Source: Rhodoblastus acidophilus (lineage in GTDB: Bacteria > Pseudomonadota > Alphaproteobacteria > Rhizobiales > Beijerinckiaceae). Taken from it: 52,668 nt of DNA. The notes beneath the pieces are model-generated. The model searched no databases. It was not told the origin of the DNA and was given only the letters and a program-made list of their open reading frames with translations. The DNA is taken from assembly GCF_025961575.1 (NCBI RefSeq), contig NZ_JAOQNX010000034.1, forward strand, positions 1 through 52,668. The letters run 5' to 3'. Below are positions 1 to 52,668 of this stretch, piece after piece; positions within the stretch are counted from its first letter, which is position 1; every line of letters begins with the position of its first letter. The position numbers were made by a program, and so were the translations under genes.

Positions 1-123
1 AACGCCAGCGTCCCGTCTCATCGCCATCGCCATAGACCCCGTCGAGTTTACGTGACCCATGGGAATCAGCGCCAGCCGACTTCGTCAACGGGCTGCTAAA
101 CAGTGCGTGGGGAGAAGCCGACT

Positions 124-318
124 ATGAAGACGAATTGCGGCGACAAGCTGAGCGAAGTGGTGGAAATCAATTTGCTTTATGCGCAGAGAGAAATGGATCT
201 GGCGGTTTTCGACCGCTCAGCGCTGGTTCGCGCCCGTCAACATCTCGAACATGCGTTGAAAGCCATCCGCGCAGAGAAGAGCGGTAAGCTGAAAATCGTA
301 AAGAACGACGCGGCCTGA
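124..318 (+). CDS. Small hypothetical protein, 64 aa
   Basis: A short helical, charged protein with no signal peptide or membrane segment. I do not recognise the family. The ATG at 124 is chosen over the in-frame GTG at 103 because GGGGAGAAG lies just upstream of it as a good ribosome binding site. A strong hairpin terminator follows the stop codon directly, which supports a real monocistronic gene. The middle of the protein (EVVEINLLYAQREMD...ARQHLEHALKAI) resembles, by eye only, the small protein at 25878-26099, so the two could belong to one family of short helical proteins. Function is unknown. Confidence 0.6.
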   Translation: MKTNCGDKLSEVVEINLLYAQREMDLAVFDRSALVRARQHLEHALKAIRAEKSGKLKIVKNDAA

Positions 319-322
319 AAGT

Positions 323-796
323 TCAACCGAGCGGACGCCCGGCGCCTCCTGCCGGGCTTTTCATTTCAAAATGGTTCGCGACTGCGCACGTTTGCCCGTT
401 CCCGGAACGCCGCTTGCCGCACATTTCGCACTTCAGCCGAGCCAGTACCCCGCCGAGCTGCAAATCGCCTCCTGTGCGCTCGGAGAGAATTAACAGCGTG
501 GGTTGGATCAAGTCCCAGTGGGTGGTGTCGGACGCCGGGAGCCGCTCGCGAAGCGCGCTTCCCTTAGCGCTGTAGCGAGAGAGCGGCTTTCGGCGACCCC
601 CGACGATTTTCCCGTTTAGGTCGGGTTGCGACACACCAACGCAGACGTGGAGCGGCGGGATTGCGAAGATCCCAATCAAGGCCGCCAGCAGCGTACCGCC
701 GAAAGCCGGCGTGCCCACGTCACGGCGGGCGAGTTGAGATGCTCGCGCCACGACCGCGGATTCAGGCCGAGGATGGAAGGCGAATGAGGTAATCAT
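323..796 (-). CDS. Possible hypothetical protein, 157 aa (weak)
   Basis: An open frame from ATG at 796 to the stop at 323. Its last third contains a CEMCGKR segment, like half of a zinc ribbon, preceded by a leucine-rich stretch; this looks more protein-like than the rest. The 3' end runs into the terminator of the opposite gene and the first half is arginine-rich and unconvincing. It may be a decayed gene or a chance frame. The stretch from about 800 to 1084 upstream of it shows no gene I can support. Confidence 0.25.
   Translation of the reverse strand: MITSFAFHPRPESAVVARASQLARRDVGTPAFGGTLLAALIGIFAIPPLHVCVGVSQPDLNGKIVGGRRKPLSRYSAKGSALRERLPASDTTHWDLIQPTLLILSERTGGDLQLGGVLARLKCEMCGKRRSGNGQTCAVANHFEMKSPAGGAGRPLG
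337..362 (+). terminator. Rho-independent terminator after the small ORF
   Basis: A perfect 7-bp stem, GCCCGGC / GCCGGGC, with a 7-nt loop (GCCTCCT), is followed by TTTT. It lies 18 bases after the stop codon of the upstream small gene. Confidence 0.85.
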
Positions 797-1084
797 CACG
801 GGGCTGAACCGGTCGCGGACGCTGACCTCCTCCCCTGATTTTCTGCCCGAACAGATCGGAGAACGCGCGGCGCAGCCGGTTATATGAACCGCAAGTGCGT
901 GGGCGTTCGGCCCGAACGCTGGCGGCTTCCGGCAGCGGTGCCTCGGTCGTCGCGCCCGCAGCGGATTGAAAAACGCCGATGGCGCCGCGCGAACGGCGGA
1001 TCGCGGCAACTCGAACCTCTGATGCCGACTTGGAGGCTTGCTCCACCGTTTCGCCCGGGAAGGCCGCCGTGCTGGCCTGCTTGC

Positions 1085-1612
1085 CTAAACGAGAGAGAAG
1101 ACCAGTTCGTCGTAGCTGCGCGCCTTGCTCTGAACGACATCCTTGAATTGCCGGTAGGACGCCGCCAGGCCCTCCTTGGCGTTGGCGGTCGCCGTCTCGG
1201 TGTTCAGCAAGGTCTCGTAGAGCGGAACAATGGCGTCCCTCACGACGCCGGGGTCCGGCGCGCGCCGGTTGGAATGGAAGCCAAACAGGTTTCCGCCCAT
1301 GTCATAGGACGGGGTGATATGGGCGAAGACCCAATAGTGGTCGCCGGTCTTGGCCATATTCTTCACATAGGCGAAGATTTCGTGGCCTTCCAGGATGCGT
1401 TCCCACATGAATTTGAACACCGCCCGCGGCATGTCGGGGTGGCGGACGATGGAATGCGGCGCGCCGATCAGCTCCTTCTCGCTGTAGCCCGCGACAGTGC
1501 AGAACACCCGGTTTGCGTAAGTGATCCGTCCCTTCAGGTCTGTTTTCGAGACGATGATCTCGTCGCGATCGAAAAAGACTTCGCGCTGGGTCGGCTGAAT
1601 CACTTTCGTCAT
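1085..1612 (-). CDS. Aer-like PAS domain protein
   Basis: A 175-aa soluble protein made of one PAS domain of the aerotaxis (Aer) type. Residues about 15-130 carry the hallmark run IIVSKTDLKGRITYANRVF, then HPDMPRAVFKFMWERI and the GDHYWVFAHITPSYD strand; in Aer this fold binds FAD and senses redox state. The C-terminal 40 residues form a helical tail ending in YDELVFSLV, nearly the same ending as the PAS protein at 2943-3617. There is no membrane segment and no signalling output of its own. It is the last gene of a reverse-strand cluster, 33 bases after the MCP gene, so it probably works through that MCP. FAD binding is inferred from family, not shown. Confidence 0.85.
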   Translation of the reverse strand: MTKVIQPTQREVFFDRDEIIVSKTDLKGRITYANRVFCTVAGYSEKELIGAPHSIVRHPDMPRAVFKFMWERILEGHEIFAYVKNMAKTGDHYWVFAHITPSYDMGGNLFGFHSNRRAPDPGVVRDAIVPLYETLLNTETATANAKEGLAASYRQFKDVVQSKARSYDELVFSLV

Positions 1613-1645
1613 CGGGGCAGTCTTCCGGGTTGAAGCCGCGTTGGG

Positions 1646-2974
1646 TCACGCCGCCTGGGATCGCTGGCCGCTGGCGACTTCGCGCGCCAGTTTGAGGAAA
1701 TCGGCGACCGACTGGTCGAGGCGGCCGACTTCGCTCGCCAGCGCGCCGGAAATTTTCGCGACATCATGCGCTGCTCGGCCGCTGTCGTTGGCGACCGTGT
1801 TCACGACGCTTGCGTTGCTCGTCACCGCCGCCGTCGCATCCGTGACGGTTTGCATGGTCCGCGCGATTTCCTGGGTCGCCAGCGATTGCTGCTCGGTCGC
1901 CGCGGAAATCGCCGAGGCGATTTCGACCACTTCCGACGTCGTTTGCCCAATCTCGAAAATCGAGTGCAGGCCGCGATCGGATTTGGCCTGAATGTCGGCA
2001 ATCCGCGCCTTGATTTGCTCGGTCGCGTCGGCGGTTTGCGCCGCCAGATTCTTGACTTCCGTCGCCACCACGCCGAACCCGCGTCCGTGATCGCCGGCGC
2101 GCACCGCCTCGATATTGGCGTTCAGCGCGAGGGTGCGCGTCTGGGTCGAAATGTCGGCGATCAGCTCGACGACCTCGGCGATTTCGTGAATGGCGGCGGT
2201 CAATTCGGTCATCGCGTCGCCGGCGACAGAGGATTGCTGCTGCGCTGAGCGCGACACATCCAGGGCGCGGCGGGTTTGCGCGGCGATTTCGCTGGCCGAA
2301 GCCGTCAGCTGCTCCGAGGCGGAGGAGACCGTGGACACGCTTGCGGAGGTTTCCGCCGCCTGTTGCGTGATCGCGCCGGACCGTTCCTGCGTTTCAGTGG
2401 CGGCCACGTTCATGGATTTCGCCGCGCTGTCGAGCACCTGGACTTCATTCGCCAGCACGCCGGAGACGGCGCCCACGGTGCGATCGAACTCGCCGATCAC
2501 TTGCGAAAAGCCGCTCAGCCGTCCGTGAATGGTGACCACGGCTTCGTTCATCGTCTGCGCGCCCCGGGCGAAGGTTCCGGCGAGCCCGCGTTCGACGATC
2601 CGCCGGTGGAATTCGCTGTCGCGCACGCAGGCGAGCGTCGCCGTCGCCTCGCGCACGAAGGCGTCGACGAGATCGAGCGCGCGGTTCAGGTCATCGGTCA
2701 AGGCCAGCATCTCGCCGCCATCGCGCGTCAGCACGAGGCGCGGCTCCAGATCGCCCTTGGCGGCGCTCGCCAGAACGGCGCTGACGGCCTTGAGCGTGGC
2801 GCGGGCGCGCCTGAGGCGCGCCATCGCCACGCCGGCGCACAGGCTGGCGGCGGCCAGGGCCGCCGCGTCGAGGATGCGGTCGTTGAACAGGGAGATGACC
2901 GCGCCCGCGAGGGCCACGATGGCGGTCAGGCGGACAAGCCATTCAGCTTGCGAGAGAGAAGACGAATTGGTCAT
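1646..2974 (-). CDS. Methyl-accepting chemotaxis protein without periplasmic sensor
   Basis: A 442-aa chemoreceptor. Residues about 12-50 hold two closely spaced hydrophobic segments (LVRLTAIVALAGAVISLF and ILDAAALAAASLCAGVAMA) with almost no periplasmic loop. A HAMP-like/linker region follows, then a long coiled-coil MCP signalling domain with the hairpin tip around LALNANIEAVRAGDHGRGFG. It lacks any sensory domain. The start at 2974 (MTNSSSL) is chosen because the upstream extension is another frame of the preceding PAS gene; the two genes overlap by 32 bases, suggesting translational coupling. Together with PAS proteins on both sides it looks like a split Aer receptor: sensor and transducer on separate polypeptides. 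No C-terminal CheR/CheB tether pentapeptide is evident. Confidence 0.88.
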   Translation of the reverse strand: MTNSSSLSQAEWLVRLTAIVALAGAVISLFNDRILDAAALAAASLCAGVAMARLRRARATLKAVSAVLASAAKGDLEPRLVLTRDGGEMLALTDDLNRALDLVDAFVREATATLACVRDSEFHRRIVERGLAGTFARGAQTMNEAVVTIHGRLSGFSQVIGEFDRTVGAVSGVLANEVQVLDSAAKSMNVAATETQERSGAITQQAAETSASVSTVSSASEQLTASASEIAAQTRRALDVSRSAQQQSSVAGDAMTELTAAIHEIAEVVELIADISTQTRTLALNANIEAVRAGDHGRGFGVVATEVKNLAAQTADATEQIKARIADIQAKSDRGLHSIFEIGQTTSEVVEIASAISAATEQQSLATQEIARTMQTVTDATAAVTSNASVVNTVANDSGRAAHDVAKISGALASEVGRLDQSVADFLKLAREVASGQRSQAA

Positions 2975-3617
2975 AGGTGACGCCCGCTTGTGCGAGAATT
3001 GCGTTGAGGTGGGCGCGCGATTGCGCGAGCCCGTCGGCGCGATTGGCGCTTGTGTCCTCGATGTCGCGAAGTTTGCGATAGATCGGCTTGATCTTTTCGA
3101 CGGCGTCCGCGTTGGGGACGCGGCGGTTGGAATGGAAGCCGACGATCGCGCCGCTGGCGGCAAAGGTCGGCGTCACATGGGCATGGACCCAATAATGGTC
3201 GCCATTGGCCGCGAGATTGACGACATAGGCGAAGATTTCCTTTCCGGCGGTCAGGCGCTCCCAGAGCAGCGCGAACACGGCGCGGGGCATGTCGGGATGG
3301 CGGAGAAACGAATGGGGCGCGCCGATGACCTCCCGCTCCGTCAGTCCGGCGACATCGAGGAACACGCGATTGGCGTAGGTGATGGTTCCCTTGAGGTCGG
3401 TCTTTGAGACGATGATGTCCGTTTCCGGAAAGCGGCGCTCGACGCCGGTTGGAGCGACGCGCGACAGCAGCTTCTGCTTGATCGGTCCGGCGGGCGCGGA
3501 TCGGAAACTTGGGAACAAGGCACAATGCCTGAGGAAACGCTTGGGGACAATCACGTAGCGAAACTGACGGCTGACGCTTGCGTCAGGCTTGCACTTAGTT
3601 AGGCGCTTGATTTCCAT
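2943..3617 (-). CDS. Aer-like PAS domain protein (second copy)
   Basis: A soluble PAS protein of up to 224 aa. The region IIVSKTDLKGTITYANRVF, then HPDMPRAVFALLWERL and GDHYWVHAHVTPTF, matches the Aer PAS domain and is clearly paralogous to the product of 1085-1612. It ends YDQFVFSLAS, like its paralogue. The true start is uncertain: ATG at 3617 is used, but the first 60 residues are not PAS-like and translation may begin later. It is the first gene of the PAS-MCP-PAS cluster and overlaps the MCP start. An IS110 fragment begins within 40 bases upstream, so its native promoter region may have been replaced. Confidence 0.82.
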   Translation of the reverse strand: MEIKRLTKCKPDASVSRQFRYVIVPKRFLRHCALFPSFRSAPAGPIKQKLLSRVAPTGVERRFPETDIIVSKTDLKGTITYANRVFLDVAGLTEREVIGAPHSFLRHPDMPRAVFALLWERLTAGKEIFAYVVNLAANGDHYWVHAHVTPTFAASGAIVGFHSNRRVPNADAVEKIKPIYRKLRDIEDTSANRADGLAQSRAHLNAILAQAGVTYDQFVFSLAS

Positions 3618-3655
3618 TGTATTTGAGTGAATTATGATTGCGAGCCCCACCCAGG

Positions 3656-3865
3656 CAGACCTTCAGACGCGGCCGCGATTTTGCTGCCTGGCTTGGCCTC
3701 GTGCCAGTTCAGCGTTCAAGCGGAGGCAAGCAGCGCCTTGGGCGCACGACGAAAATGGGGCAGAGCGACATCCGTCGGCTCTTGATCATCGGCGCCGTGG
3801 CGGTGATCGGCTGGGCGTCGAAGCGTGGCGCACCCGAGCGATCCTGGATCAGTCGTGTGTTTGAG
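3656..3865 (+). mobile_element. IS110-family transposase fragment
   Basis: The plus-strand frame reads RRGRDFAAWLGLVP, then SSGGKQRLGRTTKMGQSDIRRLL and a WASKRGAP segment. This is the conserved C-terminal transposase_20 region of IS110-family enzymes. Everything upstream (the DEDD catalytic domain) and the final 30 or so residues are missing, so it is a dead scrap of about 70 codons. It sits directly upstream of the PAS-MCP-PAS cluster. Confidence 0.8.
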
Positions 3866-3925
3866 CTTTTGGACTTGGTCTTACGTTTGATCCGAAGCCC
3901 TCGCCCGTGTGGCGGATTGAAGTCA

Positions 3926-4190
3926 TCACGGGTGGCGGGGGCGCGCGAAGCCAATGGTCGGATGGCGCCTCGACTTCTGGCTGACTTGCCAGCCGCGAAT
4001 GGTTCCAGTCGCGCCAAGTGCCGCCGCCGCAGCATCGCCGTTGAGCACATAGCGGGCGTCGTAGGCGGGGGTCTGGGCGTCGGCGGAACCGGATAAATGG
4101 CGGAGATGCGCCGCATAACGACTTTCGCCGCCTCGTAGACGCGGGCGTCCGCTGTCAGAACAGAATGGTTTGCCTCGTTCTCGGCGACCC
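3926..4190 (-). pseudogene. Decayed unknown coding fragment
   Basis: Two abutting reverse-strand frames look coding. One is around 4085-4190 (AENEANHSVLTADARVYEAA, continuing KVVMRRISAIYP). After a shift of frame near 4080, the other reads PAYDARYVLNGDAAAAALGA and continues to a stop at 3926. They could be the remains of one gene joined by a single frameshift. I do not recognise the family. It lies next to the IS110 scrap. Confidence 0.3.
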
Positions 4191-4304
4191 TCGAAAAATC
4201 TAATCGAGTGTATTGCTAACCGAGAACAACCCAGAATTGTTAACCTCTTGCAAATAGGGTCTCATCCGCGCAAACCGCGCGACGCCACTCCCGCGGCAAC
4301 AGCA

Positions 4305-6836
4305 ATGATTGAGGCGCTTCAAAGAATAAGAAGCCGCGTCCTCGGATGTGTGAACCACGCCCAGGCCGACGCTCGCGATGCGCTGAGTGCATCAAGACCC
4401 GCCTCGAAAGCTGGCTTGCTCCGAACCCTCGCCCTCCCGATCCTTATGATCGCGATTCAAGCGATGGTCGCTACCGTCAGTCTTCATACTCTGTCGGTCT
4501 TGCGCGTTCTTGTCGAAGCCGAGAGCGAGTGGTCCAAAGCGCAAAAGACCGCCGCCAACTTCCTGAATCAATATCTCGACCGCGGCGACGAGCAGGACTA
4601 CCAAAGATTTCTCGCAGCGATCGCAACGGATTTCGGCTTCAATGCGGCGCGCCAGGCGCTGGAAAAGCCAGAGCCGGACGTCAGCGCCGCAGCGGCTGGG
4701 CTTCAGCGCGTCGGTGTTCATCCTGACGATGTTTCCGGCATGATTTTCTTCGTCAGGCATTTTCGCGACTACGGTCACTTTCGTGCGGCGATCGACATTT
4801 GGCGGGAAACCGACGCGATGCTGGCGGAACTTGCCGCCTTTGGAGAAGCTCTCCATTCGCGTGTCGCGCAAGGAGGTCGACCTTCGAACGAAGAGGCGCT
4901 GAGAACCTACCTCCGCGAATTCGATTTAAGCCTCTCGACCAAAGCCACCGCCTTTTCAGACGATCTCGGCGCCGGGGCGCGGGCGCTGACGAAACAGTTG
5001 GCGGGCGCCAACATTGGCTTGGCTCTGTTTCTCGTTGGGCTCGTCGTTTGGCGCGTGCGCGCCCTTTTCCGGCGAATCCATCTTTTCGAGAAAGCCTTGC
5101 GCGGTGAGAAGGAGCACGCCCAGGTCACGTTGCAGTCCATCGGCGATGGCGTAATCCGCGTGGACGCGAAAGCTTGCGTCGAATACGTCAATCCCGCGGC
5201 GGAACGACTTATCGGCATGACTCAGGCCGCGACGCAGGGGCGGTCGGTTGCGAGCCTGATCAGGATTGTCGACCACGACGCAAACGTGCTTTCCTTGCTC
5301 GAAGGCGAGGTGCGGTTCGACGCCTCTTGCGAACTCAAGCTTGTGACGACCGCAGGGATGACGCCGATTTCCGTGCAGAGGGAGGATCTGCAAGCCAGTG
5401 GCGAAGCGCCGGGCGCGGTTCTTGTGCTTCGCGATATGACCCGCGAGCGCGACCTCATCGAGCGCCTTTCTTGGCAAGCAAGCCACGACGAATTGACGGG
5501 GCTCGCGAACCGACGAGAATTGGATCGCAGGCTGCGCCGCGAAGCGGCCGCGCTGGCCGTTGAGGGTGGAGAATCCGCTTTCCTATTGCTCGATTTGGAT
5601 CAGTTCAAGCTCGTCAACGATACGTGCGGACATGCCGCGGGCGACCAGCTCCTGCGCGAAGTCGCGACGATACTCAAACGAGAGGTGGGCGACAGCGGCC
5701 TGGCCGCGCGCATAGGCGGCGACGAATTCGGCGCCCTCCTGACGGGGTGCGAAATCCTGTGCGCGATAAAAATCGCCGAAAAACTGCGTCTTGCGATCCA
5801 GGACTTCTGCTTTGTCTGGGAAGGCCGCACCGTCAAGATCGGAGCGAGCATCGGCCTCGTCCCCAACGTCGGGGCGAGCGCAAACGCCGAGGATGTTTTG
5901 CGCGCGGCGGATGTCGCCTGCTACATCGCCAAAGAAAATGGCCGCAACCGCGTGGAGCTGCACACGCCGACCGGTGACGAGATCTTGAAGCGCGTCAGCG
6001 AAATGGGATGGGTGCATAAGATACGCGCCGCGCTCGACAAGGGCCACCTCTGCCTTCACGCCCAGCCTATCGTTCCGCTCCGCGGCGACGCGAAGGGCGC
6101 GCATTACGAATTGCTGGTGCGAATGCACGACGAGCAGGGCAAGCTGGTGGCGCCCCGCAACTTCATCCCCGCCGCCGAGCGTTACGCCCTGATGCCGCGC
6201 ATCGATCGGTTCGTCGTCAACGCCGCCTTCGCCAACCTCGCCGCAATCACGGCAGGCGCCGGCGAAACGAGGCCGATCACATTCGCCATCAACCTTTCTG
6301 GACAGAGCCTCGGCGATCCAACTTTCATAGACTTCGTTCAATCCCAGTTCGACGCCTATGATGTCTCCCCGTCCTCCATTGCTTTCGAAATCACCGAAAC
6401 GATTGCGATCGCCAACCTGGAGGCCGCGACCAGGTTCATTGAGACATTCAAGGAGGTCGGCTGCAGATTCCTGCTCGACGATTTTGGCGCCGGCATGAGT
6501 TCCTTCGGCTACTTGAAGCGCCTTCCCGTGGATTTCCTCAAAATCGACGGCGGCTTCGTCAAGGACATGCTCAACAGCCCGGTGGACCGCGTCATGGTCG
6601 ATATGATCGTGAGGCTGGCGCGAACGCTTGGCATCGAGACCGTCGCAGAATGCGTCGAAACCGATGAGGTCGTGGAGGCGCTGCGCGCGCTCGGCATCGA
6701 CTACGTTCAGGGCTATGCGGTCGGGCGGCCATGCGCCATTTGCCAGCAGTTTGGCGCCAAGACCTTGATCTGCCATTCGACGCGCTGCGACTTCCTAAAG
6801 CACTCGATCGACGTCGATGGCGCGCTATGTGCTTGA
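4305..6836 (+). CDS. Membrane PAS-GGDEF-EAL cyclic-di-GMP enzyme
   Basis: About 843 aa. There is a membrane segment at 37-63, a periplasmic helical sensor region to about 230, a second membrane segment at about 233-250, a PAS domain at about 265-380, GGDEF and EAL domains. The cyclase signature RIGGDEF (near 471) is intact, but the RxxD product-inhibition site upstream is absent. The phosphodiesterase domain keeps its acidic residues: YELLVRM in place of EALLR, NLSGQSL, EITET, DDFGAG, LKIDG, ECVET and VQGY. It could therefore make or degrade c-di-GMP. ATG at 4305 is preferred over the upstream TTG at 4170 because the first 45 residues look non-coding; no strong ribosome site is visible. It converges on the hemerythrin gene. 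Confidence 0.9.
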   Translation: MIEALQRIRSRVLGCVNHAQADARDALSASRPASKAGLLRTLALPILMIAIQAMVATVSLHTLSVLRVLVEAESEWSKAQKTAANFLNQYLDRGDEQDYQRFLAAIATDFGFNAARQALEKPEPDVSAAAAGLQRVGVHPDDVSGMIFFVRHFRDYGHFRAAIDIWRETDAMLAELAAFGEALHSRVAQGGRPSNEEALRTYLREFDLSLSTKATAFSDDLGAGARALTKQLAGANIGLALFLVGLVVWRVRALFRRIHLFEKALRGEKEHAQVTLQSIGDGVIRVDAKACVEYVNPAAERLIGMTQAATQGRSVASLIRIVDHDANVLSLLEGEVRFDASCELKLVTTAGMTPISVQREDLQASGEAPGAVLVLRDMTRERDLIERLSWQASHDELTGLANRRELDRRLRREAAALAVEGGESAFLLLDLDQFKLVNDTCGHAAGDQLLREVATILKREVGDSGLAARIGGDEFGALLTGCEILCAIKIAEKLRLAIQDFCFVWEGRTVKIGASIGLVPNVGASANAEDVLRAADVACYIAKENGRNRVELHTPTGDEILKRVSEMGWVHKIRAALDKGHLCLHAQPIVPLRGDAKGAHYELLVRMHDEQGKLVAPRNFIPAAERYALMPRIDRFVVNAAFANLAAITAGAGETRPITFAINLSGQSLGDPTFIDFVQSQFDAYDVSPSSIAFEITETIAIANLEAATRFIETFKEVGCRFLLDDFGAGMSSFGYLKRLPVDFLKIDGGFVKDMLNSPVDRVMVDMIVRLARTLGIETVAECVETDEVVEALRALGIDYVQGYAVGRPCAICQQFGAKTLICHSTRCDFLKHSIDVDGALCA

Positions 6837-6938
6837 ACGGGAGGTTCCTGGGCGGAACCACCCGACGAAGTCCTAAGCGGAGATTTGCCGATCCTGGCGG
6901 CGTGCAGTTCTCGCCCCGGTCGGGCGCAGCCGATTAAG

Positions 6939-7349
6939 TTATTTTATTCCATTGGCGTTGAAAAAGGGTCCATAGCGCTTGTCGCTGCCTTGAATGTGGT
7001 TGAAGAGCCAGTTCTTAAGAAAGTTCACGACTTCGTATGACAATGTTTCCTGCGCTCCTGACTGTAGTCTCGCCTGGATTTCCATCACCTGGCCGGTGAG
7101 ATGATCGTGCTCAAGCTTGTGTTCGCAGGAAGCTGGATAACCGGTGCTGGCGAATAGCTCTTCCTCGTGCCTGAAATGATTGGCCGTATAGAATACCAAT
7201 CCGTCCAGAACCTGGGCGAGAACGTCGATGGCTCTGCCGGCCTGTATGCCATCGTGAAGCGCATTTAGCAGTTCGACAAGCTGCTTATGTTCTTCGTCGA
7301 GCGCGGCGACGCCAACGCTCATCTTGTCGCTCCAGCTAATCAGAGGCAC
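6939..7349 (-). CDS. Bacteriohemerythrin
   Basis: A 136-aa oxygen-binding di-iron protein. All expected iron ligands are present in order: H21 (DEEHKQL), H58 and E62 (NHFRHEE), H77 and H81 (HKLEH), H118 and D123 (HIQGSD). The GTG at 7349 is the start because AGGAG lies 7 bases upstream and the product then begins VPLISWSDKMSVGV, as is usual for the family. Such proteins store or deliver O2 or sense it. Its position beside a c-di-GMP enzyme and near Aer-like PAS proteins fits an oxygen-sensing neighbourhood, but no direct coupling is visible. Confidence 0.95.
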   Translation of the reverse strand: MPLISWSDKMSVGVAALDEEHKQLVELLNALHDGIQAGRAIDVLAQVLDGLVFYTANHFRHEEELFASTGYPASCEHKLEHDHLTGQVMEIQARLQSGAQETLSYEVVNFLKNWLFNHIQGSDKRYGPFFNANGIK

Positions 7350-8240
7350 GAGCCGCTCCTGAGCTCGGCTGTAACTGCGCTTGGCGCCCGCGCCAAGCAT
7401 CCTTCGGGGACTGCCCCAGAGGAGAGATTGCGCTCTCGCTCACGGTTTCACAAACGTCGAGCACACTTTCCCCCGTTTCCACCCTCACGGAAAGCAACTG
7501 CGTTGCAATTCGCGCCAATCGCCAGCGTGCGAATCTGTTGGCGACGACTTAAGATACATGACCAAAAGCGGTTTAGAAACTCGAATAAAGAGGACTTAGA
7601 CTCCCTCAGCCACGCGTGGTCGCATGCGGGTTCTGCAATCCCGGGCTGCAACTTACGCTTGTCGTTGCGATCAATTCGATCGACACGCTCGCTACGCGCC
7701 GCTCCCGAGATTCGTAATTGATCTTGGGCAAGCTGCTGCCCTTCTTATTGGCTATTTATACTTGTATATCGGCACTAGCGCCCACAACCGTCGGTAGTTA
7801 TTGTGAAAAAGCTGCGATGCGAGTTGGCAGCGGGCAACGGCGACGGAGGCGCAAGTGGCAGATAGCAGCCTTGAGAATCGATCAAGATCAATCTCTTCTA
7901 AGCCCAATTGAAGAGGCCCTGAAGAAAATTCTCGCCGCCAACCTCTGGTTAGGAATACTACGGAGCGATCCGTCTTGGAGACAGCGACCTAGGACGACTT
8001 GAACGGTCCCCATTTCACTCCCGCCATCCGCCGGACGCAAGGCTCTAAAGAGCCGCTTGAGATTTTAGGTAATCGCCTGAGGGCGGGTCGTCGCTGGTGA
8101 AAAAGTCGATCAGCAACGCGACCGTCGTGGTTGATCGTCGCTCCGCCGAATGCGCCAAACTTGTCGACCCGCTTGGCTTGACACTGATGCAGCTATGACG
8201 GCGGCAGCTTACTTCAAGTACAAGCCAGCCTTGGAAAACC
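7350..8240. other. Intergenic stretch without a supported gene
   Basis: About 890 bases between divergent genes. Short frames exist on both strands, but none has a convincing ribosome site, composition or recognisable motif. It probably holds promoters for the hemerythrin and MCP genes. Confidence 0.5.
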
Positions 8241-9956
8241 ATGATGCTTTCTGCCGTCGCCAACTTCCGCATTTTCACCAAAATCACGCTCGGCGTCGCC
8301 TCCGTACTCGTCTTGCTCGCCGCAGCGTCGACATGGACTTACATTTCGATGTCCCGCCTGGACCAGTTGTTCGCCGAGTATCGTGATAGGGCGGAGATAA
8401 TCACGCTGGGCGACAAGCTTCTCCAGGACATGAACTCCTACGGCTTTATCGCTGAGACTTATGCGCGCACAGGGGACGAGAAGCTACTCGACAAGTCTTC
8501 CGAAATTAGCGGCGCCGTCAACGACGAGGTTGCAAGCTTGCGCAAGGCCATCCACAAGGCCGACCGAATTTCGCTCCTCGACCGGGCGGACCAAAAAAAT
8601 CAAGAATTGGCCCAGCAGGTTTCAAACGTGTTGGAGGCGTGGGGCGAGTTGAAAGGCGGTCGCAGCCATTCCACCGCAGGTGCAATCGATGCCAGTCCAA
8701 TAGAAGCTCTCGCCGCGACGATATCTCGTCAGAGCGAGGAACTGAGCGAAGACGCGTCGGCTCTCGTCGCTGGTCTGCGCGCGGACCAGGCCGAGATCAC
8801 CGACACGACTGCTGCGCTGATCCGCGGCAACTTGCGAGACATCCTCCTCGCCTTGAGCCTTGGAATTGGCGTAGGGCTCATTATCGCCTTCGGCGTCGCG
8901 CGCACCATTTCTAAGCCGATTACGGCGATGACGGCGATCATGGACCTGCTGGCGAACGGCAACGCCGTGCCGTCCATCCCGTACACCGAACGCACTGAGG
9001 AGCTCGGCAAGATGGCGCGCGCCGTCGCCGTGTTCCAACGGAATCTCGAAGAGAACGCGGGGCTTCGCCAGCAGAACCTCGAAAGAGAGGAGCAAGCGAG
9101 GCAAGCGCAGCGCGCACAAGCCATTGCGCTCAGCGATCGCTTTGAAAAGGCGGTGGGCGGCGTCGTCAGCGCCATCGGAACGGCGGCTCAACAGCTCCGC
9201 TCGTCAGTGGAATCCCTTTTACGGTCGACCGAAGAAAGCGCGGCGCAGGCGACGTCTGTGGCCGCCGCCACCCAGGCGGCGTCCGCCAAGGTCCATGCTA
9301 TGGCGGCGGCGGCTGAACAATTGAGCGCGTCGATCGCGGAGATTGCGGAGCAGTTCTCCCAGGCGCAGGCGGCGTCGGCCGCCGCCGCCCGGGAGGCGGA
9401 GCAAAGCCGCAGTCAGATCGACGCCATGAGCGCCGCCGCGGATGAAATCGGCGGCATCACCCGACTCATCAGCGAAATTGCGGAGCAGACCAACATGTTG
9501 GCTTTGAACGCCACGATTGAGGCGGCGCGCGCCGGCGAAGCTGGCCGCGGGTTCGCGGTCGTTGCGCAGGAGGTCAAGACGCTTGCCGCCCAGACCGGCG
9601 CCGCGACGGAATCGATCGGCAATCAAATGAGCTCTATGCAGCGCGCGACTCAGACCGCCGCTCGATCAATGTGCGCCATAGCCGAAACAACGGAGACGGC
9701 CAACAGCCTTGCGACGAGCATCGCCGTGGTGGTCGAGCAGCAGAGCGCCGCGACGCAAGAAATCGCCGTCAACGCGACGCAGACTTCGACGGATGTTGGG
9801 GCCATCGCCCTCAACATCGCCAGCGTCGAGAAGGCCGCGACGACGTCCCGCGATGCGTGTGGGCAGCTGTTGTCTGCCGCCGAGGCTTTGTCCGCGCAGG
9901 CCGATCGACTCGATCAGGAAATGCAGTCAGTGCTCTTACACCTGCGCGCGGCATGA
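8241..9956 (+). CDS. Methyl-accepting chemotaxis protein, transmembrane
   Basis: A 571-aa chemoreceptor with classical layout: membrane segment 1 at about 13-35, a periplasmic four-helix-type sensor to about 195, membrane segment 2 ([19 protein letters not shown]), a HAMP domain from [11 protein letters not shown], then a long cytoplasmic signalling coiled coil. The adaptor/kinase-binding tip is clear: [20 protein letters not shown] and [12 protein letters not shown]. The ligand cannot be read from the sensor. No CheR tether is visible at the C-terminus (LHLRAA). A decayed MCP fragment about 1 kb downstream (11021-11137) suggests this receptor type was once more numerous here. Confidence 0.95.
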
Positions 9957-10434
9957 AGGTGCGCGCCATTCCAGGCATGCATCCTGGGTCCCTTGCGTTG
10001 AGCGGCCGGGCAGCCAGCCAAGAGCGGGCGCGTCCAAGTTGGGCGCGGTCGGCTCTCATGGCATCTGAAGGCGTTTGACTCGACGGACCTCCTCGCTTTG
10101 TTCTCAAGTACGCTTCCTCGAAGTCCGCCATCGCCAATCGGCTGTCTGCCCCCACCGCCGAAAGCCCGTGGCTCCCGTCGATCGCAACAGTTAAAGCAAA
10201 GCTCACAGCTGCACTGAAAAACCCCGTCGGGATGTCCAAACCGCGTACGAACTTGATCTCCCGTGATGCAACTGGTCGGCAGCTCTTAAGTTCACCAACA
10301 GTTCACTCTGTCTCACCAAACCCGTTGAATGCCCTTAGGTAATGATTTTCACGTTTGCTGACAATTAAGGCTCTCCGTGCAATAAAAACAACGCTGTATG
10401 CTACAACGCTTTCAATCTCGCGTTGGAGGGTAAA
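9957..10434. other. Intergenic stretch without a supported gene
   Basis: About 480 bases after the MCP gene. A reverse-strand frame here overlaps the MCP end and has no family resemblance. The last 100 bases are AT-richer and probably carry the promoter of the next small gene. Confidence 0.45.
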
Positions 10435-10608
10435 ATGAAGTATCATAATTTTGCGATGGCCATCGGTGCAGTCTCTTGCGCATTTATGCTTCAGGGCTTC
10501 ATCGGAGTCAGTGGAGACATGATTTACGCTCCGACTAAGGCCAAAGCGCCAGGCTATGTCGTTACAACAACGCCGGCCGCGGCGCATAAATACGTCCGAC
10601 GGACCTAA
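10435..10608 (+). CDS. Small secreted hypothetical protein, 57 aa
   Basis: ATG at 10435 follows TTGGAGGG, a good ribosome binding site, and is preferred to the in-frame ATG-like start 12 bases earlier. Residues 3-25 form a hydrophobic signal segment (NFAMAIGAVSCAFMLQGF), after which a short mature part ends in YVVTTTPAAAHKYVRRT. Probably exported; function unknown. Real-gene status rests on the ribosome site and signal peptide. Confidence 0.6.
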   Translation: MKYHNFAMAIGAVSCAFMLQGFIGVSGDMIYAPTKAKAPGYVVTTTPAAAHKYVRRT

Positions 10609-10785
10609 CGGTGGGTATCTCATGCCTCGGCGAGACGATGGCGCGCACGGCTCTGCGAAGCCGCCGAAGTCATTGTCAGGCGTAATGAGATTTTCGGCGC
10701 TGAAGCGTGGAAGATCATGGCCATGAACGCGATCTGACAGTTTCCCGACGGATATGCCGCGAGAGCGTGGACGATGTTCGTCGCC

Positions 10786-10882
10786 ATCCTTCATCGACGA
10801 TCACCGGCAAGCCCATAAGGTCGAGCCGATCGGCAAGGTCTTGCCGATCGGCCCTTCCACTTATCACGCCCATGCCGCCATG
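10786..10882 (+). mobile_element. IS3-family OrfB N-terminal scrap
   Basis: The plus frame reads FIDDHR...VEPIGKVLPIGPSTYHAHAA, the conserved N-terminal piece of IS3-family OrfB transposases (FIDDHR, VEPICKVL.IAPSTY). Nothing of the catalytic DDE domain follows. Only about 32 codons remain. Confidence 0.75.
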
Positions 10883-11020
10883 GCTCCTCTCGGTTGGCAA
10901 GATCGGCAAGCTACACATCGCTTTGACCCGAGGCGGCCGCACTGAAAACGCCCTGTTACTGGCCCTCGTGTCGCACCGCGACTCCGCTGAAGCCCTAATC
11001 GATTGCAAGCGATTGCTCGA

Positions 11021-11137
11021 ATCGTGACGGCCCAGATCGCAGGCCAGATCGGCGACATCCAGACCACGGCGCAGCGCGCGGCGCAGAACATTTCGGCCAT
11101 CGTGCGCACCACCGACGAGACCAACCGCGTGGCGTAA
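11021..11137 (+). pseudogene. Methyl-accepting chemotaxis protein fragment
   Basis: A frame ending at the TAA at 11135-11137 reads TAQIAGQIGDIQTTAQRAA and then ISAIVRTTDETNRVA. This matches the descending helix of an MCP signalling domain just after the hairpin tip (the I..QI..IQ...A...I..I..T....N.VA pattern). No upstream or downstream MCP sequence is in frame. It is a relic of a lost chemoreceptor gene. Confidence 0.7.
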
Positions 11138-11804
11138 TACATCCTGTGACTGCGTCCGCGGCCATTGGCGGTTCGCCTCCAGCACGAGCCGGGAATGTCG
11201 CCCGGCTGCGCCGTTCAGGAGAAAGCGTCGGCGTCATCGCGTGGTGATGAGGCGCTATGGCCTAACGAACGGTTTCGACAATCGCCATTCTTTCGGACCG
11301 TTCCTTCCGAGCGCGCGCTCGATTCGGCCGACGTCGTCATTGTGGCAGTAGATTGCTTCGAAGCCAGGCATGCAAGCGGCGGCAAGTTCCGCCAGAGATC
11401 CGCGCCAGACATGGCGCCTGCGGCGGCGCAAGTCACAAAGCCGCGGGCATCGTGTTCGCTGACTACAATTTTCCAGCCTATCGAATGATGGGCTCCCATC
11501 GAGGAGCGGGCTCGCCAAGCGCGCGAGATGCTCAAGGAGCTTGATCCGAAACGGCCATTGCCTCCATTGCTGTAGTTCGTGCAATCGGCGACGTAGCGTC
11601 TTGGTGACATTCTGTTTAGCCTCAGTTGCGGCATTGCGACGCCTAAATTTTATCCATGGAGCATATCTCAACTGAAAAGTTTTGAAACCCAGCGGGGTTC
11701 ACGAAGTTTTCAATACGCAGTTATTTGCCTTGGACCGATCGTCAATTCCTCGCCATAAGACGCGGCGGAACTTTGGCGAGAAGTCAATTTAGAGGTCGAA
11801 CACA
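11138..11804. other. Decayed stretch, no supported gene
   Basis: About 670 bases between the MCP relic and the small membrane-peptide ORF. A reverse-strand frame around 11255-11400 contains a fairly protein-like piece (MPGFEAIYCHNDDVGRIERA), but upstream of it the frame becomes arginine/cysteine-rich and unconvincing. It may be the end of a lost gene. Confidence 0.4.
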
Positions 11805-11945
11805 ATGAATGATGGGAGAGAAAATAATAAGGGGCTAGCTTTAGGCGTGGGTGCTGTGCTGCTGTTCTTGGCAGCTGTGGTCACGTACCTTTACTGCGTT
11901 TGGAAAATGATGGACTTTTTGTACGCGCTTCTGCACCGTTGGTGA
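11805..11945 (+). CDS. Putative small membrane peptide, 46 aa
   Basis: ATG at 11805 follows an AGAGG-containing site about 8 bases upstream. The product has a polar N-terminus (MNDGRENNKG), one clean hydrophobic segment (LALGVGAVLLFLAAVVTYLY) and a short aromatic tail ending in LLHRW. Composition and layout fit a single-pass inner-membrane peptide. No family is recognised. The upstream 100 bases are AT-rich, consistent with a promoter. Confidence 0.45.
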   Translation: MNDGRENNKGLALGVGAVLLFLAAVVTYLYCVWKMMDFLYALLHRW

Positions 11946-12016
11946 TAGATGCCCACTTCAGCGTCCGGCAAGCGTCCGGCGCACTGGAGGAGTTGCCGTC
12001 TTCGCATGAAACTAGG

Positions 12017-15000
12017 TCAAGAAGCTTTCCGATTCGAGATCATTGTCGCGATTTTCCGGCGCAACTCCTCGTCCGATACAGGTTTATGGAGCAATTCGAA
12101 GCCGCTCGACAGGATTTCTCGAATCTGGTCGATCGCGGTGTCTCCCGTCAGAATCAATGTCGGGATCGCGCGACCCGCGCGCCGCCTGATTTCCGTCGCC
12201 GTCTGGACGCCGCTCAATGCGTGATCGATCCGTTGATCGGAGACGATGCCGTCGATGGTCCAATCAAGTTGCGCCGCTCTTTCCAAGGCCTCCTTGCCGC
12301 TCGCGGCTGCGATTGTGTCGTAACCCCATGTCTGCGCCATGTCGGCGATGCATTCGCGCAGGACCGAGTTGTCCTCGACGACGAGAAGGCGTCCGCCCGC
12401 ATCTTGGATTTCGAGTGCAGCTTCACCGTGAGCAGCTTCGGCGTCAGTTCTACGGGGGAGATCGAGAGAAAAACGCGAACCGCGGCCGAGCCGCGAGGCC
12501 ATGTCGATCCTGGCGTCGAGAAGCGTCGCCAGCCGCGCCACGATGGCGAGGCCAAGCCCGAGGCCCAGGCCGAGGTCGCGGCCGGGATTGTCGACCTGGA
12601 CAAACTCTTCAAAAATGTCGGCTTGACGATCCTCCGGGATGCCGATGCCGGTGTCGATGATTTCCAAACTTACGCGCGGACCGCGCGGCCGCGCCCCGAT
12701 CAGGATCTTGCCTTCGTGGGTATAGCGCAGCGCGTTTTCGATGAGGTTGCGCGCGGCCCGCTCCAGAAGCGAGCGATCGGCCCATACGCGCAACCGACAG
12801 GGCGCCTGGCGCAACTCAAGGCCCTTGGCCTTTGCCTTCACGACATATTCGGCGGCGAGCCGATCGAGCAAATCCCCGACGTCGACCACTTCGGGCGCCG
12901 CATCGACAACGCCGGCGTCGAGGCGCGACATGTCGAGAATTGCAGTCAGGAGACCGTTCAGGCCGCTCAGGGCCTGTTTCATCCTCTGGGCGGTTTCGGC
13001 CGCGTTCGGAACGCTTGCGACCTGCCGTTCGATGATCGACAGCAGCAGGACCAGGGACTGAACCGGCTGGCGGAGGTCATGACTGGCCGAAGCGAGGAAT
13101 TTGGACTTGGATTGATTAGCGCGCTCCGCCTCGGCGCGCGCCGCGGCCATCGCCCGCTCCGCAGCTTTTTGCTGCTCGATGTCTCGGAAATAGACGGAGG
13201 CGCCGCCTCCATGCGACGGATAGACGCTGAACGTCACCCACCGTTTCATCGCGGGCGAGACCGTCTCGAACTGCACCGCGCGGCTTTCTGCAACGGCCCC
13301 CTGAAAATCCGTCCGGATATCCGCGTCGAAAATGGCGGGAAAAACCTCGAACAGCCGCCGTCCCAGAACCTCGTCCGACCTCTTGCCAAGCATGTCTTCC
13401 GCGCGGCGGTTGAAGTAGGAGAACCGCGATTGCGGGTCCAACGCGAAGAACCCATCGCCGATGCTGGCGAGGATTTCGTCGGCTTTGGCGTTCGCGGCTT
13501 CGAGCGCGCTCTGTTTTTCGACGATCGAGGTCACGTCGAGCAGTGTGACGAAGACCTTGGTGAGCCGGCCATTCCGGTCAAGTTCGGAATTCGCGACGCT
13601 CTCAACCCAGCGCGTAAGGTGGTCGTCTCCGAGAACTCTGAAACGGCTCTTGCCGCCGACGCCTGAGAAAATGTCGTCAAACATGGCCGATACGGTGGTC
13701 CGGTCGGCTTCTACGGCGCGCCCTGTCAGGCCCATCCGCGCGCCCTGCAAGGTTCCGCCGCCCCGCGGCGTGCTCGGCTTGTATCCCATGACTTTTTCGA
13801 AGTTTTCGGCCAACTCGACCCGATTGTTCTTGAGGTCGAATTGGAGATAGGTCAGGCGGGCCGCGTCCGCGGCGTGCCGCAAACGTCCTCGGCTCAGGCG
13901 CAACGCGGTGTCAGCGCGCCTGATTTCGGTCACGTCGAGGTTCGTGCCGACGCATGTCTCGATTGCGCCGCCCGCGCTCTGCCGCGCCTTCTCGACCATT
14001 TCGATGACGCGGATCTCATTGTCGCTTGGTCGCCGTATGCGGAATTCACGGCGACTGACGCCGCCGCGGCGCAGCAGCGTCCGCAACAGCATCTCCTGCT
14101 GTCGCAGGTCCTCCGGCAGCACGACTGCGGCCCACGCATCGTAGGACACAATTCCGTCCGGCGTCGGCTCCATGCCATAGATCTTGAACATCTGGGCGTC
14201 CCAGATGGCGAGATTGGTTTTGACGCTCCATTCCCAGACGCCGACGCACGTCGTTTCCGTCGCCAGTTCGGCGCGCTGCTGCGCGGCGCGCAAGCGCGCT
14301 TCATCACTTCGTCTTTCGGTGAAGTCGCGAATGATCTTAGACGCGGCGACTATGGCCCCTTGTCCGTCGCGGACGGGCGAGATCGTGAGCGAGACATCAA
14401 TCAGGCGCCCGTCTTTCGCAACGCGTCGAGTCTCATAATGCTCGACGCGCTCGCCTTTCTTGAGCCGATCGATGATTTCGCCTTCCTCGCCCAAGCGGTC
14501 CGCGGGCAGAAGCGGTGTGGTGGATCGCCCGACGATCTCGGCGGCGCTATAGCCGAAAAGGCGCGTGGCGGCCGCATTCCAGCTCAAAATTATCCCGTCC
14601 AAGTTCAAGCTCAGGATCGCGTCATCTGAGGTTTCGACGATCGATGCGAGATGTGATTTGAGTGACTGCGTCTCGGTCGCGGCAAGCTCCCGGACATGAC
14701 CGCGAACGAAGGCGTCGGTCAGGCAGACGATGACACCGCCAAGGACCAGGAAAAATCCAAGTCCGATCCAGTCGGCCGCATCTCGCAACGGAATGAAAGC
14801 GAAATGAATGACGCTGGCGGACAGCACAACGGCGGTGACGCCGGCGGGCGCCCCGCCGATCAAAGCGGCGAGCATCACGACTGGCCAAAATGTCAGGTAG
14901 GCGGCCCGCTCGGAGTGGGGACCAAGCAAAGCTAGGCGCAGGAGCGCGCCCGCGGCGACGAGCGCCGCGCCCAAGATAATGGTTAGGGGCCACGAAGCTC

Positions 15001-15106
15001 CCGCACGCAAGGCGACGACCGAATTCAAGCCACGCTCTAATGCGGGCGGAAGACGTCCCCCCTTTCCGCCATTGGAGCCATTAGCGGCAGTTCCGTCTTG
15101 CGACAT
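12017..15106 (-). CDS. Membrane hybrid sensor histidine kinase (DUF4118-PAS4-HK-REC)
   Basis: A 1029-aa kinase. Residues about 38-132 hold four membrane segments resembling the KdpD-type DUF4118 module. PAS domains follow at about 150-265, 280-395, 405-530 and 540-645. The HisKA domain has SHDLRQPVQS with the phospho-accepting H676. The ATPase domain has N (NLIENALRYT), G1 (DTGIGIP) and G2 (GLGLGLGLAIVARL) boxes. A C-terminal receiver (LLVVEDNS...SDQRI...LTGD...HKPV) keeps its Asp and Lys. From about residue 405 to the end it is paralogous to the kinase at 16171-18933, while the sensory front ends differ. It appears monocistronic; the output partner is not visible. The ATG at 15106 has no obvious competitor. 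Confidence 0.93.
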   Translation of the reverse strand: MSQDGTAANGSNGGKGGRLPPALERGLNSVVALRAGASWPLTIILGAALVAAGALLRLALLGPHSERAAYLTFWPVVMLAALIGGAPAGVTAVVLSASVIHFAFIPLRDAADWIGLGFFLVLGGVIVCLTDAFVRGHVRELAATETQSLKSHLASIVETSDDAILSLNLDGIILSWNAAATRLFGYSAAEIVGRSTTPLLPADRLGEEGEIIDRLKKGERVEHYETRRVAKDGRLIDVSLTISPVRDGQGAIVAASKIIRDFTERRSDEARLRAAQQRAELATETTCVGVWEWSVKTNLAIWDAQMFKIYGMEPTPDGIVSYDAWAAVVLPEDLRQQEMLLRTLLRRGGVSRREFRIRRPSDNEIRVIEMVEKARQSAGGAIETCVGTNLDVTEIRRADTALRLSRGRLRHAADAARLTYLQFDLKNNRVELAENFEKVMGYKPSTPRGGGTLQGARMGLTGRAVEADRTTVSAMFDDIFSGVGGKSRFRVLGDDHLTRWVESVANSELDRNGRLTKVFVTLLDVTSIVEKQSALEAANAKADEILASIGDGFFALDPQSRFSYFNRRAEDMLGKRSDEVLGRRLFEVFPAIFDADIRTDFQGAVAESRAVQFETVSPAMKRWVTFSVYPSHGGGASVYFRDIEQQKAAERAMAAARAEAERANQSKSKFLASASHDLRQPVQSLVLLLSIIERQVASVPNAAETAQRMKQALSGLNGLLTAILDMSRLDAGVVDAAPEVVDVGDLLDRLAAEYVVKAKAKGLELRQAPCRLRVWADRSLLERAARNLIENALRYTHEGKILIGARPRGPRVSLEIIDTGIGIPEDRQADIFEEFVQVDNPGRDLGLGLGLGLAIVARLATLLDARIDMASRLGRGSRFSLDLPRRTDAEAAHGEAALEIQDAGGRLLVVEDNSVLRECIADMAQTWGYDTIAAASGKEALERAAQLDWTIDGIVSDQRIDHALSGVQTATEIRRRAGRAIPTLILTGDTAIDQIREILSSGFELLHKPVSDEELRRKIATMISNRKAS

Positions 15107-15538
15107 GCAATGCCCCGTGTGCTGAGCCCTGCCGGGTCAGGAGTGAGATTAATTTTCTCGTTTCGAAGCGACCCGTCAACGCCATAAGCGCCATAGGGCC
15201 ATGACAAGCCTCGTCTTTCGACGTTTCGTCGGAAAAAGCGGCGGCAAGTTGTCCGAGCCGCCGTCACCTGCTTCGTCGACACGGACGGCGCATTTATCTT
15301 CCCATTTTCGTAATCGAAAGCGCGGTTGCTATCCGCGCCCAAGGTCAACATCGCGCCGATGATATTGGGGACTTTTCCGTCTGCTTGGAGTTTGAGTCGC
15401 ATGGGAATGCCCGGGCGCTAAGGGCAAAGCCATGTCAGACGTCGCAGGAAGAACTCGCGATCTCGGGAAGAGCACAACCGATACCACTCCACCCCCGCGA
15501 GCTAGCCAAAGCGAGAGAACACAGGGAGGATGACGACC
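15107..15538. other. Divergent intergenic region
   Basis: About 430 bases between the kinase start and the secreted hypothetical gene. I see no supported gene. It should contain the two divergent promoters. Confidence 0.5.
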
Positions 15539-16078
15539 GTGAGAACGGCACTGATCAAAATGCTTTCGGCCGCTGTGGCGATGGCGCTCGCGACGGCCGC
15601 TGTCGCCCAGCAGCAAAAGCTTAGCGACGCCGATTACATGGCGAAGGCGATGTCGGCCGCGCCCGAGACGGTGGCGAAAGGGGCGACCATCGCCGCCATG
15701 GAGGGCGGCAAAATGCGCACGCTTCAAAAGGGCTCCAACGAGTGGACCTGCATGATCATGCCCGACGGCGTGCCGATGTGCACGGACCCGGCCGGAATGG
15801 AATGGGTGCATGCGCTGGTCACCAAAACTACGCCGCCTGACAAGGTCGGCTTCATGTATATGCTCACCGGCGACAACGGGACCAGCAATGTCGCTCCCGG
15901 CGCCGAGCGGCCGACCCCGGACAATCATTGGGTCAAGACGGGGCCGCACGTCATGCTCCTGGGCGCGGGCGTGAAGGCGATGGCCGGCTATCAGCGCACG
16001 CTCGACCCGGACCCGACCAAGCCCTACGTCATGTGGGCGGATACGCCGTACGAACACCTGATGATCCCCGTGAAATGA
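15539..16078 (+). CDS. Conserved-type secreted hypothetical protein
   Basis: A 179-aa protein with a signal peptide (LIKMLSAAVAMALATAAVAQ). The mature part contains MIMPDGVPMCTDPAGMEWVHA and ends in PYEHLMIPVK. The two Cys/Met-rich segments and the absence of membrane segments suggest a soluble periplasmic protein; I do not know its function. GTG at 15539 is favoured because GGGAGG lies 8 bases upstream, while the ATG at 15530 would touch that site. It is transcribed towards the 16171 kinase. Confidence 0.8.
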   Translation: MRTALIKMLSAAVAMALATAAVAQQQKLSDADYMAKAMSAAPETVAKGATIAAMEGGKMRTLQKGSNEWTCMIMPDGVPMCTDPAGMEWVHALVTKTTPPDKVGFMYMLTGDNGTSNVAPGAERPTPDNHWVKTGPHVMLLGAGVKAMAGYQRTLDPDPTKPYVMWADTPYEHLMIPVK

Positions 16079-16170
16079 AAGAGGGCGGCTACCGGCGGGC
16101 GTGATCAACGGGACCAACCACGACGGGTGCGGAAGGATTTTCGCCCCCAGCTGGAAATCATCGCCCGCCG

Positions 16171-18933
16171 TCAGTGTAGTTCTCGACGGATAAGCGCTGC
16201 TATTTCGCGGCGCAGTTCGGTCGCGGAGACAGGCTTGTGCAGCATTGAGTAACCGCTGGAGTTGATCTCGGCGATCCGTTCCTTCGCGGTGTCGCCGGTG
16301 AGCACAAGGGCGGGGAGGGCCCGGCTGGCGCGGCGGTTGATCTCCCTGGCGGTGTCTGTGCCGGTCAAACCCGCCCCCAGTCGCTGATCGGTGATCAAAA
16401 TGTCAAAGGGCAAATCCCCGGTTGCCGCCAGTTCGAGCGCTTCTTCGCCGCTGGCCACCGCCGTCGCGTCATAGCCCCAATTGTCCAACATGGCGGTGAG
16501 GCTATGTCGGACGACAGCGTTATCCTCGACGATCAGCACGCGGCCGCCGGGATCCCGGATTGCGGTCTCGGACTCACTGCGAATCGGCGAAGACACGCCC
16601 GCGACTTCCGGCAGAACCAGCGAAAAGCGGGAGCCGCGTCCCGGCCTTGACGAAACTTCGATTTCCGCGCCCAACAGGCTCGCCAGGCGAGCGACGATCG
16701 CCAGCCCCAGGCCCAATCCTTTTTCGAGATCGCGGCCGGGATTATGCAACTGGTGGAATTCCTCGAAAATGTTCGCTTGTTGACCTGCGGGTATGCCAAC
16801 GCCGGTGTCATAGACGTCAATGCGGACATATGCGCCGCGGCGTCTGACGCCGACCAGGACGCCGCCGGTCGACGTGTAGCGAAGCGCGTTCTCGATCAGA
16901 TTGCGTATGGCGCGCGCCAGAAGCCTGGCGTCGCTGCGAACAAAGATACGCCTTGGCGCCAGTCGCAATTCCAGTCCCTTGGCGGCGGCGCGAGGGACAT
17001 ATTCGTCATGCAGTCGCAGCAGCTTCGCGCCGAGATCGACAGTCTCAAAAATGGGAGATTCGACGCCAGCGTCCAACCGCGAAAGGTCGAGAACGGCGCC
17101 AAGAAGGGCGTTCAGGCCATCCAGGGACCGCTTCATCAAAGCGATGATTTTCTTCGTCTTTGGCTGCGCTTGCGCTTCACGCTCGGCAATCGCCAACAGC
17201 AAGACCAGCGATTGCACGGGCTGGCGGAGGTCGTGACTGGCGGCCGCGAGAAAAGTCGATTTCGCCGCATTCGCGCGTTCGGCTTCGGCCTTGGCGGCGA
17301 TCAGGGCGGCCTCCACGGCGCGTTGTTCGGAGACATCGCGAAACCCGACCCAGATTCCGCCTTCGCGTGTGGGGTGGACGCTGAATGAGGTTGGCCTCTT
17401 GAGGATCGGACACATCAACTCGAAGTCCAAAGGGTGCTTCTCGGCCATAACCCTCGCGAAATTCGCGTGAAGCTGCGTGTCTTCGGCATGAGGAAACACC
17501 TTAAAGTAGGAGTGGCCCAAGACGTCAGCGGCTTTTTTGCCAAGCATGACCTCCGCATGCACGTTGATAAAATCGAAACGCCAGTTCTTGTCCAGGGCGC
17601 AAAAGCCGTCCGCTATCGTCGCAAGGATTTCCTCTGACTTGTTCCTTGCGGTTTCCAGAGCCCTGCCGCCCTCCACCGCAGTGACGTCCCGACAGGTGAT
17701 CATGCTCCGCAGCGGCTTGCCGCTGGCGTCGCTTTGCAAGGTCCATGCGCTCTCGATCCAGCGCTCCGCGCCATCGTCGCACAGGACGCGGTATGTGAGC
17801 GATCCCTTAGGCTTTCCGGCCAGGAAATCCTGGTGGGCTTGCCGCACCCGCGCGCGATCTGCGGGGGCCGCATTCAAGACGAGATCGTCGATGAATTCGA
17901 CAGGACTGTCCGCGCGCTGCGCCGAGGACGAATGGCACATCACCTGCGCGTAGTTTTCCGCCAGTTCCAGGCGACCGGAGCTGAAGTCATAGTCGGCATA
18001 GGTCATGCGGGCGGCGTCCGCCGCGATCCGCAAACGCAACTGGCTTGCACGAAGCTTGTCGTCCTGCTGACGCAGGATTTCCTCGGCGCGCTTCCGTTCG
18101 CTTACATCCCGAAATGTCACCGAAATGGCGATAGTTTTTCCATCGAGATCCTGGATTGGCGCGGCGCTGAGTTCGACAAAGAGCCGGCCCCCGTCCTTGC
18201 GGCGCCGCGTCGTTTCGACAAAAATCGCCTTCTGCTCGACGATGACTTGCCGATAATGTTCAGGCTGATCGTCCCGCAGTTCGGGCGGCGCGATCAAGTC
18301 GTTGAGCGAGCGGCCCATGGCCTCGCTTTCGCAATACCCGAATATGGCCGTCGCGCCGGGGTTCCAACTCTGCACGGTCAAGTCGAGACCGACGCGCAGG
18401 ATGGCGTCGCTGGACGCGGTGACAACCGCCGCAAGCTGCGCATTGCGCTCCTGCAATTCGCGCTGCCGCCGCAAGAGGTCAAAGCGTTCGATGCTGACCT
18501 GGATGGCGCGGCGCAAGCTGAAGCTGTCGTCGGTCAAATGACTCTTATTCAGATAATCCTGCGCCCCCGCCTGCAAGAACTTCGTTGCAGTCGCTGCGTC
18601 CGAGACCGCGGTCAGAACGACGACGGCCAAAGGGATCTCGCCACCCGGCGCACGCAGCGCGTCAAGAACTTCGATCCCATCCATGTCGGGCAGGCGATAG
18701 TCCAGCAGGATGCAGTCCGGCTTGAACGCCTCGGCCGCCATGAGACCATTGCGGCCACTCTCAGCCTCCTTGACGAGGCAACCGAAATCTTCGAGCGCGA
18801 ACCGCGCGACAATGCGGTCCTCGGGGGAATCGTCGATAACAAGAATTTTCAGAAGCGCCGACGCATCCGATTTTTGCTCCGATGGCTTAGAACTCGGAGG
18901 CGTGATGGAGAATGTACCGGCCTTGGTCGACAT
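16171..18933 (-). CDS. Hybrid histidine kinase REC-PAS3-HK-REC
   Basis: A 920-aa soluble kinase. An N-terminal receiver (ILVIDDSPEDR, acceptor D78, K130) is followed by PAS domains at about 165-285, 300-425 and 430-535, a HisKA domain with SHDLRQPVQS (H567), an ATPase domain (NLIENALRYT, DTGVGIP, GLGLGLAIVARL) and a second receiver (VLIVEDNA...ITDQRL...LTGD...HKPV). It starts 3 bases after the stop of the single-domain regulator, itself overlapping the phytochrome gene, so the three form one operon. The N-terminal receiver could accept phosphate from the phytochrome kinase directly or by a relay; this is inference. The C-terminal half is paralogous to the 12017-15106 kinase. Confidence 0.93.
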   Translation of the reverse strand: MSTKAGTFSITPPSSKPSEQKSDASALLKILVIDDSPEDRIVARFALEDFGCLVKEAESGRNGLMAAEAFKPDCILLDYRLPDMDGIEVLDALRAPGGEIPLAVVVLTAVSDAATATKFLQAGAQDYLNKSHLTDDSFSLRRAIQVSIERFDLLRRQRELQERNAQLAAVVTASSDAILRVGLDLTVQSWNPGATAIFGYCESEAMGRSLNDLIAPPELRDDQPEHYRQVIVEQKAIFVETTRRRKDGGRLFVELSAAPIQDLDGKTIAISVTFRDVSERKRAEEILRQQDDKLRASQLRLRIAADAARMTYADYDFSSGRLELAENYAQVMCHSSSAQRADSPVEFIDDLVLNAAPADRARVRQAHQDFLAGKPKGSLTYRVLCDDGAERWIESAWTLQSDASGKPLRSMITCRDVTAVEGGRALETARNKSEEILATIADGFCALDKNWRFDFINVHAEVMLGKKAADVLGHSYFKVFPHAEDTQLHANFARVMAEKHPLDFELMCPILKRPTSFSVHPTREGGIWVGFRDVSEQRAVEAALIAAKAEAERANAAKSTFLAAASHDLRQPVQSLVLLLAIAEREAQAQPKTKKIIALMKRSLDGLNALLGAVLDLSRLDAGVESPIFETVDLGAKLLRLHDEYVPRAAAKGLELRLAPRRIFVRSDARLLARAIRNLIENALRYTSTGGVLVGVRRRGAYVRIDVYDTGVGIPAGQQANIFEEFHQLHNPGRDLEKGLGLGLAIVARLASLLGAEIEVSSRPGRGSRFSLVLPEVAGVSSPIRSESETAIRDPGGRVLIVEDNAVVRHSLTAMLDNWGYDATAVASGEEALELAATGDLPFDILITDQRLGAGLTGTDTAREINRRASRALPALVLTGDTAKERIAEINSSGYSMLHKPVSATELRREIAALIRRELH

Positions 18934-18936
18934 GCC

Positions 18937-19377
18937 TCAACTTTCTGCTCGGTAGGGCGGAGAGGCGCCAGGAAGCCATTTTTCGATGAGTTCGCCGATT
19001 GCTTCTTGCCAGCGATCAAATTCTAGCGGCTTGACCACATAGTCATTGGCGCCGGCCTTCGTGCAAAAATCAATGTCGTTCTGGCTGGACGACGTGGTCA
19101 GCACGACGACAGGCTTGTCCTCCCCGCGCCTGCGGAAAAGGCTGAGCAATTCGTGGCCGCTGACGCCAGGCATGTTGAGATCGAGCAGGATGATCGCCGC
19201 CTCGCGGGCCTTCGCACACCCCTCGTCGGTTTCAAGCATCGCGCGGGCTATCCTGCTGTCGGCGCAGCGCTCGACCGGGTTGGCGACGCCCAGTCCTTCG
19301 AGCGCGGCGCACAGGCTGAAGAAGTCCTCGTCACTGTCTTCTACAGATAGAATGGTTGAAGGCTCTAGCGCCGTCAT
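18937..19377 (-). CDS. Single-domain response regulator (Rcp1-like)
   Basis: A 146-aa receiver with no output domain: SVEDSDEDFF acidic pocket, acceptor Asp in ILLDLNMPGVSG, LTTSSS switch residue, and lysine in YVVKPLEF. The loop and length resemble Rcp1-type regulators paired with phytochrome kinases. ATG at 19377 overlaps the phytochrome stop codon by four bases (ATGA), so the two are translationally coupled; the preceding 24-residue extension belongs to the phytochrome reading region. It probably receives phosphate from the phytochrome and may pass it to the hybrid kinase encoded next. Confidence 0.93.
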   Translation of the reverse strand: MTALEPSTILSVEDSDEDFFSLCAALEGLGVANPVERCADSRIARAMLETDEGCAKAREAAIILLDLNMPGVSGHELLSLFRRRGEDKPVVVLTTSSSQNDIDFCTKAGANDYVVKPLEFDRWQEAIGELIEKWLPGASPPYRAES

Positions 19378-21635
19378 GACGGCGGCCTTTCTTCCTCTTG
19401 CAGCGTGAAGAAGAAAGTCGAACCTGCGCCGGGCGTCGATGTCAGCCAAATGCGCCCGCCATGGCGCTCGATCGTCTTCCTGGCGATGGTCAGGCCCGCT
19501 CCTGTCCCCCCGCCGAATTCGTCGCGACCATGCAACCGACGGAAGATTTTAAAGATCTTCGCGTGATTTTTCTGGTCGACGCCGATGCCGTTGTCACGCA
19601 CGTAGAGTGTGACAGGTTTTTCCCGCTCGATCCCAATCTCGATCCAGCGTTCGCCTTTGTCGTTGTATTTAATCGCGTTGGAGATCAGGTTGACCAACAC
19701 TTCACGCAGACGGACCCGGTCGGCCTTGACAATAGGTAGCTTTACTGAGCGGCGGATGACGACGCCGGACTCGGCTACCCGTTTGGTCAACATCTGCAAC
19801 GCCTCATCGACCAGGGCGCCGAGATCGACGTCTTCCAACATGAGGTCAACACGGCCGGTGCGAGAGTATTGCAACAACGATTCAATCAGATCGTCCATGC
19901 GCCTGGTCAGCTTGAGAATCGTTTCGATGTGCTGGTCAGGATCGCCTTGCTTGCGTTGAACGAAGGTGGCGAGGTGATTGATACCGCGCAACGGCTCCTT
20001 GAGATCATGAGAGGCGACATAAGCGAAGCTGTCGAGTTCTCTGTTGACCTCGCGCAGCTTGCGATTGACCAGTTCGGTCTCTTCGGCGCGCGCCAGTATG
20101 ACGTCGACAATGCCCCAACGAAGATCTGCGGCCGCCTCGATCTCGCATGTGATCCAAGGCTTCGAGCGCCCTTTGACGCTTTCCTTCCAGATCGCAAAGG
20201 ACATGCGCGGCGACAGGCGGACCGAGCCGTCGGATTCATCGATATGAACGGGCTTCGCCGGATCGCCGGCCCATTGGACCGTATGGGCCTGCTCGGGACG
20301 AAACCACATCACGAAGTCCGGACGCCGCTTCGAGAGCCGCACGGCGAGAACGCCGGCGGCGATCTCGACATAGGGTGCGGCGTCTGGAAGATGTTCGGCC
20401 AGCCGATCGTTGGCCACAACAAGTTCATCGCGGCCGGCGAGCCAGATCGCCAGTTCCCTGAGTTGCTCATCCGAAGGCGTTTCGCCGAATTTCGTGATCT
20501 GGCCTTCCGTGATCAAGGCGGCGCCGCCGGCGTCGATATAATGACGGATGTTGGCGTCCGGGCTGGCGCAGAGGGCGGCGTGAATGTCGGGATTGCCGTG
20601 GAGCGCCCGCATCAAGCGTTCCAGCACCTCCTTCATGTGCGATCGGTAGTCGCTGCTTTCCGCGTCTTCCTTGGACGACATGGTCAGCGAGATCATGTGG
20701 GCCAGGAACTCGGACGCCATCCGGATCTCAAAGGGGACGTGTCGGGGCGCGCTCTCATGGTTGCAGGCGAGCAGCCCCCACAAGGCTCCATTCTTCATCA
20801 GGGGCATGACCATGGAGGCCTTGACGCCCATATTCTTGAGGTAGCCGGTGTACATCACCGAGACGCTGCGCAGGCTCGCATAGCTCAGATCGACCGGGGC
20901 GCCCGTGTGGGGTGAAAGCTCTGGAACCAGCGGAATCGGCTCATAATCGGCGTTCGGCAAATGCCGCAGCCACGACAGCGCGAACAGGCGGCGAGCCGGC
21001 GCTGGAATGTCGCTGGCTGGATAATGGAGGCCAAGGTAGGACTGGAATCCATCAGCGATCGACTCCGCGATGACGTGGCCGCTGCCGTCCTCCTGGAATT
21101 TGTACGCCATCACCCTTTCGAAGCCGGTGAAGCGTCGGATCTGCGCCACGGCGAAATCGAAAAAGGATTGCAGGGTCGGGGCGGCATGCAATCGCGCCAT
21201 GGTCGCGCGCAGATCCGAATAGAGATCGAGCATCGGCCAGCCGTCTTCGTCCGGCAAGACTTCGAACTCAAGGATCATTGCGCCGCCACAACGATGTCCA
21301 AACAGATGGAATGGCCGACTTGCGCGTGTGTCCTGAGCTTTCAGGCTCGCAAGATGGACCGGACCATTGTCGAGGTTTTCCGTCGACAGGCGCGAAACGA
21401 CGGCTTCGACCCGAGTTGGAATGACATCGGCGAGTGTTTTTTCGCCCGGTTTCTCAAAGGAAATTCCCAGGAGATCAGCGCAATTCGCGGAAGCCTGCAA
21501 GATCCGCAGCGATGTCAGTTCGATGACCAGCATGCAGCCGTGTGGTTGAATCGCGCCCGAAAACTGCACTTGCTCGCGATCGCAATTCGAGAGATCGACG
21601 TTTTTTGCGGTTACGGCTTCACCATTCGCGTGCAT
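19374..21635 (-). CDS. bphP: Bacteriophytochrome histidine kinase with altered pocket
   Basis: A 753-aa PAS-GAF-PHY-kinase. Numbering from ATG 21635: the biliverdin-binding Cys is C18 in SNCDREQVQFSGAIQPHG; the GAF PASDIP motif has D209; the PHY tongue has PRMSF (476-480); HisKA has SHDLKEPLRG (H543); ATPase boxes are NLISNAIKYND, DNGIGVD and GGGTGAGLTIARK. Two pocket positions are unusual. The residue equal to the near-invariant His260 of Deinococcus BphP is Tyr262 (RSVSVMYTGYLKNMG), and the usual CHH following LWGLxA reads CNH. The start is uncertain; a TTG at 21686 is also in frame. It is first in an operon with a response regulator and a hybrid kinase. Red/far-red sensing is the family role; the altered pocket may change it. 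Confidence 0.94.
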   Translation of the reverse strand: MHANGEAVTAKNVDLSNCDREQVQFSGAIQPHGCMLVIELTSLRILQASANCADLLGISFEKPGEKTLADVIPTRVEAVVSRLSTENLDNGPVHLASLKAQDTRASRPFHLFGHRCGGAMILEFEVLPDEDGWPMLDLYSDLRATMARLHAAPTLQSFFDFAVAQIRRFTGFERVMAYKFQEDGSGHVIAESIADGFQSYLGLHYPASDIPAPARRLFALSWLRHLPNADYEPIPLVPELSPHTGAPVDLSYASLRSVSVMYTGYLKNMGVKASMVMPLMKNGALWGLLACNHESAPRHVPFEIRMASEFLAHMISLTMSSKEDAESSDYRSHMKEVLERLMRALHGNPDIHAALCASPDANIRHYIDAGGAALITEGQITKFGETPSDEQLRELAIWLAGRDELVVANDRLAEHLPDAAPYVEIAAGVLAVRLSKRRPDFVMWFRPEQAHTVQWAGDPAKPVHIDESDGSVRLSPRMSFAIWKESVKGRSKPWITCEIEAAADLRWGIVDVILARAEETELVNRKLREVNRELDSFAYVASHDLKEPLRGINHLATFVQRKQGDPDQHIETILKLTRRMDDLIESLLQYSRTGRVDLMLEDVDLGALVDEALQMLTKRVAESGVVIRRSVKLPIVKADRVRLREVLVNLISNAIKYNDKGERWIEIGIEREKPVTLYVRDNGIGVDQKNHAKIFKIFRRLHGRDEFGGGTGAGLTIARKTIERHGGRIWLTSTPGAGSTFFFTLQEEERPPS

Positions 21636-21989
21636 TTCAACAGATTTGCTCAACCGTATCAAATTCGCAACAAGAAACTGGCGCAAAAATGATTCGTATA
21701 GCTAAGCTTACGGACTATGCCGGCTGCAATAATGATTGTCTGTGATCTTGAAAGAAGTGGATTTCTGGCTATCGCCGCGTTCTGAGGCGACCGTTTACTG
21801 TCGAGCTTTGGCTCGCGACATGAGGAATCGGTTTGCGCTGGATCTCCAGCCTGAACTGTTCTGCCGGGCCAATGATTCAGGCAAAGGCGGCTCGTTTCAG
21901 CCAAGCGCGTATCGAAGTCGTAAAACGAAAGGCCGCGATCGGAATGCCAGCTGAGCGCTGAGCGGCCAACTCTATGATCGAACACGCTA
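21636..21989. other. Region upstream of bphP, before the IS5 element
   Basis: About 350 bases with no supported gene. It should carry the bphP promoter on the reverse strand. The frames that cross it into the insertion sequence are chance extensions. Confidence 0.45.
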
Positions 21990-21999
21990 GGCTCGGGAC

Positions 22000-22536
22000 T
22001 CATAACCAATAGCTGACGGTCGCCGCGAGGCACACGGTTGCGAGAAAATTGATAGCGTTGCGGTCGTACCGCGTGGCCACGCGCCGGAAGTCTTTCAGGC
22101 GGCAGAACATGCGTTCGATGGCGTTGCGGTTGCGATAGAGGAACGGCGAGAAGCAGTTCTTCCATCTGCGGTTGGCCTTGGGCGGGATGTTCGGCATGGC
22201 GCCTTGATCCTCGACTTGACGGCGGAGCTTGTTGGCGTCGTAGCCCTTGTCCGCATGCAGGATGTCGCAGGCGGGCAACCGCTCCAGCAATGTCGCGCCC
22301 GCGACGCAATCCGCGATGTTTCCGCCCGTGAGCATGAAGGCCAACGGACGGCATTGCGCATCGGTCAGGGCGTGGATTTTCGTCGTGCGCCCACCGCGCG
22401 AGCGGCCGATGGCCTGACTTTTCTCCCCCCTTTTCCGCCCGCCGCGCAGCGGTGAGCTTTGACGGCGGAACTGTCGATCAGGACCTCCGCAGCTGGCCCG
22501 CCAGCGCGCGCCAATGTTTCGAACAGCGAGGTCCAA
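22000..22536 (-). CDS. IS5-family transposase OrfB
   Basis: The catalytic half of the transposase: GRSRGGRTTKIHALTDAQC, second Asp in LHADKGYDANKLR and final Glu in the RNRNAIERMFCRLKDFRRVATRYDR block. The annotated upstream start is arbitrary because expression probably depends on a frameshift from OrfA; only the portion from about 22455 downwards is conserved. Confidence 0.88.
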   Translation of the reverse strand: MDLAVRNIGARWRASCGGPDRQFRRQSSPLRGGRKRGEKSQAIGRSRGGRTTKIHALTDAQCRPLAFMLTGGNIADCVAGATLLERLPACDILHADKGYDANKLRRQVEDQGAMPNIPPKANRRWKNCFSPFLYRNRNAIERMFCRLKDFRRVATRYDRNAINFLATVCLAATVSYWL

Positions 22537-22757
22537 ACGCCTTTCTCGGCCCAGCGAACAAAACGGTTGTAGAGCGTCTTCCGCGGGCCATAATCCGGCG
22601 GCGCGTCGACCCAGCGCCCACCAGATTTCAGCACATGCACGATGCCGCTGATCACGCGGCGATCATCGACGCGCTCCTTGCCGCGCGTGTCGGTCGGAAG
22701 ATGGGGCTCAATCTTCGAAAACTGCTCGTCCGTGAGCCAAAACTGATCCCGATTCAT
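22365..22757 (-). CDS. IS5-family transposase OrfA
   Basis: A 130-aa frame starting MNRDQFWLTDEQFSKIEPHL with the DUF4096 region (GGRWVDAPPDYGPRKTLYNRF) and the first catalytic Asp in VLIDSSAVKAHR. The conserved reading then passes to the OrfB frame, normally by ribosomal frameshifting in the run of A/G around GGKGGRK. Confidence 0.88.
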   Translation of the reverse strand: MNRDQFWLTDEQFSKIEPHLPTDTRGKERVDDRRVISGIVHVLKSGGRWVDAPPDYGPRKTLYNRFVRWAEKGVWTSLFETLARAGGPAAEVLIDSSAVKAHRCAAGGKGGRKVRPSAARAVGARRKSTP

Positions 22758-22945
22758 GCAAGCTTCCTTTCGGAAGCGCGTGAATCATAAGCTGCTGCTC
22801 AGGCCAAGCGTTTTATGGGTCCGGAGCCTAATAATCACGGAAGCTTTACTCGCTGCGCCGTTGCTGGTCAGGATAGAGAAGACCGAAAAAGGCTTACGAG
22901 CTGTGGTTGCCTGTCGCCAGAACAGCGCCGCCACAGGAGGGGTTC

Positions 22946-24517
22946 ATGAGCGGTTCCTCACCGCGCTTGAGCGGCATGGAAGACGTTAGGGCCGTCGACA
23001 ATTCCGAGCCCCATCGTCTCGATGACGTTGAGTGGCTTGATCAGGAACTCCGCAACGCCGCTCCGGGTCGCGAGACCGACTTGATGCGGCTGCTGCTGTC
23101 CCGCGTGACTTTGAACAACATGTTTCAGTTCTGCGCCCTGCTCGATACGGCGGGGCGGATGTGGGACGTCAACTTCGCCGCATTGCGCGGCGGGGGGCTA
23201 ACACGGTCCGACATCCATGGGCAACCCTTCTGGGAGGCCCATTGGTGGCAGGTTTCGGAGGCGACCAAGACCCGGTTGCGGGAAGCGATCGCCCGCGCGT
23301 CGGAAGGCGCCTTCGTCCGTTACGATGTCGACGTTCTTGGCGGCGCCCGGGGGCAGGAGGTGATAACGATCGATTTCAACATTGCTCCCGTCAAAGACAA
23401 CGAAGGCGCCGTTCGCTTCCTGGTGTGCGAAGGACGCGACGTCACGGAGCAGCGCCGCCTCGAAGCCGAAGTTCGTCGGCAGCGGCAGGAATTGGCGCGT
23501 CTCGATCAATTGAAGACGCAGTTCTTCACCAATGTCAGCCACGAATTCCGCGCGCCTCTGACCTTGATGCTGGGCCCGGCCGCCGACGCCCTCGCCGACG
23601 CGGAGGAGCCGCTCGGCCCGCGCCAGCGCCGGCGCATCACCCTGATGCAGCGAAACGCAACGCGGCTGCTGAAACTCGTCAACACGCTGCTCGACTTCTC
23701 GCGGCTTGAGGCGGGCCGCGCGCAGGCGTCCTGCGAGCCCACCGATCTTGCGGCCCTGACCACCGATCTCGCCAGCAACTTCCGCTCGGTGATCGAACGG
23801 GCGGGGTTGCGCTTCATTGTTGATTGCCCGCCCTTGCCGCAGCCTGCTTATGTCGACTGCGACATGTGGGAGAGGATCGTCTTCAACCTGGTGTCCAACG
23901 CGTTCAAGTTTACCCATCAAGGGGAAATCGCCGTGACGCTGAGAGCGGACAATAGCTCGGCGAGCCTTGCCGTCTCCGACACCGGGATCGGCATCCCTGC
24001 GGAGGCGCTGTCGCACATCTTCGATCGTTTTCACCGCGTCGAAGGCTCGCGCGGGCGAAGCCATGAAGGCTCCGGCATAGGGCTGGCTTTGGCGCAGGAA
24101 CTGGCGCGTTTGCACGGCGGCGAAATCACGGTCGAGAGCGCCCCTGGCGAAGGCAGCCGTTTCTCAGTCACCGTGCCGCTGGGCGGCCCCCGGCTCACAA
24201 GCAATGGCGTCGGCGTTGCGTCGACGCTCGCCTCGACCGCAACCGCCGCAACCGCCTATGTGGAGGAAGCGCTGCAATGGCTTCCTGACCAAGGCGGCGG
24301 TCAGCGAGTTCGACTGCGAACGAAGCCGCGACGTCGTCCTCGCCCAGGGAGGATCGCCGGTCGCGCGTGGTCGTCGCCGAAGACAACGGCGACATGCGCG
24401 ATCACCTCAAACGCCTGTTGTCGGAGGCGGGTTATGACGTCGAGGCCGTCGGCGATGGACGCGCGGCCCTTGCCGCGGTTCGCGCCGAGCCGCCAGATCT
24501 TCTGTTGGGCGACGTGA
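22946..24517 (+). CDS. N-terminal piece of a broken hybrid kinase (PAS-HisKA-HATPase)
   Basis: ATG at 22946 has AGGAGG 7 bases upstream. A PAS domain (about 55-165) is followed by HisKA with NVSHEFRAPLTLMLGP, then ATPase boxes NLVSNAFKFT, DTGIGIP and GSGIGLALAQEL. After YVEEALQWLPD near 24280 the frame loses homology and becomes arginine-rich; the expected receiver continues in another frame at about 24300-24655. A single-base indel near 24290-24300 explains this. The first 440 or so residues form a complete kinase core and could work alone. Confidence 0.85.
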   Translation: MSGSSPRLSGMEDVRAVDNSEPHRLDDVEWLDQELRNAAPGRETDLMRLLLSRVTLNNMFQFCALLDTAGRMWDVNFAALRGGGLTRSDIHGQPFWEAHWWQVSEATKTRLREAIARASEGAFVRYDVDVLGGARGQEVITIDFNIAPVKDNEGAVRFLVCEGRDVTEQRRLEAEVRRQRQELARLDQLKTQFFTNVSHEFRAPLTLMLGPAADALADAEEPLGPRQRRRITLMQRNATRLLKLVNTLLDFSRLEAGRAQASCEPTDLAALTTDLASNFRSVIERAGLRFIVDCPPLPQPAYVDCDMWERIVFNLVSNAFKFTHQGEIAVTLRADNSSASLAVSDTGIGIPAEALSHIFDRFHRVEGSRGRSHEGSGIGLALAQELARLHGGEITVESAPGEGSRFSVTVPLGGPRLTSNGVGVASTLASTATAATAYVEEALQWLPDQGGGQRVRLRTKPRRRPRPGRIAGRAWSSPKTTATCAITSNACCRRRVMTSRPSAMDARPLPRFAPSRQIFCWAT

Positions 24518-24655
24518 TGATGCCGGACCTCGACGGCTTTGCGCTGCTGCGCGAGATCCGCGCCGATCCGGTGATCGCGGCCACGCCATTCCTTATGTTG
24601 TCGGCGCGAGCCGGCGAGGAGGCGCGGGTCGAGGGGCTCGACGCCGGCGTCGACG
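24367..24655 (+). pseudogene. Receiver-domain piece of the broken hybrid kinase
   Basis: The frame reads VVVAEDNGDMRDHLKRLLSE, acceptor in LLLGDVMMPDLDG, LMLSARAGEEARVEGLDAGVDD. In intact homologues a YLVKPF segment follows; here it is absent and the text jumps to RVEGVLRLSRLRRE in another frame. That implies a deletion of roughly 10-15 codons plus a frameshift at about 24655. The conserved receiver lysine is therefore lost. Confidence 0.8.
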
Positions 24656-24659
24656 ATTC

Positions 24660-25712
24660 GCGCGTGTGGAAGGCGTGCTTCGGCTCTCCCGGTTGCGAAG
24701 GGAGAAGGCCGAGTCGGAGCAACGGCGCCTGGCGCACGCGCTCGACCTCTCCGAGGATCGCCTCAGCCTGGCGCTGGAAAGCGGCCGGATGGGAAGCTGG
24801 AACTGGAACCTGAGCACGGACGAACTTGGCTGGACGCCCACATGCAAGGCCATGTTCGGCATGCCCGCTGACGCGCTGGTGACCTGGGCGATGTTCATCG
24901 ATCGTTTGCATCCGGAGGACCGCGACCGAGTGGACGCGCTGTGCCGCGCGGCCCTGGATCCTGCGATCCGCGCGCCTTACGACGCCGAGTACCGTATCGT
25001 CGGACCGAGCGGCGGAACACGCTGGATCCTCTCGCGCGGAAAAGCCTATTTCGATGGGGCGCGCGCCGTCCGATTCACCGGCACGCTCGTTGACGTAACC
25101 GAACAGAAAGAAGCCGAGGCGCATCTGCGGTTGTTGGTCAACGAACTGGCTCATCGCGTGAAAAACACCCTGACGGTGGTGCAATCGATCACCGAACGGA
25201 CGTTCCGCGGGGGCGGCGGCGTCGACGGGATTCGGCAGGCGCTGGGCGGCCGCCTTCAGGCCCTGGCCGACACCCATACGCTGCTGACGCTTTCGAATTG
25301 GCAGAGCGTGGACTTTGGCAGTCTCGTTTCGCGCTCGACCGGCCATCTCGTCAGAGACGACAGCGCCCGCTTCCGTATGGATGGCCCCACGCTGGCCCTC
25401 GCGCCCAAGGCCGGCGTGGCTTTGGGATTGGTTCTGCATGAACTCGGCGTCAATGCGGTGAAGCACGGCGCCTGGTCGGTCGAGGGCGGCAGCGTTTCTT
25501 GCCTGTGGGCCATTGAAAATCAGACCTTCCGTCTGGAGTGGAGCGAATCAGGGATCTCCGGCCTGGCCGCGCCGACGCGGAAAGGCTTTGGCGCGCAACT
25601 CGTCAATCGATTCGTCGCCTACGACCTGAAGGGCGAAGCGCGCCAAATCTGGCGTCCAGAAGGGCTGCTGTACGTCCTGAAGGCGCCGATCGGCAACACG
25701 CTGGCGGAATGA
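24660..25712 (+). CDS. C-terminal piece of the broken kinase: PAS plus HWE/HisKA_2 kinase
   Basis: It begins in the linker RVEGVLRLSRLRREKAESEQ, then a PAS_3 domain (GRMGSWNWNLSTDELGWTP ... GTLVDVTEQKEAEAHL) and an HWE/HisKA_2 kinase: NELAHRVKNTLTVVQSI, phospho-accepting His in AHRVKN, and ATPase motif LHELGVNAVKHGAWS with GFGAQLVNR. The HWE glutamate and tryptophan region reads FRLEWSESG. As a separate unit it would lack a good start; ATG at 24666 has no clear ribosome site. It is most likely the third part of one ancestral protein starting at 22946. Confidence 0.82.
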   Translation, partial: ARVEGVLRLSRLRREKAESEQRRLAHALDLSEDRLSLALESGRMGSWNWNLSTDELGWTPTCKAMFGMPADALVTWAMFIDRLHPEDRDRVDALCRAALDPAIRAPYDAEYRIVGPSGGTRWILSRGKAYFDGARAVRFTGTLVDVTEQKEAEAHLRLLVNELAHRVKNTLTVVQSITERTFRGGGGVDGIRQALGGRLQALADTHTLLTLSNWQSVDFGSLVSRSTGHLVRDDSARFRMDGPTLALAPKAGVALGLVLHELGVNAVKHGAWSVEGGSVSCLWAIENQTFRLEWSESGISGLAAPTRKGFGAQLVNRFVAYDLKGEARQIWRPEGLLYVLKAPIGNTLAE

Positions 25713-25877
25713 TGCATCCGCGATGATCCGCGAACCAGGACGCAAGCAGAGCCATCCCTACAGCGTCGGCGCGGGTTCGGGCGGGCGAAGAGACGGCGCC
25801 CCGAGGGCCAGCTCAGGTTCGTCTCGGACAAGTTGTGAGAATAACGTGCGAAACAGCGTCAGCGCCTGGAGCATCAA

Positions 25878-26099
25878 ATGCCGCGCACATCGGAATTAGC
25901 TGAAATCGCCTCCGTCAAGTTGCTGATTGCAAAGGAGGACGTCATTGCGCTCGGCGATCCTGAAGCCATCTTGTGGGCGCTCGATGAATTCCATCGGGCC
26001 GAAGCGTTGCTCAACCGGTTACTGTGGGAATCGTGGCCGTCCCCAAAGCCTGGAGCGCTTGAAGTTACGAACCGTGTAAGGCGAGACTTTCGTGCTTAG
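25878..26099 (+). CDS. Small hypothetical protein, 73 aa
   Basis: A helical, acidic/hydrophobic protein (SELAEIASVKLLIAKEDVIA ... WALDEFHRAEALLNRLLWES). There is no signal peptide and no known motif. It is convergent with the cytochrome gene. It has weak resemblance to the small protein at 124-318 in its spacing of E, L and R residues. No strong ribosome site is visible before the ATG. Confidence 0.5.
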   Translation: MPRTSELAEIASVKLLIAKEDVIALGDPEAILWALDEFHRAEALLNRLLWESWPSPKPGALEVTNRVRRDFRA

Positions 26100-26145
26100 A
26101 GGTCCTTTCGGCTGCGACCGCATCAACGCCTTGGGCCACGCTTAA

Positions 26146-28464
26146 TTATGGGTAGGGCCGCCGGGGTCCCGTTGTCGTCGGCCGCGCGAGGCGCGCGCGC
26201 AAGGCTTCAGCGAAGCGCCGCGAACGAGGATCGTTCGGTTCAAGTTTCTCCAGTGTCTCAGCATGGCCCAGCGAAGAGGCGTAATCGCCCATCTGCGCCT
26301 CATACGAAGCAAGCGCCGACAGGATTTCGCGGGCGTTGGGCCGGCGGGTCAAGGCGCTGCGGAGCACCTCGACGGCATTGGCGGACTCGCCGAGGTCATG
26401 CAGGGCGATCGCATAGACGTAAGCGTAATGCGGGACCTTGGGCGCCAGCCGCGCCGCCACCTCCAACTTGGCCATGGCCTCCGGGTACCGTTTTTGGCGG
26501 ATCAAGCTCAGCGCCAGAGCGTGGGCGAGCGGCGCTGATGCAGGATTGTCCGCCAGGGCTTGCGCGAGCCCCGCCTCGACGGCCTCCTCGTCGCCGCGCT
26601 TGCGCGCGATCTCGGCAAACTGGATCGCCGCGGAGGCAAAAGTCTTGTCGAGCGCCAAGGCCTTGGCGAATTCCGCCTGCGCCTCATCGATCCGTCCGCG
26701 CGCAAGAGCGAGGCCGCCGAGATTGGCGTGGGACTCCGGCCGCTCGGCGTTGAACATCTGGCCCGCGACATATTCATCGAGCCCCTTGTCGAGTTGCGCG
26801 TGATCCTCCTGCTTTAGGCTGGCTTCCGCGTCGCCCGCCAGGGCGCGGGCGGCCTGCATGCGCACCAACCGCGAGGGGTCGCCGAGCAGCGGCGCCAGCG
26901 CGCGCGCCTTCACCGCCGCGTCGGCGCCGGCCAATACGTCGGCCGCCGCTGCGCGGATCATCGGATCATCGGCATTGGTCAAGTGTTCGGCGGATTCGAG
27001 CACAACCGGGGCGACGGCGCCGTCGAGACGATGCAGCGCGCTGGCGCGGGCGACGGCCGACTGGGCGCCGTCTTTCGCAACTGCGACCAAAGCGTCGGTT
27101 GCGCCCGGTCCGTCATTATCCGCGAGCGCGAAAGCCTCGGCGAAGGTCTGGGCGCCGGACTTCTCAGCCACGCCCCAGCTTTTCAGCTGCGCCATCGCCC
27201 AAGGCGCGTCCTTGTCCGCGTGGCATGCGTTGCAGGCGTTGGGCGCCCCGAGACTCAGGCTGCGGTCCGGACGCGGAATCCGGATGGAATGATCCCGGCG
27301 CGCGTGGACCTGCATGAAAGTGGCGGTCGGCATATGGCAGGCGGCGCATTGCGCGCCCGGGGAAGCCTCGGGATGATGGTGGTGAGCGGTCGTGTCGAAG
27401 ATTTTTGCGGAATGGCATTGTCCGCAGACGCCATTGCCGGCGATCCGCAGCTTGCCCGAATGTGGATTGTGGCAATCCGAGCAGGTGACCCCGGCGGCGT
27501 GCATGCGGCTCTGTGCGAAGGAGGCGAATTCAAACACCTCGTCGCGCTGCTGGCCGTCCGGATAAAAAAGGCCGGGCGTCAAGGTCGAGGGATGAAAGGC
27601 GTCGTAGAACTGCCGGACGTCGCCTGGGGCGTCCGAAAACTGGCTGCGGCGCGCATGGCAGCCCGCGCAGACCAGTTCCTCGTTGCGTTCTCCAGGGGGA
27701 CGAGAGCGCACGGCGGTTCCGCTGGGGGTTGCGTTCCAGGAGACGCCGGCGCGCTGGTCGAAGCGCAGCGCAAAACCCTTGTTCACGTCCGCTGAAAGGC
27801 CGCTCCCTTTGGCCCATTCGAGGTGACCGGAGGCCGGACCGTGGCACGCCTCGCAGCCGACGCTGATCTCGGACCAGCGGGTCGCGAAGGTTGCGCTCCC
27901 GGGATCGTAGTTCTTTTTCAAATCGGTCGAATGGCACCAGGCGCACTGGAAATTCCAGTTCTGGTCTAGGCCCGTCCAGTGCAGCGGATCGCCGGCCACC
28001 AATTTGCGGTCGGGATAAAGGTCGAACCAGCGCTGGCCGCCCTGGTCGGCGGGACGGGCGTCCCAGGCGAGGCCAAAAGCCTGGAGCCGGCCGCCAGGGA
28101 GTTCAAGCAGATATTGCTGAAGCGGATAGACGCCGAATGTGTATTTGATTTCGAACTCCGCCAGCGCGCCGCTCGGCCCTTCCGCGCGGACCCAATATTT
28201 GCCGTGGCGGCGGAAGAACGTGCTTTCGGCCTCGCCCTTTCGGAAACGGGCGTCGTTAAAATCGCCCAGCACGGTCTTGTCGTCCGCGACTTGCATCGCT
28301 GCGGCGTGATGCGAGGTCCGCCAGTCCTCATATTGGCTCTGGTGACAAGCTGCGCAGCGCGCCGACCCGACGAATTGCGCCTCTTCCGCGCGCGCCGGGG
28401 TCAAGGCGAGGACAAAAACACCAGCGAGGAGGAAGAACCTCCCCACCGACTGGAACGGCCTCAC
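26146..28464 (-). CDS. Secreted octaheme cytochrome c with TPR tail
   Basis: A 772-aa exported protein with a signal peptide (FFLLAGVFVLALTPARAEEA). Eight CxxCH heme-binding motifs occur in the first 440 residues, in order CAACH, CAWCH, CEACH, CAGCH, CSDCH, CGQCH, CAACH and CNACH. The spacing resembles cytochrome c554/multiheme families. The C-terminal 300 residues are helical repeats: a HEAT-like segment (MIRAAAADVLAGADAAVKAR), then TPR units (AHALALSLIRQKRYPEAMAK). It would act in the periplasm as an electron carrier or oxidoreductase scaffold. Its ATG overlaps the sulfatase stop by four bases, so the two are co-translated. The electron donor and acceptor are unknown. Confidence 0.92.
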   Translation of the reverse strand: MRPFQSVGRFFLLAGVFVLALTPARAEEAQFVGSARCAACHQSQYEDWRTSHHAAAMQVADDKTVLGDFNDARFRKGEAESTFFRRHGKYWVRAEGPSGALAEFEIKYTFGVYPLQQYLLELPGGRLQAFGLAWDARPADQGGQRWFDLYPDRKLVAGDPLHWTGLDQNWNFQCAWCHSTDLKKNYDPGSATFATRWSEISVGCEACHGPASGHLEWAKGSGLSADVNKGFALRFDQRAGVSWNATPSGTAVRSRPPGERNEELVCAGCHARRSQFSDAPGDVRQFYDAFHPSTLTPGLFYPDGQQRDEVFEFASFAQSRMHAAGVTCSDCHNPHSGKLRIAGNGVCGQCHSAKIFDTTAHHHHPEASPGAQCAACHMPTATFMQVHARRDHSIRIPRPDRSLSLGAPNACNACHADKDAPWAMAQLKSWGVAEKSGAQTFAEAFALADNDGPGATDALVAVAKDGAQSAVARASALHRLDGAVAPVVLESAEHLTNADDPMIRAAAADVLAGADAAVKARALAPLLGDPSRLVRMQAARALAGDAEASLKQEDHAQLDKGLDEYVAGQMFNAERPESHANLGGLALARGRIDEAQAEFAKALALDKTFASAAIQFAEIARKRGDEEAVEAGLAQALADNPASAPLAHALALSLIRQKRYPEAMAKLEVAARLAPKVPHYAYVYAIALHDLGESANAVEVLRSALTRRPNAREILSALASYEAQMGDYASSLGHAETLEKLEPNDPRSRRFAEALRARLARPTTTGPRRPYP

Positions 28465-30134
28465 TGCCCTTCGTGCTCCTTCTGCATCTCCTCGACCTTG
28501 CGTTTCACGGCCTCCAGATTGAACGAAGCCGGGGCTTGCATGGGCGGGAAATCGACGGCCGTCTCGGCCAGCGCCGCGACCCTCTGCTGCACCAGGACAA
28601 AGCGCCAGAACTCCCGGGCGTAAAAATCATTCATGTAGCCGCCGCCCAGGTTGTTGATCGTTTCGCCGCGAATAGACGGCGTGCGCTCGAACGGGTCCTG
28701 CCGCAGATTGATGATGGTCGGCATGTCCGTCGTCGTCTTCTCGCCAGGCCAGCCATAAGGCTGTTGATAGAACTGGTATTTGAAGTCGTCGATGCGGATC
28801 GCGCCGAGGTTCGGGCCGCCGAAATAGAAGATTTCGTGGCGCTGCGACGGTCCCTCGCCGAGCAGGAGCTTCATCTGGTTGTAGCCATCCAGATGGTTCT
28901 TGTAGCTCTGCCCGCCCAGTGTCGCGCCTTTTAGCAACTGTTCGGTGATGTTCGGATTGCCGGCTGCGTCAGCAAGCGTCGGCAGCCAGTCCAGACCGGA
29001 GAAAATGCCGTTCTCGATCTTCCCGGGCTTGACCTTGCCGGGCCAGCGGATGATCGCCGGAACCCGAAAACCGCCTTCGAACACCGTTCCCTTGGTCGCG
29101 CGAAATGGCGTCATGCCGCCGTCGGGCCAGGTGAAGACTTCGGCGCCATTGTCGGTGGTGAAGATGACGATGGTGTTTTTCGCCTCGCCGATGTCGTCGA
29201 GATGTTGCAGCAGCGCGCCGACGGAATCGTCGAGTTGCGCCATGCCGGCCTCCTCGACATTGTAATTGGTCTTAAAGTTCATCATCGCCTGGTATTTCGG
29301 CGGCAGATAGGTGAACACGTGCATGCGCGTCGTGTTGTGCCAGATGAAGAAGGGCTTGCCGTCTTTCTTGGCCTTGTCCATGAAGCCGTTGGTGTGCTTG
29401 ACCAGCACCTCGTCGAAGGTCTGCATGTCATATTTGGCGGGCCGTCCCTCCTGCCAGTTCTGCACGTTCTTCATGTTGGGGAAGGGCGGCAGCGGGCCTT
29501 CGTCCTCTATTCTCTGCCTGCCGACCCTGCCCCAGCGCGGCTGCACAGTGGCGTCGTCCACGTCGGTCGCATAGGAATGGACGAGGTTGCGCGGGCCGTA
29601 CTTGTCGATCCACTCCTGCGGGTAGTCGAACCAATAGGGGTCCGACATCGCGTCGAGATGGTACAGATACCCGAAGAACTCGTCGAAGCCGTGCACCGTC
29701 GGCAAATATTTGTTGAGGTCGCCGAGATGGTTCTTGCCGAACTGCCCGGTTTCGTAGCCGAGAGATTTCAGGACCGTCGCCAGCGTCACGGCCTGGTCGG
29801 GAATGCCGACGTCCGCGCCGGCCTGGCCGACCGTTGTGAGTCCGGTGCGCAGCGGGAGTTCGCCGGTGATGAAATTGGCGCGCCCGGCGGTGCAACTCGC
29901 CTCGGCGTAATAATCGGTGAAACGCATGCCTTCCGACGCCAATCTGTCGAGGTTCGGCGTCTTGCCGGACATGATCCCCTGATGATAGGCGCCGATGTTG
30001 AACCATCCGACATCGTCGCCCATGATGACGAGGATGTTCGGCGGCTTGGACGCTTGCGCGACGGCGGGAGCGATGTAGCAAGCAAAGCTTATGCAAACGG
30101 CCAGTATCGCAGTAATGTTGCGGTGAAACGACAT
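28461..30134 (-). CDS. Secreted arylsulfatase-family sulfatase
   Basis: A 557-aa sulfatase with a signal peptide (NITAILAVCISFACYIAPAVAQ). The metal site begins with NILVIMGDDVGWFN (D40, D41). The catalytic Cys, converted to formylglycine in this family, is C81 in the motif CTAGR (the CxPSR/CxAxR type), followed by GELPLRTGL. Other family blocks are GYETGQFGKNHLGD, IFTTDNGAE and TKGTVFEGGFRVPAIIRWPG. The ATG at 30134 is preferred: GGGGGA lies about 8 bases upstream, and the upstream 19-residue extension lacks a signal-like start. It forms a two-gene operon with the octaheme cytochrome. The natural sulfate ester is unknown. The promoter is probably in the AT-rich stretch 30200-30290. Confidence 0.93.
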   Translation of the reverse strand: MSFHRNITAILAVCISFACYIAPAVAQASKPPNILVIMGDDVGWFNIGAYHQGIMSGKTPNLDRLASEGMRFTDYYAEASCTAGRANFITGELPLRTGLTTVGQAGADVGIPDQAVTLATVLKSLGYETGQFGKNHLGDLNKYLPTVHGFDEFFGYLYHLDAMSDPYWFDYPQEWIDKYGPRNLVHSYATDVDDATVQPRWGRVGRQRIEDEGPLPPFPNMKNVQNWQEGRPAKYDMQTFDEVLVKHTNGFMDKAKKDGKPFFIWHNTTRMHVFTYLPPKYQAMMNFKTNYNVEEAGMAQLDDSVGALLQHLDDIGEAKNTIVIFTTDNGAEVFTWPDGGMTPFRATKGTVFEGGFRVPAIIRWPGKVKPGKIENGIFSGLDWLPTLADAAGNPNITEQLLKGATLGGQSYKNHLDGYNQMKLLLGEGPSQRHEIFYFGGPNLGAIRIDDFKYQFYQQPYGWPGEKTTTDMPTIINLRQDPFERTPSIRGETINNLGGGYMNDFYAREFWRFVLVQQRVAALAETAVDFPPMQAPASFNLEAVKRKVEEMQKEHEGQ

Positions 30135-30305
30135 ACGAATTCCCCCGGATGCTTGGGAGCGCTTGCTCTTTTGAGCATTATGTTTGTTCATTCGGTCCGA
30201 ATCTGCTAATGATTTTTTCGTGATGTTTATTCATGCTACGCTATAGTCGACGAGATATAATTTAAGCGTCAATAGTATACGTTCCGGCGCGGCGGTAAAT
30301 TTAAG

Positions 30306-31175
30306 CCCCGCCGGCTGGACGATGGCGCGAAGAACGCGTTCGAGATCGTGCGGCTCAAGCCGAAGCTGGGCAATCTCTCTAACGCCACCTGCGAAATGGA
30401 GCTGCGCGGCGCCCTGGCGTGGCGGGTCGGCCCCGAGGACGCGGCGCCGCCACCATCCTCGACATGGTCGCCATGACGCGCTTCGACTGCATCGTTAGGT
30501 CGGCATCGGGCATGCGGATGGCGGTCGCGCAAGCCATCGACCATTGTCGCCAACGCAAAGCTTTTGGCCGCGTCCTGACGGAATCAGCCGCTGATGCAAA
30601 ACACCCTTGCGGACCTCGCCCTCGAGGCCGCCCTGGCCCTGGCCCTGGCGCTGGCGCTGGCGTTGCGCGTTGCCCGGGCGCTCGACGCGAGCGACGACAC
30701 GACCGAGGCGGTCTTCGCGCCGCCGTCCCGCTCGGCAAGTTTCTCTGCAAGCGCGCGCCCGGCCACGCCTATGAGGCGATGGAGTGCATCGGCGGCTCGG
30801 GTTTTATCGAGGACGGTCCGATGCCGCGCCTCTACCGCGAGGCGCCGGTCAACGCGATCTTGGAGGGCAGCGGCAACATCCAGTACCTCGACCTTTTGCG
30901 CGCCTTTGCGCGACAGCCCGAAACGCGCGAAGCCCTGTTGAATGAAATCGACAAGGCGCGCGGCGGCGAAGCTGTTTTCGACAGCCATGCCGCCGCGCTC
31001 AGGACGGAGCTTGGCAACTCGGCGGAATTTGCATCGGAAATGGAAGGTTAGGCGCGCGCCCTCGCTGAGCGCCTCGCCTGCGGCCTCCAGGCCAGCCTGC
31101 TTCTGCGTCATGCCCGCAGTTCGTGGCTCAGGCGTTCTGCCGCTCGCGTCGGACGACGGTGATCTGACGCGAAGA
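30306..31175 (+). pseudogene. Decayed AidB-like acyl-CoA dehydrogenase
   Basis: Pieces of one protein lie in successive frames: RLKPKLGNLSNATCEMELRG at about 30350, MVAMTRFDCIVRSASGMRMA with HCRQRKAFGRVL at about 30460-30575, NTLADLALE...RVARALDASDD at about 30600-30700 in another frame, then KRAPGHAYEAMECIGGSGFI and PMPRLYREAPVNAILEGSGN at 30745-30885. An in-frame TAG at about 31050 is followed by ARALAERLACGLQASLLL. The order matches AidB/isovaleryl-CoA-type dehydrogenases. At least two frameshifts and one stop make it non-functional; the N-terminal half is absent. Confidence 0.85.
30631..30666 (+). repeat. Hexanucleotide tandem repeat in the AidB-like pseudogene
   Basis: Six tandem 6-mers (CCCTGG three times, CGCTGG twice, then CGTTGC) encode an Ala-Leu run not expected in the enzyme. 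It looks like replication-slippage expansion in the decaying gene. Confidence 0.8.
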
Positions 31176-31562
31176 AGTGCTTCGGCAGCTCGATTAACTC
31201 GAAACACAGGTCTCGGCGCTTCGGCGTTTATGTTCCGCAGACGTTTTGACCGGAGCTTGGAACCGACGCCATTTTGAGGAGGTCGTCGCGCCGAGCTCGA
31301 ACGAAGCGACCGGCAACGAGAGCCTGTGTCCTTATACGACGTCACGGCCTTGCATGATGCTGGCCGCTAAGCGCACCATGGCGCGGATCGCAGTTCAAGC
31401 AATGCGCCACGTGCCAGGGCTCCGCAGGTGCACGAAAAATCATCTTATAGAACAGAATAATGCCGAAAACGCACCTTGAGGTTGCAGTTAGAGATTGGCT
31501 AAAACGACGCTTGGTTCTGGTTGGGGGTGGCTCAAGCTTCAGCCCAAGTTCAAGGGTGCGAG
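31176..31562. other. Intergenic stretch before the CheB-CheR fusion
   Basis: About 390 bases between the pseudogene and the giant kinase. No supported gene is seen. The stretch 31440-31500 is AT-richer than its surroundings and may hold the promoter. Confidence 0.45.
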
Positions 31563-34500
31563 ATGTCAAAGAATGGCAAGACGCCTGGGCCGACGCCGAA
31601 ACCGCGCAAATCTTCGTCGCGGAAAAGAGCCGAGGTCGCATCCAGCGCATTAGGATCTTCCGAACGCGCTCTCTTGCCGTCCATCATCGCCATCGGCGCA
31701 AGCGCCGGCGGACTCGAAGCTCTGGAAAAATTCTTCGATAACGTTCCGGTCGATACCGGAATGGCGATCGTCGTGATCCAGCATCTTGATCCCAATTTTC
31801 GCAGCATGATGGACGAGTTGCTCGGCCGGCATGCCAAGATTCCGATCCACAAGGTCGTCGATCAGATGCTGATCGAGCCCAACGCTATTTACCTCAATCC
31901 CGCCCGGCAGGACATGTCCATCGACAAGGGGCGGTTTCGCCTTCATCCTTCGGAACGCACGGGCGGCTTGACCCTTCCGATCAATTGCTTTTTCGAGTCG
32001 GCCGCCTGCGAATATGGCGAGCGCGCTGTAGCGGTGATCCTGTCCGGCACCGGATCAGACGGCGCCAAGGGCTGCGAGGCGATCAAGGAAGCGGGCGGAC
32101 GCGTCTTCGTCCAGGATCCGGCAAGCGCGAAATTTGGTTCGATGCCGTCGTCCGTAATCGCCAGAAAAATCGCCGACGGCGTCGATTTGCCGGAAAAGCT
32201 GCCGTCGCTCATTACTCAGCCAAGGCAGTCCGATATTTCTCAAAAACACCTTCCCGCCGGCCGGGAAGCGAACCAAGATCCATTGGCGGCCATATTTTCC
32301 ACCGTCAAGGCGCGGCACGACATCGATTTTAGTGTTTACAAAACGGCCACAATGGAGCGGCGAATTCGTCGGCGAATGGGTCTCGTCAATGCGTCCAGTC
32401 TGTCGGATTACGCGGATCTTTTGGCCGTCAGTCGCGAGGAAACCACCACCCTTCTAAAGGACCTGCTGCTGGATGTGACAGCCTTTTTCCGCGACCCGGA
32501 GGCCTTCAAGGTCCTGTCGGAAAAAGTGATCCTTCCCCTTGTCGAAGCCATGTCTCCGGAGCGGGAAACCAGGGTCTGGGTGGCTGGATGCTCCTCCGGA
32601 GAAGAAGCCTATTCGCTGGTGATTTGTTTCGCCGAATGCGCCCGGGCCCTAGGCAAGAGTTTGAACGTCAAGATTCTCGCTACCGATATTCATCAAAGCT
32701 CTTTGGCGGTGGGGTCAGCCGGTCTTTATCCCGAGGCGTCATTTGGCTCCATGCCGCCGGAAATTGTCGAACGCTACTTTGACCGCGAAGGAAAGCAGTT
32801 GCGGGTCAAGAAGGCGGTTCGCCGATTTATCGTTTTTAGCCAGCACAATATCTTGAAAGACCCACCGTTCACACGCATAGATTTACTGACATGTCGCAAC
32901 GTACTTATTTATTTTAATGAAGAAGCGCAACAATATGCGTTGACCTTGTTCCATTTTGCGCTCTGGCGCGGCGGTGTCATCTTTCTCGGTCCGAGTGAAA
33001 CGCTTGGCGCCATCGCAAGTGAGTTCAAGGTCATCAACCAGAAAATGCGGCTTTTCTCGAAGACGCGCGATCTGCACCTGCTGGCGCCCGGCGCGATCAC
33101 GCTGCACACCGGCCGCGCGAGCTCCTCAGCTGTGGGCCGAGGCGGGGACGCATACCATGGCCCGCTCGCTTCGTCGCTCAACAGCCGGCATATCATGCGC
33201 GTCACAAATGGCGCGTTGAAGGAAATGTTGAGTCGGTATGCTCCGCCGGGTTTCCTCCTGTCGCGCGACGGCGCTCTGATGCATGTCTTCGGCAACGCCG
33301 CCAAATATATCACGATAAAGCGTGGCGTCTTCAGCCAACAGATCGTCGACTTGCTGCCACGGGAGTTGGCCCTGGTGGTCGCCAGCGGGTTGGGTAGCAA
33401 TATTCAAGAAAAATTTTCTAAATTCCGGCGGAGCATCCGCGGGCACGCCGAAAACGGCGAAACCTTGCAAACCGTGACGATTGAAGCGCTCCCAGATCCG
33501 GAGAGCGATGCGGACTATCTGCTAATGACCATTGAGGAGGCGCCGTCGTCGCCGCATGTGCGCAAATCGGAGCCGGAACAATCGCTGCAAATGTTCGGCG
33601 ATCCGCTCGATTTTCGCCGCAGAAACGAGGAGTTGATCGCCGATTTGCAGGCGACTGAGGAGAATCTGCAAGCGGCGATCGAGGAACTCGCCACCAGCAA
33701 CGAGGAGCTTCAATCGACAAATGAAGAACTCATGGCGTCGAATGAGGAGTTGCAAAGTACCAATGAGGAGCTGCATTCCGTCAATGAGGAGCTTTACACA
33801 GTAAGCACGGAGCATCAGCAAAAGATTGATGAATTGATTCAGCTGTCGCTCGACATAGAGCACCTTCTGAAGGCGACTGAGATCGGGACTATTTTCCTCG
33901 ACGAGAAGCTTTATGTCCGGCGCTTCACCCCGGCCGTCGCCCAGGCTTTCAACCTGATTCCGCAGGATGTCGGACGGCCTATTTCGCATATCACCTTGCG
34001 GTTTGAGAACGTCGATTTCTATGCCCTTCTCGATGAGGTCAACCAGACACGCGTGATGCGGGAGGAAGAAGTCTCGGTCGCCGGCCATTCTTACCTGCTC
34101 CGCATTCTGCCTTATCGCGCCGATGGAGCCGACCTCCTGGGCACTGTCGTCACGCTGATCGATGTAGACGAGCGGAAAAAGGCGCAGGCGCGGGTTCGCG
34201 AACTCGATGAAAGGCAACAGCAAGTTCTGTCGGCGCTGCGCGAGTCCATCCTGAGTTGGGATGCGCGCAGTGAAAAGATCCTGTTCTGCAACGACGTCTT
34301 TGCGCATATGACGGCGAAGCGCAAAGAGGAAATCATCGGCGCCGATTTGCGCTCGGTGCTGGACGCCGAAAGCTATACCGAGAAAAAGAACGCCGTTGCG
34401 ATTCTCGCACGATATCAGATGGCGAGCATGCGCACGCGCGTGGCGTCTCCGACCGGGGTCATAACCCACCGTCACATCAACATCAGCTGCATTCATAACG

Positions 34501-36554
34501 ACCGCGGCGAGATCGTGAGCTACATCGCCTGCGGTCGAGACGTTTCCGAAGAGACGCGCTACGCCGAAGCATTGAAGGAGCTTTCCGCGCTGGAATCGCA
34601 TATAGACGAACCGATCGAGACCGCAGCGGGCGCCGTTCTGGACATAGGCGCGAGGTTTCTTGGGCTCGAACAGGGCTTGTTATTGCAAATTGACACCGCC
34701 GGCGAGCGGATCGTCAGCCACGCCGGACTTGGAGGCCTCGATCACGCGGTCGGCTCGATCATTAAACTCCCGCAGAGCTTGCGTAATCCTGGGGTTGGTT
34801 CCTACGGTGCCAAATCTCTGGTCAAGGAAGGCGATGCGCCGACCTTCGACAAGCTGGTGGAGGCGCCAAACAACGGCCCGACGAGTTATATCGGCAAGCC
34901 CGTGCGCTGTTCCGGCGCCCTCTACGGGATGGTCTGCTTCTTGTCCGACAGGCCTCCGCTATACGGCCCGTTCACCGACGTCCAACGCGGTTTCATCGAG
35001 CATCTGGCGCAATGGATCGGCCTGAAAATAGAGGCGCGCCGCCAGCATGAGGCTTTGCTGCAAAGCGAAGCGGAATTGCGTCTGATCTTTGACAATGTGC
35101 CCGCCAATATCTGGCGCATGGATTCGCAACATCGGGTGATGCGCGCCAACGCAGCGGCGGCGCGGGCTGTGCCGTCTTCGCTCAATGCGGCGGACGGCGA
35201 GACGATCGAGGCGCAAATGCAGCAGCTCGATGCGCAATGGCTGGAGCATGATGACGAAATCATGCGCTCGGGCCAGCCGCTTTATGGAATCGTCTCGCAC
35301 AGTTCGGGTCCAGGAAACCAACGGCGCTGGACATCGACCGACAAAATTCCCTACGTGGACCCGGCGACCGACGAGCGTTCGATCCTTGTGGTGGCTTCCG
35401 ACATAACGGCGCTAAAGCAGCGCGAAACCGCTTTGGAACAGCTCAACCTCGAGGTCGAAGCAGGCCGCAAGCGGTTTGAACATCTTTACCAGCAGACACC
35501 GGTGATGATGTGTTCGTTTGCGTCCGATGGACTGTTGACCGAAGCAAGCGATCTATGGCTTGAAAAGACGGGGTTCGCGCGCGACGAGGTTCTCGGACGC
35601 CCCTTCGGAGATTTCCTGGACGAGGACTCCCGCCGTCAGGTGAATACGGTCTTTCTGCCGGCCTTGTGGGGCGACGGCGTCAGCGGACCCATCCCCTTGC
35701 GGGTCGTCTCCAAGTGCGATCAGATTGTCGAAGTCGAGCTTTCGGCGTTTCTCGACAAAGCACGTCTCCCACAGGACTTCTGTCTCGCCGTTCTCATCGA
35801 TGTCACCGAGCGAAATAACGCCATCCGGTCTCAGGAGCAGGCCAATCGCGAATTGGCAACCGCCAATGATGGATTGAAAAAATTCGCACATGTCGCGTCG
35901 CACGATCTTCAGGAGCCGTTGCGCAAGATCAGCCAATTTGGCGATATGATCATGACCGAGTATCAACATTTCCTGCCGGAAGACGGGAAGTTTTTCGTGC
36001 AAGTGATGCGTGACTCCGCAGAAAGAATGCGCCTCCTGGTGGGAGACATTTTAAGCTTTTCGAAATCTGTCAATGCATCGCTGGAACGACGGGAGGTGGA
36101 TCTTGCGGATGTCATCCGAGACCTGATTATCGAACTCGAAGTCGCCATTCGCGATGCTCAAGCTCAAATCGAATGCGTGGATGTGCCGATGATCATCGGC
36201 GACCGCACCAGCATCCAGCAATTGTTCCGTAACCTCCTGACAAACAGTCTCAAATACCGCCGCCCAAACGTAGCGCCGCGCATTTTAATCAGTTGCGCCG
36301 GCGATCCCGCGGGAGCAATGGTTATCAGCGTGGCCGACAATGGTTGCGGTTTTGACTCACGCTATGAGAAGACAATATTCGAAGCCTTTACTCGCCTTCA
36401 TACCGCGAGCCAAATCGAGGGAAGCGGGATCGGGCTCGCTATATGCAAATCGGTTTGTGATCGGCACAGCTGGACAATTTCGGTAAAGACTGTGGCAAAT
36501 CAAGGCACTGAATTCTTAATCGCCATTCCGGCAATTGATGTCGTCGAGAAATAG
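31563..36554 (+). CDS. CheB-CheR-PAS-GAF-histidine kinase fusion
   Basis: About 1663 aa. The CheB methylesterase domain has its catalytic triad: Ser in IGASAGGLEAL (near 44), His in VIQHLDPNF, Asp in LSGTGSDGAKG. The CheR domain follows, with DVTAFFRDPEAF, the SAM-binding motif AGCSSGEEAYSL (near 340), ILATDIHQSSL and CRNVLIYF. A long coiled coil of repeated NEELQSTNEEL-type units spans about 689-760. Then come PAS domains, a GAF-like domain (near 1030-1175), further PAS domains, HisKA (SHDLQEPLRKISQFGD, near 1446) and ATPase (ADNGCGFD near 1591, GSGIGLAICK). ATG at 31563 (MSKNGK) is favoured over the start 14 codons earlier. A CheY-like gene follows 4 bases after the stop. It probably links methylation chemistry to a phosphorelay. 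Confidence 0.95.
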   Translation: MSKNGKTPGPTPKPRKSSSRKRAEVASSALGSSERALLPSIIAIGASAGGLEALEKFFDNVPVDTGMAIVVIQHLDPNFRSMMDELLGRHAKIPIHKVVDQMLIEPNAIYLNPARQDMSIDKGRFRLHPSERTGGLTLPINCFFESAACEYGERAVAVILSGTGSDGAKGCEAIKEAGGRVFVQDPASAKFGSMPSSVIARKIADGVDLPEKLPSLITQPRQSDISQKHLPAGREANQDPLAAIFSTVKARHDIDFSVYKTATMERRIRRRMGLVNASSLSDYADLLAVSREETTTLLKDLLLDVTAFFRDPEAFKVLSEKVILPLVEAMSPERETRVWVAGCSSGEEAYSLVICFAECARALGKSLNVKILATDIHQSSLAVGSAGLYPEASFGSMPPEIVERYFDREGKQLRVKKAVRRFIVFSQHNILKDPPFTRIDLLTCRNVLIYFNEEAQQYALTLFHFALWRGGVIFLGPSETLGAIASEFKVINQKMRLFSKTRDLHLLAPGAITLHTGRASSSAVGRGGDAYHGPLASSLNSRHIMRVTNGALKEMLSRYAPPGFLLSRDGALMHVFGNAAKYITIKRGVFSQQIVDLLPRELALVVASGLGSNIQEKFSKFRRSIRGHAENGETLQTVTIEALPDPESDADYLLMTIEEAPSSPHVRKSEPEQSLQMFGDPLDFRRRNEELIADLQATEENLQAAIEELATSNEELQSTNEELMASNEELQSTNEELHSVNEELYTVSTEHQQKIDELIQLSLDIEHLLKATEIGTIFLDEKLYVRRFTPAVAQAFNLIPQDVGRPISHITLRFENVDFYALLDEVNQTRVMREEEVSVAGHSYLLRILPYRADGADLLGTVVTLIDVDERKKAQARVRELDERQQQVLSALRESILSWDARSEKILFCNDVFAHMTAKRKEEIIGADLRSVLDAESYTEKKNAVAILARYQMASMRTRVASPTGVITHRHINISCIHNDRGEIVSYIACGRDVSEETRYAEALKELSALESHIDEPIETAAGAVLDIGARFLGLEQGLLLQIDTAGERIVSHAGLGGLDHAVGSIIKLPQSLRNPGVGSYGAKSLVKEGDAPTFDKLVEAPNNGPTSYIGKPVRCSGALYGMVCFLSDRPPLYGPFTDVQRGFIEHLAQWIGLKIEARRQHEALLQSEAELRLIFDNVPANIWRMDSQHRVMRANAAAARAVPSSLNAADGETIEAQMQQLDAQWLEHDDEIMRSGQPLYGIVSHSSGPGNQRRWTSTDKIPYVDPATDERSILVVASDITALKQRETALEQLNLEVEAGRKRFEHLYQQTPVMMCSFASDGLLTEASDLWLEKTGFARDEVLGRPFGDFLDEDSRRQVNTVFLPALWGDGVSGPIPLRVVSKCDQIVEVELSAFLDKARLPQDFCLAVLIDVTERNNAIRSQEQANRELATANDGLKKFAHVASHDLQEPLRKISQFGDMIMTEYQHFLPEDGKFFVQVMRDSAERMRLLVGDILSFSKSVNASLERREVDLADVIRDLIIELEVAIRDAQAQIECVDVPMIIGDRTSIQQLFRNLLTNSLKYRRPNVAPRILISCAGDPAGAMVISVADNGCGFDSRYEKTIFEAFTRLHTASQIEGSGIGLAICKSVCDRHSWTISVKTVANQGTEFLIAIPAIDVVEK

Positions 36555-36558
36555 GCCC

Positions 36559-37008
36559 ATGTCTGAAAACTCCCCAATCATTCTGATGATCGATGATGAT
36601 GAGCATGACGTATTCCTCGCAAAACGCATCTTTGCGAAACATTCAAAAGTAGTGGAATTATATCATTCCGCAGATGCAGAGGCCATTTTCGACGACGTCG
36701 AGAAGATAAAAGTCAAAAAAAGCGATGAAACACACGTTCCGGATTTCATCCTTTTAGATATAAACATGCCAAAGGTGAGTGGTCTTTTGTTGTTGCGGAG
36801 AATAAAAGATAGTCCTGTTTACAGGAAAATACCGATTATTGTTTTCACGACTTCAGACGTGCAGGAACATGTCGATTTGGCATATGCTATCGGCGCGTCG
36901 GCCTATATGGTGAAACCAACCGCGATTGCAGCCTATGAAACGTTTGTAAAATCTTTTCTTGATTTCTGGTGCGGATCTATCAGACGTCCCGATTTGACGG
37001 TGACATGA
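36559..37008 (+). CDS. CheY/Rcp1-like single-domain response regulator
   Basis: A 149-aa receiver without an output domain: LMIDDDEHDV acidic pocket, acceptor Asp in FILLDINMPKVSG, VFTTSD switch, and lysine in YMVKPTA. The ATG at 36559 is 4 bases after the CheB-CheR-kinase stop, so it is the natural phospho-partner of that kinase. Base composition is visibly more AT-rich (runs of A and T, AAA/ATA codons) than its neighbours, as is the last 500 bases of the kinase gene, which could mark a different origin or relaxed codon use. It is convergent with the c-di-GMP operon, 22 bases apart. Confidence 0.93.
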   Translation: MSENSPIILMIDDDEHDVFLAKRIFAKHSKVVELYHSADAEAIFDDVEKIKVKKSDETHVPDFILLDINMPKVSGLLLLRRIKDSPVYRKIPIIVFTTSDVQEHVDLAYAIGASAYMVKPTAIAAYETFVKSFLDFWCGSIRRPDLTVT

Positions 37009-37030
37009 AAACCGTTGTCGCCAACGCGTG

Positions 37031-39175
37031 TCACCCGTGCCGACGCTCTCCAGCGCGTTCCGCCCTGTCGACACGCTCGATCAGTTCCTCCTCCCAAAGC
37101 GGTTTGTCGAAAAGATAGCCTTGAGCGAGGTCGCAGCCGTAGAGCGTCAGAAAACTGGCCTGCGCCTGTGTCTCGACGCCTTCGGCAAGCGCCTTCACCT
37201 TCAGTGAATGCGCGAGGCGTATGACGGTTGAAGTGATCTCCATCCCGGTGGTGTCACCGGGGATGTCGGCGATGAAACTCCGGTCGATCTTCAGTTTGTC
37301 TATCGGGAAGCGCTTCAAATAGGCAAGCGAGGAATGACCGGTGCCAAAATCGTCGATGGCGATGCGAACCCCGAGCGCCTTCAGGATTTTCAGCTTTTCT
37401 TCCGCTCCGTCGCCCTGCCGCATAAGCGCGGTCTCGGTAAGTTCAAGCTCCAGGCATTCCGGCGGAAGCCCGGTTTCGGCAAGCACGGCGCCCACGCGCT
37501 CGCATAGGTCCGCGCAGTCGAACTGGCGCGGCGATAGGTTGACCGCGATCACGTCGATGTCGCGCCCCGCGTCGCGCCACGCCTTCATCCGTGTGCAGGC
37601 TTCGCGAAGCACCCATTCGCCGAGTTGAACAATCAGGCCAGTCTCCTCAGCAAGCGGAATGAACTTCATCGGCGCAACGAGGCCGGCAGAGGAACGCCAC
37701 CGCACCAGGGCTTCGACGCCGATCAGGCGTTCGTCAGGCAAGGCCACGAGCGGCTGAAATTGCAATACGAACTCATTCCGTTCGAGACCTCGGCGCAGGC
37801 CGGTTTCGAACTGGAGGCGTTCGCTGGCCGCAAGCGTCAAGGTTGAGGAATAGAGTTGTACCGCCGCACCGCCGCTTCTTTTTGCGCGATAGAGAGCGGC
37901 ATCGGCATGCTGGATGAGCGCGTCGGCGGTGTCGCCGTCGGCGGGGAACAGGGCGACGCCGATGCTGAGGCCGATAAATATCTCCTGCTCGCCGAAAAGC
38001 AAATAGGGTTCCGCCATCTGATCGATCAGCCGCTGGGCGAAGGCGGCCACTTCCAAGGGGTCTTGCGCGTCTTCGATACATGCAATGAATTCATCGCCGC
38101 CTTCTCGCGCCAACGTATCGGAAACACGCATACTGGCCTTGAGCCTTTCGGCGACCTTGATAAGCAATCGGTCGCCAATCGGGTGGCCAAGACTGTCGTT
38201 GACGGTTTTGAAACGGTCGAGATCTATGAACAGCACCGCGCCGCCTGAATTATTTTGCACCGACCGCGCAATCGCATGCTCAATCCGCGACCGAAGAAGC
38301 AACCGATTGGGGAGGCCCGTCAACGGATCATGATGCGCGAGATATTCCAGCCGCGTTTCCGATTGCTTCAGTTTGGTGATATCGGTGAAAACACCCACGT
38401 AATTGATGGCGGCGCCCTTGTTGTCGAGCACCGCGCTGATCGTCAGCCATTGCGGATAGATATCGCCACATTTGCGGCGATTCCAGATTTCTCCCTGCCA
38501 GTAGCCAGCTTCATGAATGGTGCGCCACATGGTCTGGTAGAAATCGCGTCCATGGCGGCCAGACTGCAGCATGCGGATATGGCGTCCGCCGAGTTCATCG
38601 TCGTCGTAGCCGGTGATGGTCCTGAATGCCGGATTGACCACAATGATTAATCCATCGCGATCAGTGACGACGACCCCCTCGTGTGTGCTGGTGAAAACGG
38701 CCGCGGCGAGCCGCAAATCGGTTTCGTGACGCTTGCGTTCGGTGATGTCGACATGAGTTCCGGCAAGGCGCACCATCTTGTGGTCAGCGCCGTAGACTGG
38801 AAAGCCTCGCGCAAGAATGTCGAGCCAGCGCCCATCCTTGTGGCGCATTTTGATTTCAAGTTCGTAATTGGCCCGGGTGCCCGCCCCCAGTTCAGCAATC
38901 TGCTCTTCAATGGCTCGATAGGACTCGGGTGTCGTCAGGCGGAGGATTTCGTGGAAGCTGTTTTGAATCTCGTCCTCGAAATAACCGAGCATCGCCTTGT
39001 AGCGCGCGGAGAAATAGACGTCGCTAACGGCAAGATCGCCATCGAAACGCAGGTCCCACAGACCAACATTGGCTCCCCGCATGGCGAGACGGAAACGGTC
39101 CTCTTCGGCTTGAAGCGGGTTTTCGACCGCCTTGCGCCCAGAAACCTCCCCGGACTTTTTCGGTGAGATATTCAT
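37031..39175 (-). CDS. PAS-PAS-GGDEF-EAL cyclic-di-GMP enzyme
   Basis: A 714-aa soluble protein: PAS domains at about 26-150 and 155-275, GGDEF at about 285-440 (REGGDEF, with an RxxD inhibitory site RVSD five residues before), and EAL at about 460-705 (GVEALVRW, NLSPRQF, ELTETAL, DDFGTGHSSL, LKIDRSF, EGVET, AQGY). Both active sites look complete, so it may be bifunctional. Its ATG overlaps the stop of the upstream diguanylate cyclase gene by four bases (39172-39175). It is the last gene in an operon started by a cobalamin-binding protein. Confidence 0.94.
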   Translation of the reverse strand: MNISPKKSGEVSGRKAVENPLQAEEDRFRLAMRGANVGLWDLRFDGDLAVSDVYFSARYKAMLGYFEDEIQNSFHEILRLTTPESYRAIEEQIAELGAGTRANYELEIKMRHKDGRWLDILARGFPVYGADHKMVRLAGTHVDITERKRHETDLRLAAAVFTSTHEGVVVTDRDGLIIVVNPAFRTITGYDDDELGGRHIRMLQSGRHGRDFYQTMWRTIHEAGYWQGEIWNRRKCGDIYPQWLTISAVLDNKGAAINYVGVFTDITKLKQSETRLEYLAHHDPLTGLPNRLLLRSRIEHAIARSVQNNSGGAVLFIDLDRFKTVNDSLGHPIGDRLLIKVAERLKASMRVSDTLAREGGDEFIACIEDAQDPLEVAAFAQRLIDQMAEPYLLFGEQEIFIGLSIGVALFPADGDTADALIQHADAALYRAKRSGGAAVQLYSSTLTLAASERLQFETGLRRGLERNEFVLQFQPLVALPDERLIGVEALVRWRSSAGLVAPMKFIPLAEETGLIVQLGEWVLREACTRMKAWRDAGRDIDVIAVNLSPRQFDCADLCERVGAVLAETGLPPECLELELTETALMRQGDGAEEKLKILKALGVRIAIDDFGTGHSSLAYLKRFPIDKLKIDRSFIADIPGDTTGMEITSTVIRLAHSLKVKALAEGVETQAQASFLTLYGCDLAQGYLFDKPLWEEELIERVDRAERAGERRHG

Positions 39176-40149
39176 GGCGTTGTGCTCCGGGCGGCGGTCG
39201 CAGACGAGGCGGGAACGGCTGGGCTAAAATGCGCAATCACCTTGTTCCTCCCTTGCGCCTTGGCTTGGTAGAGCGCTTGGTCGGCACGGCGGATCAGCGC
39301 GGGTCCCTGTTCGCGCGGCCCCAGTTCGGCCACGCCGACGCTCACCGTGACGGGGTGGGTAATCGGATCGATCCGCGTCGCCGCGAGCGACGCCCTGAAC
39401 CGATCGGCGACCAGTATCGCATCGTCCAGTTCGGTGTGGGGCATCAGCACGATGAACTCTTCGCCGCCAGAGCGGACCGCCACGTCGCTCGCGCGCGTGT
39501 GCCGCCGCAAGCAGTCGCCGAATGCGGCGAGCACGGCGTCGCCGGCTTCATGGCCGTAAACATCGTTCACGCGCTTGAAATGATCGAGATCGGCGACGAA
39601 TGCGCACAATTTCGAGCCCGTGCGTTCGGCGCGCTTGACTTCGGCCGGCAGGGCTTCGTCAAGGCGTCGGCGATTGCCAACGCCTGTGAGCGGATCGGTC
39701 AAGGAAAGGGCCAGGATCTCCGCCTCGCGCTGCCGCAGCCGGAGGTTGGCCTGCGCGAGTTCGCGCTGCGTGCTGGCATAATCGCTGTTCAGCTCCAGCA
39801 CGGTTTGGTTGAGGCGGTCCAGATCGTCGACGTCATATTCCGCCAGCAAGCGGATTTCGCCGTTCACGCGCCACACGCGTCCGCGCAGGGATTGCGTCCG
39901 CTTCATCGGATCGCCGAGGGTCAAGGGGCCGCTGTAGATGTCTCCATCGTCGCCGCCATTCAACTGAGCCAGCGTCGCAAAACTCGGCTGCGCGAACAGC
40001 GCCGTGGCCCGTGCCCCGATTACCTCCGGCGCGCACAGTTCAAGCAGCCTCTGGAAACCGGCGTTCGCCTCGATCACGCGACCGTCGGGGGCCAGCGTCG
40101 CTGCCGCAACGGCGAGCAAGTGTTGGAAATCACTGGAGTAACTAGGCAC
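39172..40149 (-). CDS. PAS-GGDEF diguanylate cyclase
   Basis: A 325-aa soluble cyclase: a PAS-like N-terminal domain (LAPDGRVIEANAGFQRLLEL), a coiled-coil linker (about 130-165), and GGDEF with LTDPLTGVGNRRRLDEALP, RSGGEEF and an RxxD product-inhibition site (RASD) five residues before it. The start is placed at GTG 40149: GGAGG lies 9 bases upstream and the codon overlaps the stop of the cobalamin-protein gene by eight bases. The in-frame start at 40221 would lie deep inside that gene. All this points to tight co-translation with the cobalamin-binding protein, which is probably its input. Confidence 0.92.
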   Translation of the reverse strand: MPSYSSDFQHLLAVAAATLAPDGRVIEANAGFQRLLELCAPEVIGARATALFAQPSFATLAQLNGGDDGDIYSGPLTLGDPMKRTQSLRGRVWRVNGEIRLLAEYDVDDLDRLNQTVLELNSDYASTQRELAQANLRLRQREAEILALSLTDPLTGVGNRRRLDEALPAEVKRAERTGSKLCAFVADLDHFKRVNDVYGHEAGDAVLAAFGDCLRRHTRASDVAVRSGGEEFIVLMPHTELDDAILVADRFRASLAATRIDPITHPVTVSVGVAELGPREQGPALIRRADQALYQAKAQGRNKVIAHFSPAVPASSATAARSTTP

Positions 40150-41245
40150 TGGCTCTCGCCTCCACCAACTGGTTGCCATAGGCGACCGCCGCGGCCGCTG
40201 TGGGGATAAAGGCGTCGGCATGCGATGCGCCAGCGAGTGAAGCGAATGTTCTTATCGCCAGGCCGCCGATGATGACGCGAGGACGGGACGCGCCGAGGCG
40301 GCTGTCGAGCTTCGCGACGATGGTCCTGACCGAACACAGGTGTTCAGGAAAGGACACCGACAGACCGACAAGGTCGGGCGACGACTCGACAATCTGTTCG
40401 ACCAGCGAGGCGGTGGGCATGTTCGCGCCGAGGTACTGAACCTCCCATCCGTCGAGTTGGAATGCGTCGGACACCATGTTCAGCCCGACTGCGTGGATAT
40501 TGCCTTCGACGCATGCGAGCAGTACTTTTTTGTCCAACATCGAGGGCGGAGACGATCGCAGCAAACCTACGGTCATCACGGATTGCGCGATCGCAGTCGC
40601 CATATGCTCCTGAGCGACCGTCACCTGGTTCAACTGCCACATGTCCCCGATCTGGTGGAGGGCCGGCGCGATGACATATTGCTCCAGCTCGACCAGGTTA
40701 CGTCCCTCGGAGAACCAGTGGTCCACGAACGAAAATGCGTCCTTGCGCCGTCCGGCCAGCAGCGCCGTCAGGAACGCGGCCCGCTCGTCGCGATATCCGG
40801 GTTCGGATTGGTTCGCATGAGACGTATTGGCCGCCTCGTGAAACTCGGTCTGCGCCGCTCGCAGCGCGTCGGCGACAGCGCGACCTTCCCTCCCTTTCAT
40901 CTGTCGGGTGAAGAACGCCGCCAACCCGTCAAGCGACGTCGCTAAATCGTCCACGGGCAAGCCGCGGGCGAGCCAGACGCTCCTCGACCATACGAGATAG
41001 TCGACCATCGGCTGCAACAGACCGAATTCCATTACGGGGCGAAGCACCGCGAGGCAGATGACAATGTGCTCGCGACAGGCTTCTTGGCGGCAGGCCTCCT
41101 GCGAGCGCGTCGAGAGCGCCTCTGGCGTTGCCGTCGACGAGGGGTAGATCAGCTTCGTCACACTATCCGCCGCCTCGAGCTGCAACGATTGGAATCTTTG
41201 CAACCCGTCGGGTTCCAGCGTAGTCAGCCTGGCATGCGCGGCCAT
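40142..41245 (-). CDS. Cobalamin-binding regulator with CarH-like W-x9-EH motif
   Basis: A 367-aa soluble protein. Residues 1-150 are helical and unrecognised. Residues 155-235 match the B12-binding helical cap (GDMWQLNQVTVAQEHMATAI), with W203, nine residues, then E213-H214: the motif by which CarH holds adenosylcobalamin and senses light. The Rossmann-type B12 fold follows (VLLACVEGNIHAVGLNMVSD), with lower-ligand His251 in xHxxG, GANMPTASLV, GLSVSFPEH and IIGGLAI. There is no MerR or other DNA-binding domain. It is first in an operon with two c-di-GMP enzymes, so it may control them through protein contact. Light or cobalamin sensing is inferred from the motif. Confidence 0.88.
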   Translation of the reverse strand: MAAHARLTTLEPDGLQRFQSLQLEAADSVTKLIYPSSTATPEALSTRSQEACRQEACREHIVICLAVLRPVMEFGLLQPMVDYLVWSRSVWLARGLPVDDLATSLDGLAAFFTRQMKGREGRAVADALRAAQTEFHEAANTSHANQSEPGYRDERAAFLTALLAGRRKDAFSFVDHWFSEGRNLVELEQYVIAPALHQIGDMWQLNQVTVAQEHMATAIAQSVMTVGLLRSSPPSMLDKKVLLACVEGNIHAVGLNMVSDAFQLDGWEVQYLGANMPTASLVEQIVESSPDLVGLSVSFPEHLCSVRTIVAKLDSRLGASRPRVIIGGLAIRTFASLAGASHADAFIPTAAAAVAYGNQLVEARASA

Positions 41246-41696
41246 ATGCTCTCGCTCCCGAACTTATTCGGATCGGTTTCAGCCCTGTGCGTTCCGCGCA
41301 TGGCCACGGCAGTTCCGTTGTGTCGGCGCTCAGCCGGACAGCCCGGTTTGAAAGGACAGGGCGGAGCCGATGGCGGAGTTTCTCCGCAGATAATTCTTAT
41401 CTCGTTTCCGGTTCGAAGCCGGCTCACAGCAGCGATCATTGAGGCGCCTTATACGGCGGGAAATGCCGGGTCGGGTGGAAAGCCGCGCCCGCCAACAACC
41501 ACAGGTAGAGCCTCTCTATCAATAAACGATTTACACCATTGAACATCATAACATTTTTGTCGCCAATGCGTCATAAAGGCGCCTGTATTAGGTCGACGGC
41601 GGCCGATGAGGGGCGTGGGACAGCCTGCAAGTGTTGCAACTTCAACGGACTTATTCAGGTTGTGCGCGGTCATGCAGCGCGGCGTAGAGGCAAGTC
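41246..41696. other. Upstream region of the cobalamin/c-di-GMP operon
   Basis: About 450 bases with no supported gene. The operon promoter should lie here on the reverse strand. The right side abuts an IS5-family scrap. Confidence 0.5.
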
Positions 41697-41910
41697 GTGC
41701 GGCTTTCCGACGGCGACATCCTGCATGCAGACAAAGGCTGCGGCGCCGAACTGCTTCTAGCGCCCCTCTATCGCAACAGCAACGCCATTGATCGCATGTT
41801 TTGCCGTCTCAAAGACTTCCGTCGCATGGCCACACGATACGACCGTAAGGCCGTCAACTTCCTCGCCACCGTCTGCTTCGCGGCGACCAGTCAGCTACTG
41901 GGTATCCCTC
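41697..41910 (+). mobile_element. IS5-family transposase scrap
   Basis: The frame reads GDILHADKGCGAELLLAPLY, then RNSNAIDRMFCRLKDFRRMA and TRYDRKAVNFLATVCFAAT, matching the C-terminal part of the IS5 transposase at 22000-22536 but with an internal deletion after HADKG and loss of the 3' terminus. It is a decayed copy of a related element, in the opposite orientation. Confidence 0.85.
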
Positions 41911-42945
41911 CGGTGAAGCACGCGGGCGGCCCGGCGGAGTTGGAGGATGACGCTCAGGCTGCTTCGGCTTGTTTGCTCTGGGGCCGCCAGTTCCATGGGA
42001 CGAACCAGAGCTTGAAGTGCAGAGGAAGAATCATCCGATCCATGCTCCAGAGCGAAGGCGGCATCGCGCGCCAGATGCGCCAGGCATGTCTGGTGGCGCT
42101 GGCCATGCGATTGCTGAGCCGAATAGCGTTCCGAGATCCACACCTGGGGTCTGTGGCCCCCCATCGTCTCTTTCACGACGCGAGCGGCGCGGGAATAATC
42201 GGGCTGATGCACCACGGCGTCCTTGCAGTGGAAGACCCAATGATAAGCGTTCGCTCCCTCAATCCGGACGCCGGTCTCGTCGCTGGCCACTTCGCGCGCG
42301 GCGCGAAGGACCGCCTTGGCCTTTTCAACCTCGATTTTGAAACGCGCGTGGGTGCGGATGAACATGTTACCCAGCGCGCCCTCGCTGACGCAAAGCCCGA
42401 ACGCGTCGCGGAAAATGAGGCGCAGCCGCTCATAGGACAGCGCCTGGAAACCCTTATAATGCATGGCGAGCGCATGGATGCGCGGCCCGAAAGGCGTTGT
42501 GGTGGCGACCGCCGGCGCCGGACCTTTCGCCTCAGAGCCGCAATGCTGGCAGCGGCAGGCGAAGCGCCGGTGGCGGACGACATGGGGGTGACCGGCGGAA
42601 TGTCGATCTCATCGTATTCGCCGATTAATTCCAGGTCGGCGTCCGCCGACACGGCGCCGCCGCAGAACGCGCAATGCGTTGGCCGGTGATCGCGGATTTC
42701 GTCGGGATTGTCGGCGAGCCGGCGATTGTGAGGCTCATGGCCGGGCTTCGCCCCGCCAGGCCGAGAATTTTCACGCTTCTCTTTCCTGTCGGTCGAAAGG
42801 CGGCTTCGACGAAGTGCGCGAGGTTTTGTCGGGCCGCTGAAGTTGCAGCACCAAGTCGATCAACTGCTCTTTGAAATGGACCCGCGAAGCGGGACCGCTT
42901 GATGCGATTTCGTAATTGGAAGCCAGCCGCTCCGGATTTTTTTTA

Positions 42946-43872
42946 TCACGCAGCCAAAGGCTTTGTCTGCTGCTGTGGGTGTGGGCATGTGGTCAACGCG
43001 GCAGCGTTGTCCATCATGTCCACAGCCTTCTCCGCCGCCATGCCTTCGTGCCAGACCACCATCGGCGGCCGGTGGCCGAGGGATTGGTGAAGGCGGCGGT
43101 TGTTGTAGAATTCGATCCAATTGCCGAGGCCGGCCTTGGCTTCGAGTCCATCGGCGTAGCCTTTGAGGTAGAAGTCCTCGTGCTTCAGCGAACGCCACAG
43201 CCGCTCGACGAAGACGTTGTCCATCCACCGGCCGCGGCCGTCCATCGAGATTTTGATCTCCGCCGCCTTCAGGGCGCCGGTGAAGGCGGCGCTCGTGAAC
43301 TGCGAGCCCTGATCGGTGTTGAAAATCTCCGGCTTGCCGAAGCGCGCCAGCGCGTCTTCCAGCGCCGCCACGCAAAAGGATGCGTCCGCCGTATTGGAGA
43401 TGCGCCAGGACAGCACCGCGCGCGTCGCCCAGTCGATGATCGCGACGAGGTAGAGAAAGCCGCGACCGATCGGCAGATAGGTTATATCGGCCGCCCAGAC
43501 GTGGTTGGGCCGCTCGATTTTCAGGTCGCGCAGAAGATAGGGGTATATCTTGTGCCCCGGCGCCGGCTTGCTGGTGTTCGGCTTCGGCCCCAGCGCCGCG
43601 ATCCCCATCTGGCGCATCAACCGCTGCACGCGCTTGCGGTTGATCGTCTCGCCTTCCTCCTTCAGCATTCGCGCGATCCGGCGCGAGCCGAGGAAGGGCC
43701 AGGACGTGTACATCTCGTCGATGCGCCGCATCAGCGCGAGGTCGTTGTCGTTGGCCGGTTTTTTCGGCCGATAGACGCCGGAGCGCGCAACACCCAACAA
43801 GGCGCATTGCCGGCGGACAGACAGCTTCTCGTCGGCGCGGTCAAGCAGGCCTCGACGGTCCGGCGCGCTCAT
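42946..43872 (-). CDS. IS3-family transposase OrfB
   Basis: A 308-aa DDE integrase-type protein: HTH_21 segment ([31 protein letters not shown]), catalytic Asp in [13 protein letters not shown], second Asp in [11 protein letters not shown], and Glu in [19 protein letters not shown]. Its start overlaps the end of OrfA by four bases; a frameshifted OrfAB fusion is the usual active form. Confidence 0.93.
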
Positions 43873-44156
43873 CTTCCGGACCTCTTGGCTAAAAAATCGC
43901 GCTCTACAGTGAGTTGGCCGATTTTGGCGTGGAGTTTCTCGATCTCCTTCTCCCGCGTCGCCTCTGCGTCCACGCCGACGCTGGCGTCAAACGCCCGCGC
44001 CGCATTTTCCAGTAACTGCTTCTTCCAGGCGTAAATCTGGTTCGGGTGAACTTCATAGCGCTGCGCCAGGTCCGCAATCGTCGCCTGCTCGCGCATCGCC
44101 TCCAAGGCGATCTTCGCCTTCAACGCCCCGTCAATCTTGCGTCTCGTCTTCTTCAT
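43869..44156 (-). CDS. IS3-family transposase OrfA
   Basis: A 95-aa helix-turn-helix protein beginning [20 protein letters not shown], with the DNA-binding segment [20 protein letters not shown] and a leucine-zipper-like tail ([20 protein letters not shown]). It binds the element ends and is the N-terminal part of the fused transposase. Confidence 0.92.
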
Positions 44157-44531
44157 CGTCCGCTCCGTTTATCAAACAGAACGGCTCGTTTCCAACTTAA
44201 CCGCCGGTCCCAAAAACGGGGTCCATTTCACTTTGCTGAGCTGCTGCAAACCACTGCGATCCATGCCGACATGGATTCAGAGTTTCTCAAGCCTGGCAAG
44301 AGCCCCGCAAACGCCTGCGCCTTGCTACGTCAAAGCGCAAAAGAGGCCTGGGTAATTACCATTCCCAAATGGCGGCGGGGCGGGTGTGAGGCTAAAGAAG
44401 GGGCTTTGACACATCGCAAGGCAAGGCGACGTTACGGCAATTACTGACTAGATGCGGCTTGCATCACGACGACCGCACGCTAACTGGCCCGCTTCATCCC
44501 GCTCGATTGATAAACGCTGAGGATAACGGAA

Positions 44532-44642
44532 ATGGAGCTGAGGCGATGGCGCGATGAACCAACTGCACATGCTTTAGAGTTCGCCTTGATCGCCTGCCTG
44601 CTCGCCGTGATCGCCCTATCATTGCTCGCGGCGCCGGGCTAG
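44532..44642 (+). CDS. Possible Flp-pilin-like small membrane peptide, 36 aa
   Basis: ATG at 44532 to TAG at 44642. After a charged start (MELRRWRDEP) the frame reads ALEFALIACLLAVIALSLLAA. The DE...A.EF.LIA..LAV pattern resembles the membrane segment of Flp/Fap pilins, including the Glu at the fifth position of the mature pilin. It is shorter than normal Flp pilins (about 55 aa) and has no pilus genes nearby, so it may be a fragment or chance resemblance. Confidence 0.35.
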   Translation: MELRRWRDEPTAHALEFALIACLLAVIALSLLAAPG

Positions 44643-44686
44643 AATTTGAGGTCTAGCACAGCGCCGTCCTGCGAACGTTTCGAGGC

Positions 44687-44875
44687 TCAAGCAGCGCGTT
44701 TTGTCTCGCCGGCCTCCTGGAGGATGAGGAGCTTTTCTAAGTTGGCCTTGGTGACCCAGAGCCGGGCGAAGGATTCAGCGTGTTGTTCGTCTCGCGGTGC
44801 AGTCGCATATCCCTGGTTGAATTCTGCGATGGCGTAAAGCACCTCTATAAGGGCTCGTTGCAAGTGCTCATTCAT
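44687..44875 (-). CDS. Small hypothetical protein, 62 aa
   Basis: A helical cytosolic protein (NEHLQRALIEVLYAIAEFNQ, ESFARLWVTKANLEKLLILQ). No known motif, signal or membrane segment. The codon composition is plausible and the ORF fills an otherwise empty interval between mobile elements. No strong ribosome site; function unknown. Confidence 0.5.
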   Translation of the reverse strand: MNEHLQRALIEVLYAIAEFNQGYATAPRDEQHAESFARLWVTKANLEKLLILQEAGETKRAA

Positions 44876-45304
44876 GACGAATGCCTGACTTCGGCTGGTG
44901 TTGACTGAACCCTACAGAACACCGCAGGGCAGGAACTGAAGCGTTGTTCAACTGGCGTGAAAACCTAGCTGAACCGGCGCGTTGGCCAAGGTTCAAGGGG
45001 TTAATCCGTCGTTTAACGTGTCGATCGGCCGCAGACAGCCGCCATCGGTAGCCCAAATGGGCCTTACCAGCGTGTGGGTGATCTGCACGCGCGACGGCTG
45101 CAAAAGATCGGTCGCGCTCGAATGGGACAAGCTCGGCCTTCACGACGATCTGCCGTTCTCCGAAATTGGGGGCGGTTGTAGCGCGACAATCTGGGTGAGA
45201 GGCGCGCGACAATCAAAGTGAGAATCCGTAGTCGCGGCGACGCTGATCATTGCGGCGTTGATTGACGCGCGCAAGCGGATTTTGTCGCTGATTGTCGCGG
45301 CGCG

Positions 45305-47769
<2,465 letters not shown>

Positions 47770-48394
47770 CGATTCTCATCCTGATTGACGCGCCGTTCTC
47801 AGCTTGATCGTCGCGGGACAGGGCGGTGCCGGTTCGTCTGTTCCGGATGCGGGTCCAGGCGGTAAGCATGACGCCAGATTGGCGTGAGCTATGGCGGAAA
47901 ACTGGGGTGCGCCCCGAAGGCGCGTGTTGCTTGTGGAGGGAGATTCCACCCGGAGAGTTGTCGATTGATCTGGTAGCTGACGAGCGGTTCGGCTGGGTAA
48001 CTGGCGGGATCGGAGCCTCGTGACAAAGGCCGCCCTGGGCGGTTGAGCGATCCAGCGGGCCGTAACGCGAGTGAAGTCTGAGCAGGCCTCGAAAGATCCG
48101 ATGCGGACGCCGACCCACCCTCAGTTTGGGGAAGGCCGTGCGGACAGGGAAGCAATCGACACATGCACCTGTTCGGTCCGCCGGGGTAATGGACACGGCA
48201 CGTTGGAAGGGCAACGCGGGTAATCGGGGGAGACCCATCTGATCGGGGGTCGCGGCTTCAACAGCGCATGAGGCGTTGGATCAGGTGGGGGTCGGACAGG
48301 GTCGTACTACCATTGAGGCCGGGTAACGCCGGCGGAGGAAAGGGCCCTGACTTCTGGTGTGCTTTCGAAGATGGAGAGGAAAGGGTGATTGGCG

Positions 48395-49723
48395 ATGAGC
48401 CTTGAAACGCCCGAAAAGATCAGGACCCTTCAGAGGAAGCTCTATTGTAAGGCGAAGACGGAACCCGCTTTCCGCTTCTACCTGCTCTACGATAAGGTTT
48501 ACCGCGAAGATATCCTTCGCCACGCTTATATGCTGGCTCGCGCCAATGCGGGGGCCTCAGGCGTGGACGGGGTGACTTTCGAGCAAATCGATGCGTCGGG
48601 CGTAGAAGCTTGGCTGTCGGGTTTACGCGAGGAACTCGTTTCGAAGACGTACCGGCCCGATCCGGTGCGACGGGCGACAATTCCGAAACCGGGAGGCGGC
48701 GGCGAACGCCCGCTCGGCATTCCAACAATACGGGATCGGGTTGTTCAGACCGCCGCCAAGCTCGTGCTGGAGCCGATATTCGAGGCGGACTTCGAGGATA
48801 GCGCATACGGCTATCGACTGCGACGCAGCGCGGTCGATGCGGTTAAGGAAGCGCACCGGCTGATCTGCCGGGGCTATACTGACGTGTTAGACGCTGATTT
48901 GTCGAAATATTTTGACACGATCCCGCATGCGGCCCTTCTTAAATCGGTGGCCCGCCGCATCGTCGATCGGCATATGCTGTGGCTGATCAAGCTATGGCTG
49001 AAAGCGCCGGTCGAAGAACGGGACGGCGACGGAACGCGGCGTATGAGCGGCGGCAAAAGCAACGGCTGCGGCACTCCGCAAGGCGGTGTCGCAAGTCCTT
49101 TGCTCGCCACGATCTACATGAACCGCTTTCTGAAGCATTGGCGTCTCACCGGATGTAGCGAAGCATTCCAAGGTCACGTTATCTCTTACGCGGACGACTT
49201 CGTCATACTCAGCCGCGGACACGCGGATGAGGCTCTGACGTGGACGAGAGCGGTGATGACGAAGCTCGGGCTGACGCTCAACGAGGACAAAACCTCGGTG
49301 AGGAACGCCCGGAAGGAAAGCTTTGACTTTCTTGGCTACACGCTGGGACCACGCCATTTTCCCAAAGATGGTCGTTGGTATCTGGGCGCGAGCCCATCCA
49401 AGAAGAGCGTGCAAAGGATCAAGCTGAAAGTCCACGACATGTTGTCCCCGGGCAACAAGAGCGCATGGCCTGAAGTGCAAAAGCGACTGAACCGCCTTCT
49501 GGGCGGCTGGTCGGCGTATTTCGGCTATGGCGCTCTCGCTGCGGCGTATCGAGCCGTTGACGATCACGTCTATGACCGAGTGCGCAACTTCCTATGCAAA
49601 CGACATAAAGCGCCAGGGCGCGGCACCAACCGGTTCTCACGGGAGCACGTCTACGGAGAGCTGGGAGTGCTGCGTCTTCGAAGTCGCGGGCGCGGCTTGT
49701 CGCCGGCGTGTGCCCTACAATGA
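48395..49723 (+). CDS. ltrA: Group II intron reverse transcriptase/maturase
   Basis: A 442-aa protein: RT domains with GVDGVTFEQID, PKPGGGGERPLGIPTIRDR, DLSKYFDTIP, GTPQGGVASPLLA and the catalytic YADD in ISYADDFVILS, then LGLTLNEDKT and FDFLGYTLG. The maturase (X) domain follows (LNRLLGGWSAYFGYG). The C-terminal HNH endonuclease found in many relatives is absent; it ends LGVLRLRSRGRGLSPACALQ. ATG at 48395 is preferred to the TTG six bases earlier. It promotes intron splicing and target-primed reverse transcription. Confidence 0.95.
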   Translation: MSLETPEKIRTLQRKLYCKAKTEPAFRFYLLYDKVYREDILRHAYMLARANAGASGVDGVTFEQIDASGVEAWLSGLREELVSKTYRPDPVRRATIPKPGGGGERPLGIPTIRDRVVQTAAKLVLEPIFEADFEDSAYGYRLRRSAVDAVKEAHRLICRGYTDVLDADLSKYFDTIPHAALLKSVARRIVDRHMLWLIKLWLKAPVEERDGDGTRRMSGGKSNGCGTPQGGVASPLLATIYMNRFLKHWRLTGCSEAFQGHVISYADDFVILSRGHADEALTWTRAVMTKLGLTLNEDKTSVRNARKESFDFLGYTLGPRHFPKDGRWYLGASPSKKSVQRIKLKVHDMLSPGNKSAWPEVQKRLNRLLGGWSAYFGYGALAAAYRAVDDHVYDRVRNFLCKRHKAPGRGTNRFSREHVYGELGVLRLRSRGRGLSPACALQ

Positions 49724-49733
49724 AGCCAGTCGG

Positions 49734-49768
49734 AAAGCCGAATGCGGGAAATCCGCACGTTCGGTTTG
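49734..49768 (+). ncRNA. Group II intron domain V
   Basis: AAAGCCGAATGCGG-GAAA-tetraloop-TCCGCACGTTCGGTTT forms the conserved catalytic hairpin with a GAAA loop and an internal bulge, 11 bases after the maturase stop. Confidence 0.85.
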
Positions 49769-49902
49769 ATGAGCAGGGAGGGGAAACGGGGCGCAATATG
49801 CTACCGCGCCTCTCTCTGACTCTACTGATGACGGCGTGAGGAAGGCGGCGTAACGGGGTTGGTGACCAAACCTGCCCGAACCTCCCGAAGGAGCGTTACG
49901 CC

Positions 49903-50760
49903 ATGAATGAGAATAAAGTCGTCGTCCTGCGTCAGAAGAGGAAATCGACGATCCGCTCACCGAAATCTTGCGATTAGGAGCCAAGCGGCTGATCGCGCAG
50001 GCGGTGGTTTTATTGCGGACCATGCGGACAAGATGCTGGCGGATGGCCGGCAGCGGGTTGTTCGCCACGGGCATGATCCTGTTCGTCAGATCCAAGGATC
50101 GGGCCGGTGGAGGTGCAGAAGCCCAAAGCCCGTGACCGCGGCGCGGCGAGCGAAAGCGAACGCATCCGCTATTCCTCTGCGATCCTGCCGCAATGGGCGC
50201 GGCGCACCAAGAGCCTCGACGCGCTGCTGCCGGCGCTCTATCTGCGCGGCGTTTCAGCCGGCGATTTTCAGGACGTCCTGGCGGCGCTGCTCGGCAAGGA
50301 TGCGCCCAATCTCTCACCGTCGGTCATTTCGAGGCTGAAGCGCGAATGGGAGGACGAATATCAGCGCTGGCAGAAGAGAAATCTCGCCGCGCGCCGGTAC
50401 GTCTATCTCTGGGCCGACGGTGTTTATCTCCAGGCGCGCATGGAGCCGCAGGCCGAATGCATGCTGGTCGTGATCGGCGCCACGCCGGAGGGCAAGAAAG
50501 AACCGGTTGGCTTTCAGGCCGGCTTTCGCGAGAGCGCGCAGAGCTGGAAGGAGCTGCTGGTCGACCTGAAGGCGCGCGGCCTGGCGTTGGCGCCGGAACT
50601 CGCGGTCGGCGACGGCGCGCTCGGCTTCTGGAAGGCGTTAGAGGAAGCGTTTTCGACGACGCGGCATCAGAGGTGCTGGTTTCACAAATCAGGAAATGTT
50701 CTCAAAAAGTTGCCGAAGTCGCTTCAGACGGCGGCGCACCAGGATCTGCGCGAATTCTGA
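49903..50760 (+). pseudogene. IS256-family transposase, frameshifted and truncated
   Basis: ATG at 49903 (AAGGAG upstream) starts MNENKVVVLRQ, then changes frame to EEEIDDPLTEILRLGAKRLI, again to GGFIADHADKMLADGRQRVV, and from about 50107 reads VEVQKPKARDRGAASESERI, RRTKSLDALLPALYLRGVSA, WADGVYLQARMEPQAECMLV and QRCWFHKSGNVLKKLPKSLQ. This is the IS256/Mutator transposase with the first two catalytic acidic residues. It stops at 50760 after DLREF, losing the last third including the catalytic Glu. Confidence 0.9.
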
Positions 50761-50915
50761 CTGGCGCAGCCGCTTCTGCGACGGCTGAGGCTCGGCGCCG
50801 GCCAGCCCGGCGCAATCCTCGATTAGGGACATGCTGTGGGGCGGGCCGCCATCGCTTCTACCCGGCGAACATAGGGTCTAGGTCCAGACACACAATAGCC
50901 CTCGTTCGTGAGAGC

Positions 50916-51107
50916 TCATCTCGTGGCCATGATCTGGAGATCGGTGAACCACTTCCGCATCGTCTGATCGTTTCTGATGGCCTCAAGCACCACATCGGCC
51001 GTCATCTGGAGGTGCGCCGCCAGCGATTCGCCTGCGCGCGCGCCGTCCCGCGCGAGGGATACGTCCATCAGGGCGCGATGTTCGCCTTCAAGGTCCCGAG
51101 CTTCCCA
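50916..51107 (-). pseudogene. GntR-family regulator FCD-domain fragment
   Basis: A reverse-strand frame bounded by stops reads WEARDLEGEHRALMDVSLAR, GESLAAHLQMTADVVLEAIR and ends TDLQIMATR. The EHRALMDAxLARD...LLxxHL pattern is the C-terminal end of the FCD ligand-binding domain of GntR (FadR-type) regulators. The DNA-binding N-terminus is missing. GntR-FCD regulators often control malonate decarboxylase genes, a fragment of which lies at the window end; any link is speculative. The rest of 50761-51248 shows nothing supported. Confidence 0.7.
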
Positions 51108-51248
51108 TCAATGCTTCCGTTAGGCACCGCGCAAGTTCCCCGCGAATCTTCAATCGGCTGGAGGCCTCGAAACGACGTCGCGGCTATCGCAATGTCCAAC
51201 CCGACTGGGCGTTCTGACGAACGTTACTTTGCCGCGGGGGCTCTTTTT

Positions 51249-51467
51249 TCACCCAAACGTCTGGCAATCGGAATATCCCTTGAGCCAATCGAAAAATTCA
51301 TCTGCCGAAATATTCAAGCCCCCGGGGCCTTCAATTCTAATGATCTCGCTTCCTTGGCGCTGCAAAGCGCGCGCATGGATCAGCGCATTCAACTTCGCCT
51401 CAATCGCTGGGCTTCGTTGTTCAGGTTGTCGCGCGAGACTGAAATAAACAACAACCCAATTGGACAT
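51249..51467 (-). CDS. Small hypothetical protein, 72 aa
   Basis: Starts MSNWVVVYFSLARQPEQRSP and continues with a helical segment (AIEAKLNALIHARALQRQGS), then IIRIEGPGGLNISADEFFDW. The alternating strands and helices look like a real small folded domain. No family recognised. No strong ribosome site; surrounding DNA is decayed, so it may be a remnant or a new gene. Confidence 0.5.
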   Translation of the reverse strand: MSNWVVVYFSLARQPEQRSPAIEAKLNALIHARALQRQGSEIIRIEGPGGLNISADEFFDWLKGYSDCQTFG

Positions 51468-51694
51468 CTCGGAGCGTTCCCTACCCCAACGGGACTACAT
51501 CACGGCGTCGTCGCGATCACAAGCCTGAGAATTCAGCAGGTCGCTTTGGGATCAGATCATGGGCTAGTCAAGCTTCGTTGGCTCAGAACGCGCCGCTGCA
51601 GCCTCGACGGAGATCGCCAGCTCGTCTGCGGCGGAGTAGACGCGCCGCAGGAAGGCGAGCGCACTTCAAACTTTACGGCCGACGCGTTCGAGCG

Positions 51695-52099
51695 CTATGC
51701 GCGGCCAGAAGCCGAAAACGACTTTTCGCCTTCGCGCTCCACCGCTGCCAGCAAGCCATCGCGAAGGGACATAAGGTCATACGGCATATGGCATATGCCC
51801 GATTTTGGAAACCGCTCGCGCAAGGCCTCAAGTTCCTCGAATGTGGCGAAGACGAAGGGAATGCCGCGAGCATGCAGCGCCTCTGCCACGGACAAGAAAT
51901 CTCTACCGGTCAGATCAGCGTCGACGTAGGCGGCGTCAATTATCGGTTTGGCGGCCAAAAAATCAAGTGCAGCCTTGACGGACCTTGGATGCCCGACAAC
52001 TTCGGCCCCCTCGTTCTCCAGCGCATAGCAAAGCGCTTGGTTGAGCATGAAGTCGCCTGCGACGAGGAAGACTCGCCTCTGCTGCAATGAAGAACCCAT
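51695..52099 (-). CDS. Degenerate receiver-domain protein
   Basis: A 134-aa CheY-like fold: VFLVAGDFMLNQALCYALEN, AYVDADLTGRDFLSVAEAL, IPFVFATFEE, CHMPYDLMSLRDGLLAAVER. The acceptor-position Asp is kept (VDADL), but the acidic pair after strand 1 is reduced to a single Asp (AGD) and the conserved Lys-Pro is replaced by Met-Pro (HMPYD). It may bind a partner without normal phosphotransfer. ATG at 52099 has GGGAGC 6 bases upstream. It follows a receiver scrap of a lost hybrid kinase (52409-52532). The 309 bases between them hold nothing supported. Confidence 0.8.
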   Translation of the reverse strand: MGSSLQQRRVFLVAGDFMLNQALCYALENEGAEVVGHPRSVKAALDFLAAKPIIDAAYVDADLTGRDFLSVAEALHARGIPFVFATFEELEALRERFPKSGICHMPYDLMSLRDGLLAAVEREGEKSFSASGRA

Positions 52100-52408
52100 G
52101 ATCGCTCCCGATGGAAAATATTGTTGTCGCTCCCGCTTCGCTGGCAGGCGCGCCGACGGCTTTGTGTCTTTTCCTGAACTTTCGTGCAGCGCGCCAGTTC
52201 CTTGGGCGATGCGCTCCTTTGATTGCAACAGTCTTGTATTCCGTCGGTTCGCTCAGTTGCCGAATCCGTTGGCGCCGAAATCGACGCCGTCTGCCTGCCC
52301 GCCCATTGTATCGGCCCTGTCCAAACCGTTGGCCGATTGCTGCAATATTTCGAGAAAAACGAGGTGTCGATATTCTCCGACCGTAGACTGGGCCGCAGCA
52401 GCAATGGT

Positions 52409-52532
52409 TCACCCTTGGCCCTGCACAGCTGATGTGGATCGACGAATCATCGACGCTATATTGCGGCGCAAGTCCTCCAGCTTCACGGGCTTATGCAGAA
52501 GTTCGAGGCCACAGGATGCGATCTGTGACATT
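52409..52532 (-). pseudogene. C-terminal receiver scrap of a hybrid kinase
   Basis: The reverse frame reads MSQIASCGLELLHKPVKLED and LRRNIASMIRRSTSA, matching the receiver ends of the kinases at 12017 (SSGFELLHKPV...LRRKIATMI) and 16171. Homology ends abruptly at about 52532, where opposite-strand malonate decarboxylase sequence begins. It is the remains of a third member of that kinase family. Confidence 0.75.
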
Positions 52533-52534
52533 CG

Positions 52535-52668
52535 CTGGGCGGCGCCGTCGGCGAGGTGCATGGCGCGAAGATTGTCGGCCTGCTGGAGCGCGCCCTGGAC
52601 GAGCGTCCGGCCGCCGTGCTGCTGCTGGTCGAATCCGGCGGCGTTCGGCTGCATGAAGCCAATGCGGG
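52535..52668 (+). pseudogene. mdcD: Malonate decarboxylase beta subunit fragment (runs off window)
   Basis: The plus frame reads LGGAVGEVHGAKIVGLLERA, then PAAVLLLVESGGVRLHEANA and continues past the window edge. GGxVGEVHGAK and LLLxESGGVRLxEAN are hallmarks of MdcD, a carboxyltransferase-like subunit. A stop codon precedes it in frame and the first 60 or so expected residues are missing, so it is 5'-truncated at a recombination junction with the receiver scrap. Confidence 0.7.

Follow-up and report, generated by a model that had tools for sequence, protein, structure and literature searches.

We identify, in the 52,668-nucleotide window of Rhodoblastus acidophilus DNA that was analysed, a predicted photocobilin-type sensor gene (gene 1) running directly into a gene for an apparent diguanylate cyclase (DGC; gene 2), a pairing of sensor and output that recurs in related loci, where output proteins of different types share a linker helix. 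The best reading is that the product of gene 1 controls the DGC post-translationally, and we think it fairly probable that it would do so as a stand-alone sensor that switches the separately encoded DGC by contact on AdoCbl photolysis, altering c-di-GMP synthesis. The coordinates and an ORF check bore out the preliminary description of three overlapping genes, which overlap by 8 bases between genes 1 and 2 (GTGCCTAG) and by 4 bases between genes 2 and 3 (ATGA), and of a GTG start for gene 2, with GGAGG located 9 bases 5′ of it (Table 1). Ribosome-binding-like sites are present at the gene junctions, and the ATGA overlap suggests that gene 3 is probably in one transcript with gene 2.

Table 1. 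Features of the three-gene locus (window coordinates).
Feature	Position	Strand	Evidence
Gene 1, predicted photocobilin-type sensor, 367 aa	41245-40142	minus	Pfam, PDB profile matches, AF2, Foldseek, light signature
Gene 2, apparent diguanylate cyclase (DGC) partner, 325 aa	GTG 40149 to 39172	minus	Pfam, AF2, linker HMM, motifs
Gene 3, PAS-PAS-GGDEF-EAL protein, 714 aa	39175-37031	minus	Pfam, motifs
Putative divergent copy of partner linker helix inside gene 2 DGC (LELNSDYASTQRELAQANLRLRQREAEI)	39715..39798	minus	kinase-partner HMM
Gene 1 globin residues Cys57-Arg-Glu-His60	41066..41077	minus	alignment and spacing to Trp86

Gene 1 had been labelled a cobalamin sensor. Pfam did find B12-binding_2 and B12-binding domains (residues ~152–362), but the generic label overlooked a phycobiliprotein/photocobilin-like globin domain, which profile searches placed at residues ~10–115. 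A profile of this N-terminal domain (A7, 26 rows) matched the PDB entries 8J2W (6.4e-10), allophycocyanin (5.1e-8), and 8J2Y (9.2e-8); alignments that served the structure and profile work were hand-thinned, the others being A4 (55 rows), A5 (35), and A6 (29). A five-member profile matched the photocobilins 8J2W/8J2Y over both the globin part and the B12 domain (CBD), and the sequence of gene 1 alone gave a significant match to the CBD only. Foldseek matched the AF2 model of gene 1 (pLDDT 92.4) to 8J2W at 1.7 Å over 207 columns, which by length is the CBD; the match covers about this domain only because the order of globin and CBD is reversed with respect to 8J2W. The published light signature of the CBD (GxxW, EH, GxxH, and GxxxP; PMC11796333) is present in full, as G200-D-M-W203, E213-H214, G248-N-I-H251, and G273-xxx-P277. 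Because a globin domain is combined with a B12 domain bearing this signature, we assign gene 1 as a predicted photocobilin-type protein with its CBD at the C terminus, rather than a generic cobalamin sensor, and infer that it binds AdoCbl. Two other identities were rejected: CarH/LitR, since a MerR-type N terminus is missing (Pfam finds B12 domains only, and the N terminus is globin-like) and the NCBIfam CarH model gives 45.9 bits where its cut-off is 400; and a corrinoid methyltransferase protein (MtbC/MtgC/MtaC), for which scores reach at most 45.8 bits against NCBIfam cut-offs of 215–450 and the neighbour is a GGDEF protein, not a methyltransferase.

The axial His, the W, and the EH are kept in all 89 aligned rows, the conservation of G..W being partly selected because the locus scan pattern itself demanded it. 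In the globin domain, His60 of gene 1 occupies the place of the biliverdin-binding Asp (Asp270 of SasPcob), 26 residues before Trp86, in a position that holds Asp in 69 of 73 rows; besides the window, the residue is lost in L012, L037, and L066. On this reading, gene 1 would be expected to bind biliverdin weakly. A MAFFT register that put the family Asp near residue 55 and treated Cys57-His60 as inserted was rejected in favour of one based on a five-row alignment and on the fixed distance of 26 residues to Trp86. Asp is kept in 3 of 6 GGDEF-paired sensors versus 66 of 67 others (Fisher p 0.0012), a weak association because the rows are related.

This loss would fit a module that senses not light but B12 status or the oxygen/redox state, through the form of cobalamin bound or through adenosyl loss by another route, with the DGC contact unchanged. 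The distribution of the family points the same way: carriers, as named in their records, include Ilyobacter, Halanaerobium, Lokiarchaeota, Methanobacteriaceae, and Cloacimonadota, many of which we take to be anaerobes or sediment organisms, and therefore light may not be what these sensors generally detect. For the window we nevertheless consider such sensing unlikely, given the retained W, EH, and axial His (with the selection of G..W noted above), the heme oxygenase domain that separates CBD from kinase in L053 and L061, the bacteriochlorophyll-type (phototrophy-type) genes of the host genome, and the light responses of the closest studied relatives (PMC10979010). The host genome also encodes a cobalamin adenosyltransferase and a heme oxygenase, which count in favour of the mechanism proposed below; of 10 ORFs scanned in the vicinity of the latter, 7 matched nothing in Pfam and could be wrong frames.

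Gene 2 matches GGDEF in Pfam (142.8 bits), with PAS below threshold, and is laid out as a PAS-like domain, a long helix with the linker motif, and a GGEEF domain with an I-site. The GGEEF active site and the RxxD I-site are intact (RASDVAVRSGGEEF), and the protein is, to judge from its motifs, a DGC whose catalytic residues look intact. Its PAS-like part is homologous to a LuxR-type partner (L098), and a PDB sequence search with the partner N terminus returned three matches, apparently spurious. Gene 3 matches PAS_3, PAS_9, GGDEF, and EAL (EAL 242.5 bits), has intact GGDEF, EALVRW, NLSPRQF, ELTE, DDFGTGHSS, and AEGVE motifs, and probably encodes a c-di-GMP phosphodiesterase (PDE).

The preliminary description had drawn attention to how tightly the cobalamin photosensor-like gene is coupled to an output gene, and this arrangement proved to recur. 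In 88 related loci, the gene that follows on the same strand encoded a recognised output in 61 (53 histidine kinases, 6 GGDEF proteins, and 2 PP2C proteins) and none in the other 27, whereas an output-type gene lay just upstream of the sensor, our control, in 2 of the 88 (with the ORF start of L013 extended). Of the 61 downstream output genes, 57 begin at most 50 bases from the sensor end, overlaps included, and 28 overlap the sensor gene, counts of overlap that depend on our choosing the first start codon whose overlap with the sensor did not exceed 40 bases. Left out of these counts were the window itself (L001), L021 and L095 (with partners identical to those of L014 and L015), and L086 (with the same linker as L016); 80 loci were the best 80 of 213 from one search pattern, a non-random sample. 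Because it recurs in related loci, the arrangement of genes 1 and 2 is not one of chance.

The recurrence does not extend to gene 3. A conserved order of all three genes had been envisaged, and the order of the first two held up across the related loci, but that of all three did not; among the B12 loci fetched, just one further EAL gene came up, ~4 kb past the B12 gene in L050, and a conserved three-gene system was rejected. In the GGDEF loci the next genes encode an MscS channel (L035), a bile-acid symporter (L037), radical SAM proteins (L065, L089), and an NADH:flavin oxidoreductase (L012), with a gene on the opposite strand and without a Pfam match in L096. The conserved unit is the pair of sensor and output, with the GGDEF-EAL gene local and outside the module. 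On a tree of 88 rows (13 labels set by hand, L013 left out), the GGDEF label needed six changes; repeated swapping of the output type is suggested only, because well-supported branches force just one change and the window branch is long.

Partners of different output types have in common a helix of ~32 residues, LNNEL..QRELAKKN.EL. An HMM built from the kinase partners only matched 6 of 6 other GGDEF partners as well as the window DGC (E 0.0021 in 4,408 sequences); the window linker was missed by the genome-scale profile A6. We regard it as a putative divergent copy, in a sensor–DGC pair that itself appears divergent. At E<0.01 the HMM found no match in the PP2C partner (L073) or in the neighbours in L053, L054, L059, and L061.

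Long helices are commonplace between PAS and output domains, and AF2 predicts for gene 2 a plain long helix (residues 107–150) that contains the linker copy. Both facts would suit an account in which the genes are merely co-expressed, the helix common to the partners is a signalling coiled coil of the usual kind, and the sensor acts elsewhere, for example on gene 3 or a promoter. This account is quite improbable in view of how closely the motif keeps to these operons: every match at E<0.01 among the 4,408 sequences lies inside a sensor–partner operon, 25 of 27 matches in 24 whole genomes (selected for carrying such sensors) adjoin a B12 gene, and 3 of 299 sampled genomes have any linker match, two of these being known carriers.

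Gene 1 is rare near its host: counting the host genome, it was found in 1 of 149 genomes of the family at 1e-30 and, at 1e-25, in 1 of 397 in the order, 2 of 385 in the class, and 5 of 398 in the phylum. In 10 congeners its DNA finds no match of more than 33 bases, and transposase genes of the IS66, rve-type (IS3-like), and IstB/IS21 kinds are located upstream. Gene 3 has long homologues, with 66–68% DNA identity, elsewhere in its own genome and in 6 of the 10 congeners. The want of a longer DNA match for gene 1 in the congeners and the nearby insertion sequences might indicate a horizontally acquired fragment, a decayed or chance arrangement lacking a working function, but we judge this very improbable, as all three frames are open with their catalytic and cofactor motifs, the junctions have ribosome-binding-like sites, and the gene 1 model is confident (pLDDT 92).

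In the mechanism that we favour, contact switching of the DGC, AdoCbl would in the dark hold the gene 1 protein in one state, probably dimeric. Photolysis of the Co–C bond would change its shape or oligomeric state, and the altered protein would contact the PAS-like domain and linker helix of the DGC, change its activity, and so alter c-di-GMP synthesis; the EAL protein of gene 3 would probably remove c-di-GMP, sharpening or resetting the signal. Such action in trans has precedent, as light-state AbPcob and holo SasPcob activate AbDGC (PMC10979010). Because SasPcob carrying AdoCbl but not biliverdin activated AbDGC in darkness and seemed to inhibit it in the light (PMC10979010), light could here act in either direction, by activation or by inhibition. 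Weighing against this mechanism are the divergence of the window pair, the 27 of 88 loci whose next gene is no recognised output, and the rarity of gene 1 near its host.

The preliminary description knew of no well-described light pathway of this layout from B12 to c-di-GMP. A light pathway from B12 to c-di-GMP is, however, described: AbDPcob of an Acidimicrobiaceae bacterium, a photocobilin fused to a DGC that is activated by light, is already published, as is the effect of separate photocobilins on isolated AbDGC in trans (PMC10979010). Any novelty would lie in the layout, with sensor and output as two genes. AbDPcob (PDB 8J2Y, sensor part) resembles the window pair in coupling a globin and CBD sensor to a DGC, in the light signature of its CBD, and in having His at the aligned position of the biliverdin-binding Asp. 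It differs in that sensor and DGC form one polypeptide with the CBD before the globin, whereas the window has two genes, the globin before the CBD, a DGC that has a PAS-like domain and a linker helix, and a PDE gene alongside. SasPcob of Saccharothrix syringae (PDB 8J2W/8J2X) is, like gene 1, a stand-alone globin and CBD sensor, with the CBD match given above, and acts on AbDGC in trans in vitro, but its domain order is reversed, it keeps Asp270, and its predicted partners are STAS, SpoIIE, and PP2C proteins (PMC10979010). CarH (Thermus) and the Chloracidobacterium MerR CBD (8JBS/8JBT) share with gene 1 the CBD fold, W-x9-EH, and the axial His (CarH numbering from PMC11796333); gene 1, unlike them, lacks a MerR/HTH DNA-binding domain, and its output is an enzyme that a separate gene encodes.

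Two photocobilins were characterised in PMC10979010, a fusion and a stand-alone protein, and the function of the latter was described as less clear. Through the recurring neighbour and its helix, many stand-alone sensors would gain a named partner and docking site, natural split photocobilin–DGC pairs among them. If confirmed, the arrangement would provide kinases, cyclases, and phosphatases with a light (or B12/redox) input that is exchangeable and non-covalent, and would raise the question of the role of AdoCbl sensors in dark anaerobes. More tentatively, and with somewhat less than even confidence, photocobilins may be a plug-and-play two-protein family over bacteria and, from MAG titles, archaea, in which the sensor docks on a dedicated linker helix and outputs are swapped among kinase, GGDEF, PP2C, LuxR-type DNA-binding, zinc-ribbon-like, or none; in dark-living anaerobes the same switch would read the cobalamin or redox state instead of light, and in the window it would be linked to c-di-GMP synthesis and degradation alike.

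Also among the closest known systems are reportedly the photoglobin-B12 proteins of Schneider et al. 2022. The clusters with BBAG-2 and Myxococcales globins were examined together with genes for bilin reductase and heme oxygenase, and kinase or GGDEF partners go unmentioned in the available part of their description (PMC10151467). Their globin and B12-binding protein are encoded by neighbouring genes, and the same split form occurs in three of our loci (L014, L017, and L077).

The preliminary description had proposed that a B12 sensor, a diguanylate cyclase (DGC) and a GGDEF-EAL gene form one overlapping operon in which the sensor controls c-di-GMP, and its account of the layout was borne out: the coordinates hold, gene 1 overlaps gene 2 by 8 bases, gene 2 overlaps gene 3 by 4 bases, and GGAGG lies 9 bases 5′ of the GTG start of gene 2. 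Because gene 2 carries a GGEEF motif and an I-site and gene 3 the standard EAL motifs, both enzymes look functional from sequence.

Coordinates of the operon and of neighboring features in the window
Feature	Coordinates	Strand	Content
Gene 1, sensor	41245-40142	minus	Pfam B12-binding_2 + B12-binding
Gene 2, DGC	40149-39172 (GTG start)	minus	Pfam GGDEF
Gene 3	39175-37031	minus	Pfam PAS, PAS, GGDEF, EAL
Hybrid kinase	31521-37008		Pfam CheB-CheR-PAS-GAF-HisKA; overlaps response regulator; convergent with operon
Transposase genes	41895-46135		IS66 fragment, rve-type transposase, IstB (IS21); upstream of operon
Multihaem cytochrome with TPR	26146-30191		Adjoins sulfatase gene

When gene 1 alone was compared with PDB sequences, the top match was to the photocobilins 8J2W/8J2X (5.9e-21), across the B12 domain. 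A five-member profile found two matching stretches each in 8J2W and 8J2Y, comprising the B12 domain and a region that is N-terminal in gene 1 and C-terminal in those structures, and a profile of the N-terminal domain (26 rows) matched the stand-alone photocobilin SasPcob (6.4e-10), allophycocyanin (5.1e-8) and AbPcob (9.2e-8), the sensor part of the published photocobilin-DGC fusion AbDPcob. Given these matches to both domains, gene 1 is a photocobilin-type protein in which the globin-like domain precedes the cobalamin-binding domain (CBD), whereas SasPcob and AbPcob have the opposite order; the existence of photocobilin groups that differ in which end carries the B12 domain has already been noted (PMC10979010). 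With the AlphaFold2 model of gene 1 (pLDDT 92.4, pTM 0.88) as query, Foldseek ranked the CBD of Chloracidobacterium MerR (8JBS/8JBT) best, followed by 8J2W (1.7 Å over 207 columns).

For gene order in relatives, we used the best 80 of 213 relatives from one genome-collection scan and added six plasmid records and five loci from genome samples, giving 92 loci with the window's own copy; removing that copy and three near-duplicates left 88. Among these 88 loci (the best 80 of 213 plus the additions), the next same-strand ORF could be recognized as encoding a histidine kinase in 53, a GGDEF protein in 6 and a PP2C protein in 2. Of these 61 recognized outputs, 57 begin no more than 50 bases from where the sensor ends, counting overlaps; 28 overlap the sensor gene, 14 of them by exactly 4 bases; the annotated Ilyobacter pair, a cobalamin-dependent protein and then GGDEF, overlaps by 20 bases. 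A recognized output gene lies directly upstream of the sensor at two of the 88 loci (L013 and L076). The 27 loci with no recognized output as next ORF include cut contigs (L014, L015, L028, L036), loci at which an extra gene separates sensor and kinase (L017, L053, L061, L064, L077, L084), partners that lack a known output (L034, L046, L080), a LuxR-type partner (L098; GerE, 77 bits), a STAS neighbor (L013) and some loci with no evident partner (e.g., L008, L009, L085, L087). At L053 (6581-7933) and L061 (6228-7910), a heme oxygenase domain protein directly follows a stand-alone CBD gene and precedes the kinase ORF, an arrangement that hints at local biliverdin production. Split forms, with separate globin-like and CBD ORFs overlapping or adjacent before the partner, occur at L014, L021, L017 and L077; in the tree, those at L014, L017 and L077 group near the window, though on long branches. 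The tree gives little hold on the number of output swaps.

The differing partners share a linker helix, with consensus E.S.LNNEL...QRELAK.N.EL..LN, that ends the PAS-like N-terminus of most full-length partners. A linker HMM trained exclusively on kinase partners (41 unique) was searched against 4,408 sequences (partners, other locus ORFs, window controls and reversed partners). It matched 54 of 54 kinase partners (training rows included), all six other GGDEF partners, one of two PP2C partners, the ORFs at L028, L034, L046, L051, L066 and L080, and the window DGC (E 0.0021). The only other matches at E<0.01 were five ORFs, each one gene further in these operons: recognized kinases at L064, L042, L084 and L077, and a cut, kinase-like ORF at L017. 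The window GGDEF-EAL protein, the hybrid kinase, the other kinase and the reversed partners gave no match to this HMM. In the AF2 model of gene 2 (pLDDT 80.9) the motif falls within one long helix (residues 107-150) after the PAS-like domain. The PAS-like regions of gene 2 and the LuxR-type L098 partner are 35% identical over 120 columns (E 9e-13), so near relatives carry differing outputs. At L051 (6855-7229) and L066 (6857-7210), the same helix is followed by a CASCKK...CPxC zinc-ribbon-like tail that replaces the enzyme, and the L034, L046 and L080 (Adhaeribacter) partners consist of the N-terminal domain and helix, with no output domain.

In 24 genomes picked from the loci, 12 of which contributed rows to the helix profile, the profile gave 27 matches, 25 sharing a 3-kb stretch with a B12 gene; of the other two, one is the SAR324 operon's second partner and the other a partial, unexplained match, L135. 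The latter (G1234:C22:110851-110916) is half a motif in a 388-aa frame, and its fetched 3-kb stretch lacks a B12 gene. A sample of 299 genomes from the phylum yielded three matches: one adjoins a B12 gene, another sits on a fragment from G605, a known carrier, and the third is borderline (7.9e-4), with no B12 match in its stretch. At genome scale the profile found no match in the window's own genome; the window helix is therefore divergent.

A conserved three-gene order did not hold in relatives, as in the fetched stretches the nearest EAL gene at any other B12 locus is about 4 kb away. Long homologues of gene 3 (66-68% DNA identity) are present in the window's own genome and 6 of 10 congeners; against the same 10 congeners at the DNA level, gene 1 gave one 33-base match and gene 2 short GGDEF-core matches only. 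From these sequence comparisons, genes 1 and 2 were probably acquired, and gene 3, drawn from the resident gene stock, was probably joined to them. The upstream transposase genes suggest a mobile region.

AbDPcob shows a more than tenfold higher apparent turnover in the light, and its isolated cyclase part, AbDGC, is activated by light-state AbPcob and by holo SasPcob, with evidence of contact (PMC10979010). By analogy, the window fits two-gene control of a DGC in trans by a photocobilin, and genes 1 and 2 would be a natural version of that arrangement. SasPcob with AdoCbl and without biliverdin activates in the dark and apparently inhibits in the light (PMC10979010), so either activation or inhibition by light is possible for the window pair. 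None of the papers found in literature searches treats these operons or the helix in its title or the opening of its abstract; the photoglobin paper (PMC8717448) or the neighborhood supplements of PMC10979010 may already record such neighbors.

We infer that light is the signal for gene 1, which has the complete GxxW, EH, GxxH and GxxxP signature proposed for light-responsive CBDs (PMC11796333). G200, W203, E213, H214 and H251 are invariant in all 89 aligned rows (88 loci plus the window), the conservation of G200 and W203 being partly selected because the scan pattern required G..W; 83 rows keep P277 and 63 keep the GxxH glycine. In the globin domain, 69 of 73 rows have an Asp 26 residues ahead of Trp86. 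This position aligns, with a numbering offset of 6 deduced from His108 and Trp61, with SasPcob Asp270, which binds biliverdin (PMC10979010). The window has His instead, Ilyobacter (L012) has Asn, and both L037 and L066 have Tyr. In having His here gene 1 resembles AbDPcob, which binds biliverdin weakly (PMC10979010), and gene 1 is predicted to sense green light mainly via AdoCbl and to bind biliverdin weakly. This Asp is kept in 3 of 6 GGDEF-paired sensors versus 66 of 67 others, the losses including L012, L037 and the window. Because carriers include Ilyobacter, Halanaerobium, Lokiarchaeota, Methanobacteriaceae and Cloacimonadota (several being MAGs, in which contig placement can be wrong), some members may sense cobalamin or redox state.

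The window's own genome encodes one cobalamin adenosyltransferase and one heme oxygenase above the cut-off (28 bits). Three of the 10 ORFs scanned near the latter had domain matches (Oxidored_nitro, CobN/Mg-chelatase + DUF3479, and NifH-type), and we take these to be BchN/H/L. These bacteriochlorophyll-type genes (contig C1, L107:1942-9359) lie near a small B12-binding protein. Of six further B12 matches in this genome, two adjoin genes for URO-D methyltransferases, and the heme oxygenase contig carries another two, both B12-binding proteins.
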